Positions 1 through 64,000 of a DNA stretch of 64,000 nucleotides are shown in pieces. The position numbers were made by a program, and so were the translations under genes. The DNA is from Geitlerinema sp. BBD 1991-9. Lineage in GTDB: Bacteria > Cyanobacteriota > Cyanobacteriia > Cyanobacteriales > Geitlerinemataceae. The DNA is taken from assembly GCA_001657325.1 (NCBI GenBank), contig LWRO01000002.1, positions 160,285 to 224,284 on the forward strand, read 5' to 3'. The notes beneath the pieces were generated by a model. The model made no database searches. It saw nothing but the letters and a program-made list of their open reading frames with translations, and was not told the origin of the DNA. The stretch's first letter is position 1; every line of letters begins with the position of its first letter.

Positions 1-16
1 TCTAAAGACGACCGGA

Positions 17-1150
17 TTAAGCAGCCGATGGCATCGTTTGCGAGGTAAGCACCTGGCGGTAATACTGCTGTAGGTGTCGCGTCGCCGCTTCCCAACCCCA
101 ACGCTCGGCTTCGATGCGAGCGTTCGATCGAAGCGTTTCGCGTTCGACGCGGTTCTCCAACAAACGTTGTGTTGCCCGTACCGCACCCGCATCATCGCTA
201 GGATCGAACAAATAACCGTTCGCACCGTCCGTCACGATATCCGTAATTCCGCCCGTTCCCGCAGCGACGACCGGACATCCGGCGGCCATCGCTTCCAACA
301 GCACTAACCCGAGGGTTTCCGTGCGTGAGGGAAACACGAACGCATCCGCCGAAGCGTAAGCCGAACCCAACTCCAGCCCGCGCAAATACCCGACAAAATG
401 GGTTGAAGTCCCGGCAAAATGCTCTTCCAACGCCTCACGGTGCGGTCCGTCTCCCACCAGCGCCAGACGCGCATCGGGAATTGCCTCCAACACCGGACGA
501 ATTTGTTCGATTTCCTTCTCAGGTGACAAACGACCCACGTACAGCAACAGCGGCGCGTCGGGATACCCCTGACTCAATCGATCTCGCATTTTTCGACTCG
601 CCAAATGGGGCTGAAACATCTCCGTATCGACCCCACGCTGCCACAAATCGACCCGTTCGATGCCGTGGGCGGTTAACTCGTTCACCATCGCCGTCGAGGT
701 ACAGAGATTCAAATCCGCCTGGTTGTGTGCCGAACGCAACAAACCCCAAAGCAACTCCTCGAACATTCCAAATCCGTAGTGCTGGAGATATTGCGGGAGG
801 TGCGTGTGGTAAGACGCGACCAACGGCACTTTTAGGGACTTCGCGTAGTACAGTCCCCCCAATCCCAACACCGCAGGATTGACGATGTGAATCAAATCCG
901 GTTGAAACGCTTCCAACTCGGGACGAATCGAGGGATTTGGAATCGCCAGTTTCAATTCGGGGTACATCGGCAGGGGAAATCCCGGTACGCCGAAAATTTT
1001 CGCACCTTTGTACTCCGTCAACCCCCCTTCAGGACAGACGACCAGTACTTCGTCTCCCAATCGCTGGAGTTGTTCGACGGTATGGCGCAATCGCGTGACG
1101 ATGCCATCGACTTTTGGCAGAAACGTTTCGGTAAAGAGGGCAATACGCAT
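17..1150 (-). CDS. sqdX: SqdX, UDP-sulfoquinovose:diacylglycerol sulfoquinovosyltransferase (GT4 family)
   Basis: A 377-residue GT-B glycosyltransferase of family 4. It starts MRIALFTETFLPKVDGIVTR, the typical N-terminal acceptor-side motif of SqdX, and has a C-terminal nucleotide-sugar domain with LLYVGRLSPEKEI and the acidic motif ETLGLVLLEAMAAGCPVV. SqdX moves sulfoquinovose from its UDP form onto diacylglycerol, making the thylakoid lipid SQDG. The gene lies directly downstream of sqdB on the same strand (167 bp gap), the usual cyanobacterial pairing, which strengthens the specific call over a generic glycosyltransferase. Length is normal and the frame is intact. Confidence 0.92.
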   Translation of the reverse strand: MRIALFTETFLPKVDGIVTRLRHTVEQLQRLGDEVLVVCPEGGLTEYKGAKIFGVPGFPLPMYPELKLAIPNPSIRPELEAFQPDLIHIVNPAVLGLGGLYYAKSLKVPLVASYHTHLPQYLQHYGFGMFEELLWGLLRSAHNQADLNLCTSTAMVNELTAHGIERVDLWQRGVDTEMFQPHLASRKMRDRLSQGYPDAPLLLYVGRLSPEKEIEQIRPVLEAIPDARLALVGDGPHREALEEHFAGTSTHFVGYLRGLELGSAYASADAFVFPSRTETLGLVLLEAMAAGCPVVAAGTGGITDIVTDGANGYLFDPSDDAGAVRATQRLLENRVERETLRSNARIEAERWGWEAATRHLQQYYRQVLTSQTMPSAA

Positions 1151-1179
1151 AAAATCCGGTCGTTTGACAAAATTACACG

Positions 1180-1216
1180 GTCATTTGCCCTGTTGTTCTG
1201 AAACAGAACAAATGAC
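1180..1216. repeat. Nested inverted repeat in the sqdB-sqdX gap
   Basis: Inner arms TTGTTCTG (1193-1200) and CAGAACAA (1204-1211) are separated by AAA. Outer arms GTCATTTG (1180-1187) and CAAATGAC (1209-1216) overlap them, so two alternative hairpins are possible. It sits 30 bp upstream of the sqdX start. It could be a regulator site or an intercistronic mRNA hairpin; there is no T-run, so it is not a clear terminator. Confidence 0.5.
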
Positions 1217-1317
1217 GGGCTATTGTATGCCTCAGCGAGAAATTCGGGCGTTGGGAATTGGAAATTGGGAAGCCTTTGATTCCCGATTCTCCATTCTCTA
1301 TTCCCGGTCGCTTGGTG

Positions 1318-3208
<1,891 letters not shown>

Positions 3209-3278
3209 ATTCAAAAATTCGTTCACGATCGATCTCGACGGTTGAGATCTCAGCCGATCTTCCTATCCTCCCATGTTT

Positions 3279-4487
3279 CTAACGACTCTCATACAATCGA
3301 CACAGTAAAAACTGCGTGATTTGTTCGTCGCGAAAGTTGTTGTCGCTGACTAAAATTAAGCTCTGCGTTCCGTCTTGGAGTTGCGGTCCGAAGGTCATTC
3401 CTTCGAGGTTGTCGAGGGATAGCTCGAGTTCGCTCAAATCGAGTAACAATTGCTTCGGTAAGGACTCGATCCCGTCGAGTTGGCCGCTCGCGCGGGTGAG
3501 GGTCGAAACGTCGGTCGCGCGGGCGATCGAGACTTGAAAGAGTTTCGCTCCGAACCCCGACGCGCCGAAGGTTCGCTCTAAACTGAGAAAGTAGCCGCCA
3601 CGACTGGCGAACGGACTGGCTCGATCGAGCGATAACAGTTCGACTAAGCCGTTACTCACGGTCAAGACTGAAGGGGGCGGATCGAGCTGATACAAGTGTT
3701 CGGCTATGAGTTGCGAGCGATCGCCGACAACAATGTAGTGCAGCAGGCGACTGTCGGGGGACTCGCGATGGTCGGGGTCGGTATCTTGCAACAGGCTACT
3801 TTCGGTCGCGGCAAATACGCGATAGGGTTCGCCGCTTCCCGTTCCGCCAACCGTGAGCGCTTCAAACCCCAGGTTATCCCGAACGCCGAGGGTTTGTGCC
3901 TCGGCTGCTGCGTCGGGGCGGAAGTAGTCGGGGAGGGGTAACCGGCGAATTAACTGGCCGGTGGCTCGATCGAACTCTCCGATAAAGGGAGCAATCCCTT
4001 CACTCGCGACGCCCTCGCTGGAGACGAACAGGGTACCGTCGGGGGACAGAGCCAAGCCTTCGGGATCGATCGAACCGGGAGCAAACGGCTGTCCGGCTTC
4101 GTCCGTGAGAAGGGTGACGTTTTCGACGGTGACACGATCGATTTGCACCCGGTCTGGGTCGAGTTCGATCGATAGGGTATAGAATCGAGCGGGAGATTCA
4201 AAGCCGCGATCGTCGGAAAGGGCGTAAAATTTGCCCTGCTGTCGATCGTATGCCAACGCCGACAATCCACCGACAGGGGTTCCTCCCACCTCGATCGTCT
4301 CGAGTTGGTATTCGTCAAGATAATCGACTGTCAAATCGAGAAACAGCCGCGTTTCGGCGCTCACTTGGGGCAACCCACATCCGACGAGCAAGCCCACGAT
4401 CGAGATGGAGAGTAACCCCCCTAGAATCATCTTCCGTAGGTGTCTGCCGAGAATTTCGGTCAATATACGAATACGATTCAAACGCAC
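3279..4487 (-). CDS. Esterase-like activity of phytase family lipoprotein
   Basis: A 402-residue protein matching the esterase-like/phytase-like beta-propeller family (PF13449). Repeated blade motifs include GGLSALAYD, FYALSDDRG, DPEGLALSPDG and NLEGMTFGP. The N-terminus has basic residues, a hydrophobic stretch and a lipobox-like LLVGC, so a membrane-anchored periplasmic lipoprotein is likely. Start is GTG at 4487; an ATG at 4430 gives a shorter signal with few positive charges and is less likely. The substrate is unknown. It is divergent from the TPR gene, with starts only 16 bp apart. Confidence 0.75.
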   Translation of the reverse strand: MRLNRIRILTEILGRHLRKMILGGLLSISIVGLLVGCGLPQVSAETRLFLDLTVDYLDEYQLETIEVGGTPVGGLSALAYDRQQGKFYALSDDRGFESPARFYTLSIELDPDRVQIDRVTVENVTLLTDEAGQPFAPGSIDPEGLALSPDGTLFVSSEGVASEGIAPFIGEFDRATGQLIRRLPLPDYFRPDAAAEAQTLGVRDNLGFEALTVGGTGSGEPYRVFAATESSLLQDTDPDHRESPDSRLLHYIVVGDRSQLIAEHLYQLDPPPSVLTVSNGLVELLSLDRASPFASRGGYFLSLERTFGASGFGAKLFQVSIARATDVSTLTRASGQLDGIESLPKQLLLDLSELELSLDNLEGMTFGPQLQDGTQSLILVSDNNFRDEQITQFLLCRLYESR

Positions 4488-4503
4488 GATCGACCCCCTT
4501 GAT

Positions 4504-5763
4504 ATGGCCTTTTTGGATTTGCGATTTCGGTTTCTTACTGTATCAGCGAACGCTCTAGCTGTCGTAGCGATCCTCGGCAGTGCTGTTCTGCCGATGCCAG
4601 CGCTCGCGGAACAAGAGGAAGGACTTCCCCCGACTCCCCTCGAACTGGCGGAACCCGATCCCCTAATTCCTGAAGCGGTTTGGGAGGGAGAAGCAGAGCT
4701 GACTGCCCAGGAGCGACAAACGCTGATTCGTGCTGTGGCAAGCCTTGAGGAACGGGCCCGAACTGCCCTCGACTTAGGAAATCCGAACGAAGCCTTTGCA
4801 TTGTGGAACCGCGCCTTGCGCTTGCGACGGTTCGTCGGGGTGCGGGCTGAATTGCTGGGATTGCTTCAGGTGGGACGCCTTGCCTGGGAACAGGAGAATT
4901 TCTATCAAGCTCAGGTGATTCGGGAACGATTGCGCGAGATTCAGACGGAACAGCTGACTGAGGACGATCGTACCGCCGATTTAGCGGTTTTGCAGACCTT
5001 GGCGGAGTCTTACGAAGCAGTGGGAGCCCGTCAAGCGGCGTTGGCGTTGTACGAACGGCTGTTAGGGGTGGCCCGCGCGCAAAACGATCCCATCTCGGAG
5101 GAGGCAATTCTGCGGCAAATTGCCTCGATCGCCCTGCGAGATCTAGATTACGAGGAAGCTGCTGCTGCGCATCGGGAATTGCGGGATATGGCGATCGAGC
5201 GGGGCGATCGAGTCTCCGAAATTTATTACGTGACGCAATTGGCTTACATCTACGACCAGTTGCGCTGGTACGAGGAGGCAATTGCCGTCAAACGAGATTT
5301 GGAACTGTATTACTGGGGACTCAACGATATTGCCCAAGTGACAGCGCTTAAAATTGCGATTGGCGAAGATTATGCAGCACTGGGGCAACTCAACACGGCC
5401 ATTGAGGAATTTCAGGAAGCCTATCGGTTGGCATGGGAGGCGTTGCAGTTTTATCGCGCTCAGGAAGCCCTCGAGCGACTGGCGTCGCTCTATGAGCGCT
5501 ATAACGAACTCGACGCGGCACTCCAGGTCTATCGCACGCAAATCGACGTTCACCAGCTCGCTCGCAATCTCTACGGCTTGATGACGACTTACGATCGCAT
5601 CGCTCGAGTCTATCAACGCCAGCAAAACTACGGTGCGGCACTAGAAGCGTTTCGTCAGGGATTGGCGCTCGCACGACAAATCGGCGCTCGCGAGGCCTAT
5701 TTTCAAATCCATATCGATGAGGTCGTACAACAAATGTCGCCCATCTCACCACCTCAACGGTAA
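4504..5763 (+). CDS. Exported tetratricopeptide-repeat protein
   Basis: About 419 residues from the ATG at 4504. A hydrophobic segment ending LPMPALAEQEE looks like a signal peptide cleaved after ALA. The rest is alpha-helical with TPR-like 34-36-residue units, for example ALALYERLLGVARAQND, DYEEAAAAHRELRDMAI, WYEEAIAVKRDLELY, LNTAIEEFQEAYRLA and NYGAALEAFRQGLALAR. TPR arrays mediate protein-protein contacts; the partner is unknown. The ATG at 4504 is chosen over an upstream ATG at 4405 because that extension overlaps the divergent gene and carries no signal features. Confidence 0.8.
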   Translation: MAFLDLRFRFLTVSANALAVVAILGSAVLPMPALAEQEEGLPPTPLELAEPDPLIPEAVWEGEAELTAQERQTLIRAVASLEERARTALDLGNPNEAFALWNRALRLRRFVGVRAELLGLLQVGRLAWEQENFYQAQVIRERLREIQTEQLTEDDRTADLAVLQTLAESYEAVGARQAALALYERLLGVARAQNDPISEEAILRQIASIALRDLDYEEAAAAHRELRDMAIERGDRVSEIYYVTQLAYIYDQLRWYEEAIAVKRDLELYYWGLNDIAQVTALKIAIGEDYAALGQLNTAIEEFQEAYRLAWEALQFYRAQEALERLASLYERYNELDAALQVYRTQIDVHQLARNLYGLMTTYDRIARVYQRQQNYGAALEAFRQGLALARQIGAREAYFQIHIDEVVQQMSPISPPQR

Positions 5764-5777
5764 GGGAGACAAAAGAA

Positions 5778-5796
5778 TTGCACAGAAGCAGTGCAA
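5778..5796 (+). terminator. Weak hairpin after the TPR gene
   Basis: TTGCAC (5778-5783) and GTGCAA (5791-5796) form a 6-bp stem 15 bp after the stop, followed by a T-rich tract (TTCTCTGTTTTC). This fits a weak intrinsic terminator. Confidence 0.35.
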
Positions 5797-5832
5797 CCCA
5801 TTCTCTGTTTTCTTGAATGGCTCAGGTCGGAA

Positions 5833-6186
5833 TTAGGAGGAATAATAGGGTTTCGATCGAGGCGGTGCAGTTTTTGGCAGATCGCTCGGACTGAGGTAGA
5901 TTTGGAGTTGTGGTCCGGTCGCTCCGAGGCGAATAACCATTCCGTCTAGAACTGGCATTTGCTGAATGGGCTTGTCGTTGAGAAACGTCCCGTTCGTCCC
6001 AAAGTTGACAATTTCCCAGTGGGTTTGACGGTTCCACAGTTCGAGGTGATGCCGGGACACGAGAGAGCCGTGAACGATCGCATCGTTATCTTTAGCTCGA
6101 CCGACGCGAACGACGGCTTGGTCTTCAAACGTCCAACTTTGGATGGGATCGGATTGTGTCGGATGAATGAGGGACAGCGTAATCAC
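5833..6186 (-). CDS. FHA-domain protein
   Basis: A 117-residue single forkhead-associated domain. The phosphothreonine-binding signature is complete: VGRAKDNDAIV, then VSRHHLELW and NFGTNGTFLND. FHA domains bind phosphothreonine peptides in Ser/Thr kinase signalling. There is no kinase or secretion gene next to it, so the pathway is unknown. Start is GTG at 6186. The last 20 residues, after YLSPSDLP, are a low-complexity tail. Confidence 0.85.
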   Translation of the reverse strand: MITLSLIHPTQSDPIQSWTFEDQAVVRVGRAKDNDAIVHGSLVSRHHLELWNRQTHWEIVNFGTNGTFLNDKPIQQMPVLDGMVIRLGATGPQLQIYLSPSDLPKTAPPRSKPYYSS

Positions 6187-6381
6187 GGTTGAACCCCGGA
6201 CGAAAGGACGCCATCGCCTCTGTGGCGACGGACAAGGTCAAAGGCTTTCACTATTTTGGCGGAAAGTTGCCTAAATGTGTTGTAGATGCCCTGGGGAGAT
6301 CGCGATAGACGGTTTTAGCGCCGATCTCATTGTATCTCACCTCTCGTGCTGTACCTCAATCTGGGTAGCTTCCAGTATCGC

Positions 6382-7254
6382 TCAATCAATGGAAAGACGA
6401 TCGATTTGAGAGAGTTGGTAGGCATTGTAAATATTTTGCACGACGACATACAACATCGGGCCTAAAGCTAAATCTGGGCTGAGAAAAGATAAGGAAAACC
6501 AAACGGTAAACATCGTATTTTTATGCCCCAGCGACTGACTTGTTTCACGAGGAAATCCCGATCTTCCAAGTTGTTTGCCGATCGAGAAATTTGTCGTGCA
6601 AATCAAAATGACAAATAGAGCGATTTTAACGATCGATCTGAAGTCGACTTCGGTGTCATAATGGATGAAATGACTCGTTTTTGCACTTGCTAAAAATAAC
6701 AGAACAATCCAAGCCCAGAAAGATAGTGCTTTCCAGGGTACGCTCCATTGGATCGATCGATTGATTTGATTCCATAATTGAGATAAAACCAAAGGAATTG
6801 CGATTAATATAAACACCGATCGGAGAATTTCAAGGCTTGAAACGCTCTCTTCAACTTGAAATAACGTCACACTCAGAAATGGAATTGCCAAGGCAACTGC
6901 ACTGTTTGTTAAAATGACTGAGATTGTTGTATACTCGACGTTTCCTCGCCAAAAACCGACCATTGCCGGTGCAGCAGTGGCGGTTGGAGAGATAGCTGTA
7001 AGAAAGGCAATTTGTGCTGACATGATATCGAAGGGTGCCAGCAACAAATACCACAAAAAACTCAAAATAAAATTTGCTGCTACAATAAAAAACACATGAT
7101 TGTAGAAAGAGTTGTAAAGTCGATCGAAGCGAAGCTCGATAAATGCAGCAAACAACATCAACATTAATAAAAAACGAATTGCACCAGAATATTGATGCGC
7201 GACATCAAAAATAGAACCAAGAAGAATTGCAGCAATGGGAAACAAAGATCTCAT
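6382..7254 (-). CDS. BASS/SBF-like membrane transporter
   Basis: A 290-residue integral membrane protein with roughly eight to ten hydrophobic segments. The segment SLGHKNTMFTVWFSLSFLSP near residue 240 and the TAISPTATAAPAMVGF segment near residue 95 resemble the crossover regions of the bile acid:sodium symporter (BASS) fold. Family membership is inferred from these motifs and topology; the substrate cannot be read. It is more AT-rich than its neighbours, which may point to later acquisition. It faces a 1.15-kb non-coding stretch upstream. Confidence 0.6.
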   Translation of the reverse strand: MRSLFPIAAILLGSIFDVAHQYSGAIRFLLMLMLFAAFIELRFDRLYNSFYNHVFFIVAANFILSFLWYLLLAPFDIMSAQIAFLTAISPTATAAPAMVGFWRGNVEYTTISVILTNSAVALAIPFLSVTLFQVEESVSSLEILRSVFILIAIPLVLSQLWNQINRSIQWSVPWKALSFWAWIVLLFLASAKTSHFIHYDTEVDFRSIVKIALFVILICTTNFSIGKQLGRSGFPRETSQSLGHKNTMFTVWFSLSFLSPDLALGPMLYVVVQNIYNAYQLSQIDRLSID

Positions 7255-7574
7255 GAGAAGTTGATTTTTTTATTGCTTAATTGTATTGTAAAATAAAATA
7301 TATAAAAGTATATCTTTCATCTTGTCTCGAGTTTTTAAATCGACCAAGTTGTGGACAGGATCAGCGTTAGAGAGTGCTAGAATTTTCAAAACTTGTCATT
7401 ACTATTGCTGTCCAGACCATTGAGGATAAAGGAATTAGCTGAGATCTCCTATATGAATCCGGAAGATAGGGCTAGTTCGCCGTTAAGCAACTCACAAAAA
7501 ATCGAGTTTGAGCGGAAGTCAAGTTGCTGTCTGTAATTGCGATGGTATCTGAGAAACATAAGTTCAAGGAAGCA

Positions 7575-7672
7575 ATATAGCGGTTTCTGCAATCACGATT
7601 GACGTACAAAATTCTAAAAGCATTGCTACACATCAATGAAAAGGTATCGCATAGTTTCGGAAACCGCTATAT
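7575..7672. repeat. 98-bp unit bounded by 13-bp perfect inverted repeats (MITE-like)
   Basis: ATATAGCGGTTTC at 7575-7587 is exactly repeated in inverse at 7660-7672 as GAAACCGCTATAT, enclosing 72 bp with no gene. The size and geometry fit a miniature inverted-repeat element or a transposon relic. Target-site duplication was not established. Confidence 0.45.
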
Positions 7673-8123
7673 CGATATTTTCCCTCAAGATCTGTTTGTT
7701 GTTCTCGACTGCTACATGGCCGCCAGGTCTCAACTTGGGGTAGACAATATTGTTACAAATATCCAACGAGAGAGTGATGCGAGTTCACTATTTTTTTGTG
7801 AAGGAGCGATCTCCTCGATCCGGTAATTCAGGGTGTTTTCGGATATGAAGTGACATGAGGTGACATCGAAGAATCATTCGATCGTAGCGAAAAATAAAGC
7901 TTGACTGCCCGATCCAGAAGATATCTTAAGGGATCGGAACAATTTGGGTCGATCTGCGACGGTCGGAAATTCTCGAGTCGAGTTCGCTCGCCAAAAGCGA
8001 CTTCAACGTGAAATCAGAAAGCTCGATCGAAGAAGCGATGCTTAGAACTATCAATTTTAAGCTTTTCATAGAAGACACGGGCTAGCAAAACATCACAGGG
8101 ACGAAATGCTATCGTTACTTGTC

Positions 8124-8149
8124 ACACCTGTATATTGTTATACAGGTGT
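8124..8149. promoter_or_regulatory. Perfect 11-bp hairpin/operator upstream of the exoprotein gene
   Basis: ACACCTGTATA and TATACAGGTGT flank a 4-nt loop, about 260 bp before the exoprotein start. There is no T-run, so a dimeric-regulator operator is as likely as an RNA structure. Confidence 0.4.
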
Positions 8150-8408
8150 CATTTGAAGTGGTTAGATTCGAGCAAATTGTCACGAATATTTTCGATTTGT
8201 CACAATTTTTAACTCATATCGATTTACACGTGCATTTTAAGGAATTCACACGTATATTTTTATCTCTTTTACTCAGATTTAGTGTTCGATCGAATCTCGA
8301 CATCATGAGGAAGCCATGCCATATTGGAGAGAAACAACACAAAAGAGGTAGACAACCCTTTGTTTTCTCGCAAGAAACTATACTGACACCCCTAAAAATG
8401 TAATACCC

Positions 8409-10868
8409 ATGACTCTTGAGAACTGGCAGAGCATTTCCCAGCAGTTCCTCGCTGTTGCAGTGGTTTCAAGTACTCAAGTATTATCGTTCGGCTTTCTATC
8501 CTTAAAACCCACTTTTTCACAAATTATTCCCGACAATACCCTCTCTATCCCGTCACAGGTAACTGTCGAAGAAAACACCTATACCATCGAGGGAGGAACG
8601 GCGGCAGGAAATAACCTTTTTCACTCGTTTCAAGACTTTTCCGTCCCCACCGGAACCGAAGCCTTTTTCAATAACGCAACTACCGTCGAAAACATTCTCA
8701 CCCGTGTCACGGGGGGTAACCTATCTAACATCGATGGTCTAATACGATCGAACGGAAGCGCCAACCTGTTTCTCCTCAATCCCAACGGTTTGATTTTCGG
8801 CCCCAACGCTCGCTTAGATATCGGGGGATCGTTTTTTGGCTCGACAGCCGATCGAGTCGTGTTTGAAGACGAAGCCACCTTCAGTGCTGTTACCCCCGAA
8901 AATACCCTCCTGACCGTCAGCACACCCATTGGCGTACAATTCAACGGCAACTCAGCTGATATCCAAGTTTCCGGTGTCGGCCACGATTTAACTTTTTTGA
9001 TACCCACTAGCATTTTTTCGCCCCTCGTCCCCGATGGATTTGAGACGGGTTTGCAAGTACCATCGGGACAGACTCTGGCTTTGGTAGGAAATGGCATTGT
9101 TCTCGATGGAGGCCGATTGAGAACGCCGGAAGGGCGCACGGAAATCGGTAGCGTGCGTTCTGGTCGCGTGATGATACAACCGGCAGCAAGCGGTTGGCAA
9201 CTCGACTACGAAAGCGTTTCAGATTTCAACGATATCCAACTCCGAGATCGAGCGGCGATCGATGCAAGTGGTTTGGGGGACGGGAGCATTCAAATGGTCG
9301 GTCGTCGTATCGCGTTAACTGATAACTCCCAAGTGTGGATTCAAAATCGGGGGGTGCGACCAGCTGGTGAGATTCGCATTACAGCGTCTGAGACCTTGGA
9401 GATGCGAGAGAGCGTCGTACCCGATACTTTGTTAGCCACCCCGATGTTGACGGGCTTTCATAACGAAACGGTGGGCCCGGGCGAAGGGGGCGCGATTTCG
9501 ATATCGACTGGCCGACTCGTGTTGCAAAACGGGGGGCGGATTGTCGCTCGAACGTTTGGTGACGGTGTCGGCGGTGATATCGTCGTGGACGTTTCCGAGT
9601 CGATCGAGATGTTCGGGCCGGGGCAAGAACTTGTGAGCCTCATCATCGCGCAAACGGCTGGGACGGGTCGAGCGGGTGACGTTTCGGTTTCGACCGAAAA
9701 TTTGAGCCTTCGAGATGGTTCGGCTATTCTGTCAACGACGTTTAGTCCCGCTTCGGGCGGTGACGTTTTGGTGAACGCATCCGACATCGAACTGAGTGGG
9801 TTGACATCGATCGGCCAGTCACAAAGTAGTCTGAGTGCGGTAACGCTCGGGCCGGGAGCAGGGGGAAACTTGACTGTCAATGTCGATCGACTGACGATTC
9901 GCGATAGCGGTCGCGTCGATGCCTCGACAGTGGCTTCAGGTAATGCTGGAAACGTTATCGTTAACGCGAGTGAATTCATCGAAGTATCGGGAACAGTTCC
10001 CAATGCAGTGAATCCCAGTCAAATTATTGCGGGGGCTGACTTAGTCGCTGAAGCCCTTCAAGAGGCTCTAGGACTCCCCACCGTTCCGTCTGGCAATGCC
10101 GGCAATCTGGAGATCGACACGCCGCTTTTAATCGTCGACGATCGAGGATTGGTCAACGTCCGTAACGAGGGAACTGGCAACGCAGGGACGCTCAGCGTCG
10201 AAGCCGATTCGATTTTGCTCGATCGAGAGGGTAGTCTCAGTGCCGCAACGGAAGTCGGCAATGGAGGTAACATCGACCTCCAAGCCGATACGCTGCAACT
10301 GCAAGATCGAAGTCAAATTACGGCCGCAGCGGGAGGTACAGGAGATGGCGGCAACCTTCGCATCGATACCCGAACGCTAGTGTTGCTCGAAAACAGTGCT
10401 ATCAGTGCGAATGCGTTTGCAGGATTGGGGGGTAATATTCAGTTAACGGCGCAGGGCATTTTCAGCTCTCCCGACAGCCAAATTACAGCTAGTTCTCAAC
10501 TCGGTGTTGACGGCTTGGTAGAAATCACACAACCGGAAATCGACACGAGTTCGGCATTGGTTTCGTTAAGCAGCGAACCTATCGATCCGACGACGCAAAT
10601 CGTTTCTGCTTGTGGAGTCGCTCGCGACAACTCCTTTGTAGTAAGGGGAAACGGGGGTTTCCCGCCCGATCCCACCAACGTTTTAAGAGGTCAAGATGTT
10701 TGGGTAGACACACGACTTTCTGACGATCTTAAATTGAGTCCGCTGGACGAAACCAACCTCAGAGCAGAAGAAGGAAGCTCGTTCGCGGAAGCAGTGTATC
10801 GATCGATCCTCCGCCTCTTGTGGAAGCGACGGGTTGGCAGCGTCACGAGAACGGAGTCGTGGAATTGA
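8409..10868 (+). CDS. Two-partner-secretion exoprotein (TpsA-like, FHA/haemagglutination N-terminal domain)
   Basis: An 819-residue secreted beta-helix protein. After a hydrophobic N-terminus comes the TPS domain (about residues 40-165) with the family signatures LFHSFQDFSVPTG and NPNGLIFGPNARLDIGGSF, which is recognised by an outer-membrane TpsB pore. The remainder is repeats ending in GNAGNLxI, GGxIxL and similar, typical of a right-handed parallel beta-helix. The C-terminus carries a cysteine region (VSACGVARDNSFVVRGNGGFP) seen in cyanobacterial members. No tpsB partner is in the window, so the pore must be encoded elsewhere. Its 3' end overlaps the convergent pentapeptide gene by 26 bp. 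Confidence 0.85.
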   Translation: MTLENWQSISQQFLAVAVVSSTQVLSFGFLSLKPTFSQIIPDNTLSIPSQVTVEENTYTIEGGTAAGNNLFHSFQDFSVPTGTEAFFNNATTVENILTRVTGGNLSNIDGLIRSNGSANLFLLNPNGLIFGPNARLDIGGSFFGSTADRVVFEDEATFSAVTPENTLLTVSTPIGVQFNGNSADIQVSGVGHDLTFLIPTSIFSPLVPDGFETGLQVPSGQTLALVGNGIVLDGGRLRTPEGRTEIGSVRSGRVMIQPAASGWQLDYESVSDFNDIQLRDRAAIDASGLGDGSIQMVGRRIALTDNSQVWIQNRGVRPAGEIRITASETLEMRESVVPDTLLATPMLTGFHNETVGPGEGGAISISTGRLVLQNGGRIVARTFGDGVGGDIVVDVSESIEMFGPGQELVSLIIAQTAGTGRAGDVSVSTENLSLRDGSAILSTTFSPASGGDVLVNASDIELSGLTSIGQSQSSLSAVTLGPGAGGNLTVNVDRLTIRDSGRVDASTVASGNAGNVIVNASEFIEVSGTVPNAVNPSQIIAGADLVAEALQEALGLPTVPSGNAGNLEIDTPLLIVDDRGLVNVRNEGTGNAGTLSVEADSILLDREGSLSAATEVGNGGNIDLQADTLQLQDRSQITAAAGGTGDGGNLRIDTRTLVLLENSAISANAFAGLGGNIQLTAQGIFSSPDSQITASSQLGVDGLVEITQPEIDTSSALVSLSSEPIDPTTQIVSACGVARDNSFVVRGNGGFPPDPTNVLRGQDVWVDTRLSDDLKLSPLDETNLRAEEGSSFAEAVYRSILRLLWKRRVGSVTRTESWN

Positions 10869-11742
10869 TTGCCGTCTCTTCACCCTCGATACGAGTAGGA
10901 AGCTGTTGGACTCGATCGAACAGTTCGGTCGCTCCATAGATCGTCCGATGAGTAAATCTTTGAAACTTCGGAAAGAGCGTCATACAAAATTCTTTTTCTA
11001 GGTTAGTTTCTTCTAGGTAAGCCGCCCAGAGATTCGTTTCCTCTAGGTTGGCGGTTTGAAGGTTTGCTTTACGAAAATTAGCGCCGTATACGTTTGATTG
11101 GCGAAGGTCTGCCTTGCAAAGATTTGCACCTTCTAAATCTGCACTTGGAAGATTCGTCTTTCCCAAGTCAGCCCTTGCCAAGTTCGCACCTCGGAGATCG
11201 GCGACTGAAAGATTCGCGCTTTCGAGATCGGCTTCTCGGAGGTCAGCCCCCTGAAGGTTGGCACCTTGGAGGTCAGCCCCCTGAAGGTTGGCTCTTTGAA
11301 GGTCAGCCCCCTGAAGATTTGCACCTCGAAGGTTGGCTCTTTGAAGGTCAGCTTCTCGCAGATCGGCTCCCCAGAGATTCGCCCTCGACAGGTTAGCTGC
11401 TTGAAGGTAAGCTCTCCAAAAGTTAACTCCCCGAAGATCGGCTTTTGCAAGGTTAGCATTCTGAAGGTAAGCTCTGCGAAGATCGCCCCCTGCGAGATCG
11501 GCTCCTGCCAGGTTCGTGTCTGAGCACTCCTTGCTAGTACTAATATCCCGTGTTGTTTGTTGATGGCAGCTAATCCCTTGCTGGTGAATCTCGCTAGATT
11601 TGGAGTGTGCTATAAGAGTCTTCATTTTTCGTTGCTGAAAAAACGGCGAACGAGACATCTGTTTGCCAAAAATATTAAAGCTATCGTGGATGACTATATT
11701 ATGGGGTTCTAGAATTGTATAGCTGAGTTTTTCAATTACCAC
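10843..11742 (-). CDS. Pentapeptide-repeat protein
   Basis: Up to 299 residues. From about residue 77 to 225 it is an almost unbroken run of A(D/N)LxxA-type pentapeptides (for example LRGANLQGADLQRANL), which fold as a right-handed quadrilateral beta-helix. Function is not predictable; such proteins are abundant in cyanobacteria and some mimic DNA. Start is uncertain: GTG at 11742, ATG at 11658 or ATG at 11625 are all possible, and the first 70 residues have no recognisable domain. Converges on and overlaps the 3' end of the exoprotein gene. Confidence 0.8.
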   Translation of the reverse strand: MVIEKLSYTILEPHNIVIHDSFNIFGKQMSRSPFFQQRKMKTLIAHSKSSEIHQQGISCHQQTTRDISTSKECSDTNLAGADLAGGDLRRAYLQNANLAKADLRGVNFWRAYLQAANLSRANLWGADLREADLQRANLRGANLQGADLQRANLQGADLQGANLQGADLREADLESANLSVADLRGANLARADLGKTNLPSADLEGANLCKADLRQSNVYGANFRKANLQTANLEETNLWAAYLEETNLEKEFCMTLFPKFQRFTHRTIYGATELFDRVQQLPTRIEGEETAINSTTPFS

Positions 11743-12404
11743 CTTGCCATGTGGAAGACTTTCCGCAATTAAGCACCCTTAATTCACAGTTGTGATTTTA
11801 TTGTGATTTTATTTGACTAAGCGCCCAAGCTAGGATAGATTGTCGCTTTTATAGTCCTGAGTCGCTATTACTATATTGGAACAGATTTTTTGGGTGCGCA
11901 ACCTAGACCTGTTTGCCAGAAAACAACTCTAAACGACCGATCGTTGTGTGAAAACAGCCCTGAGCGACTTTGTTTTTTTTCTATACTTTGTCTATTTTTT
12001 TGAATGAATAAGAAATGCATATTTTAGCCAGTTTGATATGCACCTGCGGCTCGAGCGTACCAATCCGTGTTTCGTGCTATGAATTAAAAATAATGCCATG
12101 CTATAAATAAAAAAAAATGGCACGTATTAAGTGTAGAGTAGTCAACGTGCTGTTCGCGTTAGATTCGTCACTTTTTGCGATTTAGAGAAGCGTTGCTGAC
12201 CTGCTGCACCACACCCGCGAACGGCAGTGACGTGAAGGGTGTTGAATCGTGGGGCCTGTGGGCGGAGGAGAACGATCGAGTCGAAATCGATGTCTCGCCA
12301 CGTCACCGCCTGTTTGTGGGTTGGAATTCTGCGTTCCCCCTTGAAGATCGATCGACTCTCCAACGACAATCCAAATACCTATCGTCGATCGTTACGCATT
12401 ACTC
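11743..12404. other. 0.66-kb AT-rich intergenic region
   Basis: No supported gene. It carries a short tandem GTGATTTTATT-type duplication near 11790 and A/T homopolymers (around 11970-12000 and 12110). It lies between the divergent pentapeptide and SLH genes and so should hold both promoters. Confidence 0.55.
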
Positions 12405-14183
12405 ATGACGTTCACCGACATTGCGAGCCATTGGGCGCAACCCTGTATCGAAGAACTCGCCCGACGAAATCTCGTGCGCGGCTATCCCGATCTGAGATTC
12501 CGCCCCGAAAAACCCCTGACCCGAGCTGAGTTTGCCGTTTTAGTTTGTCGGGCGTTTCCCGAAGCCGAAACCGTCAAACCCGGCGTGCGCTTTACCGATA
12601 TTCCCGAAGCGTATTGGGCAGCAGCCGATATTCACCACGCGGCCGAACGAGGCTTTTTTTCGGGCTATCCCGACGGCAGCTTTCAGCCCAATCGCTTGAT
12701 TCCGCGCATCGAAGCGATTGTCGCCCTCGCGTCGCACTTGCAACTGCGCGTTAATCCCGGTGAAAACTCCGCTTTAGAACGTTGGTTCGACGATGCCGAA
12801 GATATTCCCGATTACGCGATCGAAGCCATCGCGGCGGCGGCGAAAGCATCGATCGTCGTCAGTCACCCCAATCCCAAGCGGTTCGATCCCCATCGCCCTC
12901 TGATGCGGGGGGAAGTTGCGGCGTTACTTTGCCGTGTCTTGCAGATCGAAAACGTCCCGCTGGCGTATGTTGTCGGTGTTGAAGCACCACCTCAATTACG
13001 AGTTCTTCCGGGTTTTCTCAACGTTACACCACAGATTTACTATCGAGGAGCGCAAGCAGACCGTACTGACGGAATTCTCGTGTCGACGTTCCCGTTTGAG
13101 GGAAGCGCCCATTTCAAGCAACCCCTCAAAGACGATTTCGAGATTTTGACCGATTTCGAGATCGCTGCTGAAGGTGAAGCGGTCTATCAGTCGATCGTGG
13201 TACAAAATGCCAGCGATCGAACGGCAACGCTCGAGATTCGATCGGGCGCCAGTTATGCCACGGTTCCCGATGCACCTCTCCAAGGATTTCCCGAAACGGT
13301 CGAAAACCCAGACGGAACTGCTTATTCGGGTGCGTCGAGTCGCGTCACTGATGCTGTATTACGGGGAAACCGACCAGAAATCTTTCCGCAACCGGTGGTT
13401 TTGGAGCCGGGCGAAGCCTATTTATTGTCGAACGAGCCGATTTCGGTGGACGAAGCTGCCAACACCCGCACGACGCTCCTGCGCCTGCAGAGTTCCGAAC
13501 CCTTGTACGTGGCGAGTTTAGTTCGATCGATCGACGAACCGCCAACGCTCGCGCAGTGGATGGAACAGCTCCAGTCAGACGAAAAGCTCGATGGAGAATC
13601 GGCCGTTTTGCGGGGAACGCGATGGCGTACCCTGGTGACGGATAATGCCAACAGCCCCATTTTGACCGTTCCCACGCCGGGGTCGAAGGTATGCTTTAAC
13701 TTACATCGAGAGCTGCTCGATCGATCGATACTGCTTCATCAAATCGGTCTCACCGACACGACCGATCCCCCTGAGACTGATGGGTTAACCGATCGAGGAT
13801 TCGATCGAACCTACAGCGGCATCGAGTACGACATCACACTCCCGATCTATAACGATCTTCCCGACGCACAGACCGTCTCGGTATCTCTGTCGTCTCCCCT
13901 TTCGATCTCCGACGATTCGGGTTCCGAGATAATTCGCGAACCCGTTGAATTTACAGAAGATACGGACGAACAAACCTTTTGCGGTACGGTTTGCGTCACC
14001 TACGAAGATTTCACCCAAACCTTTTTAACCCGTTTTGTCCACCTCACTCAATATCGAGGACAACAAGGATCGCCGTTAGCTTTATTGCGAATTCCCCCCA
14101 ATTCATCTCGTCGGGTGTCGGTGAAATTCATTTATCCAATCGATGGAACGCCACCTCAAGTGTTGACACTTGCAACACTTTAA
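12405..14183 (+). CDS. SLH-domain protein with DUF3370 region
   Basis: 592 residues. Three S-layer-homology modules occupy about residues 1-190: FTDIASHWAQPCIEELARR, then FTDIPEAYWAAADIHHAAE with GYPDGSFQPN, then a degenerate third. From about residue 195 it matches the cyanobacterial DUF3370 region, with PQLRVLPGFLNVTPQIYYRG and LRGNRPEIFPQPVVLEPGE. SLH modules bind cell-wall polysaccharide. No signal peptide precedes the first SLH; the ATG at 12405 falls at its exact beginning and the in-frame upstream region gives no leader. Confidence 0.85.
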   Translation: MTFTDIASHWAQPCIEELARRNLVRGYPDLRFRPEKPLTRAEFAVLVCRAFPEAETVKPGVRFTDIPEAYWAAADIHHAAERGFFSGYPDGSFQPNRLIPRIEAIVALASHLQLRVNPGENSALERWFDDAEDIPDYAIEAIAAAAKASIVVSHPNPKRFDPHRPLMRGEVAALLCRVLQIENVPLAYVVGVEAPPQLRVLPGFLNVTPQIYYRGAQADRTDGILVSTFPFEGSAHFKQPLKDDFEILTDFEIAAEGEAVYQSIVVQNASDRTATLEIRSGASYATVPDAPLQGFPETVENPDGTAYSGASSRVTDAVLRGNRPEIFPQPVVLEPGEAYLLSNEPISVDEAANTRTTLLRLQSSEPLYVASLVRSIDEPPTLAQWMEQLQSDEKLDGESAVLRGTRWRTLVTDNANSPILTVPTPGSKVCFNLHRELLDRSILLHQIGLTDTTDPPETDGLTDRGFDRTYSGIEYDITLPIYNDLPDAQTVSVSLSSPLSISDDSGSEIIREPVEFTEDTDEQTFCGTVCVTYEDFTQTFLTRFVHLTQYRGQQGSPLALLRIPPNSSRRVSVKFIYPIDGTPPQVLTLATL

Positions 14184-14238
14184 CGGATAATTTCGTTGCT
14201 CAACTGAGTAGTTATTTAGTGAACTTTTGTAAATTGCA

Positions 14239-14493
14239 ATGGAACCCGAACGTTATCGCGGTTATTGGAAAGCGAACATTTCGCTAGTTCGGAATTTACT
14301 AATCGTTTGGGGTGTGGTTTCGATCGTCTTCGGAATTTTGTTGGTCGAGCCGTTAAACGCCCTTTCTTTTGGCAAGATTCCTTTGGGATTTTGGATCGCC
14401 CAGCAGGGATCGGTCTTAGTATTTGTCATTTTGATTTTCGTGTATGCCGTTTTAATGGATAAGGTCGATAAAAAATACGGCTTACGCGATTGA
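14239..14493 (+). CDS. DUF4212 small subunit of a sodium/solute symporter
   Basis: 84 residues with two hydrophobic helices (LLIVWGVVSIVFGILLVEPL and VLVFVILIFVYAVLMD). Matches the DUF4212 family, which is found upstream of VC_2705-type sodium:solute symporters and is thought to be their small partner. The large subunit follows 149 bp downstream on the same strand. Confidence 0.85.
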   Translation: MEPERYRGYWKANISLVRNLLIVWGVVSIVFGILLVEPLNALSFGKIPLGFWIAQQGSVLVFVILIFVYAVLMDKVDKKYGLRD

Positions 14494-14573
14494 GAAAGAT
14501 CGGATTTCTCAAGGTCGCAATTTCAGTTTTGGACTGAACAACACGATCGCTTCGATCGAGATTTTCGATCGGT

Positions 14574-14600
14574 ATCGGAGTATTGTTTTAATACTCCGAT
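14574..14600. other. 11-bp hairpin between the symporter subunits
   Basis: ATCGGAGTATT and AATACTCCGAT surround a GTTTT loop, 43 bp before the large-subunit start, followed by a T-rich tract. It could attenuate transcription or stabilise the upstream message. Confidence 0.5.
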
Positions 14601-14642
14601 TATTTCTCGTGATTTTTTGACGTTTGAATGTAACCAGCAATC

Positions 14643-16334
14643 ATGCCAGTAGAAGTTTGGACGAGCGTTTTCGTCATCATCTCCTTCATGCTATATATCT
14701 ATATCGGCTGGCAATCCCGCGTGAAGGACAGTAAAGGATTTTTCGTCGCCGATCGAGGAGTTCCGGCGATTGCCAACGGAGCTGCAACGGCTGCTGACTG
14801 GATGTCTGCCGCTTCGTTTATCTCGATGGCCGGGCTGATTGCCTTTCTCGGCTACGACGGCTCGATTTATCTAATGGGATGGACGGGAGGATACGTTCTT
14901 TTAGCGTTATTGCTCGCCCCCTATCTACGGAAATTCGGTAAATACACCGTCCCCGACTTCGTCGGAGATCGATATTACTCGAAATTCGGCCGCCTCGTTG
15001 CCGTCGTCGCCGCCATTTTCGTCTCCCTAACCTACGTCGCCGGACAAATGCGCGGGGTCGGAATCGTTTTCAGTCGTTTCCTGCAAGTCGATATTTCCAC
15101 CGGCGTCCTCATCGGGATGGTCATTGTCGGCTTCTTCGCTGTTTTAGGCGGTATGAAGGGCATTACCTGGACGCAGGTGGCACAGTACGGCGTTTCGATC
15201 GTTGCCTACATCCTTCCCGCAGCGGCGATCGCCTGGGCGATGACCGGAAATCCCTTTCCTCAATTGGCGTTCAGCTTTAGCGATGTCGTCGAAAAACTCA
15301 ACGCCGTTCAGGTCGATTTGGGCTTTACAGAATACACGCAACCGTTCGCCCATAAATCCATGTTGGACGTGTTGGCGATTACCGTTGCCCTTATGGTTGG
15401 AACAGCGGGTCTCCCCCACGTGATCGTTCGGTTTTACACGGTTCCCGACGTGCGGGCAGCTCGGTATTCGGCGGGTTGGGCGTTGTTGTTCATCGCACTG
15501 CTCTATACCACTGCACCAGCGTTGGCTTCCTTCGCTCGCTACAATCTCATCGACACGCTGCACGACAAGCCTGTTGAAGAAGTCCAACAACTGGATTGGG
15601 CAACGAAATGGGAACAGACGGGACTGTTGGCGTTCGAGGATAAAAATGGCGACGGTCGCCTTCAATTAACCCCCGATCCGGAAACGTCAGAGGTGACGGT
15701 CGATCGAGACATTATCGTGTTGGCGACCCCGGAAATGACCAAACTCGCACCGTGGGCCGTTGCGTTGGTGGCTGCGGGTGGCTTGGCTGCTGCGCTGTCC
15801 ACGGCGTCGGGGTTGCTGCTGGTGATTTCGAGTTCGATCGCTCACGATGTCTATTACACGCTCCTCAGACCCGATGCGTCAGAGTCTCAACGGGTGTTCG
15901 TAGGGCGCGTGATGGTCGGTTTCGCCCTGGTTGTGGCGGGGTATTTCGGCGTGAATCCTCCGGGCTTCGTGGGGGAAGTGGTTGCCTTTGCCTTTGGGTT
16001 AGCGGCGGCGAGTTTCTTTCCAGCGATCGTGTTAGGGATTTTTGACGCCCGAACGAACCGAGAAGGGGCGATTGCGGGGATGTTGGTCGGGTTGGTGTTC
16101 ACCTGCACGTACATCGTCACCGTGAGCTTCTACGGGGCTGAACCTTGGCTGTTCGGGATTTCGCCGCAAGGCATTGGAACGGTGGGGATGATTGTCAACT
16201 TCATCGTGACGCTCGTTGTGTCTCGTCTGACACCGCCACCACCGGAGGAGGTGCAGGAAATGGTCGAGCAGTTGCGCTTACCTGTACATCCGTCTCCCGC
16301 GTTGGCTGATGTGGGTGAAGACGAATTAGATTAG
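14643..16334 (+). CDS. Sodium:solute symporter, VC_2705/ActP-like large subunit
   Basis: 563 residues with about 12-13 membrane segments of the SSS (LeuT-fold) family. Recognisable parts are the early AADWMSAASFISMAGLIAFLGYDG segment, RFYTVPDVRAARYSAGWAL, and the late helix region LAAALSTASGLLLVISSSIAHD. Together with the DUF4212 subunit this suggests import of a small monocarboxylate such as acetate; the substrate is inferred. A polar loop near residues 325-355 carries EDKNGDGRLQL, an EF-hand-like calcium-loop pattern. Confidence 0.85.
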   Translation: MPVEVWTSVFVIISFMLYIYIGWQSRVKDSKGFFVADRGVPAIANGAATAADWMSAASFISMAGLIAFLGYDGSIYLMGWTGGYVLLALLLAPYLRKFGKYTVPDFVGDRYYSKFGRLVAVVAAIFVSLTYVAGQMRGVGIVFSRFLQVDISTGVLIGMVIVGFFAVLGGMKGITWTQVAQYGVSIVAYILPAAAIAWAMTGNPFPQLAFSFSDVVEKLNAVQVDLGFTEYTQPFAHKSMLDVLAITVALMVGTAGLPHVIVRFYTVPDVRAARYSAGWALLFIALLYTTAPALASFARYNLIDTLHDKPVEEVQQLDWATKWEQTGLLAFEDKNGDGRLQLTPDPETSEVTVDRDIIVLATPEMTKLAPWAVALVAAGGLAAALSTASGLLLVISSSIAHDVYYTLLRPDASESQRVFVGRVMVGFALVVAGYFGVNPPGFVGEVVAFAFGLAAASFFPAIVLGIFDARTNREGAIAGMLVGLVFTCTYIVTVSFYGAEPWLFGISPQGIGTVGMIVNFIVTLVVSRLTPPPPEEVQEMVEQLRLPVHPSPALADVGEDELD

Positions 16335-16714
16335 CGTCGAGCTATAACGTTTGGTGAAACGAGCGCGCCTTAACCTACGGGCCCTGTGCTGTTTGACTGA
16401 ACTCGAACTCAATCTTTGAAGAGTAGAGGTGTTCTGGAAAACATCTCTACTCTTTAGTTTTAAGGTTTAGCTTGGATCGTTCGATTTAGCGTTTCGATCG
16501 CGTGATCATTGAGACGTGAAATTGAATTCGCAATCTTCGATCGAAAAAATGCGCTCGAATGAGGGTTCGATCGCACCAAGATTTCCTTTAAAAATAAGTA
16601 TTTTGACTTAACATCCGACCAAAAATTCTTGAAATGCGGTTTGACGTACCACACAAATGAAAAGTCAGTGGTATGATAGCGGTGAAATTTTTATCGCGAA
16701 AGGGCAACTGAGTT
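16335..16714. other. Intergenic region before gpmI
   Basis: Contains the symporter terminator (16421-16459) and a plausible gpmI -10 box, TATGAT at 16672-16677. TTGACG at 16641 is too far from it (25 bp) to be a standard -35. A 64-codon minus-strand frame here is not supported. Confidence 0.5.
16421..16459 (+). terminator. Intrinsic terminator after the symporter operon
   Basis: GAGTAGAGGTGTT and AACATCTCTACTC form a 13-bp stem with one G-T pair, followed by TTTAGTTTT. Confidence 0.8.
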
Positions 16715-18313
16715 ATGAGTCAAGCACCTGTGTCTCCGGTGGTGCTGGTGATTCTAGACGGCTGGGGATATCGAGAAGAAACCAACAATAACTCCATTGC
16801 TATAGCACAAACTCCCGTCATGGATAGTCTCTGGGCGGCCTATCCTAGAACGACGATTCGCACGTCGGGTAAGGATGTCGGGCTTCCAAACGGGCAAATG
16901 GGGAACTCCGAAGTCGGTCACCTCAACATCGGTTCGGGACGGGTGGTGCCTCAAGAACTGGTGCGAATTTCAGACGCGCTGGAAGACGGAACGATCCGAG
17001 AGAATCCCGCGATCGGGCAACTCTGTCAATCGATCGAAGCGTCGGGCGGAAAACTCCATCTGATGGGATTGTGTTCTGAAGGCGGGGTTCACTCCCACCT
17101 CGACCACTTGTTGGGGCTGATCGATTTAGCCAAATCTAAAGGCATCGAGCGGATTTGCATTCACGCGATTACCGACGGTCGCGACACGAACCCGAAGTCG
17201 GGCATCGATTCGATCGCTAAAATTCAGAACTACCTCGATCGGGTCGGAATTGGCGAGATCGTGACGATTAGCGGTCGCTACTACGCCATGGATCGAGATC
17301 GCCGTTGGGATCGCGTCAGCAAGGCTTACCAGGTGATGACGCACAACGAATCCATCACCGAAAAGTCAGCTGTTGAGGTGATGCAGGATTCCTACGATGA
17401 AGGCGTAACCGACGAGTTTGTCGTCCCGACACGCATCGCACCGGGTGCTGTCGAACCGGATGACGGTGTGATTTTCTTTAACTTCCGTCCCGATCGCGCC
17501 CGTCAGTTAACCCAAGCATTTGTCAAACCCGACTTTGACGGATTCGATCGAGCTCTCATCGAGCCGTTGCATTTTCTCACCTTTACCCAGTACGATCCGA
17601 CACTTTCGGTGTTGGTAGCGTTCGAGCCGCAAAACCTCACCAATATTTTGGGAGAAGTGGTCGCTCAGAACGGTTTGAAACAGTTCCGCACCGCTGAAAC
17701 GGAGAAATACGCCCACGTGACCTATTTCTTCAACGGCGGGAAAGAAACCCCCTTTGACGGCGAAGATCGCCATCTGGTCAACAGCCCCATGGTTTCGACT
17801 TACGACCGGGCCCCGGCGATGTCGGCGGAGGAAGTCACAAACGTCGCGATCGAAGCCATCGGTCAGCGCGTTTATTCTCTGGTGGTCATCAACTACGCCA
17901 ATCCCGATATGGTGGGACATACCGGCATGATTGAGGCTTCGGTAGAAGCGATCGAAACGGTCGATCGATGCTTGGGGCGACTGCTCGAAGCGATTAGCCA
18001 AGCCGGCGGAACGACCCTCATCACGGCCGATCACGGGAACGCCGAATACATGAAAGACGAAAACGGCAATCCTTGGACGGCACACACGACAAACCCCGTT
18101 CCGTTTATTCTGGTAGAAGGGGAAGGGGTGAAAGTCCCCGGTCACGGTGCTGAAGTCGTACTGCGCGAAGACGGTCGTTTGGCCGATATCGCACCGACGA
18201 TCTTGCAACTGCTCGGTTTACCGCAACCGAAGGAAATGACGGGTCGATCGACGATCGTTCCGGCTGAATACGACGTTCGCCAGAATCGTACCCCCGTCGC
18301 CGTGCGCGTTTAG
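16715..18313 (+). CDS. gpmI: GpmI, cofactor-independent phosphoglycerate mutase
   Basis: 532 residues, normal length. It interconverts 3- and 2-phosphoglycerate with two manganese ions. Visible: metal-binding LVILDGWGYRE at the N-terminus, the active-site serine motif QMGNSEVGHLNIGSGR, the HAITDGRDTNP loop, and the C-terminal metal sites YANPDMVGHTG and TADHGNAEYM. ATG at 16715 is preceded by an AAGGGC-type ribosome site. secG follows after 41 bp, an arrangement frequent in cyanobacteria. Confidence 0.97.
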   Translation: MSQAPVSPVVLVILDGWGYREETNNNSIAIAQTPVMDSLWAAYPRTTIRTSGKDVGLPNGQMGNSEVGHLNIGSGRVVPQELVRISDALEDGTIRENPAIGQLCQSIEASGGKLHLMGLCSEGGVHSHLDHLLGLIDLAKSKGIERICIHAITDGRDTNPKSGIDSIAKIQNYLDRVGIGEIVTISGRYYAMDRDRRWDRVSKAYQVMTHNESITEKSAVEVMQDSYDEGVTDEFVVPTRIAPGAVEPDDGVIFFNFRPDRARQLTQAFVKPDFDGFDRALIEPLHFLTFTQYDPTLSVLVAFEPQNLTNILGEVVAQNGLKQFRTAETEKYAHVTYFFNGGKETPFDGEDRHLVNSPMVSTYDRAPAMSAEEVTNVAIEAIGQRVYSLVVINYANPDMVGHTGMIEASVEAIETVDRCLGRLLEAISQAGGTTLITADHGNAEYMKDENGNPWTAHTTNPVPFILVEGEGVKVPGHGAEVVLREDGRLADIAPTILQLLGLPQPKEMTGRSTIVPAEYDVRQNRTPVAVRV

Positions 18314-18354
18314 CGCCGTTCAACTCACAACACACTTACAACGAAATTTCGAGA

Positions 18355-18582
18355 ATGACCACTGCTACACTCGTTCAAATTGCTTGGGTCGTTTCTGCGG
18401 TCAGCCTGATCGTGTTGGTGCTTCTGCACTCTCCCAAGGGAGACGGTATCGGCGGCATCGGCGGGCAAGCCCAACTGTTCACCAGTGCGAAAAGTGCGGA
18501 AACGACACTCAACCGCATCACTTGGACGTTGACGCTGATCTTTATGGGTTGCACGCTCGTCCTGAGTGCGGGATGGGTTTAA
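18355..18582 (+). CDS. secG: SecG, preprotein translocase subunit
   Basis: 75 residues with two transmembrane helices (LVQIAWVVSAVSLIVLVLL and TLTLIFMGCTLVLSAGWV) around the conserved HSPKGDGIGGIGGQAQLF loop. SecG is the accessory subunit of the SecYEG channel. Probably co-transcribed with gpmI. Confidence 0.95.
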   Translation: MTTATLVQIAWVVSAVSLIVLVLLHSPKGDGIGGIGGQAQLFTSAKSAETTLNRITWTLTLIFMGCTLVLSAGWV

Positions 18583-18671
18583 CTCGCCATTTGATTCGTC
18601 ATTATTTAATTCGCAATCGGTCTCGACTCAAGCGACAATATTTTCCTCAGTTTTCCGGATGGAGAGAGACG

Positions 18672-19409
18672 ATGAGGAAGTGTTTTCAGAGTCGATGGCA
18701 ACGCATGGGGTTGACTGCGGTGGCGGTCGCCCTTGTTTGTTGGGTGTGGGGATCGCTTCCCGCGCACCCGTTCTCAGTCGCAGAGGACGAGATCGGTGGC
18801 GTTCCGCTGCAAACGCATCCGTTGCCGAGTACGTTACCACCGTTCGACTGGGAGGTCAGCGATTATTTCGATCGACTCCATCTCACACCTGTTGGGGCTT
18901 TGGTGTGGTCGTCGTTTCCCGTCCGCGTTTATATCGATACCGACGCACCTGCGATTTGGCAAGCTGCGGTGCAATCGATCGTTGCTGAATGGGGAGCTTA
19001 CCTTCCTCTAGCGGTTGTTGCGGACGCTGAAGCTGCGGATATTGCCGTTTGGCGGCGCAATCCACCACCCCGACGCGAAAATGGTGAGTTACGGGCTGCC
19101 TCCGCTCGGACGACCTATGAATTGTATTGGGACGAGCGAGTGCTACGCCATCGCTTCACCATTGCGGTGAGTCCTACACAAGTTGGGGATTATGTGAAAT
19201 CGGCGGTTCGCCACGAACTGGGTCACGCACTGGGAATTTGGGGCCACAGCGATCGAGAAACTGACGTGATGTTTTTTTCACAAGTCCGTCGTCCGGCTTC
19301 GATTTCGACAAGGGACGTCAACACGTTGCGGCGCGTGTACGAACAGCCAACGCGGTTGGGATGGGAGAGGGAAACAGAAGCTGAAGCGGCCACAAACGCG
19401 CTCGAGTGA
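18672..19409 (+). CDS. Exported matrixin-like zinc metalloprotease
   Basis: 245 residues from the ATG at 18672, which follows a GGAGAGAG ribosome site. An N-terminal signal segment (MGLTAVAVALVCWVWGSLPAHP) is followed by a metzincin domain with the zinc motif HELGHALGIWGHS (HExxHxxGxxH complete) and a downstream Met-turn candidate TDVMFFS. Typical of M10-like secreted or periplasmic proteases in cyanobacteria. The open frame extends upstream through secG in another phase, but that part is not coding. Confidence 0.85.
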   Translation: MRKCFQSRWQRMGLTAVAVALVCWVWGSLPAHPFSVAEDEIGGVPLQTHPLPSTLPPFDWEVSDYFDRLHLTPVGALVWSSFPVRVYIDTDAPAIWQAAVQSIVAEWGAYLPLAVVADAEAADIAVWRRNPPPRRENGELRAASARTTYELYWDERVLRHRFTIAVSPTQVGDYVKSAVRHELGHALGIWGHSDRETDVMFFSQVRRPASISTRDVNTLRRVYEQPTRLGWERETEAEAATNALE

Positions 19410-19452
19410 CGCAATTGTTAGAATTTCGGTAAAGCTCGATCGAATTTGGTCA

Positions 19453-20031
19453 ATGCGAATGAATGCTTTCACCCTCAATACATCAGCATTTCCCCTAACT
19501 GACGACCAGTTTTTTCAATTGTGTCAGGATAATGAAAACTTACGATTCGAGCGCAACGCCAATGGAGATCTCGTGATTATGGCCCCTACGGGTGGCGAAA
19601 CTGGACAGCGAAACTTTGAACTTTACATCGATTTGGGCATTTGGAACCGTCAAACAAAGCTTGGCGTTGCCTTTGATTCTTCAACAGGTTTTAAACTTCC
19701 CAACGGGGCCGATCGATCCCCCGATGTTGCTTGGATTTCGATCGAGCGATGGAATGCTCTAACTGCCGAGCAAAAACAGCGATTCTTGCCCCTGTGTCCC
19801 GATTTTGTTATCGAGTTGCGTTCCCAAAGCGATCGACTGGACACTTTACGATACAAAATGCAGGAATATCGCGAAAACGGAACTCGTTTGGGGTGGCTGA
19901 TCGATCCCGTTTCGCAAAGGGTTGAAATTTACCGTTTGCGAGGTGAATTCAAACTTTTGCAACAGCCGGAAAGCTTGTCTGGTGAAGATGTTTTGCCGGG
20001 ATTTAGTTTGACACTCGATCGAATTTGGTAG
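19453..20031 (+). CDS. Uma2 family protein (DUF820 endonuclease-fold)
   Basis: 192 residues of the Uma2/DUF820 PD-(D/E)XK-fold family, which is greatly expanded in cyanobacteria. Signatures: LRFERNANGDLVIMAPTGGE, SSTGFKLPNGADRSPDVAWI, LCPDFVIELRSQSD with the catalytic-type E, and LGWLIDPVSQRVEIYR. Biological role unknown. ATG at 19453 or 19459 both possible. Confidence 0.9.
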   Translation: MRMNAFTLNTSAFPLTDDQFFQLCQDNENLRFERNANGDLVIMAPTGGETGQRNFELYIDLGIWNRQTKLGVAFDSSTGFKLPNGADRSPDVAWISIERWNALTAEQKQRFLPLCPDFVIELRSQSDRLDTLRYKMQEYRENGTRLGWLIDPVSQRVEIYRLRGEFKLLQQPESLSGEDVLPGFSLTLDRIW

Positions 20032-20443
20032 GTGCTACCTCTATCTTCTTCCGGGTTGAGAGAGTTCTAGAAAACGTCAATTAGAAGAAACTGCGATTTC
20101 AGGAAATAGGGAAGTTGCCAACAAGAGATTGGTTTGAGCCTGGAGTGTAAGTGGAATCTCGGTGATTTTGATTTGAGCGTCACTTTAACAATTTCAACTC
20201 TGCTTATGTTCGTTTGACTTGAAAGCACAAATCGATAAGAAATTTAGCGATTTTTGACAATCCTCTTGAAATATTCCGTTAAAGCAGGAAATTGAATTGA
20301 TTTCTGGATTGCTTTTTGAGTGATTTTTTAATAGTTGACATAAAAATATTTCGATCTAAAAAAAACAATCGATTGAAACTATTTTCAGATTACCGTAAGA
20401 TTGTCTTTAAGATATAAAACTTATCCTTCAACGAATCTCGATC
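20032..20443. other. 0.4-kb AT-rich intergenic region
   Basis: No gene or clear structure seen. It should contain the promoter of the ABC ATPase gene. Confidence 0.5.
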
Positions 20444-21208
20444 GTGACTGAGCCGAAGCTCGTCGTTCAAAATATCACCCATAGCTTTCGCCACCGGGGT
20501 CAGTCCCTGACTGTGTTAAAAGATGTCAACTTAAACCTGTATCCGGACGAATTTGCGTGTATTGTCGGGCCGTCGGGGTGTGGAAAATCAACCTTGCTCA
20601 ACATTATTGCTGGTTTGGTGAAGCCGACTTCAGGTAATATTCTTATCGATGGCGAAGTCGCGCCGGGGCCGGGACCCGATCGAGGGATGGTGTTCCAGAG
20701 CTATACACTGTATCCTTGGCTGACGGTTGCTGAAAACATTGCTTTTGGTTTAAAGCTCAAACAAATTCCCAAAGTGGAGCGTCAGGCACGAGTGGCATAT
20801 TATTTGGATATTATCGGCTTGACCCGATTTGCAAATGTCTATCCCAAACAACTTTCAGGTGGGATGAAACAGCGTGTCGCGATTGCTCGTGCGCTGGCCA
20901 ACGAACCCGAGGTTTTGTTGATGGACGAGCCGTTTGGAGCGTTGGACTCGCAAACCAAGGAACAGCTACAAGAATTTTTTCACGATTTGTGGGAGAAAAC
21001 ACATATTACGGTGCTAAGTATTACGCACGATGTCGAAGAAGCGGTATTTTTGTCTCAGCGAATTTATATTATGGGACATCGACCGGGAACGATTCGAGAC
21101 CAGTTAGACGTAACGTTACCTCCGAAACGAGTTCTCGACATCAAACTTACACCTGAGTTTTTTGAGTTAAAGCGTAAGGTAATTCTTTCATTAAGAAACA
21201 CGGTCTAA
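20444..21208 (+). CDS. ABC transporter ATP-binding protein (nitrate/sulfonate/taurine type)
   Basis: 254 residues. Walker A GPSGCGKST, Q-loop MVFQSYTLYPW, signature LSGGMKQRVAIARAL, Walker B VLLMDEPFGALD and switch His in SITHDVEEA are intact. Closest in style to SsuB/TauB/NrtD importers. No permease or binding protein adjoins, so it is an orphan ATPase here. Start is GTG at 20444. Confidence 0.88.
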   Translation: MTEPKLVVQNITHSFRHRGQSLTVLKDVNLNLYPDEFACIVGPSGCGKSTLLNIIAGLVKPTSGNILIDGEVAPGPGPDRGMVFQSYTLYPWLTVAENIAFGLKLKQIPKVERQARVAYYLDIIGLTRFANVYPKQLSGGMKQRVAIARALANEPEVLLMDEPFGALDSQTKEQLQEFFHDLWEKTHITVLSITHDVEEAVFLSQRIYIMGHRPGTIRDQLDVTLPPKRVLDIKLTPEFFELKRKVILSLRNTV

Positions 21209-21291
21209 TATTTTTTTATGATGATTCCCAATCAAATAACATAAATTAATGTCTTAAAAACGAATGAAATTTAGACACTCAAAAGCCAAAT

Positions 21292-22053
21292 ATGCTTAAA
21301 TCCAAACCTGTTTGCAAACAATGGTTTTTTACCAAAAAAATCCATGAAAATCTGTATCAAATTACTGAAAATCGGTATTGGGAATGGAATCGATCGAATA
21401 TTTGGTTGATTAAAGGTCAAACACAAGATCTTCTCATCGATACGGGCTTGGGAGTTTCGAGTTTGAGACATCATATTGCATCGTTAATCGATAAGCCTTT
21501 ATTGGCAATTGCAACACACGTTCATTTCGATCATGCGGGTGGACTTTATGAGTTCGATCGACGGGCAATTCACGAAGCGGAGGCAAAGGCGTTAAGGACA
21601 GGTAATAACGTCACAGCGTTGTGTAATCCCGAGTCAGGGTGGGTGAAGGAAGAGCATTTTGAGGAACTGCCGTTTCCAGGCTTTACAGTCACACAGTACA
21701 GGCTTCAAGCCACGGAACCGACGATGATTTTGCAGGGTGGAGATGTTTTAGATTTAGGAAATCGTGCGTTTGAAGTGTTGCATTTGCCAGGACATTCTCC
21801 AGGTTGCATCGCGCTGTTCGATCGAAAAGATCGAGTCTTATTTTCTGGCGATGTAGTTTACGATGGCGATCTGCTCGACGATCTACCGGGCAGCTCGATT
21901 CCGGAGTATCTACAAACCTACGATCGATTAAAAAAACTGTCGATCGAGACGGTATATCCAGGACATTATACAATTTTTGGGAAGCACCGATTGCATCGAA
22001 TTATTGAAGATTATTTAGAACTCAGGCGTAAGCCTGGTTGCCCACATTCATGA
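21292..22053 (+). CDS. Metallo-beta-lactamase-fold hydrolase
   Basis: 253 residues. Metal motif THVHFDHAGG (HxHxDH), then PGHSPGCIALFD (second His), VLFSGDVVYDGD (Asp bridge) and VYPGHYTIFG (last His) give a complete glyoxalase-II-like binuclear site. Substrate unknown. It follows the ABC ATPase by 83 bp and precedes the unknown gene by 13 bp. Confidence 0.9.
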   Translation: MLKSKPVCKQWFFTKKIHENLYQITENRYWEWNRSNIWLIKGQTQDLLIDTGLGVSSLRHHIASLIDKPLLAIATHVHFDHAGGLYEFDRRAIHEAEAKALRTGNNVTALCNPESGWVKEEHFEELPFPGFTVTQYRLQATEPTMILQGGDVLDLGNRAFEVLHLPGHSPGCIALFDRKDRVLFSGDVVYDGDLLDDLPGSSIPEYLQTYDRLKKLSIETVYPGHYTIFGKHRLHRIIEDYLELRRKPGCPHS

Positions 22054-22066
22054 TTTTTTGAAGAGT

Positions 22067-22699
22067 ATGAACACTGTACCGTTCGATAAATACTACGATA
22101 AAATTGCGGTAGTGCTGAAACAGTTTAGGCTCAAGAAAGTTTCGGAAAACTTTTTCGATCCGGGTCGGGCTGAGCCTTATATCATTTCTGTAGCTATCGA
22201 TTCTGAAAGTGTCGATCGTCCTGCAATTCATTTTAACGCACTTCCGTTTCCCAACGTTCGAGCAAAAGACACTGTGAGTTTTGACGGACAAGGACATCTA
22301 ATTTACGGGCCGAAAAATCCAGGAGAATTTGTAGCGTATTCGATTTTATTTATGGAGTGTGACAGTGATATTCGAGAATTGGGTTCGTCCGTTGAACGAA
22401 TTTTTAAATCTGCGGCGACTCGGTTAGGACTCAAAACCATGCTTTCTATTAATCTTTCGCTGGGATTAGCGACGACTGTTGTCGGGGAGTTAGCGAGTAT
22501 TGTGGCAGACACAATGAAGCAAAATAAGGATGACGAACTCTTCCGAAGAAACGGGACGTTATTAAGAGATGTCACGCCACCATTCGATATTCTTAGAACC
22601 TATGATAGTGGCAACGAATATATTGACTGTCAAACTTCGATCGTTCCTCTTGGCACTTCTAATTTATTAGGTTCGTCGGTAAAAAGTATTCAGTTATAG
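22067..22699 (+). CDS. Uncharacterised protein next to the CRISPR trailer
   Basis: 210 residues from the ATG at 22067 (a TTG at 22058 is also open). No domain recognised. Mixed alpha/beta composition with one hydrophobic stretch (TMLSINLSLGLATTVVGELA) near the middle; no signal peptide. Probably the last gene of the ABC ATPase-hydrolase run. It ends 261 bp before the array. Confidence 0.6.
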   Translation: MNTVPFDKYYDKIAVVLKQFRLKKVSENFFDPGRAEPYIISVAIDSESVDRPAIHFNALPFPNVRAKDTVSFDGQGHLIYGPKNPGEFVAYSILFMECDSDIRELGSSVERIFKSAATRLGLKTMLSINLSLGLATTVVGELASIVADTMKQNKDDELFRRNGTLLRDVTPPFDILRTYDSGNEYIDCQTSIVPLGTSNLLGSSVKSIQL

Positions 22700-22716
22700 A
22701 GGTTTTGAACTTTTTA

Positions 22717-22753
22717 GGCTTCAATTCCCCAAAGGAATTGATGAAATGGAAAA
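22717..22753 (-). repeat. Candidate decayed CRISPR-like repeat outside the trailer end
   Basis: Read on the minus strand, this 37-nt stretch ends AATTCCTTTGGGGAATTGAAGC. Its last 22 positions agree with the main repeat's 3' half at 16 positions, and it has the same small stem-loop followed by a TTGAA(G/A)C tail. There is one copy only, so it may be a worn former terminal repeat or chance. Confidence 0.35.
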
Positions 22754-22960
22754 CTATGCTCGTTGGTTTGAGCCATAGCAGGATTATTTGAGTTGTGAAC
22801 GAACTCGATTGTGGGAGATATAAAAGAGAGTGTTCTAAATCCAATTTCGTGTTACAGCGTTTCTCTGAAAATTGAAGTACACCTAGCCCTTGCTACATAA
22901 GGACTTCAGCCCTAAATCTGTACCTCATCAGGTTGAGAAATGCTGAAGAGCTTTACTCCA

Positions 22961-22997
22961 ACTCTAAATCCGATAAGGGATTTTATCGGATTTAGAG
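22961..22997 (-). repeat. Terminal (trailer-end) repeat converted to a palindrome
   Basis: The outermost repeat keeps its 3' half (plus strand), but its other half is replaced by CTCTAAATCCGATAA, the exact inverse of TTATCGGATTTAGAG. It forms a 15-bp perfect stem (22962-22976 with 22983-22997) and a 6-nt loop. The ATTGAAAC handle is absent, so no normal final crRNA can be made. Confidence 0.9.
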
Positions 22998-23582
22998 GTC
23001 TTCGTCGTTCTGAGAAGAGTGCCAGAGGTAGGTTTCAATCCCTAGAAGGGATTTTATCGGATTTAGAGCTGCGGCGCTTCTTCGTTCCCGAGAAGTTGCG
23101 ATCGGACGGTTTCAATCCCTAGAAGGGATTTTATCGGATTTAGAGCTTCAATCGTTACGTCCCCCCCCCTCAGCTTCCACGAGTTTCAATCCCTAGAAGG
23201 GATTTTATCGGATTTAGAGCTGCCTTGATGGGGGACTCAAACGCCATCACCCGGTTTCAATCCCTAGAAGGGATTTTATCGGATTTAGAGCGGAGATGCT
23301 CGCCGTATTGGCTCTGCAAAACCGGTTTCAATCCCTAGAAGGGATTTTATCGGATTTAGAGAAGTCGAGCCCATTGTTGTTGAATGCACGGAGGAGGAGT
23401 TTCAATCCCTAGAAGGGATTTTATCGGATTTAGAGTCGAAAATCTCCGAATTCAGTTTTGATGATAAATTAGTAGTTTCAATCCCTAGAAGGGATTTTAT
23501 CGGATTTAGAGGTTACGTCAGAACTCCCAGATCGGCGCATTCAGGGTTTCAATCCCTAGAAGGGATTTTATCGGATTTAGAG

Positions 23583-23598
23583 TTTATCGGATTTAGAG
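23583..23598 (-). repeat. 16-nt partial repeat duplicated inside a spacer
   Basis: Directly after the repeat ending at 23582, TTTATCGGATTTAGAG is repeated once more, making an apparent 48-nt spacer. Likely slippage or imprecise repeat duplication. Confidence 0.9.
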
Positions 23599-26500
23599 CC
23601 GAGTGCCTCGCATTGTTCCAATATGTTCTGGTTTCAATCCCTAGAAGGGATTTTATCGGATTTAGAGTCCTTATCGACTTCTACCCCAAATCCCCACCCG
23701 TTTCAATCCCTAGAAGGGATTTTATCGGATTTAGAGCTGGGATAATCGGGGGCGGAAACCCGCAAAACAAGTTTCAATCCCTAGAAGGGATTTTATCGGA
23801 TTTAGAGTAAAGAAAAAAACCTCGAAACCTATGGGAACTAACGTTTCAATCCCTAGAAGGGATTTTATCGGATTTAGAGCTTGAGGTCGGCGAAAGGTAA
23901 ACGATCGCGAATCCCGGTTTCAATCCCTAGAAGGGATTTTATCGGATTTAGAGCCCCCTGATATCTTCCGTATCAGGGGGGTAAGGAGGTTTCAATCCCT
24001 AGAAGGGATTTTATCGGATTTAGAGACATCGGCACGTGACGGCGAAAAATATCTCAAACGTTTCAATCCCTAGAAGGGATTTTATCGGATTTAGAGCAGA
24101 CAACAATCGGCAATTTCCAGTCGAGGCAGATTTTCGTTTCAATCCCTAGAAGGGATTTTATCGGATTTAGAGAACAGTTGAGCTTCGACACCGAGTCAAT
24201 CGATCTGTCGTTTCAATCCCTAGAAGGGATTTTATCGGATTTAGAGGTTGTGTTCGGTGCAGCAACACTACACCGAACACGTTTCAATCCCTAGAAGGGA
24301 TTTTATCGGATTTAGAGTCTGATGCTGAACTTCAGGCCGAAATTCATGCGATGGTTTCAATCCCTAGAAGGGATTTTATCGGATTTAGAGGGCTCTAATC
24401 GAGTCTCATACCATCGCGCCAAATCCAAGTTTCAATCCCTAGAAGGGATTTTATCGGATTTAGAGACCTTCGATATGATGCTCGTCATCATGAAAGTTTC
24501 AATCCCTAGAAGGGATTTTATCGGATTTAGAGGGTCGGACGGACAAGCCAGTAGTCTCGCCCTCCTCGTTTCAATCCCTAGAAGGGATTTTATCGGATTT
24601 AGAGGCGTTGTTTCCAGCCTATCGCAGTTTGCAACAGATGTTTCAATCCCTAGAAGGGATTTTATCGGATTTAGAGCCCGTTGCTGAAGTCGGGCGCGAT
24701 GTAAGCCGCCCGTTTCAATCCCTAGAAGGGATTTTATCGGATTTAGAGTGCCCTTATTTCGCCTCCTACCACCGCTCTGCCACCATCCAGTTTCAATCCC
24801 TAGAAGGGATTTTATCGGATTTAGAGGGGGACAAAGAGCGGGTTCGGGATTACTGCTTTGTTTCAATCCCTAGAAGGGATTTTATCGGATTTAGAGATTC
24901 GCCAAATTCGCCACCTGTCACGGCATCACGGTTTCAATCCCTAGAAGGGATTTTATCGGATTTAGAGTCTTTATCACGCATGGATAAGTGACGATGTTCA
25001 CCGTTTCAATCCCTAGAAGGGATTTTATCGGATTTAGAGGAGGCATGGCGATCGTTGTACTGACCGATGGCGATTCGTTTCAATCCCTAGAAGGGATTTT
25101 ATCGGATTTAGAGGGGTCGGCCAGGATTGAGGTTTGCTTTCACCTCAAATTTGTTTCAATCCCTAGAAGGGATTTTATCGGATTTAGAGTCGGTTAGCGT
25201 TACGGCTCCATCCGCAGATTTCACCACGTTTCAATCCCTAGAAGGGATTTTATCGGATTTAGAGCTTCGAGGAAGATAAGATTTTCCAAGTCGATCTCCA
25301 GTTTCAATCCCTAGAAGGGATTTTATCGGATTTAGAGTCGAAGCCCTTGCCAAAGGGGCAGGCTTTGACCACCTGGAGGTTTCAATCCCTAGAAGGGATT
25401 TTATCGGATTTAGAGCAGTCTTTCACATGGCTATTACGCCAGCGATCGACGTTTCAATCCCTAGAAGGGATTTTATCGGATTTAGAGTTGCAAGCCTTGG
25501 CACTGGACCGGACGGGTACCGTTTCAATCCCTAGAAGGGATTTTATCGGATTTAGAGCTTCACACGGAAGCGGGTCTGAGGAGTCGCCAAGCTTCAGGTT
25601 TCAATCCCTAGAAGGGATTTTATCGGATTTAGAGAGTCAATACACAAATATAGTCTATGAACAGATTAAGTTTCAATCCCTAGAAGGGATTTTATCGGAT
25701 TTAGAGTCTAATTAGTTCTAAAGCTCTATTAGATCCTTTGGCGTTTCAATCCCTAGAAGGGATTTTATCGGATTTAGAGTATAATGGTCATCGGGAAAGA
25801 GTGCGGGTATAGCAAGTTTCAATCCCTAGAAGGAATTTTATCGGATTTAGAGTACTACTTCTTATGCTCTAGAGATTCAAAGAATCAAGTTTCAATCCCT
25901 AGAAGGGATTTTATCGGATTTAGAGTGTAACAGGGAAGAACAGCCGGATCAATAATGTAAAGATCCGTTTCAATCCCTAGAAGGGATTTTATCGGATTTA
26001 GAGTAATGCATGATTTTTGTATTAAGGTAATCTTTTCTGTTTCAATCCCTAGAAGGGATTTTATCGGATTTAGAGATAGAAGAGAGAGAGGAGATTTTAA
26101 AAGCTATTGTTTCAATCCCTAGAAGGGATTTTATCGGATTTAGAGCTTAATCCTATAGTTTCAAATGTTACGTTAAGCGCTATTCCGTTTCAATCCCTAG
26201 AAGGGATTTTATCGGATTTAGAGAGGCATTAAATACTTGAAAGGCTAAATAGCCTTGGTTTCAATCCCTAGAAGGGATTTTATCGGATTTAGAGGAAAAC
26301 TGGTTAAGAAATAATGGCTAAAGTTTTTGTTTCAATCCCTAGAAGGGATTTTATCGGATTTAGAGGATTTATTACTTACATCCCCGGCATCAGGCATATG
26401 GTTTCAATCCCTAGAAGGGATTTTATCGGATTTAGAGCTTAGGGGAGGCTAACTGAGATGACTAGATACGTTTTAGTTTCAATCCCTAGAAGGGATTTTA

Positions 26501-29500
26501 TCGGATTTAGAGTGCATTCGCCCAAGCTTGGGAATCACCGAAGTCGATGTTTCAATCCCTAGAAGGGATTTTATCGGATTTAGAGAACAAGCTTTCCTTA
26601 AGACTTTAGAAGATGCCCCTAGTTTCAATCCCTAGAAGGGATTTTATCGGATTTAGAGCTTATACGAAGGGGTATTGCAATCTTACAGAGGTTTCAATCC
26701 CTAGAAGGGATTTTATCGGATTTAGAGCAAAAGTCTTTACATTTCCAGAGAAATCTAATATGTTTCAATCCCTAGAAGGGATTTTATCGGATTTAGAGGC
26801 GAGTAAGCAGGTAAAGTTACCAGATTATGGAAATTTGTTTCAATCCCTAGAAGGGATTTTATCGGATTTAGAGGGGAGTTTCGGCAACGCCCCTGTCGAA
26901 GTTGTTCTTGGTGTTTCAATCCCTAGAAGGGATTTTATCGGATTTAGAGAGTGAATATTTGAAGCTTCCACCGTTGGAAAAAACTGTTTCAATCCCTAGA
27001 AGGGATTTTATCGGATTTAGAGGGGAACTAACTGGCGATACGCCGGGTACGAGCCGTTTCAATCCCTAGAAGGGATTTTATCGGATTTAGAGAGCATCTA
27101 CATAGTCAGATTGTGCGGTTAGGTACAGGTTTCAATCCCTAGAAGGGATTTTATCGGATTTAGAGTTTAGTTTTTATGTCCGGCTCATTAGTATCCTACT
27201 TGTTTCAATCCCTAGAAGGGATTTTATCGGATTTAGAGCCACCCTCATATATGGCCCGCCTGGTTCGGGGAAATCGTTTCAATCCCTAGAAGGGATTTTA
27301 TCGGATTTAGAGTCGCGATCTGTGACGAGGGTGTTGGGTTGAAATGGGTTTCAATCCCTAGAAGGGATTTTATCGGATTTAGAGTAAAGGTGAGCTATTA
27401 TAGTGTACCTTTCCACCCTGTTTCAATCCCTAGAAGGGATTTTATCGGATTTAGAGGATTAAAGCCATCACTATTATAAGCATTGAAAGTCTCGTTTCAA
27501 TCCCTAGAAGGGATTTTATCGGATTTAGAGTCAAAATCGTTGAAAGACTTTGCTGGTGGTAGTTTGTTTCAATCCCTAGAAGGGATTTTATCGGATTTAG
27601 AGATATATATTGGTAATCCGTCAGCGTCATTTACTTTGTTTCAATCCCTAGAAGGGATTTTATCGGATTTAGAGCCTTAAATTTTTTTGTGTTAAAATAG
27701 TTAATATATGTTTCAATCCCTAGAAGGGATTTTATCGGATTTAGAGTTAAGTCAACCTATAACTTCAGCACCTAAAATAAACCAGTTTCAATCCCTAGAA
27801 GGGATTTTATCGGATTTAGAGGTAAGATTTTGAGCTAATACCCTGTAAGTCTTAGAGTTTCAATCCCTAGAAGGGATTTTATCGGATTTAGAGATTTGGT
27901 TAGAATCGTTCTCGACGTAGTAAAATTTGTTTCAATCCCTAGAAGGGATTTTATCGGATTTAGAGATTAGAGCTAGTTGGTAAATCATCCAATCCACACA
28001 TCAGGTTTCAATCCCTAGAAGGGATTTTATCGGATTTAGAGGAAAGGCTCTTTTGCCCCTAAATCAGTCTTGTTTGTTGTTTCAATCCCTAGAAGGGATT
28101 TTATCGGATTTAGAGAAGTATAAGCATTTTTGGTATTGACACCTTAATCTCAGTTTCAATCCCTAGAAGGGATTTTATCGGATTTAGAGTAGATTCCACC
28201 ACTCGGGTAGTTTACAACAAATCTGTTTCAATCCCTAGAAGGGATTTTATCGGATTTAGAGTTTCTATAATTTTTGAGTTCTTTAGAATAATAATTTTTG
28301 TTTCAATCCCTAGAAGGGATTTTATCGGATTTAGAGAGTGCCGCACCAAATCCCCAAGGTTCACCAGAAAGTTTCAATCCCTAGAAGGGATTTTATCGGA
28401 TTTAGAGTCAGAAGCCGTTTGGCTCCCTTGGTGCCTTTCGCTTGGTTTCAATCCCTAGAAGGGATTTTATCGGATTTAGAGTTAATATCTATCGCGAAGC
28501 GATCGCACAATGCCTTAAATCTGTTTCAATCCCTAGAAGGGATTTTATCGGATTTAGAGCTCCAGCGGCAGAGGGTTGGCAATCGGTTCGTCAGTTTCAA
28601 TCCCTAGAAGGGATTTTATCGGATTTAGAGAATTCGGGGCTGTACTCCTCTAGCAGTAATCCTGGTTTCAATCCCTAGAAGGGATTTTATCGGATTTAGA
28701 GCTTTTAAGATTGGGTTCACGGCTACCCCTTACCGGTTTCAATCCCTAGAAGGGATTTTATCGGATTTAGAGACGAAGAAGTATCGCGCTGGGTGACGGG
28801 ATTTTGGGTTTCAATCCCTAGAAGGGATTTTATCGGATTTAGAGTTTGCCGCTCCAATTCCTCCAGCTTGCGTTGGAGTGCCAGGTTTCAATCCCTAGAA
28901 GGGATTTTATCGGATTTAGAGGTCTGCAAAGATGCACTCAGGGTTATTTACTAACTGGTTTCAATCCCTAGAAGGGATTTTATCGGATTTAGAGGATTGT
29001 ACAAAATCAACGGGAAGAATTAGAAAATAGAAGTTTCAATCCCTAGAAGGGATTTTATCGGATTTAGAGTTACTTTAATCAATCCCTCCCAATTACCTCC
29101 AATAGATGGTTTCAATCCCTAGAAGGGATTTTATCGGATTTAGAGTTTTGTCCGATTCGATCGAGAGACTCTTTTGCCTCCCGATCGACTGTTTCAATCC
29201 CTAGAAGGGATTTTATCGGATTTAGAGAAAATTCCTCCGATCGCCAAGCCGAAACCGACACCGTTTCAATCCCTAGAAGGGATTTTATCGGATTTAGAGT
29301 TGTGCTTCCGATTGTGGCTTCTTACTTACTTCAATCGCCTCGTTTCAATCCCTAGAAGGGATTTTATCGGATTTAGAGTTGACGGAAGGGTTGAAATCGC
29401 TAAAGGCGTCTGCGAGTTTCAATCCCTAGAAGGGATTTTATCGGATTTAGAGTCGATCTCCGTCACGCAAGGTATATCCATTTGTGAGTTTCAATCCCTA

Positions 29501-32500
29501 GAAGGGATTTTATCGGATTTAGAGTTTGTTTGGTACAGATTGATTATTAGAACCTGGGTTTCAATCCCTAGAAGGGATTTTATCGGATTTAGAGTTCATA
29601 GCCAGGCATGATTGACCAGAGTGATTTGCCATTGTTTCAATCCCTAGAAGGGATTTTATCGGATTTAGAGTCCTTTTCTACTCCACAATGTTGAATTAAA
29701 GTCTCGTTTCAATCCCTAGAAGGGATTTTATCGGATTTAGAGCCTTAAGAGAACTGCAATCTGGACACTTAAGTCCAGAGTTTCAATCCCTAGAAGGGAT
29801 TTTATCGGATTTAGAGTTTATTTGTTCATAAATTACATTAGTACTAAGGGTTGTTTCAATCCCTAGAAGGGATTTTATCGGATTTAGAGGAGGTCGTAAC
29901 TTATGATAGAATTCTAGATGAATATTTGTTTCAATCCCTAGAAGGGATTTTATCGGATTTAGAGCATCTTTATATCCGCTGGCAGCTTTGCCACCTAGAC
30001 CGGTTTCAATCCCTAGAAGGGATTTTATCGGATTTAGAGGTTCTGTCTGTTTTTGAAGCAGCCGCGATAAGAAGTTTCAATCCCTAGAAGGGATTTTATC
30101 GGATTTAGAGGTAGCAAAGGAAGCTTCCTTTGCTATCGAGACAAGTTTCAATCCCTAGAAGGGATTTTATCGGATTTAGAGGCAACGGGAAAAAGGAAAA
30201 ATGCAATCATCCCTAGTTTCAATCCCTAGAAGGGATTTTATCGGATTTAGAGCGGTTCTCGACGATCGCGGGTTCCCCCAGTTGCATGTTTCAATCCCTA
30301 GAAGGGATTTTATCGGATTTAGAGGAAAGAGGACTATCAGATCCTCTCCAACGGGCAACGGGTTTCAATCCCTAGAAGGGATTTTATCGGATTTAGAGTC
30401 CACGCCGTCCAGCTCCCCACGGTGGCTGTAAATCCGTTTCAATCCCTAGAAGGGATTTTATCGGATTTAGAGTTGATGCTTGAGTGCGAAATTTTCTATC
30501 CCTTTGAGTTTCAATCCCTAGAAGGGATTTTATCGGATTTAGAGGTTATAGGGACGACGACTTATCCGAGGACTGGAAGTTTCAATCCCTAGAAGGGATT
30601 TTATCGGATTTAGAGTGCAAAGTGCGATTGGCTGTGGGAGGCAATTCAAGTTTCAATCCCTAGAAGGGATTTTATCGGATTTAGAGCTTATTGGTATCAG
30701 CGAGCTAGGTTGGCTCTCACTGATTTGGTTTCAATCCCTAGAAGGGATTTTATCGGATTTAGAGTCTGTTACCCAATTTGGAGCGGGATCGAGGACGATC
30801 TCGTTTCAATCCCTAGAAGGGATTTTATCGGATTTAGAGCCGTACCATAGAGATAGCGCGATCGAGGCAAAACTCGTTTCAATCCCTAGAAGGGATTTTA
30901 TCGGATTTAGAGGCCGAGTTGAAGGCGATCGCCGCCAAACTGATGGGTTTCAATCCCTAGAAGGGATTTTATCGGATTTAGAGTCGAACACGGGCAAGGC
31001 AGCCCCCTCAACGTCTTCGTTTCAATCCCTAGAAGGGATTTTATCGGATTTAGAGGAGAAGAAGTTCGTCACGGGCGGCGCAGTTGGCGAGACTGTTTCA
31101 ATCCCTAGAAGGGATTTTATCGGATTTAGAGACCAACAGACGGAGCCACGCCAGACACCCCAGACGGAGTTTCAATCCCTAGAAGGGATTTTATCGGATT
31201 TAGAGGGATAAAGGACAGATGAATATCGATAACTTTCTTGTTTCAATCCCTAGAAGGGATTTTATCGGATTTAGAGTCTAAAAATACATCCCACCAGTGA
31301 CCGAAATCAAGTTTCAATCCCTAGAAGGGATTTTATCGGATTTAGAGCCAGCGCCGTGGCGCTTGCCCCCGTGTCCGTTAGTTTCAATCCCTAGAAGGGA
31401 TTTTATCGGATTTAGAGCTTTGCTATCGCTGTAGAGCAAGCAAAGGATACGGTTTCAATCCCTAGAAGGGATTTTATCGGATTTAGAGGAAGGTAACGCT
31501 CGGCCGGGGCGATTGTTTTGGCTCGGTTTCAATCCCTAGAAGGGATTTTATCGGATTTAGAGTTGTAGGTAAACACACTCCTCAATCAGATCTAGGATCT
31601 GTTTCAATCCCTAGAAGGGATTTTATCGGATTTAGAGTTGGAACAACTTGGGGACTAGAAATCATTGGATTAGGTAAGTTTCAATCCCTAGAAGGGATTT
31701 TATCGGATTTAGAGTTAAAGTCCCCCATCCTAGAACTGGAAATTAAGGTTTCAATCCCTAGAAGGGATTTTATCGGATTTAGAGGAGAAACAAATACCCA
31801 ATTTAAGGGCGCAAGTTGCTCAGGTTTCAATCCCTAGAAGGGATTTTATCGGATTTAGAGCTGAAGGTTATGCACCTTATTATGTTAGGTACGGAGTATT
31901 TGTTTCAATCCCTAGAAGGGATTTTATCGGATTTAGAGTCGGAATGATACTCGTCAAGCCTTCCTGTCCCGTGTTTCAATCCCTAGAAGGGATTTTATCG
32001 GATTTAGAGTTGATTCAAAGAATCATTTACGGTAGTATCAAAGGTTTCAATCCCTAGAAGGGATTTTATCGGATTTAGAGGGGTTCAAGCTTTAGAGTAC
32101 ATTCTCAAGTCTGCTACCGTTTCAATCCCTAGAAGGGATTTTATCGGATTTAGAGACGAGATTTTCATTAAATTTTATAATGGAGATATTTTCTTAGTTT
32201 CAATCCCTAGAAGGGATTTTATCGGATTTAGAGATATTTTCGATTAGTTCATACATCGCTAAATTCAGATGGTTTCAATCCCTAGAAGGGATTTTATCGG
32301 ATTTAGAGGGAGATATGTGGAGTGATTTAATCCACGCCCACATCGTTTCAATCCCTAGAAGGGATTTTATCGGATTTAGAGTTTGCGAATGAGACTACGG
32401 GTTTCATGGTAGATAGTTTCAATCCCTAGAAGGGATTTTATCGGATTTAGAGTCTGCCCCGATCTGGAGGGGTATCTTTTAGAGAATCCAGTTTCAATCC

Positions 32501-35500
32501 CTAGAAGGGATTTTATCGGATTTAGAGTTCTACGCCTCCACCCCGTCGTCGGAAAACTACGCCAAATTCGTTTCAATCCCTAGAAGGGATTTTATCGGAT
32601 TTAGAGCTCAAAAGTTTTATCTGAGAGAGGGGAGCCTTTTGTTTCAATCCCTAGAAGGGATTTTATCGGATTTAGAGGGAAATTGGCTTCGGGGAACCAG
32701 CAGACAACACTGTTTCAATCCCTAGAAGGGATTTTATCGGATTTAGAGTAACCTATTTAAAAGAGGATGATTAATATGATGTTTCAATCCCTAGAAGGGA
32801 TTTTATCGGATTTAGAGGCTTAACAAAGCCATCTAAGTTAGTAGTGTCTTTGTAAGAGTTTCAATCCCTAGAAGGGATTTTATCGGATTTAGAGATTGAT
32901 GGCTGTTCCGACTATAGATAGGTCGTAGTTATCTAAGTTTCAATCCCTAGAAGGGATTTTATCGGATTTAGAGTTGAAACTGAATCTTATAGGTTCACAG
33001 GAAATTATGTTTCAATCCCTAGAAGGGATTTTATCGGATTTAGAGTCGGTAAGACCCATCCTCGAAAAGTTCAAGTGCGTGTTTCAATCCCTAGAAGGGA
33101 TTTTATCGGATTTAGAGTATGCCTGGATGGACAGCCCGTATTGCACGCACTTCTGTTTCAATCCCTAGAAGGGATTTTATCGGATTTAGAGGATGAGCCA
33201 CTAGATAGTCCATATTAGCTAGAAAAGTTTCAATCCCTAGAAGGGATTTTATCGGATTTAGAGTCGTTTTTACCTCAATGCTATTGAGGAGATGGATTGT
33301 GTTTCAATCCCTAGAAGGGATTTTATCGGATTTAGAGGTATCCCTAGATCTCGTTAATCTAGGTGATGTCAGTTTCAATCCCTAGAAGGGATTTTATCGG
33401 ATTTAGAGGATGGAGAAGAAATTTACTCTGCATCGTTCGCAGGGGTTTCAATCCCTAGAAGGGATTTTATCGGATTTAGAGTAGATGTAGAGAATCTTAT
33501 AGCCCAAACTTAAAAATAGTTTCAATCCCTAGAAGGGATTTTATCGGATTTAGAGTTAGACGCGAGGCAATGTAGAATATGCGATAAAAACTAGTTGTTT
33601 CAATCCCTAGAAGGGATTTTATCGGATTTAGAGAGCTGTTACGACAACGCTATTGAGGAGATGGATTGTGTTTCAATCCCTAGAAGGGATTTTATCGGAT
33701 TTAGAGTGGCGATCGATTTCGTCAAAGTAGCGATCGTATTCGTCTTGGCTGTTTCAATCCCTAGAAGGGATTTTATCGGATTTAGAGCTCACGCCAGCGA
33801 TTGGGAGGCGGGGGGGACGATCGTTTCAATCCCTAGAAGGGATTTTATCGGATTTAGAGCGGGTACGACTTCGGTTCGTATTCGTAGTCGTCGGGGTTTC
33901 AATCCCTAGAAGGGATTTTATCGGATTTAGAGAATAGAGGGTTCTATACGACCATTAGCTACTTATAGAGTTTCAATCCCTAGAAGGGATTTTATCGGAT
34001 TTAGAGATATTGACGCCCCTTAGAAATATTGGGGTTTTCAAGTCTGTTTCAATCCCTAGAAGGGATTTTATCGGATTTAGAGGAGCTAGTCGGTAAATCA
34101 TCTAAACCACACATCAGGTTTCAATCCCTAGAAGGGATTTTATCGGATTTAGAGATATAGAAGAGGGTAAAAAGAAGGCTAGAAGGTTAGGTGTTTCAAT
34201 CCCTAGAAGGGATTTTATCGGATTTAGAGCTCTTAAGGTTAAATGAATCTACACTGAGGGAGGTTTTGTTTCAATCCCTAGAAGGGATTTTATCGGATTT
34301 AGAGCTCAGCCAATCTTAGTGTCTCAGCTCGTTTAGATTCAGTTTCAATCCCTAGAAGGGATTTTATCGGATTTAGAGATATTTTTACATCACATCCACT
34401 CGAACATATTCTCGTTTCAATCCCTAGAAGGGATTTTATCGGATTTAGAGTGGAAAATAGATGAAATGGATTGATTCCTCCTGGGTTTCAATCCCTAGAA
34501 GGGATTTTATCGGATTTAGAGCTTAGATCAGTTGAGGGGGTATGTTATAGCCTCAGGTTTCAATCCCTAGAAGGGATTTTATCGGATTTAGAGGAAGAAT
34601 CAATGGCAGATTCCACGATATGACTTTGGGTTTCAATCCCTAGAAGGGATTTTATCGGATTTAGAGGACCTGAATCTAGATCTTCAAAATTGCTAGACCA
34701 CACAGTTTCAATCCCTAGAAGGGATTTTATCGGATTTAGAGAAGCACCGATCCTATGCACGGTAAAGTTACCAGGGGGTTTCAATCCCTAGAAGGGATTT
34801 TATCGGATTTAGAGGCGGCTATAAAGGAGGTTCGTCCGAACCTCCTTTATTGTTTCAATCCCTAGAAGGGATTTTATCGGATTTAGAGTTATTGTTTTCT
34901 ATCTTATAAAACTACTTGATCTAAGTTTCAATCCCTAGAAGGGATTTTATCGGATTTAGAGATGTCGTAGCATTAGCCAAATTAGACGCTTCTAAGTTTC
35001 AATCCCTAGAAGGGATTTTATCGGATTTAGAGCTCAATATTAGTGTAATTGCAATCACGCACTCATTGTTTCAATCCCTAGAAGGGATTTTATCGGATTT
35101 AGAGTCGCCAACAGCGCCGGAGGGATGCCGTTCTTCTCGGTTTCAATCCCTAGAAGGGATTTTATCGGATTTAGAGTATGCGGTATCGTTGGTGTCGTTG
35201 ACTTCTATGGCGTTTCAATCCCTAGAAGGGATTTTATCGGATTTAGAGGAGGGACTAGATCCTCTACATGGTGAGGTCGTTTTGGGGTTTCAATCCCTAG
35301 AAGGGATTTTATCGGATTTAGAGAAGTTTAACACCAACAGGTAGTAAAAAAGGTATTGAAAGTTTCAATCCCTAGAAGGGATTTTATCGGATTTAGAGAT
35401 TAACAGAATCTTTCATTTCCTCAGTTACATTTCCACCTTGTGTTTCAATCCCTAGAAGGGATTTTATCGGATTTAGAGTCTTAATTCTATAGAGATTTGT

Positions 35501-38500
35501 TAGCCAATGCCAAAAAATTGTTTCAATCCCTAGAAGGGATTTTATCGGATTTAGAGGATTGAATTAATCGAAAAAAGCAAGGATTTGGGGGTTTCAATCC
35601 CTAGAAGGGATTTTATCGGATTTAGAGTTTTCTCTGTATCTAAGTCAGAAGTCGTAAAAGTTGAAAAAGTTTCAATCCCTAGAAGGGATTTTATCGGATT
35701 TAGAGTAGGTAAATTTTCATTTTTTTTCTTCCATTGACTAGATTCAATATGTTTCAATCCCTAGAAGGGATTTTATCGGATTTAGAGCCTGAAAATATTA
35801 CGGCCGTTGCTACAGGTAAATCGTTTCAATCCCTAGAAGGGATTTTATCGGATTTAGAGCTGAGGAAGATATTTATAATGCCATAGACAAGTGGAACGAG
35901 TTTCAATCCCTAGAAGGGATTTTATCGGATTTAGAGGTGGAAAAGCAAGTACCGGGGTCAGTGGAGATCAGTTTCAATCCCTAGAAGGGATTTTATCGGA
36001 TTTAGAGGAGAATAGGACTCATGCGTCCTTTAGCCAATTGAGGACTAAGTTTCAATCCCTAGAAGGGATTTTATCGGATTTAGAGCTGAAGACAAATTAG
36101 ATAATATTAGTCAGACAAAGTTTCAATCCCTAGAAGGGATTTTATCGGATTTAGAGGATACGGTGACAAACTTGGCGGCGGCTACCGGGGGAACCGTTTC
36201 AATCCCTAGAAGGGATTTTATCGGATTTAGAGCTGTGAAGCATCCTAGCCATCATGGAAACCTGTTAGCAGAGTTTCAATCCCTAGAAGGGATTTTATCG
36301 GATTTAGAGGGTGGCGTCCTTCCCATCCCTGTAAGGCTGTAGGGTGGTTTCAATCCCTAGAAGGGATTTTATCGGATTTAGAGTTGCCGGATTGTCCGCC
36401 CCTCTACCCGCGCTCGTGTTTCAATCCCTAGAAGGGATTTTATCGGATTTAGAGTTAAAATCTATACCCAAAAACTTAACTATGGATCAGGTAGTGTTTC
36501 AATCCCTAGAAGGGATTTTATCGGATTTAGAGTTTCTGCCGCCCTCGATGCCGAACTGGAGATCCTCGAAGGTTTCAATCCCTAGAAGGGATTTTATCGG
36601 ATTTAGAGTTTAGAATTTACCGAAGCTGATTACAAAGAGTTAAGAGAAGTTTCAATCCCTAGAAGGGATTTTATCGGATTTAGAGGGAAAAATGTGTAAC
36701 TATTTCCCACAAATGGCTGAGTTTCAATCCCTAGAAGGGATTTTATCGGATTTAGAGTGCCAGGAGAGGATCTCCTCTCCGTTTTTAAAGATAGGTTTCA
36801 ATCCCTAGAAGGGATTTTATCGGATTTAGAGGGGAAATATCCCTCTGTCCACAAGATCCCGCACGTTTCAATCCCTAGAAGGGATTTTATCGGATTTAGA
36901 GAGTAGCTTTCGCGTCGGATGGTGCCGAAGCGATCGGTTTCAATCCCTAGAAGGGATTTTATCGGATTTAGAGATGTTTTGTTATCCGAGTCATAATCAA
37001 ACAACATAGGTTTCAATCCCTAGAAGGGATTTTATCGGATTTAGAGAGGAAGAAGTCGAAACGCTGGGGCGACTAATTCACGTTTCAATCCCTAGAAGGG
37101 ATTTTATCGGATTTAGAGGTACACCAACCCCGGATCGTCGGCGAACAGCAAGGTTTCAATCCCTAGAAGGGATTTTATCGGATTTAGAGTTTCTCTATTT
37201 TTAATTTTTAGTTAACGGTTGAATAGGTTTCAATCCCTAGAAGGGATTTTATCGGATTTAGAGCCCAGGGGTTCGAGTCGCCATCGAAAATCATGAATAT
37301 TGTTTCAATCCCTAGAAGGGATTTTATCGGATTTAGAGGCCGGAAAGGTTTTTGGCGGTGGCACATCTAGCAATGAGTTTCAATCCCTAGAAGGGATTTT
37401 ATCGGATTTAGAGGGAACGAAAGCGTACCAACAGGCGCGCGAGGAATTCGTTTCAATCCCTAGAAGGGATTTTATCGGATTTAGAGTTAGACTTCCAAAA
37501 AAAAGTCTAACAAAAAGTCTGTTTCAATCCCTAGAAGGGATTTTATCGGATTTAGAGAGCTTTCTCGCGACCTGGGCGCAAGTCAACCCTCGGTTTCAAT
37601 CCCTAGAAGGGATTTTATCGGATTTAGAGATTAATCGCGATGTCCGTATATTGGCGTGAGTATTCGCGTTTCAATCCCTAGAAGGGATTTTATCGGATTT
37701 AGAGAATATGGTCAGCTCGACCATATCTCCCGTGTCATGGTTTCAATCCCTAGAAGGGATTTTATCGGATTTAGAGAATAGGAATCCCTCCACTCTCTGA
37801 TGAGGAATGGGATGTTTCAATCCCTAGAAGGGATTTTATCGGATTTAGAGCCTACTGAGACACAATTAGAATTCTTATACTCTAAATTCTCAGTTTCAAT
37901 CCCTAGAAGGGATTTTATCGGATTTAGAGTTTAGATCTAAATCGTAATAAGGAGAGGGCTGAAGTTTCAATCCCTAGAAGGGATTTTATCGGATTTAGAG
38001 CATTTTTCTTTCTCCCATCGATTAGAATAAATATGTTTCAATCCCTAGAAGGGATTTTATCGGATTTAGAGTAGTTACCAGGGGGGCAGAATCCTACTCG
38101 TGGAAGTTTCAATCCCTAGAAGGGATTTTATCGGATTTAGAGCTGTGCAAGGTAAATTTGCATGAGGATCTCCTTCACAGTTTCAATCCCTAGAAGGGAT
38201 TTTATCGGATTTAGAGTAGAGCTACCATGGTGTTTATGTCTCCTATTTAGACTCTGGTTTCAATCCCTAGAAGGGATTTTATCGGATTTAGAGACCATTA
38301 TGAGGAGGGTTCCTCATATGAACTCAAGGTTTCAATCCCTAGAAGGGATTTTATCGGATTTAGAGACATTCAAAATCATCATAGGTTTGATTTTTAATCG
38401 TTTCAATCCCTAGAAGGGATTTTATCGGATTTAGAGCTCAAAATTAACCGATAATCCAAAGCTTATAGAAGTTTCAATCCCTAGAAGGGATTTTATCGGA

Positions 38501-41500
38501 TTTAGAGACTAGTCCGCCAATATTCTATAATGCAGTAGTTTTCGTTTCAATCCCTAGAAGGGATTTTATCGGATTTAGAGCCCAGTAGCCATCGGGGTTC
38601 GGTGTTAGAGGTACAAGTTTCAATCCCTAGAAGGGATTTTATCGGATTTAGAGTAGTGTGACTTCTTCTTCGTTACCACACTGATGGGGTATATTTGTTT
38701 CAATCCCTAGAAGGGATTTTATCGGATTTAGAGTTTACCTTGGGGAAACGACAATATGATGACCCCAGAAGTTTCAATCCCTAGAAGGGATTTTATCGGA
38801 TTTAGAGCTTCACCCTCTCCCGCAGTCGCGAAATCTAATCGCTTCCCTAAAGCTTCAAGTTTCAATCCCTAGAAGGGATTTTATCGGATTTAGAGTTTAA
38901 AGATTCTTCTATTTCTGCTTTTATTCTCTGTTTCAATCCCTAGAAGGGATTTTATCGGATTTAGAGTTGGAAGCCCCGTCGCTTTAGCGCGGGGATTGGT
39001 TACACAACTTGTCAGATAGTTTCAATCCCTAGAAGGGATTTTATCGGATTTAGAGTGTAAACCCAGTTGTGCCAAAATTGGTTCCGGTTTCAATCCCTAG
39101 AAGGGATTTTATCGGATTTAGAGATTCTGGCGGATTGACATAGGCATTGCTACTGCACGTTTCAATCCCTAGAAGGGATTTTATCGGATTTAGAGCATTG
39201 CCCAAAGCGTTCGGCGTCTGTTCGGCGGTTTCAATCCCTAGAAGGGATTTTATCGGATTTAGAGGAGGGTGTGGAGAGTCACGCTGAGCGCCTCGTCGAT
39301 GTTTCAATCCCTAGAAGGGATTTTATCGGATTTAGAGTGGAGGGGAGGTGGTAGTACCTCCCCGGTTGTGTTAGTTTCAATCCCTAGAAGGGATTTTATC
39401 GGATTTAGAGGCTACTCGTCCTCGCCGTCTTCGAGCCACAACTCGTTTCAATCCCTAGAAGGGATTTTATCGGATTTAGAGTCCAGATTTTGGGCGATAC
39501 TCGGAGGAAGTAGGCGCGGTTTCAATCCCTAGAAGGGATTTTATCGGATTTAGAGTGTATAATGGATACAAACAGACACAGCAGAACCTGTTTCAATCCC
39601 TAGAAGGGATTTTATCGGATTTAGAGCTTATTATCAAAATTAGAATCGGGGCAAAGAAATCTGTTTCAATCCCTAGAAGGGATTTTATCGGATTTAGAGG
39701 TAAGATAAGATGCCCGAAATCACAAATCCTCGCGCTGTGTTTCAATCCCTAGAAGGGATTTTATCGGATTTAGAGCGGCGTTCCGATCGAAGGCGATCGT
39801 CGTTGCATCGAGTTTCAATCCCTAGAAGGGATTTTATCGGATTTAGAGGCATTCGTTGCAAGGTTCTCCATCAATTGGGTTCAGTTTCAATCCCTAGAAG
39901 GGATTTTATCGGATTTAGAGATTCATTTAATTAAATCGTAATACCTATAGAAAATGTTTCAATCCCTAGAAGGGATTTTATCGGATTTAGAGACTCCTTT
40001 ACTTAAGAGGTAATCTGATAATTGGTGTTTCAATCCCTAGAAGGGATTTTATCGGATTTAGAGCTGAGTTGCCGTAATTGAATTTGTGTGCCGATTATAA
40101 GTGTTTCAATCCCTAGAAGGGATTTTATCGGATTTAGAGTTGTGGCATTCGTTGCAAGGTTCTCCATCAATTGGGTTCAGTTTCAATCCCTAGAAGGGAT
40201 TTTATCGGATTTAGAGATTATTGGGACGATACAGATTGGATCTAATTTTTGGTTTCAATCCCTAGAAGGGATTTTATCGGATTTAGAGTAAAGAGGATCT
40301 ATATTGGGTACAGAAAGAAAAAGGTTTCAATCCCTAGAAGGGATTTTATCGGATTTAGAGGTTAAATTTTTCGGTTTTGAATGTGGCATGAAGGAGTTTC
40401 AATCCCTAGAAGGGATTTTATCGGATTTAGAGTTTACGCCAAGGACGTAAACTAGTTTTAGCCGCTGTTTCAATCCCTAGAAGGGATTTTATCGGATTTA
40501 GAGCGGCGTCAGGCATATGTACCAGTGTCTGTGGATTGAACGTTTCAATCCCTAGAAGGGATTTTATCGGATTTAGAGTCGGACACAGATTAAAGAACAT
40601 GAGGCCTCAATGGTTTCAATCCCTAGAAGGGATTTTATCGGATTTAGAGGGGCTTGGCTAGCATCCTCGGGAGTTGTCGTCACTCAGGTTTCAATCCCTA
40701 GAAGGGATTTTATCGGATTTAGAGTCGGCTCCGTCAAGTTAGCCCGATCGCGCTTCGACATGTTTCAATCCCTAGAAGGGATTTTATCGGATTTAGAGTT
40801 TGGCAAAGGCATCCCGCGCCTCTTGAGTGTTGAGTTTCAATCCCTAGAAGGGATTTTATCGGATTTAGAGTTGTCAGTGTTCCACCCGGATAAGTATAAA
40901 CTAAGTTTCAATCCCTAGAAGGGATTTTATCGGATTTAGAGTTTAAAAGGCTTTGGTGGTGTTAGTAACCCCGTTGGTCTAAGTTTCAATCCCTAGAAGG
41001 GATTTTATCGGATTTAGAGATTTTTGCAAGAGTGCCTTCCTGTCTTAGTCCTCGTTTCAATCCCTAGAAGGGATTTTATCGGATTTAGAGGCTGATTTAA
41101 TTTAGGCTTTAGATCGTCTAATTCGATTTCAAGTTTCAATCCCTAGAAGGGATTTTATCGGATTTAGAGGGTTCCGCCCATGCCTTTGGCGTACTCCGTC
41201 CAGTAAGGGTTTCAATCCCTAGAAGGGATTTTATCGGATTTAGAGATTAGATCCCGGTAGGCCAGCTACAAAAGTACTGAGTTTCAATCCCTAGAAGGGA
41301 TTTTATCGGATTTAGAGATAGTAGGGTTAGGATCCACTTACTATGGCTTCCGTTTCAATCCCTAGAAGGGATTTTATCGGATTTAGAGGAAGAAAAATTC
41401 TTTAGTTTTTACTTTAGGTTCCTTAGGTTTCAATCCCTAGAAGGGATTTTATCGGATTTAGAGGTGGTGATTTTCGGGTGGATCTTTCACCCTATCGAGG

Positions 41501-42127
41501 TTTCAATCCCTAGAAGGGATTTTATCGGATTTAGAGTTGTCGTACCTTCAGATAATTGTGATTGACGACTTTTGACGTTTCAATCCCTAGAAGGGATTTT
41601 ATCGGATTTAGAGCATATATTTTAAATATCGACACTTTACTTTTGAGTTAGGTTTCAATCCCTAGAAGGGATTTTATCGGATTTAGAGGCTATGAGCCGG
41701 ACATCCAGCCTGGTGTACCTGATGAGTTTCAATCCCTAGAAGGGATTTTATCGGATTTAGAGCCCAATTCTACTAATTCTCTAATAGAAGCACTTTTGTT
41801 TCAATCCCTAGAAGGGATTTTATCGGATTTAGAGATATCAGGTTCCCCCTCCACGGTCTACTCTTGCCCGTTTCAATCCCTAGAAGGGATTTTATCGGAT
41901 TTAGAGGATAGCCCAATTCTACTAATTCTCTAATAGAAGCACTTTTGTTTCAATCCCTAGAAGGGATTTTATCGGATTTAGAGTTATTGGATTAGGTAGT
42001 ACAAAAGTAGCTAGAAGGTTTCAATCCCTAGAAGGGATTTTATCGGATTTAGAGAATAGTAGCCATATAAAACTATAAAATAAAAATTACGTTTCAATCC
42101 CTAGAAGGGATTTTATCGGATTTAGAG

Positions 42128-42391
42128 TCCTCCCACTTGAAACCTTGTTCCTATACAGTTTTCAAGGTGCAGTTGCGCGTATCTCCCCAACAATAACATC
42201 GATCGATCTGAAAACACAACCTTCAAACCCACTGCAAATCTCGAAAACCCTTATCACCAAAGCATTTCAGAAGTTGCGCGGATCGCCTTCTCAGATCGAT
42301 CGACCGAAACCCAGACTCCATCAGCCATCCAGCCCATTTTGCGCCGTTTCCCGTCCCAACACCCACCCCACCGCGCAAAATCCAACGAAAC
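42128..42391 (-). promoter_or_regulatory. CRISPR leader
   Basis: 264 bp of non-coding sequence between the cas2 stop and the newest repeat, on the upstream side for minus-strand transcription. Adjacent to the repeat is an imperfect inverted repeat, CACTTGAAACC (42134-42144) and GTTTTCAAGGTG (42158-42169), a candidate adaptation-complex anchor. The distal part is C/A-rich on the plus strand. A plus-strand frame across it is not credible. Confidence 0.75.
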
Positions 42392-42667
42392 TCAACAGAA
42401 AAACACCGTCGTATCTATCGGTGGCGGACAGCCAATTCGCTCAACCGTTCCGTGATTCTTCCCGCGCAAAAAGTAAAACAGAATGTTGTCCGTCTCGGGT
42501 TGAATCAACTTCTGCAACCGCCGCCGCAAACGGGCGTATTGTGTATCCGTCAGATCGCACTCGAACACACTGTACTGCATCCACTGACCGTAAGACTTCA
42601 ACACCTTATGAATCTTCGTGCGGCGTTTGTCTTCAGAGACATCGTAACAAACCACGACGTGCATCAT
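42392..42667 (-). CDS. cas2: Cas2
   Basis: 91 residues (or 90 from the second ATG at 42664). Starts MHVVVCYDVSEDKRRTKIHK with the conserved Asp after the first beta strand, then WMQYSVFECDLT. Structural partner of Cas1 in the spacer-integration complex. Last gene of the operon before the leader. Confidence 0.97.
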   Translation of the reverse strand: MMHVVVCYDVSEDKRRTKIHKVLKSYGQWMQYSVFECDLTDTQYARLRRRLQKLIQPETDNILFYFLRGKNHGTVERIGCPPPIDTTVFFC

Positions 42668-42680
42668 CGCTCGACTTCCC

Positions 42681-42790
42681 CTAAAACGATCCTTCCCTGG
42701 GGGCGAAGTAACCTCACGGCTGTAGGGGAGGGGTTCGCGATCCTACTCTACGGCTAAAACGATCCTTCCCTGGGGGCGAAGTAACCTCAC
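42681..42790 (-). CRISPR. Candidate two-repeat mini-array with an unrelated repeat, between cas1 and cas2
   Basis: An exact 37-nt direct repeat occupies 42681-42717 and 42754-42790 with 36 nt between. It begins CTAAAACGATCC and ends GAAGTAACCTCAC on the plus strand and contains a short CTTC...GAAG stem. Repeat and spacer sizes match the big array, but the sequence does not. The 36-nt middle is itself an imperfect hairpin (CTGTAGGGGAGG against CCTACTCTACGG), so a simple 73-bp tandem duplication or a structured RNA remains possible. Confidence 0.5.
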
Positions 42791-42800
42791 CCCCACGCAA

Positions 42801-43805
42801 CTAACGCAACACCAACGGTGGATATTTATCCGTTTCGCCCATCAAAAACTTCGCCAACAGTCGCGCCTGAATTTCAAACGCCTTTCGATACGTACACTTG
42901 CGCCCCATGACGGGATGCTTAAACTCCGATTGTTTCTTCTCTTCGTAAGCCCGCAAAAACACTTTCAATCCGTCCGAAGTCAACGAAACCGCCCCACTGA
43001 CAGGTTCTGTCTCGAAGTCTCCAGGAGTTAACAGGCGTTTGTTCGCCATCGCCAACGCCACCGCATCCACAACCAACGGACGAAATTCCTCCATGACATC
43101 CAACGCCAGGGACGGCCGACCGTATTGTTCGGTGTGAAGATAACCTAAGTAGGGATCGAATCCGACGATGTTCAACGCACTTTGAATGTCGTGGCGCAAA
43201 AGGGCGTAACCGAGGCTGAGTAGGGAATTGATGGGGTCGAGAGGCGGACGGCGATTGCGATGGGTAAAGCGAAAATCGTTACCGCGCACCAATTGACCGA
43301 AACAGCCGAAATACGTGGCACTTCCCGCCCCTTCATAGCCTCGCAATCGATCGATCTCTCGAACTTTTGGTAATGCAGCGATCGATCGATTGAGTTGTTC
43401 GATCGATTCCGTTAAAGTCAAATCGTCGTTTTCTCGTTGTTTGCGTTGCAACAAGCTGCGGTAATTTTTCAACTTTCCGCGAACGAATCCCCGAACAGCA
43501 TCGATCGATGTTTGGGTTTCTCCCGCCGCCCCCCACTGGGCCCGACGGACGAAAATATTGCGCGTGACTTCGGGTTCTAAGCGGCCTCGATAGCGTCCGT
43601 AGCGAGTGATGAAACTCAGGGGAATGTTGCGTTCTAGCAATTCCTCGACCACCGCCGGAGACACCGTCGCCCGTCCGAAGATTACCACGCCGTCAATTTT
43701 AATCAACGGTACATCCAGCAATCGATCGCGCTGGTACTTCACACTCAACCGTTCGTCTACTTTACCCAAAAACGCATCTTCTTGGGTGACATACACCGTT
43801 CCCAC
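42801..43805 (-). CDS. cas1: Cas1 integrase (type I-D)
   Basis: 334 residues. Catalytic Glu158 in LRGYEGAGSATYF, His224 in GYLHTEQYGRPSLALD and the acidic residue in VMEEFRP are all present. N-terminal beta domain begins MGTVYVTQEDAFLG. Start is GTG at 43805 with AAGGAG about 8 nt upstream. Forms the adaptation complex with Cas2, assisted by Cas4. Confidence 0.97.
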   Translation of the reverse strand: MGTVYVTQEDAFLGKVDERLSVKYQRDRLLDVPLIKIDGVVIFGRATVSPAVVEELLERNIPLSFITRYGRYRGRLEPEVTRNIFVRRAQWGAAGETQTSIDAVRGFVRGKLKNYRSLLQRKQRENDDLTLTESIEQLNRSIAALPKVREIDRLRGYEGAGSATYFGCFGQLVRGNDFRFTHRNRRPPLDPINSLLSLGYALLRHDIQSALNIVGFDPYLGYLHTEQYGRPSLALDVMEEFRPLVVDAVALAMANKRLLTPGDFETEPVSGAVSLTSDGLKVFLRAYEEKKQSEFKHPVMGRKCTYRKAFEIQARLLAKFLMGETDKYPPLVLR

Positions 43806-43950
43806 GATCGTTTCTCCTTATATATATTGTGACGATCGAATAATGAAATCGTGAGAGAGTCGGTGCGTGACGCGGTAACCCAACACGAACCGGATTTCAG
43901 CCAGATTTTCTGGCCGCGTCGCACACCCTACCTCATCTACTTTTCTCGTT

Positions 43951-44556
43951 TCATGCTTCTCGGTATCGCGCCACTTTCGCCACTGCTTGCGGTAAGCAAC
44001 CGTCGTACAAACTACAGCCGCGACAGCGTTTTTCGTAAACGGCTGGGGGCATTTCTCCGGTTTGCAACATCTGGCGAACGGCTTCGAGGATTTCGACGGT
44101 TTTCCGACGCAATGTTTCATCGAATAAGATTTCCTGTCGCTGGTGCGATTGCAATGAATAAACGTAACCCTTCGCGATCGAACTTCCCGTCATTTCTTCC
44201 AAACACAACCCCTGGGCGCACACCTGCAAAGCGTCGTTGTCCCAAGGATTGCGCCGCCCTCGCTTGTATTCCACTGGGTAAATTTCTCCCGCTTGCGACT
44301 CCACGAGATCGGCTTTTCCGACGAGTCCGTAACGTTCGGATTTCAACCAGATCGATCGAACTTGCCACGTTTCATCGCGAAATCCTTCACCGAGGGTATG
44401 GACTCGATCGTGTAATGTCGTCCCTTCGATGGTGTAGGCGTTATCAACAAATTCTCCCGCACAAAACATCCGCCAGCAACGGTGAGGACAATAGGCGAAA
44501 TGATTCAGCGAGGCGATCGCAACTTCAGTCAAAGTGTCAACTAGAGGTTCAGTCAT
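43951..44556 (-). CDS. cas4: Cas4 exonuclease
   Basis: 201 residues. RecB-like nuclease core: GTTLHDRVHT, VGKADLVES and YPVEYKRGRR (D-ExK). Iron-sulfur cysteines: one in FAYCPHRCW near the N-terminus and a C-terminal CRGCSLYDGC. Cas4 trims prespacers and helps choose PAM-containing ones, which bears on the PAM-end sharing of spacer pairs. It is followed by a 145-bp gap to cas1. Confidence 0.95.
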   Translation of the reverse strand: MTEPLVDTLTEVAIASLNHFAYCPHRCWRMFCAGEFVDNAYTIEGTTLHDRVHTLGEGFRDETWQVRSIWLKSERYGLVGKADLVESQAGEIYPVEYKRGRRNPWDNDALQVCAQGLCLEEMTGSSIAKGYVYSLQSHQRQEILFDETLRRKTVEILEAVRQMLQTGEMPPAVYEKRCRGCSLYDGCLPQAVAKVARYREA

Positions 44557-44581
44557 AATTTATCACCATCTCTTTAAAAAT

Positions 44582-45439
44582 TTATCGGGCATTTTTCCGT
44601 GCTACCCCCATTCCCATCGTAGTTTTTCGTCCGATTCCCGAATACACAGCGTAGTCCGCGAGAGCATTCAACGTTTGAATCGTTGCAGGCGAAACATCTC
44701 CTAAAATGCGATAGTCGATCGTTCCCACAGCACCGATAAACTTGCCAGATTTTCCCTTTTTCCGAAAATCAAAATCGACGATTTCTGTGTGTACGTTGAA
44801 ATAGCAGGGAAATACCGATTCAGTCGAAAATTCAGGTAGTTCGATGTCGCTATATTTGTTCCAAGAGTTCAGTAAACTTTTAAACACGGAGTCTTGGGTG
44901 GGTAAAGCCGTATCGTATTTTTGCTGTCGAAATGCTACAGGGGTGGCTAACTGAAATGAAATCCGACGGTTGCTATCCGATGCATTTTCGTAAAGTTCGG
45001 CGTAAGATGCAGCATTTGCCCAAGGTTGCGTCGATTGTGGCGTTCCGAGGATGCTGGTGATATGTAAATTTGCCGCACCTAAGTGCCAAGGTTGTCCTGA
45101 ATTCAAATTCAGCCAAAGGTGAGAAAGTTTTCCGAAAAGACTATCGTCGAGAAGAGAAACGCGCCACCAGCAAGAAGTTTCGGGTTGGATGGGATAGCGA
45201 TGTTGAAATTGCAGGATAGACGGAACGGGGGAACGTCGATCGCGGTGAGAATGGCGGACGGCTTGTAGCGGTGAGAGGGTGAATGCTTTGTCGGTTTTGG
45301 CTTCGTGAAGATGACTCGCTAGTTGGGGATCTACGGCGTTGACAGCAGTAAGAAAGAGGGCGTGAAGATGTCTTCCAGTTGCGTATTCGGGATAGATTGG
45401 GGTTTCGGGGACGAAGTTGAAAACAAGACTGTGAGGCAT
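44582..45439 (-). CDS. cas6: Cas6 crRNA endonuclease
   Basis: 285 residues. RAMP fold with the C-terminal glycine-rich loop YSGIGRKTTMGMGVAR and a preceding GTVGTIDYRILGD strand. Expected to cut in the repeat 8 nt before the spacer. Its start lies 3 bp after the cas5 stop, indicating tight coupling. Confidence 0.93.
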   Translation of the reverse strand: MPHSLVFNFVPETPIYPEYATGRHLHALFLTAVNAVDPQLASHLHEAKTDKAFTLSPLQAVRHSHRDRRSPVPSILQFQHRYPIQPETSCWWRVSLLDDSLFGKLSHLWLNLNSGQPWHLGAANLHITSILGTPQSTQPWANAASYAELYENASDSNRRISFQLATPVAFRQQKYDTALPTQDSVFKSLLNSWNKYSDIELPEFSTESVFPCYFNVHTEIVDFDFRKKGKSGKFIGAVGTIDYRILGDVSPATIQTLNALADYAVYSGIGRKTTMGMGVARKNAR

Positions 45440-45442
45440 TTT

Positions 45443-46153
45443 TTAGTTGAATCGATAGGTCATGTTAGCGGGAAGAAGAATCGTTTCTTTTTCGAGTTTA
45501 ATTTCGTAAACATCACCTTCAATTTTGACGTTACGAATTAAGCTCACTGGTGGCATATTGATGGTGTCAAAACTCATCACGCGATGACTAAACATCACGT
45601 CGAGGGGATTGAGGGGATAAGAAATCATAGCGTTTCGATTTTCTCGGAGTGTGGGTTTTGGGAGAGGTATAGCTTGAAACAAGGCTTTGCTCATCCATTT
45701 TCCGAGACGAATCCATGGAGAAAACTGCAATTCAGATTTAGAAATCACGAAACACTCAAATTCACTTTCAGGTGCGATTTCTTTCGCGCGTCCGAAGCTG
45801 GGAATATTTTTTTGAGTTTTTTGCATTTCTACGTGGTAGCGATTGTCAGCATATTTCCACGTATTCAGAACAGCGGTATGGTTTATCGATCGAGCGGGAG
45901 TCACGTAAATTCCTCGATCGTTGAGTTTGCTCAAATGTGCCTCGTACTGAGGTACTTGATGGCGGCAAAAATAGCGATATTCGTCGTCTGTTTCGACACG
46001 AGTTCCGTATCGATCGCTATCGACTAATCTCAAAGCATAACACAAAGCGTAATTATGCAAGATCGATTCGGTTTCGTACAGTCGTCCGATTTCCCGCGTT
46101 GCAAAATACAAGCTGTCGTGAAGTTCGATGTGACAGCGATAAATGTGAGTCAC
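45443..46153 (-). CDS. csc1: Cas5d-type Csc1
   Basis: 236 residues. N-terminus MTHIYRCHIELHDSLYFATR and the order between csc2 and cas6 identify the type I-D Cas5 (Csc1), which caps the crRNA 5' handle and helps recognise the PAM. C-terminal strands include GDVYEIKLEKETILLP. Confidence 0.92.
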   Translation of the reverse strand: MTHIYRCHIELHDSLYFATREIGRLYETESILHNYALCYALRLVDSDRYGTRVETDDEYRYFCRHQVPQYEAHLSKLNDRGIYVTPARSINHTAVLNTWKYADNRYHVEMQKTQKNIPSFGRAKEIAPESEFECFVISKSELQFSPWIRLGKWMSKALFQAIPLPKPTLRENRNAMISYPLNPLDVMFSHRVMSFDTINMPPVSLIRNVKIEGDVYEIKLEKETILLPANMTYRFN

Positions 46154-46252
46154 GATTTACATCCCCAAGTCATTAGGTGAAGTTCTTCCTTCTAGGTGAG
46201 TGCGTTCGGCGAAAACGAATTTCACCGTAACGCACTATTTTTTAAGGAAATT

Positions 46253-47254
46253 CTAATTTCCTGGTTGCTTTTTGCTCTTGATATGCGCTTTTTCGTAAGC
46301 CTTCGCTTCTGCATCAGCTTGCGACAAAATAGACCGAATTCCGTCTTCTTGGGAGGTTAGCGACTTCACTTCAGTCAACAACGATCGAAAGTCTTCACCG
46401 ATAAAATCGGTATGAACGATAAACTCTTCTGGCATCAAGTTTTGAATCGCTTCTGTTGCCTTTTCGAGAACTAGATCTTCATCGAGAGGATCGATCGAAT
46501 CGAGAACATCTTGAGGTAGTCGATCGAAAATTGCTTGAGTCCAACGTAAATTGCTGACAATTTCGCCATCTGCGAAAATCACGCCTAACAACTCATTGCG
46601 AACCCGTCCCGTTCGGGTGGTTTGTGCGCCGTAATGTCGCGTCCGCAGGATGTTGTTAAAAACATACAAGAAACTGGCTTCCGTGGGGTCGCGCAAGGTG
46701 ACAATACTGGGGAAAAACACTTGAGGACGGATGTGATCTTGTTGGTTAATCCGACTCGTTACTTCACCAGGTTTAGAATCGGCTTCTCCTTTGGAAGCCA
46801 TCGTGCCGCTTTCGTAGGGGGCATTAAGTGTAAAACTTTCGTGGGATTCGTCAAACGGCGTAATTGAAAAAGCTGTATCGACGACCACTTTCGACTTTTC
46901 CGAACCCGAGTCGCCAATGGCAAATCCATAAATAATACAGTCGGGATTGTCCATGCCAAACTTAACGTTGTACTCGCACTCTTCTGGGGTCATCAATTCG
47001 TATTTCCGCAACAGTTCCCGTCCGACTAAACGCTCTGGAGTCGATTGTTTGCGTTTGAACATTGCCAGTCGGCTAATGGTTTGGCTGTTTTCAATTCCGG
47101 CACGAACGCGAGCTTTATTGAGTTCGCCGTCGGTTTGAAATAGGGGGTAAGATTCAGTGATGCGAATCGTTAGAAAGTGGGCATATTTTCCCATAGGTTT
47201 ATAGGGAATTTCACTGTGGAAGAATTTGGAGTCGAGCGTTTTGAGAAGTGTCAT
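46253..47254 (-). CDS. csc2: Cas7-type Csc2 backbone
   Basis: 333 residues. Typical Csc2: a MGKYAHFLTIRITESYPLFQ strand, ELMTPEECEYNVKFGMDNPD, and the insertion RTRHYGAQTTRTGRVRNELLG. Several copies bind along the crRNA spacer to form the Cascade backbone. Lies 105 bp after cas10d. Confidence 0.95.
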   Translation of the reverse strand: MTLLKTLDSKFFHSEIPYKPMGKYAHFLTIRITESYPLFQTDGELNKARVRAGIENSQTISRLAMFKRKQSTPERLVGRELLRKYELMTPEECEYNVKFGMDNPDCIIYGFAIGDSGSEKSKVVVDTAFSITPFDESHESFTLNAPYESGTMASKGEADSKPGEVTSRINQQDHIRPQVFFPSIVTLRDPTEASFLYVFNNILRTRHYGAQTTRTGRVRNELLGVIFADGEIVSNLRWTQAIFDRLPQDVLDSIDPLDEDLVLEKATEAIQNLMPEEFIVHTDFIGEDFRSLLTEVKSLTSQEDGIRSILSQADAEAKAYEKAHIKSKKQPGN

Positions 47255-47359
47255 GAGTTGGGTTTCCTTTGTGTCTTTGAGGTTTTACAATGCAAAATGC
47301 TAGGCTGGAAAAATAGCATGAAATCCAATCTACGAAAAGCTTTTGGGTTTCAAAAAATA

Positions 47360-47836
47360 TTATTCTTCCTCATTTTTTGCTTCTGAAGACTGTTTTTGAG
47401 CCTTGTAGATTTCGTTTTCCTTGTCTTGTTCGAGGCGATAGAGGAATTCACAGGTATCTCGCAGGAGATTGATTTGTTTTCCTGCCAGACGCGCTCGATC
47501 GCCTTTAAAGGCTTTCTCAAAAACTTCTTCAACGAAGTAACGAGAAAAGTCTAAAACCTTCTGACGTTCAGTTTCTCGGTCTTGAATTTTCCAGTGACCT
47601 TCAGCCGTTGATGCACGAACACGATCCATGAGTTTAAACACTTCTGCCGCAACAACAGCTACAAGCATTTCTCCTTGAAATACACTTGTTTCTGCTTTTA
47701 AAAGAGTTTCGGATGCAATGTCCAGCGGCTTGAGAACAGCGTTTGATTTGGCGTTGTAGCGTTTATTTGCTCGGTAAAATTCGCGATACAACTCAACGAG
47801 TTTTTTCGGATGGTTGAGAGGTGATTCTTTTCCCAC
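47360..47836 (-). CDS. cas11d: Candidate Cas11d small subunit from an internal start in cas10d
   Basis: In type I-D systems the small subunit Cas11d is known to be translated from within the 3' end of cas10d. Here an in-frame GTG at 47836 (codon 1008) is preceded by GGAG with 9-nt spacing and would give a 158-residue, strongly helical protein beginning MGKESPLNHPKKLVELYREF. The existence of Cas11d is family knowledge; this exact start is inferred. Confidence 0.5.
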   Translation of the reverse strand: MGKESPLNHPKKLVELYREFYRANKRYNAKSNAVLKPLDIASETLLKAETSVFQGEMLVAVVAAEVFKLMDRVRASTAEGHWKIQDRETERQKVLDFSRYFVEEVFEKAFKGDRARLAGKQINLLRDTCEFLYRLEQDKENEIYKAQKQSSEAKNEEE

Positions 47837-50800
47837 AATTAGTTTCTCCAAAGTCCGATCGACCTCAACATAGGGGTCAAAACAGGGGTACAAGTCATAG
47901 ACGTACAGTTGAATTCGTTTGGAACTCGGTGCGTCGGCTTCCCGCGCACGCGACCACTTGGCAAGATAGGAAAAGACATAAAGCGGACTGGTTTCTAAAT
48001 TGTTGGCAAGTTCGGCAAGTTTTCCCCAGTTGGCATCGTAGCCTTTTTTCCCCCGTTTAATATTGACATCGAGATGGATGGTGTAAGCAGCGGTGAGGGT
48101 ATTGAGAGGAGACAAATGGAAGAAGTTTTCGAGTTCTGAAGTTTCTCGATTTCGGACTAATTCCGACCAGCCTTCGAGAAGGTGGTTGAGTCGGAATCGA
48201 TCGCGTTTCAGCAAAAGTCGGAACGCCTGGGGTGCGCTGTCTAGAAAAACGGTTTCTTCAAATTCTGCACCGTCGCGAAACGGCGGAATTGGAGATTCAG
48301 AAACTACTGTTTTGACATCGAGGATATTGGGAAAAGCTAAAGCTAACCACGCTGGCATCACCCAAGATTCGGTATCGGTGGGGTCGCGTCCAGGGGGTAA
48401 GGCAATAAAGTAAAAGGTGAGGGGTTTATCAGGTGGATAAGACAGTTTGAAGGTTCGATCGATCTTCCGATTTTTATCGTCCTCTGGTAGTTGTGTTTTC
48501 TGTTGTAAGTCTTCGTCAATAATAAAGGTATCGACAGTTTGATAGCGTTCCAAACTCAAATTGGCTTTGAGTTGTTCGGGATTGACAAAGTGATTGCGAA
48601 CTTCGGCATTGAAGCGCGTTTGTGCGATGTTGGTGTAAGCACGAGCGATGAAATGGTTGGTTTCTGGTGTAAAATAATAAGTTGGGTAAAAATAGAGATA
48701 GCGGTATTTGCCATCTTCAAATCGTTTGCCAACGGTTTGCGTTTGATTCATCAAAATTTGTCGTAACATCATTTCCGTTCCCGCAATGCTAGAGATGTTG
48801 CGTTTGGCGTTAGATCCTCCCAACATTTGTTTGTTGGTGTACACTTGCGGCGTGAATAAAACTGCCGATTCCATCTGTTCGCTGACGCTGTAAGGGGAGT
48901 GAGACAGAGAACAGAGAAGTTGACGACCGCGACCGGGTTTTTTTGCGGTTTGGTAGTGGTCGAGTTCTTGCAGGAAAATATTAGCTCGATCATCGGTATT
49001 TTCGTCGCGAGTTTGACCGGGTAACGCCACGACTCGCCGCGTCCAGTCGCGCAAGTCGTCCCAACCGTCGGCGAGATCGTATTCAGCGACAATGGGAGCA
49101 GTTAACTGGAGAACAAAGCCGATAATTTGTTCGCCGATTTGATGGATATCTCCTGTTTCTATACTTTTTCCTGGGTTGGCTTCGAGATACTTCGCCGCGA
49201 GGAAATACCATTCATAGGGAACGCCGCCAGTATTTCCTTTGAGTTTGAGACTTTTGAGCGTTTCGTTGATTTGTTGGATTTCGCGGATTTTGGGAATATA
49301 TCGATCGAGTTGCCACGCTTTGGCAATTTCGACGATTAAATTAGGATCGGGAAGTTTGGCGATCGCTTCTTTAGCTTTTTTCCCTTTGTGGGTTTCTTTC
49401 AAATGTGCTTCAATTTTTGCACGTCGATCGCCCCAAATTTTACGAGTTGCAACATCGCCAAATTCAGCAATGCAATCGATCCGAATCTCGTCCTCAAAGT
49501 TAAAATCGTAGTCCGTAGAGAGAACACCTTTCGCTTGAAACTTTTTTAGGTTGTCACTGCGACTCTTAGCAACCGATTTTTTCTTGGGATTCAGAATGCG
49601 AAGAGTTGCATCGAGTGCGACTTGCATTAAACCGCGATCGTCGAAAAACTGACTGTAGTAATCGGCGTATTTCATCCCCTTTCCATCCCGTCCGAATCCG
49701 GTTTGTTTGCGGCGAAGTTCCCCGGAACAGAGGGTTTTAATGCTGGAAACCACGCGATCGGGTAAGTCGTCTAACGAAACTTGCGGTGCATTTTTGGGAG
49801 TCAGATAAATGACACCTGTAGGAAGATAAAGAAGAGGTGTATAGCCGAGTTCGCGATGTGCGTCCATCACGGCGTTATTGACGATGTTGGTGAGAACGCC
49901 TCGGTTTTCAGAGATGGCGTGATAGGTGAATTTGAGTTCGCCGTCGCTGAGTCGATCGATCACTGTGAAAAGTTTATATTTCTCGGCATCTTGGGGATGT
50001 TTAACAATGGAAGATAGCAGATCGGCTAGACAACCTAAGTCGGTGAGACAGTCAATAGTTCGACTGTTAAGCTTACAATTTAAACCTGTCTCTGAGAAAT
50101 TGAGATTTGTGTCAGTTTTCTCTTGGACGTTGTAGGCGATGTAAAGTAAATCGTCGCGGTAGGTTCGCCATTCCTGGGGATTGTCGGGAAACAGGAAGCG
50201 ATCGATTCCCAAGGCGGGAACGAGAACGTCAAAGATTTCGCGATGTTCGTCGAGGGAAAGTTTGCGAGTATCTCGATCGATATCTCGACTCATTTCTCGA
50301 TACACTTCGGGAATTCCAGGAATGCGATGGTAGTCGAATTTTTCAAAGTCGTGGAGAACAAATCCTGCGAGTCCGAATTTGCGGCTAGAGTCGTCGATGA
50401 CTCGGCGAACCGTGGTATTAAGGGTTTGCAACCTACGTTCGATCGCGTTAGCTGGAAATAGTCCGTTGAGAATATGGGTGTTTAGCGATTGATCGGCCGC
50501 ATTATCGCGATGAACGGCTTTACGTTCTCCTCTGGCGACTCGTCGATCGAGTTCTTCAAAAAACCATCCCCCTTTTGCGGTAATGCCGATGGCGTATTTG
50601 AGTAAGTTGGGTAAAACAAACTCGGCAAAGTCCGCCATTACAGAATCATCAGCATTTGTCTTTTGGATGGCTTCTCGTAAGAGTTTGAGCGTGAGAAGTT
50701 CGCTGGAGATTTCGATGGTTCGATCGCCTTCTTCCTCTGTCGAACCGATGTCTTCAGAACTCAGGGACTCGAAATCAAATTCTTCAAATTTTTCAAAATC

Positions 50801-50857
50801 GTTCATCGTTTCAAATAAGTTGAGTTGTTGGGAATTTTCAGAATGTTGAGGAGACAT
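47360..50857 (-). CDS. cas10d: Cas10d (Csc3) with HD nuclease domain
   Basis: 1165 residues, the type-defining large subunit of I-D. The HD nuclease lies in the N-terminal third: NTHILNG (His128), FVLHDFEKFD (His169-Asp170) and FTYHAISENR further on. This replaces the Cas3'' HD missing from the helicase. The middle contains a Cas10-like palm without an obvious GGDD. The C-terminal about 160 residues are helical and likely also made separately as Cas11d. Start ATG at 50857; the frame of a DUF1016 remnant runs into it. Confidence 0.97.
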   Translation of the reverse strand: MSPQHSENSQQLNLFETMNDFEKFEEFDFESLSSEDIGSTEEEGDRTIEISSELLTLKLLREAIQKTNADDSVMADFAEFVLPNLLKYAIGITAKGGWFFEELDRRVARGERKAVHRDNAADQSLNTHILNGLFPANAIERRLQTLNTTVRRVIDDSSRKFGLAGFVLHDFEKFDYHRIPGIPEVYREMSRDIDRDTRKLSLDEHREIFDVLVPALGIDRFLFPDNPQEWRTYRDDLLYIAYNVQEKTDTNLNFSETGLNCKLNSRTIDCLTDLGCLADLLSSIVKHPQDAEKYKLFTVIDRLSDGELKFTYHAISENRGVLTNIVNNAVMDAHRELGYTPLLYLPTGVIYLTPKNAPQVSLDDLPDRVVSSIKTLCSGELRRKQTGFGRDGKGMKYADYYSQFFDDRGLMQVALDATLRILNPKKKSVAKSRSDNLKKFQAKGVLSTDYDFNFEDEIRIDCIAEFGDVATRKIWGDRRAKIEAHLKETHKGKKAKEAIAKLPDPNLIVEIAKAWQLDRYIPKIREIQQINETLKSLKLKGNTGGVPYEWYFLAAKYLEANPGKSIETGDIHQIGEQIIGFVLQLTAPIVAEYDLADGWDDLRDWTRRVVALPGQTRDENTDDRANIFLQELDHYQTAKKPGRGRQLLCSLSHSPYSVSEQMESAVLFTPQVYTNKQMLGGSNAKRNISSIAGTEMMLRQILMNQTQTVGKRFEDGKYRYLYFYPTYYFTPETNHFIARAYTNIAQTRFNAEVRNHFVNPEQLKANLSLERYQTVDTFIIDEDLQQKTQLPEDDKNRKIDRTFKLSYPPDKPLTFYFIALPPGRDPTDTESWVMPAWLALAFPNILDVKTVVSESPIPPFRDGAEFEETVFLDSAPQAFRLLLKRDRFRLNHLLEGWSELVRNRETSELENFFHLSPLNTLTAAYTIHLDVNIKRGKKGYDANWGKLAELANNLETSPLYVFSYLAKWSRAREADAPSSKRIQLYVYDLYPCFDPYVEVDRTLEKLIVGKESPLNHPKKLVELYREFYRANKRYNAKSNAVLKPLDIASETLLKAETSVFQGEMLVAVVAAEVFKLMDRVRASTAEGHWKIQDRETERQKVLDFSRYFVEEVFEKAFKGDRARLAGKQINLLRDTCEFLYRLEQDKENEIYKAQKQSSEAKNEEE

Positions 50858-51023
50858 AAAACTTGCAATCTTGTTCTACTGAATCTTGCTGAATAACGAT
50901 ATTGTGCTTCCAACCAATTTCTCGCGCTAATGGTGCGAGTTTTTCATTTGAAGCGTAGCTTTCATAAAAAAGCTTCATTCTCCAAAGGTTTGCGGCGTAG
51001 AATTCACTAATCCTCGGAAACTC
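50838..51023 (-). pseudogene. DUF1016 (YhcG-like) N-terminal fragment
   Basis: Between the nucleotidyltransferase stop and cas10d the minus strand reads, without interruption, a peptide containing AANLWRMKLFYESYASNEKL and LAREIGWKHNIVI. These are hallmarks of the DUF1016 N-terminal domain of PD-(D/E)XK-type YhcG proteins. There is no start codon in place and the rest of the protein is gone. It ends 20 bp inside cas10d in another frame. A remnant of a lost defence or mobile gene. Confidence 0.65.
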
Positions 51024-51348
51024 AGACTGTAATTTTTTTACGCGTTGCTGAGCGAGCGATATAGTGCGCGATTAAATCGGAACATCGATCGATCTCCACC
51101 AAGTCGAGATTATCGCTGGAGATATTGAAACAGTCGGCGATGATTCCAACATCTCGAAACCAGCCAAACCCTTCGATAGTTTTTTTGCGAAGTTCTTCGT
51201 CGTAAAGTGCCGCGAAATCCCAGTCACTTTTGGTGTGGGTGTCTCCCCTGGATTGGGAACCGAAGAGAACCAGCATTTTGAGATAGGGGATTTCTTGAAG
51301 AAGGCGATCGACGTTCGATCGAAGTTGCGTCAGTTGAGAAATTGCCAT
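51022..51348 (-). CDS. MNT-type nucleotidyltransferase
   Basis: 108 residues from the ATG at 51348. It carries the nucleotidyltransferase signature LVLFGSQSRGDTHTKSDWDF (GS...RG...SDxD), as in MNT antitoxins of HEPN/MNT pairs. Known MNT antitoxins can adenylylate their HEPN toxin; no HEPN gene is visible here. The open frame upstream of 51348 looks non-coding. It lies inside the cas operon between cas3' and cas10d. Confidence 0.8.
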   Translation of the reverse strand: MAISQLTQLRSNVDRLLQEIPYLKMLVLFGSQSRGDTHTKSDWDFAALYDEELRKKTIEGFGWFRDVGIIADCFNISSDNLDLVEIDRCSDLIAHYIARSATRKKITV

Positions 51349-51565
51349 TTTACGAAATCTCTGTTTTGAAGGAACTTGGGGAAGAGGAAAGAAGTATGCA
51401 GTTCGTACTAAAACTCTTGAAGCTTTCTTTATGGTGACTGAACCAGCCATGACGGGGGTTCGAGACTACCTACGCCTGAACTTAGTACTGAAAGCTGTTC
51501 GTTTTCTTTCCTCTTCCTGTGGTAAGGAGAGGTTGAGTACCCCTCCCACTTAGATATCGGATTGG

Positions 51566-51769
51566 TTATGCTGCTTTCATAGCAGCCAAACGATATTCAA
51601 AGTGATTGTGAGCAACACGCCGTTTTTCAATCAGATAGCCTTTCTGACGAGCTTCAAAGACAGTGTGACCAAAGCGAAAGCTAACTTGTGACGCTAGTTC
51701 ATCAGCAGAGTGCCACTTTCCATCCTTCAGGAGTGCTAGTAGACGTTGCAGGTTGGTTTTACGGTTCAT
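51566..51769 (-). CDS. Small winged-helix DNA-binding protein
   Basis: 67 residues from the ATG at 51769, which has GGAG 7 nt upstream. The sequence LLALLKDGKWHSADELASQV followed by FRFGHTVFEARQKGYLIEKR reads as a winged helix-turn-helix. Probable regulator of the adjacent genes or an accessory of the island. It follows cas3' by about 0.27 kb. Confidence 0.75.
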   Translation of the reverse strand: MNRKTNLQRLLALLKDGKWHSADELASQVSFRFGHTVFEARQKGYLIEKRRVAHNHFEYRLAAMKAA

Positions 51770-51940
51770 TTTCATGCTCCATGTGAGGTTGACAATTCCA
51801 GTGTGTGGAATGCGATAGCTCCTGTCAATTATTTTAAGCATAATGTTCACGACTTATTCAACGCTATTAATGAGTCCTGACGTATTCGACAGCTATAACC
51901 ATCGTGCTGTACACTGTTTCTGGAAAGTGAGCAGCTGAAT

Positions 51941-52031
51941 AAATCCCTTCTAGGGATTGAAACGAATAAGTCTGAACTTATTGCTGTTGGCTTTTCTCCG
52001 TACATTTCACCGAAATCCCTTTTAGGGATTG
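51941..52031 (+). repeat. Two decayed copies of the main CRISPR repeat, opposite orientation
   Basis: 51941-51963 equals the last 23 nt of the crRNA-sense repeat (AAATCCCTTCTAGGGATTGAAAC split at its hairpin) on the plus strand. 52013-52031 repeats 19 nt of it with one change (TTCT to TTTT). The two are 72 nt apart, exactly one repeat-spacer period. The 5' halves are lost. The second ends 4 bp before the cas3' stop codon. Confidence 0.75.
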
Positions 52032-52034
52032 CTA

Positions 52035-54212
52035 TCAGGCGATCCATGTCTCACCTCCTCGGCTCTTGAGATACGCTGCCAACACATCCACCATCAACGC
52101 CGCCTGACCGATCGAAATCGAATAAGGTGGTATTGTTGCGTGAACGCTGGTTTCGTCGGAAATCGGATAAATGGCGAAGTGCATCGGTAAGCGGAGACGC
52201 TGGCGAACCTCCGTTGCGGGAAGCGGCAGAACGTAACACACCAACGCCTGCTTCTTGAGTCGCTGGTTAATCTGCCAAATCCAGGGATTGTCCGGTTGCC
52301 AGATTTGCACCCCCGCCAAAACCTGCACTTTCCACGCATTGGCGATCGATTCCAACTTGCCAGGATAGGTAAACTGCCAATTCAACCGTTCCTCGCGATA
52401 CCCCTTCAACCGCATGAAGCCGAGGCAATGCTTAAACCGTCCTTTGGCGATGGGTTCGCCAAGTCGATCGCTGGTTTCCTGTAACCGACGCAAAAATCCG
52501 GCTTCCGTCCACATCTCAATCTCTAAGTTGCTGAGAATCCCCGGTAAATCGTAGGTTTTGAATCGATCGAGTTCGTAAGGTTCTGTTTCGTCGTAAAGTC
52601 CGCATTGCAACGGACTCGAACCGCGAAAACTCCAAGCTTCTTCCGCGATCGGATTGTTCGACTTCCCCGAAATCGCGTTCCATTGTTCCTTTCCCTGCTT
52701 GATTAACGCCATCGAGCGATTCCAATTCGCCTTAAACGCCGCTTCGCAATCTCGACGAAATTCCTGGCGACTGTCCGTATACTGTTCTCGAATTTTGGGA
52801 GCGTTGAGATCGAAATAAAGTTTTATCGATTGAACGGCACCCCATTTTTGGTAATAGCCGCAAAAATCGTTGATTTGACGATATTCATCCCGAATTGCAG
52901 CGTTAAATGGCGTTCGATCGAACTGTCCTCCCGGTTCTAAAGCAGCATTCTCTTTTTCAAATAACCGTTCGACGAGAAACTTTGGAACTAACGCATAGGC
53001 GGTAAACTGATTAAATTTGACCAATTTTCCATCTCGATCGTATCCCTCGTGTCGTCCCAATCGTCCCAACCGTTGAACGAAATTTCCCGCATCGGACGAC
53101 TCGAAAAAGAGTAAGTTAATTTTGAAATCGACTCCCACATCGATCGTACTGGTTCCGATAACGAGATCGGCATCGAGAGAGTTGAGTTTGGTTTGCTTTC
53201 CCGACAATCCCGTGTTTTCGCCAACGGTTAAGCCGTGAGGTTCAAAATATTCTCGAAATCGAGGGACGAGGCGTTTGACGGAAGCGATCGAATTGAGAAT
53301 AATTGCACCTTTGCTCCCCGGCTGTTCGAGGAAGTGCTGTAAGATTCGATCGATATTCTCCTTGAGCCAAATTTCCGAAGCCTGAGCCGTCGATTCTAAA
53401 GAAATAAAGTTGAACTCGATTTCTCCAGCAATTTGTCGATATCCTTGACTTTGAAGGGTTTCAAGTTCTCGATCGCTGTCTGGAAATTCATATTTTCTTT
53501 CGATTTCTGGATTAATGACGCGATAGCGAAATTTAGCTAATTCGAGCTTTTCGAGAAGTTGTGGATCGGGTGTTGCTGACAAAAACAAAAACTTCTTACG
53601 ACGGTTCGTATTGCGAATCAACAACATTGTATTGATAACGCTTGCGACTTGTGGCGGTGCGAAGACGTGAAATTCGTCAAAAATAAAGAGGTCGAAATTT
53701 TTATCGATGCGATTCCAAAGTTTATCGGGGTTGTCGTAACGAGTTAAATACGCACCTCGGTGAAGATAATGAATGATATCGGGGTTGGATAGCAAGATTT
53801 CTGAATTTTTACCTCGACGAGCGATCGCATCGGCTTTTGATAAGTTTTCTCGTTCTGAAAATAACTCTAATTCTGCACCGCTTAACCGATTGAAACGTGG
53901 TTCGTTTGGCGGTTGAAACGTTGCCACATAATCGCCAATTTGTCGCTCTTGATCTCGTGCTAGTTCGTTGGTGGGATACATCCCCAAAGCCACGTTACCA
54001 TCGAGTAAAACCGTTGAATATCCGGCAAAACTTTTCCCGTCTCCTGTCATGGCAGTATTAATAATAACATCGATATTCGGGTCTTTTAAAGCTTGATAAG
54101 TTTCCGCTTGATGCCACATCCAAGACCAAGGCTTGGGAAGTTTTACCCCTTCGGGAATGACATCAGCAGGTGCCGAGAAAATCGGCTTGAGTGTGATGCG
54201 ATAGTCCGTCAT
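52035..54212 (-). CDS. cas3: Cas3' helicase (type I-D, no HD domain)
   Basis: 725 residues from the ATG at 54212 (MTDYRITLKPIFSAPADVIP); the open frame upstream is promoter sequence. Superfamily-2 motifs: Walker A TAMTGDGKSFA (53-63), DEFH box in LFIFDEFHVF (179-182), SAT in FLSATPD, and the C-terminal pair GTSTIDVGVDF and FVQRLGRLGRHEG. It unwinds target DNA while Cas10d supplies the HD nuclease. It is separated from the rest of the operon by a 1.2-kb island. Confidence 0.95.
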   Translation of the reverse strand: MTDYRITLKPIFSAPADVIPEGVKLPKPWSWMWHQAETYQALKDPNIDVIINTAMTGDGKSFAGYSTVLLDGNVALGMYPTNELARDQERQIGDYVATFQPPNEPRFNRLSGAELELFSERENLSKADAIARRGKNSEILLSNPDIIHYLHRGAYLTRYDNPDKLWNRIDKNFDLFIFDEFHVFAPPQVASVINTMLLIRNTNRRKKFLFLSATPDPQLLEKLELAKFRYRVINPEIERKYEFPDSDRELETLQSQGYRQIAGEIEFNFISLESTAQASEIWLKENIDRILQHFLEQPGSKGAIILNSIASVKRLVPRFREYFEPHGLTVGENTGLSGKQTKLNSLDADLVIGTSTIDVGVDFKINLLFFESSDAGNFVQRLGRLGRHEGYDRDGKLVKFNQFTAYALVPKFLVERLFEKENAALEPGGQFDRTPFNAAIRDEYRQINDFCGYYQKWGAVQSIKLYFDLNAPKIREQYTDSRQEFRRDCEAAFKANWNRSMALIKQGKEQWNAISGKSNNPIAEEAWSFRGSSPLQCGLYDETEPYELDRFKTYDLPGILSNLEIEMWTEAGFLRRLQETSDRLGEPIAKGRFKHCLGFMRLKGYREERLNWQFTYPGKLESIANAWKVQVLAGVQIWQPDNPWIWQINQRLKKQALVCYVLPLPATEVRQRLRLPMHFAIYPISDETSVHATIPPYSISIGQAALMVDVLAAYLKSRGGETWIA

Positions 54213-54363
54213 CGAAAAACTGTCCGTAAATCGTTGCTTGTCTCTATCTTGGCACCGAAAATAGAGATAGGCAAGTAAAATACGGACAAAGTGTCCGTAC
54301 ACTTTTTAAAAAGCCTTTTGAAAAGTGTGAAAACAAGCCCGTACTGCAAAACGCGAAACTACT
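54213..54363. promoter_or_regulatory. Divergent cas3'/WYL promoter with repeated operator half-sites
   Basis: TGTCCGTA at 54221-54228 and a perfect palindrome TACGGACA-AAG-TGTCCGTA at 54281-54299 give three copies of one half-site. A second imperfect inverted repeat (CTTGTCTCTAT with ATAGAGATAGGCAAG) lies between. This is a likely binding site of the divergent WYL regulator. Confidence 0.6.
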
Positions 54364-55230
54364 GTGACTCGAAAAGGACAAGCTATCACGCTCTCCCTGC
54401 GAGATTGGGATAAAGCCGAATTGGAGAAACTCGCCTTAGAATTCGGCAAAACCTGGGGAGACAAGCCGAATATCTCGAAATTAATTCAAGCGATCGCCTG
54501 TCGAGAGCTGGCAATCGCCCCCAGTCACGACTGGACGAACGATCGAATCGACGCACTCAACCAAGTGAGAACCACCCTCATCGATCGAGGCGACATCCCA
54601 AACGCCATCGAAATCTCGAGATTACTGCTCGATCGAGGCGAATTGTCCGCACCTATGCATCAAGAAGTTGAAGTTTTCGTCAACTCATCCCTGTCACCCT
54701 GGCGGCTTGAAGTAGACAGCTTCATCCACCGTCGCCAACCCTTTCGTCTGTCGTATCAGGATGCAATGGAACGTTCGTGGAACTTTACCATTACCCACGC
54801 TGCCATCGTTTCCCACGAAGAACGGGAATATTTAGACTGTTGGTGTACGGAAACCGAGGGCAACTCAGACTTACCAGAACTTCAACATAACTGGTGTTTC
54901 CGACTCGATCGAATTCAGGGTTCGGCGTTAATTCCCGTCAGAGAGCGCTGGCGCAAGGACTTCGATCGAATCAACGTCGAATTTTATTTATACGGACGTT
55001 TAGCTGCCAGTTACATGAATTCCAAACACGATGTCAGCGATATCGAAAGCCACTGGCTACCTGACGACCCAAATGTTTGTCGCGTCGTTCGATCGATCTA
55101 CAACACCTACTGGTTTCATCGCGAGATGCGCCGTCACGGCGGAGACAGTGAAATCGTGTTGCCCCCAGCCGTCCGCCAACGCTTTTATCAAGAACTTCAA
55201 GCCACCTGTCAGCGGTACGAATCGCAGTAG
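54364..55230 (+). CDS. WYL-domain transcriptional regulator of the I-D locus
   Basis: 288 residues, GTG start at 54364. The N-terminus RKGQAITLSLRDWDKAELEK resembles a small ribbon/helix DNA-binding element. The C-terminal WYL-like region includes FRLSYQDAMERSWNFTITHA and INVEFYLYGRLAASY. WYL proteins sense nucleic-acid ligands. Sll7009, a WYL protein beside the Synechocystis 6803 I-D cassette, limits crRNA accumulation, so a repressor role is inferred from position and domain. Confidence 0.75.
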   Translation: MTRKGQAITLSLRDWDKAELEKLALEFGKTWGDKPNISKLIQAIACRELAIAPSHDWTNDRIDALNQVRTTLIDRGDIPNAIEISRLLLDRGELSAPMHQEVEVFVNSSLSPWRLEVDSFIHRRQPFRLSYQDAMERSWNFTITHAAIVSHEEREYLDCWCTETEGNSDLPELQHNWCFRLDRIQGSALIPVRERWRKDFDRINVEFYLYGRLAASYMNSKHDVSDIESHWLPDDPNVCRVVRSIYNTYWFHREMRRHGGDSEIVLPPAVRQRFYQELQATCQRYESQ

Positions 55231-55285
55231 TACGTAATTTCCTCAGCCTCACCGACTGAAACCCCCCAATTACAGCCAAAATCGA

Positions 55286-55322
55286 CAAAAAAAGACCCCA
55301 GCTTCCAAAAGCAACCGGGGTC
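55286..55322 (-). terminator. Intrinsic terminator between WYL and PEP-CTERM genes
   Basis: On the minus strand, GACCCC...GGGGTC with an inner GCTT...AAGC stem is followed by seven to eight T. It ends the PEP-CTERM gene. Confidence 0.8.
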
Positions 55323-55347
55323 GTTTTCGATCGAGACGTGTTGACGA

Positions 55348-56184
55348 TCAGCGTTTAGAAGATTTCCGTCGTAGGAACGCCGCACCAGCAATCACTGACA
55401 GCCCGAAAATTGTAGAGGGTTCGGGAACAGAGTTAGCAATATCGCGGTTGTTGGCTTTTCCAAAGTCGATCGCAACAACGACATCGTTGTAGTCGCCGTC
55501 ACCACCACCCCAGAGATCTTCATAGCCGACAATAAGGAGGTCTTTGTAGAAATAACCCATCGCGTGCTGTTTGTTGTCCAGATTAGAATCCGTTTCCACG
55601 CTGTAAACTGCCGGAACGCTTTGGCCGTCCACCGTTTGCGTAATCCCGCCGTTACGTCCGTCAGCAACGAGGAGTAAATCGAGGACGGTTCCAGCTTCAA
55701 AATGTCCCAAACTGACAAAATCGCCGACGTTGAGGGGGCTATCCTGTTCTGAACTTCCGGAAATGGCACTTCCGGGGTTAGCACAAAAGGCGCTGAAGTT
55801 GTCTAAGCTGCCTTGCTCGCTTTGGCTGCAAGACGTATCGCCAAAAACTTTGGTTTGCTCTTGAATGACTGTATCGCCCTTCCAGGCTCTGAAGTCGAGT
55901 TGGTTGCGATATCCACCCGCCGTTTCGCCGAGAAAGTAGACCTTAGCTTCGTGAGCGTACTTGAGCGTAAAGAAGGATAAATCGATTTCGTGAGCGCCAA
56001 TCGTTTCCAGGTCGAGATCGCGAGCTTCCTTCCCAACGAAATCCGATAACTCGGGAAGAAGTTCTTGGAAATGGTCGGGTGCTTTATCTCGCGACTGAAT
56101 TTCAAAGGCAAATGCGGGAGTTGTAGCAACTAGGAGACCCGCGACAACTGTGGTCGAAATCGATGTTAGTGTTTGCAGTTTCAT
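55348..56184 (-). CDS. PEP-CTERM protein with DUF4114-like domain
   Basis: 278 residues. Signal peptide LVATTPAFAFE at the N-terminus. Near the C-terminus, LWGGGDGDYNDVVVAID is the acidic motif of DUF4114-like domains. Then comes a full PEP-CTERM sorting tail: VPEPSTIF, a hydrophobic helix and RRKSSKR. Exported and processed by exosortase; a role in surface or extracellular matrix is inferred. Two cysteines (SCSQ and FCAN) may form a disulfide. Confidence 0.85.
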   Translation of the reverse strand: MKLQTLTSISTTVVAGLLVATTPAFAFEIQSRDKAPDHFQELLPELSDFVGKEARDLDLETIGAHEIDLSFFTLKYAHEAKVYFLGETAGGYRNQLDFRAWKGDTVIQEQTKVFGDTSCSQSEQGSLDNFSAFCANPGSAISGSSEQDSPLNVGDFVSLGHFEAGTVLDLLLVADGRNGGITQTVDGQSVPAVYSVETDSNLDNKQHAMGYFYKDLLIVGYEDLWGGGDGDYNDVVVAIDFGKANNRDIANSVPEPSTIFGLSVIAGAAFLRRKSSKR

Positions 56185-56571
56185 GGGATTGTGTCTCTTG
56201 TGGTAGGCTCTTCAAACTTGACTGAAGAAAGTCGATAGGTGATGAGAACTTTCGCACCCCGATTCCGAAAATTTGTGACCGAACTCACGAGTTGACGAGT
56301 GCAATTCACAAGCGAATCCAAGGCTTGACGGGATCTTCGGTCAGTTGCCGCTCGTCACAGAACTAGCAGTGCTAACCTCCTATTACTGAAGTTAGCACGC
56401 TCGATTTAGATGGGTATAAAGTTCGCTTAAAGTCTTATTCAAACTTTTGATAAAGCGTGAAAAAAACACGGTTTAAAAACAATTGAGTCCGTGATTTTAG
56501 CTAGATATTCTTGAGGATAAAAAAACGAGACCCGCTCGAAATTACCCGCAATTTCACGGAGATAGCAACGA
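56185..56571. other. Intergenic region upstream of the PEP-CTERM gene
   Basis: Holds a perfect 8-bp inverted repeat, GTGCTAAC at 56369-56376 and GTTAGCAC at 56391-56398 with a 14-nt loop. No gene seen. Confidence 0.5.
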
Positions 56572-58761
56572 CTAACCGAGGAGCTGCTCGAGACTGGAAA
56601 GTGCCATTGCCGCTCGATCGAGGTCGAGATCTCCCATCGAACTCACCGTCCTCTTGCCATCGCGTCGAACTTTTTCGCCAATTTGCCGTCGTTCGGCAGG
56701 TTCAAACGTCGAAAACGTCCGGCGCAGCAAGGGCAACACTGCCACAAACGCCTTTTCCGGTAACGATCGAAGCCAACGATCGAGTACCGCAAACAATCGA
56801 TCGTCGTGCAACAACAACAAACCGCTCCCGTCGAGAAACCCCTCAATCCAAGCCGCAGCGTGAGGGGGAGCGACGACCGTTGAAAGCGCCAATCCCATCA
56901 ATCGTTCCACCTCCTCAACCTCGATCTCGCCAGCGTCCAACAACAACCGACAACTAACCCCCCCAATCGAACCGTGGATTTTCTCCCGCTGTGCCAGGTG
57001 TCCCAACACCCGGAACCACTGCCTCCGGTACATCTCCTGTTGCAACAGCGAAATTGCCCCATTAAACGCCAACATTCGCAATCGCATCGATTTAGCGACC
57101 TCGTCATTCAACGACACGCAAGCGTCGGGCAAACCGAGACAACTACGAACCACCAAGCCGTCAATCACGCGCTCGATCGTGGCGACATCCGTTTGACGCA
57201 CGTTCCCGTATCGCCAAATCCGAGCGAGGGCAGGCAGTGCGTCCATCAACTGCGAAGAATCGCGCGTCGTTGCCGAAATCGCCTGTACGCGATCGAGAAT
57301 CGTTTCGATCGACTCCGGCAGTGCCGCCAGCAACACGAGATCGAGCAATTCCGTCAACTGTCGCAGCGTTGCCGCCTCCCGCGCCTGATGAATTCCACAA
57401 GCCGCCGCCGCATCGCGCACCGTGTTGCCCCAAATCGAAGCATCCACCGACATCACGGCAAATTCAGGCTGCCACGCCAATTCCCAAACTTCCTTAAACG
57501 TACCCAAACCGTTCGTTCGCTGCCGGTGTCCCCAGGGAATGTCCAACAGCCTCAACTGATGTAACAGGTTCGATCGAGCCAAATCCAACGCCTTTCGCAA
57601 ATCCAACGTCAAGGTTTTCGGAGTCGCCTCCGGCTTCAGACGCAATCGTTTCTGTAAATCCCGTAAGTTCTGTTGGAGCGGAGTTGTGGGCGTTTCTTCC
57701 GGAACTTCACCCATTCGATCGCTGACGATCGACTGTTCCCACACCAACCGCATCGGCAACTCCGAACCGTTCCCCATGACCGCTTCTGTCGCATCGTTGA
57801 GTTCCGTCAACCCCGGAATCGGTCGATCTCGCAACGCCGCCAGGGTTTGAGCCAGTCGCACCGCCTCGATCGTCCTGGCCGAAGAAGTCTCTAACCCCTG
57901 TTCCCGCAACAACCGCGCCACACGAACCATCCAATGCACGGCCACTTCCGAAGCCGGTCGATCGTCCATTTCCCACAAATGGTGATACCATCCCGGCGAC
58001 GGAACCCCCGCACCATAACCACTTCGATCGGCTAACCGACCGTAAGTCCAAGGTATCCAGGTGGCGCAGACCTGAGTTTTCGGCAATCCCTTCAAAATTG
58101 CATTATCGACCTTGGCCGGAGGCTTATCGGCTAAAGCGGGAGCGTGCCAAGCCCCACACACGACTGCCATTCGATCGAACCCCTTTTTCTCCGCATTGCG
58201 AATCGTTTTTCGCATATACGCTTCCCGCGTTACGTCGAGATCCTCCATCAAATCGGTCTCTTCCCGCAGAGCCGCCATCGCCTCTAAAATCGCCTCGAAC
58301 AAATCCGTAGCATCTCGCCGCTGTTCCACCATGACCTCCCACCACTGCTCGCCATCCGCAAAACCCGCAGCTCGTGCGAGTTCTCCAAGCGGATCGCGGC
58401 GAACGTCTGGTAGAGGAGAACGGCCGTTTTCTCCCATCTCTCGCAACGGGAATCGATGACCTTGAGGTAAGTCCATCCACTGCACTGAGATATCGTGCGT
58501 CAAGCCGTAACGCAAGGCTTGCCACTCGGGAGAATAGACGGCAAACGGATAGTAAACCGCCTGTTGGGGTCGATCGCGCACGTACAACAGCAACGCAACT
58601 GGAGGTTTCATCTCCGGACTGGTGACTAAAGGTAAGACGCTTTCTGCTTCCGGGGGGCCTTCAATGAGAATGGCATCCGGTTGCCAAGTTTCTAGAGCTT
58701 TCAGGAGACTGCGAGCTGAGCCAGGGCCGTGATGGCGAATGCCGAAAATACGAACGGTCAT
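56572..58761 (-). CDS. DUF5682 family protein
   Basis: 729 residues. The N-terminus FGIRHHGPGSARSLLKALE and DAILIEGPPEAESVLPLV match DUF5682, a large protein often found with MoxR ATPase and von Willebrand factor genes. Those partners are absent here. A conserved block VVCGAWHAPAL lies near residue 200; the C-terminal half is helical. Molecular function unknown. Several long frames on the opposite strand are shadows. Confidence 0.8.
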   Translation of the reverse strand: MTVRIFGIRHHGPGSARSLLKALETWQPDAILIEGPPEAESVLPLVTSPEMKPPVALLLYVRDRPQQAVYYPFAVYSPEWQALRYGLTHDISVQWMDLPQGHRFPLREMGENGRSPLPDVRRDPLGELARAAGFADGEQWWEVMVEQRRDATDLFEAILEAMAALREETDLMEDLDVTREAYMRKTIRNAEKKGFDRMAVVCGAWHAPALADKPPAKVDNAILKGLPKTQVCATWIPWTYGRLADRSGYGAGVPSPGWYHHLWEMDDRPASEVAVHWMVRVARLLREQGLETSSARTIEAVRLAQTLAALRDRPIPGLTELNDATEAVMGNGSELPMRLVWEQSIVSDRMGEVPEETPTTPLQQNLRDLQKRLRLKPEATPKTLTLDLRKALDLARSNLLHQLRLLDIPWGHRQRTNGLGTFKEVWELAWQPEFAVMSVDASIWGNTVRDAAAACGIHQAREAATLRQLTELLDLVLLAALPESIETILDRVQAISATTRDSSQLMDALPALARIWRYGNVRQTDVATIERVIDGLVVRSCLGLPDACVSLNDEVAKSMRLRMLAFNGAISLLQQEMYRRQWFRVLGHLAQREKIHGSIGGVSCRLLLDAGEIEVEEVERLMGLALSTVVAPPHAAAWIEGFLDGSGLLLLHDDRLFAVLDRWLRSLPEKAFVAVLPLLRRTFSTFEPAERRQIGEKVRRDGKRTVSSMGDLDLDRAAMALSSLEQLLG

Positions 58762-59464
58762 CGTTTAGGGGAGTTCGATCCTCTCTTTAACCTTCTTATT
58801 ATGGGATAACTCCACCGTCGCAAGTTAAGAAATGCCAAAGTAGTGTTGAGTTTTTGTAAAAAAACAGAAAAAATTGCGGATTTGTGGTTAGATTGAGAGA
58901 AGAAAAGAAAGCTTTTCCAAATCCCGATTAGCCCATTAAGAGCGCGTACCATATTGCAAGGGTGTTAGCCATAAAGCCAGAAAGACTATTACAGCAATTC
59001 TTGGCTTTGTGTGATACAGAGGCGTTTCAAACTTTCGACTTTTTTAGATCGATCCATGCCTAAGCTTCATCAATAATGTTGCCTAGATTTTGTACGGCAA
59101 TTCAATTTCAAGAATCTAAAGAAGCATTTTTCATGGTTTATACCTCAATTCGGTCGAAACTCTCAATTTTAATTTTCATTTTTATTTACAACAATTGATG
59201 CCTCTCTTGATTGAGGTTATTCCAACGTCAAGCGTAACATAATATCTCAAGTCAAGACAACCAAATTCGAGATTGAGTTAAAGAACGCATAATACTTGTG
59301 ATAAATTTTTGTTCGACTGAATCAATTAAGGTATGAAGAATTAGATAGATTTCTATCATGCAGTTTTTTGCTCTGTTACTCAGTATACAGAAGTTAGATG
59401 CGAGCCAGCCCCGTACTACTTATCTGTATTTGAAAAGCTTGAAAACTCGAACAAAAAATCAAAA
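58762..59464. other. 0.7-kb AT-rich intergenic region
   Basis: Divergent promoter space between the DUF5682 and chemoreceptor genes. No gene, strong hairpin or RNA recognised. Confidence 0.5.
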
Positions 59465-61282
59465 ATGTTAAATATAACAATGAAGAATTCGCTAAAAAGT
59501 AGAACCTTAAGGGCAAAAGTTGCCTTCCTTACAGTTGCGATTGGCACAATTCCTATTATCCTGGTTGGTGGCTTAGCCTATTTCATGACGAACACCATTC
59601 TCCGACAACAACTCGTTCAGCAAATTATCCAAAACCAACAAAACCAAACGAACGAAGCCGCAGATAAACTCTACCGATTTCTATTGGAGCGATATGGTGA
59701 TGTTTGGGCAGTTTCTAAAATTTCCCTATTCAGCAATCCTGAAGCTTTCAAAGCCACCTCGCAACAAGATCGAGAAGCCTTACTCAACAACGTTGTCGAA
59801 GCCTATAAAGTTTACGACAGCCTAGCCATTTTCGATCTCAACGGTCGCGTTATCCTAAAATCGGGTGAAGTGGTAAGCGATCGACAGTCCGATCGAGCGT
59901 ATTTTAAAAGCGCACAACAATCCAACGTACCTCGCATTAGTCTACCCGAACTTGCACCGGCAACCAATCAACTTTCTATTTACGTCACGGCACCCATTCG
60001 AGATCGAAGCACCGGACAAATCACCTCTATTTTAAGAGCCAGACTTCCGGTGAGCGTTCTCGAGAATTTATTGAGTATCGCCGTCGCCGATCGGGTTCAT
60101 CTCCACGTTACCGATAGCACTGGACGTAGCTTTATCAACATCAATAGTAAGTCTCTTGGCGAAAACCTTTTCCAACTTTTTCCATTAGTTAAAGAAGCTT
60201 ACGAAACCAACCAAACTAACAGCGATCTCCTGTCTAATATCGAAGGCTATCCCCAACGGCTCGTGTCAGCGACCCCCCTACGCCAATCCGATCGAATGCC
60301 TCCTTTGGACTGGATGGTTATCGTCAATACCGATCCCGAGGTTGTCTTTGCCCCAGCGGACAAACTGCTACAAACGATCGCGTTCGGCATCGTAGCGACG
60401 CTCCTCATTATCACCGTCCTCGCCATTATCGTCAGTGTGCTAGTTACCGAACCTCTGATTCGGCGCATTACACAGGTCGTACAAACCCTCGTCAGTACCT
60501 CGAGTGAAATCGCAGCAACCATCGAACAGCAAGAACGAACGCTCAACCAGCAAGCCTCCTCAATTAGCCAGTCCACCACGAGCATGGACGAACTCAACGC
60601 TTCCTCTCAACAGTCAGCCGAGCGCGCCCAAGTCGCCGAATCCCACGCCCAACAAGTGTTACAACTCACAGAAGGTGGAATGAAAGCTGGGCGAGAAGCC
60701 CTCGACGGCATTGCCAACCAGCAAGATATCGTCAATATCCTTGCCCAACAAATTACCCAGCTTAACGAACAAGCTCGACAAATCGGATCGATTTCTGCCT
60801 TAGTCAGCGATTTAGCCAACCAAACCAATATGCTGGCGCTGAATGCCTCAGTTGAAGCCGTTCGTGCCGGAGAATTTGGAAAAGGCTTTTCCGTCGTTGC
60901 GTCAGAAATTCGCAAGCTCGCCGACCAAAGCCGACATTCCGCCCAAAAAATCGATACTCTCGTCAATAGGATTCAAACGAAGCTCGACACAACGGTAACG
61001 CTTGCCCAAGAAGGCACTCAGAATATGCGTGAAAATGCCAATATTGCCCGAGAAACCGTCGATCGATTCGCACAAGTCCAAGAGTCCATTCAAACGATTA
61101 CCATCGGTTCCCAACAGATCGCCAAAACCGCCCAACAGCAAGCACTGGCGATCGAACAAGTCGTCCAAGCCATGACCGCCCTCGATCGAAGTGCCAGAGA
61201 AACCGCCAATAGCATTACACAAACCCGCATCGGCAGCCAAAATCTCAACGAAGCCGCCTTGACACTACAAGATATAGTTTGA
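59465..61282 (+). CDS. Methyl-accepting chemotaxis protein
   Basis: 605 residues (ATG 59465, or 59480). First membrane helix [20 protein letters not shown], then an extracytoplasmic double-Cache-like sensor (about 45-290, with [19 protein letters not shown] and [10 protein letters not shown]). A second helix, [19 protein letters not shown], is followed by a short HAMP-like linker. The C-terminal signalling domain has the invariant tip [18 protein letters not shown] and [16 protein letters not shown]. Senses a small ligand for taxis or type IV pilus motility; no che genes nearby. Confidence 0.92.
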
Positions 61283-61290
61283 GGAAGAGC

Positions 61291-61334
61291 AGAGGAGGAG
61301 ACGATCGACTCATCGCTTCTCCGCCTCTACCCTT
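61291..61334 (+). terminator. Candidate terminator after the chemoreceptor
   Basis: AGAGGAGGAGA pairs imperfectly with TCTCCGCCTCT around a short loop, and a modest T-rich tail follows. Confidence 0.35.
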
Positions 61335-61424
61335 TCACTCACAATTCGGTTACCTCACGATGCCCTCCCGAGAGTATTTCATCCCCCGGTTAAAACGCGG
61401 GGGATGAAATACGAACGCGCGACT

Positions 61425-62705
61425 TTAGTCGCCGTAACTGTAGCTATAGCCATCTTTCTGATGAATGTGTTTGCAATACTTGGCATTAATGCCTTGCACC
61501 AATCCCTTGGCGGTTGAAATGTTGAACGAACCTGTCGAGCGAACCGCTACTCGCCCGACATGGATTCCGGCTTTCTTCCCCTTGGGGACTTCAGCCCGAA
61601 CGATGTCGCCAGTTTGAAAGCCTCGAACAAAGCGAGACTTAGAACGATGACGAATAGGGAAGCCGTCTCGGTCGATCCCGCACATCTGGCGAGTGCCATG
61701 CCCCGTTGCCTTAATCGACAACGGTTGCAAGGTTTGAACGTCGATCGAGTCTGTCTCGCCGACGCAAGCAGCGTCTAGCCAGTGAGTCTTGGGTAGTCCA
61801 AACCGACATCGGTTATACTTCGTCTGGCCTCCAGTCCCTACTTTGACGGGAAGCCTTGTCGCCTTCAGCTCCTCGAACAATCGCCAGCGAGTAGCATTGA
61901 CGGCTGCCGCATCCTTTAGTGGTCGCTTGGATTGCTTGAGAATACGCGCCAGCAAATCGGGACTACCGGAAAGGAAGTCCTGCACGTCCTGGGTGTTTTT
62001 GGTAAGGTTGCACGGATGGCAAGCTAGGGTAAGATTGGAGACGCGATCGCTCCCTCCCTTCGATTTGGGGTGGATGTGTTCGACTTCTAGCGGCACGTTC
62101 TCAGCACCGCAATAGGCGCACTTGCGCCCCCACTTTTCCAACAAATATTGCCGCACTTCGTAGCCAAACCGTTCGCCCTGTTGGTACTCAACCCCACTCA
62201 CTTCTGGGTTCTGGAGTTTCTGGGTGTCGAACCGCACGAGTTCTTGAGAAATCGAGAAAATCGGGCAAAGTTTTCGCAAACGGTTTACCCAGGTCATCGT
62301 GGTTTCGACGCGATGACTTAAAGACGGTGGCAGCCAACCTTTCGGACGGGTGCGGTTGAGGAACCGAGGTTCGCGGTATCGCGTTTTGCGGCTCCGACGA
62401 CTCCGACGGCAGGCGCGACGGGTTGCCAGGTCATTCTTGATAGCTTGTCCTCTGTGGGAGAGTTCACCCGCCCAGACGACGGCATTTCCCTTCAGCAAAG
62501 CAAGCCCGGTCGTTTTAGATCCCGGATCGATCTTCAGTTCGCACGATTCGAGGTCGCTCTCGACTGCTTTCTTCAGAACGATCGTAAACGGGTATTGACG
62601 GAATACGGCGGCTTTGCCTGCATTTAGCAACCGTCGTGCGGTTCCTGGGGAGCATGGCGTTAGCGGCTTTTGGTTCGTGTCGATAACTAGGACGTAATTG
62701 GACAT
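61425..62705 (-). CDS. iscB: IscB RNA-guided nuclease
   Basis: 426 residues from the ATG at 62705. N-terminal PLMP-type segment (VIDTNQKPLTPC, RLLNAGKAAVFRQYPFTI). RuvC-I LKIDPGSKTTGLAL (Asp60). Arginine-rich bridge helix RRACRRSRRSRKTRYREPR. RuvC-II ISQELVRFD (Glu155). HNH with zinc cysteines (CAYCG, CHPCN) and EVEHIHPKSKGG. RuvC-III KTHWLDAACVG (His308, Asp311). All catalytic residues are intact, so it should cut DNA guided by omega-RNA. The in-frame extension to 62771 overlaps the RNA region and is not used. Confidence 0.93.
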   Translation of the reverse strand: MSNYVLVIDTNQKPLTPCSPGTARRLLNAGKAAVFRQYPFTIVLKKAVESDLESCELKIDPGSKTTGLALLKGNAVVWAGELSHRGQAIKNDLATRRACRRSRRSRKTRYREPRFLNRTRPKGWLPPSLSHRVETTMTWVNRLRKLCPIFSISQELVRFDTQKLQNPEVSGVEYQQGERFGYEVRQYLLEKWGRKCAYCGAENVPLEVEHIHPKSKGGSDRVSNLTLACHPCNLTKNTQDVQDFLSGSPDLLARILKQSKRPLKDAAAVNATRWRLFEELKATRLPVKVGTGGQTKYNRCRFGLPKTHWLDAACVGETDSIDVQTLQPLSIKATGHGTRQMCGIDRDGFPIRHRSKSRFVRGFQTGDIVRAEVPKGKKAGIHVGRVAVRSTGSFNISTAKGLVQGINAKYCKHIHQKDGYSYSYGD

Positions 62706-62935
62706 GGTGTTTGTCCCTAACTGTTCAGTAACGTTCGCTTCGCCAAGGTTCGGAAAGTTGGTCGCGCCCAAAGCACTGCCTTAACTCCGATAGGGCTGTT
62801 TAACTTTGAACCTCAGAGCCTAGAACTAGCGACGCATTCTAGGGTGAGATGGCTTTCCGAACGTAGCCCTCGAAGGGCTTAGGCTGGTCAGGTGTCGGGA
62901 CAGTCAAGCCCCGCGACTTTAGTCCGGGGTTTAGT
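62706..62935 (-). ncRNA. Omega-RNA (HEARO) of IscB
   Basis: About 230 nt directly upstream of iscB, GC-rich and densely structured: left-end hairpin 62909-62929, AGCCCTTCGAGGGCT near 62865-62880, and further pairings toward the start codon. IscB omega-RNAs lie in this position, with the guide at their 5' end drawn from flanking DNA. Boundaries and guide are inferred. Confidence 0.65.
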
Positions 62936-64000
62936 TCCTATGGAGTTCCTGACCTCGACCCAAACGGGTTCGCTTTCGTTGGCCGTCGCATCCACCGTGC
63001 GGAGTGCGTAACGTCCCGGCTTCACCGTAACGTTCGTTTTCTCCCGTGGGAGGACTTGCTGCAACTCCCATCGATCGCCCTTCTGCACGTACAAAGCCAC
63101 CGACTCGACATCCTCCGAATAATCCCCCTGCCAGCGAATCGTCTCGGAGCTGGTTTCCACGTCACGGGGTGCGTCGGGGTTTTGCGCGTCTAACCACGGC
63201 ATCGACGGAACGAGGGCGGGAGTCGGGTACAACCGATTGCGGAACGCTTGGTTGACCCCAAATCGGTTTTCCATAAACACCTTCATACTAAAGAAGACAT
63301 TTCCCAACGAGCCGCGCAACGCCGATCGACGGGAAATATCGACTTGACGCAAATACTCGTCGACCCGCCAGTCTTGATTGTCGAGCTGGCTGAGGTAGTT
63401 TCCCGCATAAATGTGGCGGCCGTGGGGGTTGTGAGACAGCCACCAGTCCAACAGCACCGGATAACTTTGCGCCCGCTGGTCGATGCGCCAATACAGTTGA
63501 GGTGCCATATAATCCACCCATCCCTGTTCTAGCCACAGCTTCGGATCGGCGAAAATCGCATCGTACTGATCCATTCCCGTAATTCCCGACGGTTGACCGG
63601 GACGGTAGATGCCGAAGGGACTGATCCCGAACTTCACCTGGGGTTTAATCGCTTTAATCCCTTCGTATAACCGTCGAACGAGGGTGTTGACGTTTTGCCG
63701 TCGCCAGTCGTCGCGGCCGAGGGTTCCCCCATTTTTGCGATAAAGTCCGTAGGTGGCATCGTCGGGGAATTCAACCCCCGCCTCAGGATAAGGATAGAAA
63801 TAATCGTCGAGGTGAATGCCATCGACATCGTAGCGTCGTGCGACATCTGTAATGACCTCGTAAGTACGGTCTTGCACCTCGGGCGCACCGGGGTCCATCC
63901 ACAACAGATTGCCGTAGTGGTAGGCGTATTGTGGAAACTGTCGCGCCATGTTGTGGGGGGCTAAGTCGTAATTGCCGCCGAGTTTGGCACGATAGGGATT
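62888..64000 (-). CDS. GHL10-type glycoside hydrolase-like protein, N-terminus outside window
   Basis: At least 370 residues; the frame is open to the right edge (NPYRAKLGGNYDLAPHN precedes the first internal Met). Glycosyl-hydrolase-like 10 (DUF187) signatures: WMDPGAPEVQDRTYEVI, YDVDGIHLDDYFYPYP, VKFGISPFGIYRPG and VDYMAPQLYWRID. A C-terminal beta domain follows (RYALRTVDATANESEPVWVEV). The last about 15 residues are read from the IscB element's left-end hairpin, so the native C-terminus has been replaced. Likely cell-wall or polysaccharide hydrolase. Confidence 0.85.
   Translation of the reverse strand, partial: NPYRAKLGGNYDLAPHNMARQFPQYAYHYGNLLWMDPGAPEVQDRTYEVITDVARRYDVDGIHLDDYFYPYPEAGVEFPDDATYGLYRKNGGTLGRDDWRRQNVNTLVRRLYEGIKAIKPQVKFGISPFGIYRPGQPSGITGMDQYDAIFADPKLWLEQGWVDYMAPQLYWRIDQRAQSYPVLLDWWLSHNPHGRHIYAGNYLSQLDNQDWRVDEYLRQVDISRRSALRGSLGNVFFSMKVFMENRFGVNQAFRNRLYPTPALVPSMPWLDAQNPDAPRDVETSSETIRWQGDYSEDVESVALYVQKGDRWELQQVLPREKTNVTVKPGRYALRTVDATANESEPVWVEVRNSIGTKPRTKVAGLDCPDT

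What the first reader, a model, noticed from the sequence alone, without database searches (positions are those of the whole stretch)
22961..42127. Single 19.2-kb CRISPR array with about 261 nearly invariant repeats
The hand count of repeat starts gives 261, with no consecutive gap above 90 nt. Only one point change (25834) was noticed outside the terminal repeat and one partial duplication. Such length with so little decay implies active acquisition and effective repeat homogenisation, or little deletion by recombination. It is a deep infection record for one strain.
Basis: seen in the sequence. Interest (0 to 1): 0.75.

Follow-up and report, generated by a model that had tools for sequence, protein, structure and literature searches.

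The report
Published 260-spacer CRISPR array, plus mini-CRISPR
The long CRISPR array is real and intact, but it matches an array published in 2016 from a coral-disease cyanobacterium; the fresher find is a small stray CRISPR unit in the neighbouring immune genes that looks like a guide RNA for switching genes off.

Summary
The array spans 22961-42127 (19,167 bp) and holds 261 repeats of 37 nt: 259 exact, one with a change at 25834, one degenerate terminal repeat. Its 260 spacers are all distinct. It belongs to a complete type I-D CRISPR-Cas locus on the minus strand, so the right end is the new end (inferred). Assembly expansion is unlikely: the longest exact repeat inside is 76 bp, and the published assembly used k up to 92. 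It is already in print: Buerger et al. 2016 list for Geitlerinema sp. BBD_1991 a type I-D array of 19,166 bp, 37-bp repeat, 260 spacers, and other arrays of this genome match that table. No protospacer was found. More interesting is an antisense mini-CRISPR between cas3d and cas10d (51941-52031), whose guide seed matches PAM-flanked sites 70-100 bp away. Across 44 such elements the sites recover the known I-D PAM (GTN, 44 of 52) and the free sixth base (31 of 39 single mismatches). It fits a CreR/CreA-type regulator; whether the I-D case is in print I could not establish.

The parts
22961..42127 (-). Type I-D CRISPR array: 261 repeats of 37 nt, 260 spacers; crRNA strand is minus, newest spacers at the right end
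   Evidence: orientation inferred from cas operon strand, terminal repeat at left, shared handle-side ends of repeated spacers
22961..22997 (-). Degenerate leader-distal terminal repeat; its left half is an inverted copy of its right half
   Evidence: 8 mismatches; inverted half seen by eye
25816..25852 (-). Only internal repeat with a substitution (25834)
23583..23630 (-). Spacer 252 (48 nt); its + strand start is a 16-nt tandem copy of the repeat end
41763..41946 (-). Spacers 3 and 5 (spacer 4 lies between): same 35 nt from the handle side, lengths 40 and 35 (repeated acquisition)
39849..40179 (-). Spacers 27 and 31 (28-30 lie between): same 35 nt from the handle side, lengths 40 and 35
42128..42391 (-). 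Presumed leader between cas2 and first repeat
   Evidence: position only; no sigma-70-like match found
42392..42667 (-). cas2
   Evidence: Pfam CRISPR_Cas2, PADLOC Cas2d
42801..43805 (-). cas1
43951..44556 (-). cas4
   Evidence: Cas4d best
44582..45439 (-). cas6
   Evidence: Cas6d best
45443..46153 (-). cas5d/csc1
46253..47254 (-). cas7d/csc2
47360..50857 (-). cas10d/csc3 large subunit
50841..50978 (-). 46-aa remnant similar to a DUF1016/YhcG-type nuclease
   Evidence: 27 of 48 identical to an L082 protein
51022..51450 (-). MNT-type nucleotidyltransferase (only 164 bp to cas10d, no room for a HEPN partner there)
51566..51850 (-). Small helix-turn-helix protein (94-aa ORF; conserved core about 65 aa)
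   Evidence: PADLOC HTH PDLC01152; no Pfam match
51851..51862 (-). Candidate Cascade site A: PAM GTT + 9-nt seed match GAATAAGTC
51879..51890 (-). Candidate Cascade site B: PAM GTC + GAATACGTC (mismatch at position 6 only)
   Evidence: coordinates read
51941..51963 (+). Ectopic pseudo-repeat 1: matches the 3' end of the crRNA-sense repeat, hairpin plus 8-nt handle ATTGAAAC
51964..52012 (+). Pseudo-spacer (guide) of the mini-CRISPR
52013..52031 (+). Ectopic pseudo-repeat 2 (hairpin without the full handle)
52035..54302 (-). cas3d helicase
54364..55230 (+). WYL-domain regulator, divergent from the cas operon
   Evidence: PADLOC WYL 2e-11; Pfam below cut-off

Best explanation
[quoted passage not shown] BBD_1991, already described in 2016. 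New spacers enter at the right end next to the leader and cas2 (inferred). Each insertion copies the leader-end repeat, so the repeats stay near-identical without any homogenising process. The array is long because acquisition has outrun deletion (inferred). Pre-crRNA is cut by Cas6 and used by I-D Cascade with Cas3d against GTN-flanked DNA (from knowledge of the family; no protospacer found here). Next to it, between cas3d and cas10d, a mini-CRISPR on the opposite strand probably makes a crRNA-like RNA. By a 9-nt seed this would park Cascade on the region upstream of a small HTH gene, an MNT gene and cas10d, and repress it (inferred from sequence statistics).
For: Count, spacing and distinct spacers. 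All I-D genes on the minus strand, ending at the array. Publication: Buerger 2016 (PMC5177637), Table 2, section 13 read whole, '1 + Cas I-D ... 19166 ... 37 ... 260'. The own genome also holds 101 repeats over 7,341 bp and 164 repeats (by my cut-off) over 12,149 bp, as in the same table's array 2 (7,340 bp, 100 spacers) and arrays 3+4 (12,148 bp from the printed starts and lengths; 101 and 62 spacers). Expansion unlikely: no 80-mer occurs twice in the array, longest internal repeat 76 bp; assembly used PE100 reads with k up to 92. Spacer lengths peak at 34-35 nt, close to the 35 nt reported for I-D. Mini-CRISPR.
Against: No protospacer found, so function against phages is untested here. The spacers were not compared letter by letter with the published contig; identity rests on array lengths, counts and type. 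Published mean spacer length is 37.6; mine is 36.6 ((19,167-261x37)/260). A collapse of identical stretches longer than about 92 bp would be invisible in a short-read assembly. No transcript evidence for array or mini-CRISPR. The mini-CRISPR is not found where cas3 and cas10d abut (Synechocystis 6803, PCC 7002), and 15 of 44 elements show no GTN-flanked seed site.
Confidence: 0.95

Rival explanations
1. The length is an assembly artefact: repeat units were multiplied by the assembler.
For: Short-read assembly of a mixed culture (passages).
Against: All 260 spacers distinct; longest internal exact repeat 76 bp, no repeated 80-mer; no N in the window. The same count in print rests on what is probably the same assembly, so it is not independent of it.
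Confidence: 0.02
2. The array is kept uniform by gene conversion between repeats rather than by copying of the leader repeat.
For: One substitution in 260 full repeats.
Against: Copying at acquisition already predicts uniform repeats; the single variant repeat (between spacers 221 and 222) did not spread to neighbours, and the terminal repeat stayed degenerate.
Confidence: 0.1
3. The mini-CRISPR is not a guide: its start is only a copy of a palindromic operator (AAG-n6-CTT) bound by a protein such as the WYL regulator, and the promoter holds further copies.
For: 9 of 44 guides contain AAG-n6-CTT in their first 22 nt, and some target sites share it.
Against: 35 of 44 guides lack that palindrome. 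The matching sites carry GT at the PAM place although the pseudo-spacer is preceded by the handle end (AAAC in the window); GTN appears only in the register that starts right after the 8-nt handle (44 sites, against 0-1 at each of 20 other offsets); single mismatches sit at position 6 (22 of 25 distinct); non-palindromic guides (L088, L090, L116) match too.
Confidence: 0.12
4. The mini-CRISPR is a CreA-type antitoxin that keeps the HEPN-MNT or nuclease cargo silent, rather than a regulator of cas genes.
For: Of 42 loci with the element between cas3d and cas10d, 25 have MNT, 21 HEPN, 19 DUF1016 and 17 the small HTH in that interval; 35 have at least one of the first three.
Against: In this window no HEPN gene fits and the nuclease is a 46-aa remnant, yet the element and both sites remain; cas10d lies downstream of the same region.
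Confidence: 0.4

Closest known systems
Geitlerinema sp. BBD_1991 CRISPR array 1 (Buerger et al. 2016, PMC5177637; section 13 read whole, other passages by find)
   Same: 19,166 bp, 37-bp repeat, 260 spacers, type I-D; other array lengths of the genome match too
   Different: No difference found in length, repeat size, count or type; mean spacer length printed as 37.6 against 36.6 here; spacer letters not compared
Longest arrays, e.g. Haliangium ochraceum DSM 14365, 587 spacers (CRISPRCasdb paper PMC7145573, passages)
   Same: Very long single array
   Different: More than twice as many spacers; the present array is no record
Type I-D systems of Synechocystis 6803 (review PMC10212523, passages; locus L124)
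   Same: Same gene set, WYL regulator, spacer length about 35 nt
   Different: In 6803 cas3 and cas10d abut: no cargo and no mini-CRISPR found between them
CreA / CreR crRNA-like regulators (PMC9458426, PMC8501985, PMC12737573; starts of abstracts and passages)
   Same: One or two degenerate ectopic repeats, partial match between guide and a nearby promoter region
   Different: Subtype I-D; small HTH plus HEPN-MNT or YhcG-type nuclease cargo; transcript and repression not shown here. NAR 2023 gkad495 on CRISPR-derived regulatory RNAs is recalled, not held, and may already list I-D cases

Membership tests
Type I-D CRISPR-Cas | cas10d, cas3 helicase, csc2, csc1, cas6 together | tested here: met
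Type I-D CRISPR-Cas | Adaptation genes cas1, cas2, cas4 | tested here: met
Type I-D CRISPR-Cas | Array of conserved repeats with unique spacers next to the operon | tested here: met
Type I-D CRISPR-Cas | GTN PAM at protospacers of the array | tested here: inconclusive
   no protospacer found; one weak chromosomal match to spacer 242 lacks GTN
Type I-D CRISPR-Cas | Cas6 processing to crRNA | not testable with these tools
   needs RNA data
CreA/CreR regulatory mini-CRISPR | Ectopic degenerate repeats flanking one spacer-like stretch in the cas locus | tested here: met
   window. Relatives: first element in 43 of 80 loci plus the window, 42 of these 44 between cas3d end and cas10d; second hairpin in 23 of 44
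CreA/CreR regulatory mini-CRISPR | PAM-flanked partial (seed) match close by, not a full match | tested here: met
   window; relatives: 29 of 44 loci, the window included
CreA/CreR regulatory mini-CRISPR | Match lies in an active promoter | tested here: inconclusive
   only weak sigma-70-like matches
CreA/CreR regulatory mini-CRISPR | RNA is made and represses with Cascade | not testable with these tools
   needs RNA-seq and reporter assays
CreTA/CrePA (toxin under Cascade control) | A toxin gene under the targeted promoter | tested here: inconclusive
   HEPN in the interval of 21 of 42 loci, not in the window

The most novel reading that the evidence does not exclude
Many cyanobacterial type I-D operons carry, between cas3d and cas10d and antisense to them, a conserved mini-CRISPR whose RNA guides I-D Cascade by seed pairing to one or two GTN-flanked sites about 60-160 bp away. 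It represses a small HTH gene with HEPN-MNT and/or YhcG-type nuclease cargo and probably cas10d, so that loss or blocking of Cascade, or a flood of crRNAs from a long array, switches the cargo and the effector genes on.
Probability: 0.7. Interest if true: 0.6.

Novelty: already known. Interest (0 to 1): 0.4.

Why it matters
The array itself adds little: its length, repeat size and spacer count were printed in 2016. What this check adds is its direction, evidence against assembly expansion, repeated uptake of the same protospacers, and a change in spacer GC near the old end. If the mini-CRISPR reading holds, type I-D joins the systems in which Cascade is also a gene regulator. That would extend RNA-guided control to a toxin-antitoxin and nuclease cargo, and give a way for effector supply to follow crRNA load in genomes with very long arrays. 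A 2025 review (PMC12737573, passages) lists as open whether such coupling exists in other CRISPR types with other toxins.

Tried and rejected
Spacer targets. 'phages': whole array in three distant-mode queries; one match only, E 0.06, judged chance. 'plasmids': whole array, near mode, none; leader-proximal 7.6 kb, distant mode, three records at 68-74% identity, taken by me as other arrays' repeats and not checked one by one; the rest of the array was not run in that mode. Viral contigs: four degenerate cores standing for spacers 3/5, 115/120, 109/192 and 27/31, i.e. 8 of 260 spacers, 0 hits.

Self-targeting: the array against its own genome gave 14 matches: itself, other arrays, pseudo-repeat 1, two small matches inside the array, and one weak hit on C85 (E 0.008). 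That hit pairs with spacer 242 (27 of 30), in an ORF that looks like a response regulator, preceded by TTC and not GTN, so I do not call it a target.

Matches of 14 nt between spacers (100/208, 137/221) were taken as chance or palindromes.

Mini-CRISPR results against my reading. The loci were the best 80 of 154 relatives. 37 of 80 gave no element by my pattern; 15 of 44 elements have no GTN-flanked seed site; 2 of 44 elements (L061, L065) do not lie between cas3d and cas10d. The other-strand control was not clean: 8 elements scored 8. In one search, 7 of these 8 also have an opposite-strand site (L087 does not), and I read them as second sites, not noise. Of seven plasmid loci looked at later (L120-L126), two have elements, and one of those two has a seed site (GTC, same strand, 251 nt away, beyond the 200 nt used before). 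Only 23 of 44 elements show a second repeat-like hairpin. Rows dropped: 18 of 62 hits as the second of a pair. My first cargo table covered 38 of 44 loci, six being left out by hand; redid it for all 42 that lie between the two genes, and its numbers are the ones used. The 44 elements are related by descent; on distinct combinations the counts are 31 of 38 with GTN, and 22 of 25 single mismatches at position 6; 16 of 28 distinct seeds have a GTN site.

Literature on a type I-D mini-CRISPR: the searches showed none among the rows listed (most lists were capped, e.g. 25 of 470 and 12 of 33); the most relevant paper is not held.
Full report
What is there. The window holds one CRISPR array at 22961-42127: 261 repeats of 37 nt, of which 259 are exact, one has a single substitution (25834) and one, at the left end, is degenerate. 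The whole genome has the same number of exact copies, 259, so none lies elsewhere. The 260 spacers are 30-52 nt (median 36) and all distinct; lengths peak at 34 and 35 nt.

Which way it runs. The genes right of the array are on the minus strand: cas3d, cas10d, csc2, csc1, cas6, cas4, cas1, cas2, in that order towards the array. This is a complete type I-D locus. The presumed leader is therefore 42128-42391, and the degenerate repeat at 22961 is the old, leader-distal end. On the minus strand the repeat ends in ATTGAAAC, the handle. Spacers 3 and 5, and 27 and 31, share their first 35 nt at the handle side and differ only in length at the other side. In type I systems the handle side is the PAM side (established knowledge), and the I-D review says that the non-PAM end is trimmed by an unknown nuclease (PMC10212523, passages). 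So these look like repeated captures at one PAM, the first pair very near the leader. Spacers 109 and 192 (32 of 35 identical) and 115 and 120 (first 21 nt identical) look like captures from related elements.

Is the length real. No 80-mer occurs twice in the array and the longest internal exact repeat is 76 bp. The published assembly used PE100 reads and k up to 92 (PMC4918915, passages). Expansion by the assembler is thus very unlikely; collapse of identical stretches longer than that cannot be excluded.

It is already published. Buerger et al. 2016 (PMC5177637; section 13 read whole) list for Geitlerinema sp. BBD_1991 'array 1 + Cas I-D', 19166 bp, DR 37, 260 spacers, and in the abstract speak of extraordinarily long arrays of up to 260 spacers. 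I tested the genome's identity on other arrays. Contig C80 has 101 repeats over 7,341 bp (table: 7,340 bp, 100 spacers). Contig C89 has 164 repeats by my cut-off over 12,149 bp (table: two arrays with 101 and 62 spacers, spanning 12,148 bp by their printed starts and lengths). The relative with the highest Csc2 identity in the named collection is Baaleninema simplex PCC 7105, 92% over residues 1-288 (that tool says the own genome may be left out), consistent with Den Uyl et al., who place BBD 1991 close to PCC 7105 (passages). The organism name rests on these matches, not on a name given by a tool, and the spacers were not compared letter by letter. The array is not a record: 587 spacers are reported for Haliangium ochraceum (PMC7145573, passages).

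Why the repeats are so uniform. Each acquisition copies the leader-end repeat, so uniformity is the default; one substitution in 260 copies needs no homogenising process. The variant repeat between spacers 221 and 222 is surrounded by normal repeats, so it changed in place. I cannot measure deletion with one strain. One unexpected trend: the 36 oldest spacers have mean GC 0.527 against 0.428 for the 224 newer ones, a break not reached in 500 permutations. The source of captured DNA may have changed.

What it targets. Nothing convincing was found. The whole array against 50,697 phage records gave one match at E 0.06; plasmids gave nothing in near mode and three low-identity, array-like matches for the leader-proximal part in distant mode; four viral-contig scans covering 8 of 260 spacers gave none. 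Buerger et al. report about 95% unknown targets and no self-targeting in this genome. My self-search gave one weak match without a GTN PAM. 'Deep infection record' therefore remains an inference from what CRISPR spacers generally are.

A second CRISPR-like element. Between cas3d and cas10d, on the opposite strand, lie AAATCCCTTCTAGGGATTGAAAC (51941-51963, matching the 3' end of the repeat), 49 nt of unrelated sequence, and a second hairpin (52013-52031); each hairpin folds as a 7-bp stem on its own. The first 9 nt after the handle recur once elsewhere in the window, at 51859-51851 on the minus strand, preceded by GTT. A second site, 51887-51879, preceded by GTC, differs only at base 6.

Test across relatives. 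In the best 80 of 154 type I-D loci found by Csc2 plus the window, a pattern for isolated hairpin-plus-handle elements on the antisense strand gave 44 first elements in 44 loci; 42 of these lie between the end of cas3d and cas10d. Within 25-200 bp upstream of each guide I asked, without demanding any PAM or mismatch place, for sites matching guide bases 1-9 with at most one mismatch. There were 52; letter-shuffled guides gave 2.4 per round. Of the 52, 44 are preceded by GTN, and 31 of 39 single mismatches fall on base 6. The I-D PAM is GTN (GTH in Microcystis), and in type I the seed must pair except at base 6 (PMC10212523, passages). GTN sites occur almost only when the guide is read right after the 8-nt handle: 44 at offset 0, against 0 or 1 at each of 20 other offsets. 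Counting distinct combinations only, 31 of 38 have GTN and 22 of 25 single mismatches are at base 6. By locus, 29 of 44 have a GTN-flanked site, at 60-156 nt; 15 do not. This is what RNA-guided Cascade binding predicts; a shared protein operator would not predict the PAM or base 6, and only 9 of 44 guides carry the palindrome such an operator would need.

What it may control. Between the element and cas10d, the 42 loci hold a small HTH protein (17), an MNT nucleotidyltransferase (25), a HEPN/HepT protein (21) and a DUF1016/YhcG-type nuclease (19); 35 have at least one of the last three (families). In the window the HTH and MNT remain, the nuclease is a 46-aa remnant and no HEPN gene fits. Candidate roles are CreR-like autorepression of cas10d, or CreA-like silencing of the cargo. 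I cannot decide between them, and the window argues slightly for the first. In Synechocystis 6803 and PCC 7002 cas3 and cas10d abut and no element was found between them.

Known or not. [quoted passage not shown] Among the rows listed by my searches I found no paper on a type I-D case (lists mostly capped), and the most relevant paper (NAR 2023, gkad495; recalled) is not held. So I rate the array 'already known', and the mini-CRISPR, taken alone, a new member of a known kind that may already be listed.

Noticed in passing
window 51941-52031 (+), sites 51851-51862 and 51879-51890 (-): Antisense mini-CRISPR between cas3d and cas10d with two PAM-flanked seed sites; an element at this place in 41 of 80 related I-D loci and the window.
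   Followed up: yes
L069, L070, L073, L083, L086: In these relatives two seed sites lie head to head on opposite strands with their PAMs back to back (L105 faces likewise but further apart, L065 sites overlap); in eight loci including the window the sites are tandem, 26-33 bp apart. Meaning unknown.
   Followed up: partly
window 22998-25597 against 25635-42090: The 36 oldest spacers are clearly richer in GC (0.527 against 0.428).
   Followed up: partly
window 22961-22997: The terminal repeat is, by eye, an inverted duplication of its own right half, not simply mutated.
   Followed up: no
window 22719-22743: By eye, CTTCAATTCCCCAAAGGAATTGATG left of the array resembles a decayed repeat.
   Followed up: no
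window 61425-62771 (-) with 62728-62953 (-): IscB-like protein (RRXRR + HNH) with a HEARO RNA (Rfam RF02033).
   Followed up: no
G000 C80 and C89 (L118, L119): Other arrays of the genome use a near-identical repeat (GTCTAAATCCGATAAAATCCCTTTTAGGGATTGAAAC); a few spacers share 20-23 nt (one mismatch) with stretches of those loci.
   Followed up: partly
G000 C97:79484-96835: Three Cas1-family matches within 17 kb, the genome having six in all.
   Followed up: no
window 56572-58761 (-): Large DUF5682 protein beyond the CRISPR locus.
   Followed up: no

Follow-up and report, generated by a model that had tools for sequence, protein, structure and literature searches.

Off-target spacer integration is known mainly from cells that overexpress Cas1–Cas2. 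Nivala, Shipman and Church, in 2018 (doi 10.1038/s41564-017-0097-z), reportedly found hundreds of such sites in E. coli, and are said to have named Yersinia pestis and Sulfolobus islandicus as hosts of putative natural cases. For off-target integration in vivo, two later papers (PMC9456107 and PMC11788318) cite this work as Nivala et al. 2018, and it is with the work as it appears there that we compare our own. Two further systems lie close to the locus described here: canonical type I-D adaptation, modelled for Synechocystis as a staggered, repeat-length attack at the leader-proximal repeat followed by gap filling (PMC10212523), and orphan mini-CRISPRs or the ectopic repeats of CreTA, in which one or two repeat-like units lie near cas genes (PMC9458426).

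In a 64,000-nucleotide stretch of the genome of Geitlerinema sp. BBD 1991-9 (hereafter the window), a 37-bp sequence occurs twice between the cas1 and cas2 genes of a type I-D locus, once on either side of 36 bp of different sequence, and we regard this unit (42681–42790) as very probably the scar of a single off-target, or non-canonical, spacer integration by Cas1–Cas2. With the events attributed to Nivala et al. (2018) it shares the integration of spacer-sized DNA outside an array; relative to that work as the citing papers present it, the settings here are cyanobacterial type I-D loci, with one case beside cas1 and Cmr-like genes, several events fall in one genome, events lie mostly at cas genes and once inside cas1, and no target was detected to be like the native locus. 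With canonical type I-D adaptation it has in common a 37-bp duplication and a spacer-length insert, but its target is not the leader-proximal repeat and no leader motif adjoins it. Unlike CreTA, the window unit is unrelated to the host repeat, and we found neither a toxin nor a match to a target promoter. Natural off-target integration is a known but rarely documented kind of event, well supported here in a new setting; the clustering at cas genes and the self-disruption of cas1 look new.

The locus is of type I-D, and each of its eight Cas proteins exceeds its own NCBIfam cut-off. Its genes, all on the reverse strand, are cas3′ (the type I-D helicase; 52035–54302, TIGR03158), cas10d/csc3 (47360–50857, TIGR03174), cas7d/csc2 (46253–47254, TIGR03157), cas5d/csc1 (45443–46153, TIGR03159), cas6 (44582–45439, TIGR01877), cas4 (43951–44556, TIGR00372), cas1d (42801–43805, TIGR04093) and cas2 (42392–42667, TIGR01573). 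Next to cas2 on the same strand come a leader region with the conserved motif CACCTTGAAAAC (inferred extent 42128–42391) and an array of 260 repeats of 37 nt with 259 spacers of 30–52 nt (median 36; 23032–42127), which in crRNA orientation reads CTCTAAATCC...GGGATTGAAAC. This leader and those of seven other I-D loci share a conserved [AC]ACCTTGAAAAC some 30 nt upstream of the first repeat.

The linker between cas1 and cas2 (42668–42800, reverse strand) is 133 bp long, and comparison with relatives puts its ancestral form at about 60 bp. Within it, the cas2-proximal copy of the duplicated target (42681–42717) and the cas1-proximal copy (42754–42790), assigned like the genes to the reverse strand and reading CTAAAACGATCCTTCCCTGGGGGCGAAGTAACCTCAC on the forward strand, are 100% identical and 36 nt apart, just as a preliminary description of this DNA had claimed; the bases on either side rule out an extension of either copy by even one base. 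No third copy exists in the window at up to three mismatches (shuffling expectation 0), and the 151-bp region around the pair has only chance matches of 15–22 nt elsewhere in the 6.0-Mb genome, so that the pair is not a dispersed repeat. The size match that the same description found hard to dismiss is indeed very unlikely to be chance: the duplication has the length of the adjacent array's repeat, 37, and the insert that of the array's median spacer, 36.

It was on this geometry that the preliminary description had based its suggestions of a second array served by the same Cas1–Cas2 and of a regulatory, crRNA-like guide. A functional mini-CRISPR or guide between cas1 and cas2, processed by the host Cas6, would account for a repeat–spacer–repeat arrangement that fits the host array, and regulatory orphan or ectopic repeats are known (CreTA; PMC9458426); but the 37-mer, rightly described at the outset as unrelated to the array, agrees with the host repeat at 12 of 37 positions, not above background, and lacks both its GATTGAAAC end and the ATTGAAAC end. 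It also matches no CRISPR-repeat profile, whereas the true array repeats match CRISPR-DR5, and shuffled versions of it fold equally well; the host genome holds nothing that matches the middle, and the best resemblance to the leader motif in the flanks of the pair, 8 of 12 positions, is at background level. We consider a working mini-CRISPR or guide very improbable. What stands of the second-array suggestion is that the same Cas1–Cas2 is the likely agent, with no sign of use as an array; of a regulatory guide there is no sign. The unit has the look of something that CRISPR adaptation produced but, judged by its sequence features, appears to fail as an array, having a single spacer, no Cas6-type repeat end and no repeat-family match. 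Because the duplicated sequence lacks a GAAAC repeat end, crRNA production is unlikely, and because it is not a Cas6-type repeat the integration product is probably inert; growth of the linker from 60 to 133 bp could nonetheless alter cas2 expression.

The spacer-like insert itself (42718–42753, with no strand assigned) is unique sequence. Matching it to the host genome and to phages had been proposed as a way to place it, and no match emerged in the host genome, in 390 related genomes at up to three mismatches, or in phage collections. Since it forms an imperfect inverted repeat, and since cyanobacterial genomes commonly carry short dispersed repeats, in other cas1–cas2 gaps as well, one might take it for a short palindromic MITE- or REP-like element, 36 bp long, that had inserted with a long target duplication. 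Yet it is single-copy in this genome and absent from the 390 others, its fold is no better than that of shuffled sequences, and the inserts at the other sites described below are unrelated to it in sequence and differ in length; to our knowledge, moreover, known elements give target duplications of about 2–15 bp, a range that 37 bp lies well beyond. An element of this kind is, in our estimation, highly unlikely.

The state before insertion can be seen in a relative. Baaleninema simplex PCC 7105, the nearest (Cas1 89% identical), has a 61-bp cas1–cas2 gap with one stem-loop in one copy, and the gaps in other family members measure 11–15 bp. When one copy and the 36-nt middle are removed from the window gap (133 = 60 + 73, the 73 being 37 duplicated and 36 new), the remaining 60 bp align end to end with the B. 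simplex gap at 35 identities, a score equalled by 0 of 2,000 shuffles. Because this one-copy form aligns with B. simplex while the other family gaps are so short, the 73 bp were gained on this lineage; the B. simplex linker is only 57% identical, so that position, length, stem-loop and alignment score have to carry the case for homology. In the window, the cas1-proximal copy together with four G's just outside it (42791–42794) can form the ancestral stem-loop GGGGGTGAGGTTACTTCGCCCCC (42772–42794). The sister genus has the target, an ordinary intergenic stem-loop, in one copy. The search for the 37-mer at relatives' cas1–cas2 junctions that the preliminary description proposed thus finds a counterpart in B. 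simplex, as a single copy and not as a pair.

Other arrangements occur at cas1 in these relatives. B. simplex carries an exact 59-bp pair with a 24-bp gap (GGTGCGTGACTTG...; L010:1267–1408) just upstream of cas1, and in another relative (L032:2500–3620) about 1.1 kb in the cas1–cas2 gap reads like a small toxin–antitoxin pair between dispersed repeats.

For the window pair, we propose that Cas1–Cas2 (with Cas4), loaded with a prespacer of about 36 bp, would have attacked a site outside any CRISPR, the stem-loop linker of about 60 bp between its own cas1 and cas2 genes. Two strand transfers, on opposite strands and 37 bp apart, which is the spacing used on a normal 37-bp repeat, would then leave gaps whose repair copies the 37 bp to both sides of the new 36 bp. 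It is because repeat-length staggered attack and gap filling at a non-CRISPR site give such a product that we read 42681–42790 as off-target integration.

Similar pairs occur elsewhere in the same genome. A scan for isolated exact pairs, covering 2.73 Mb (46%) of the genome and with statistics that are post hoc, returned three besides the window pair with duplications of 35–38 bp and gaps of 38–45. One (duplication 36, gap 38; C97:79210, L155:19510–19619) has the end of a 36-nt-repeat array on one side and, on the other, a cas1 gene that is followed by cas2 and by genes resembling a type III (Cmr) set; the pair breaks a short ORF that is open if only one copy is read, and its empty site was sought among 28 relatives and not found. 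The other two, C12:10145 (35/39; L172:10145–10253) and C89:44109 (38/45; L137:4309–4429), sit inside dispersed repeats, and their one-copy forms align through the junction with numerous paralogues, the best being 97% and 95% identical, respectively; since these paralogues are uninterrupted, the empty sites of both exist within the same genome. Their duplications relate only loosely to the genome's 35-, 36- and 37-nt repeats; their inserts are within the spacer range of the I-D array, as inserts at the other sites are within the local spacer range. Among all the isolated pairs examined, several were set aside: a 33/33 pair that belongs to a three-copy tandem (L241), 40/26 and 30/32 pairs that match no repeat length (L173 and L015), and pairs in L070, L083, L094 and L100 that resemble genuine I-C style repeats.

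Three further cyanobacteria contain such pairs. In Cylindrospermum sp. FACHB-282 a 37-bp duplication surrounds a 37-bp insert in the I-D cas1–cas2 gap, near an array with 37-nt repeats; the pair lies inside a dispersed repeat, many paralogues of which are uninterrupted. On plasmid pPg_01 of Pseudanabaena galeata CCNP1313, a 37-bp duplication with a 34-bp insert (71 bp added) falls within cas1 itself (L271:8711–8818, that is, NZ_CP112875.1 at about 48208–48315), leaving a frameshifted and unannotated gene that reads as full-length Cas1 when one copy is taken. The array beside this broken cas1 has 83 repeats of 37 nt, from which the system was active earlier; the gene is also separated from cas2 by a 7-bp tandem run. 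Plasmid pNsp_a of Nostoc sp. ATCC 53789 has a 38/39 pair at the cas6 end, between two arrays with 37-nt repeats, and the corresponding position in Nostoc sp. UHCC 0302 has no interruption. The arrangement thus recurs at six sites beyond the window, and a single-copy, uninterrupted site was found for six of the seven pairs overall, the window pair and five of the six others.

These recurrences bear on the idea that a 73-bp tandem duplication, one middle of which later diverged, or some other repair-made duplication, produced the window pair and matched repeat and spacer lengths by chance. The genome does have isolated direct repeats of other sizes, and in Calothrix sp. NIES-3974 an 83-bp unit, repeated in tandem about five times and unlike the window pair, fills the cas1–cas2 gap (L062:10999–11430). 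But the middle resembles neither flank although the 37-mers are still identical, which does not fit a tandem duplication with later divergence. Of nine exact isolated pairs of 30–45 bp in the 2.73 Mb (the L241 tandem left out), four have gaps of 33–45, against 0.7 expected under uniform gaps (0.0035, post hoc). Of the five array-adjacent cases, four have a duplication of the adjoining array's repeat length (37, 37, 37 and 36) and the fifth has one that is a single base longer (38 versus 37), and four 50-kb stretches (200 kb) taken from the Pseudanabaena and Nostoc plasmids at a distance from arrays and cas genes hold no isolated pair of at least 24 bp. We judge duplication of this kind improbable, and retain off-target integration.

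Spacers commonly have no identifiable source, and the inserts behave likewise: those searched gave only chance-level matches in phages, plasmids and IMG/VR, so that no PAM was identified either, and none is a copy of an existing spacer in its local array (for the Cylindrospermum insert the comparison covered only the spacers of that array). The addition, its exact lengths, its uniqueness and its recurrence with empty sites are direct observations; that Cas1–Cas2, rather than another enzyme, was the agent and that the 36 bp are foreign we infer. The targets resemble host repeat ends and the leader motif at background level, not significantly; likeness to the native leader–repeat junction is a reported tendency of off-target integration rather than a requirement.

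Of the seven sites, five are found at cas genes, and one of these lies inside cas1. Within the Geitlerinema sample, two of four events lie no more than 3 kb from one of five cas1 genes, where 0.02 are expected (p 0.0002), and if the window event is left out, since the search started from it, one of three does (p about 0.016). In the other organisms the search centred on the surroundings of cas1, so that they speak for occurrence and not for enrichment. Together these numbers suggest, rather than prove, a proximity bias towards cas genes, which, if true, resembles the cis preference of some transposases. Tentatively, and with somewhat less than even confidence, we put forward Cas1–Cas2 mis-integration as a recurrent mutagen in cyanobacteria that might prefer its own neighbourhood, scarring its own genes and, in P. 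galeata, inactivating cas1.

The cases suggest that adaptation can strike its own genes, and if the bias holds, adaptation would have a cost or brake built into it and might also seed new arrays. The signature is readable, consisting of a repeat-length duplication, a spacer-length insert and an empty site, as seen in type I-D loci; with it, both what adaptation costs and how new arrays originate become countable in sequence databases, and isolated one-spacer 'CRISPRs' from annotation programs may often prove to be scars.

The type I-D locus of the window has some further features. Its array is very long, and to the left of 23032 part of the DNA resembles decayed repeats. Two of its spacers, close to each other (41761–41796 and 41910–41945), have 36 nt in common (CCCAATTCTACTAATTCTCTAATAGAAGCACTTTT plus flanks), with one extended by GATAG; they overlap, with one source and a shift of about 5 nt. 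Between cas10d and cas3′, at 51022–51450, lies a gene for an MntA-like nucleotidyltransferase that scores slightly under its NCBIfam cut-off, and pairs of DUF86 and nucleotidyltransferase genes are present in other I-D loci also.
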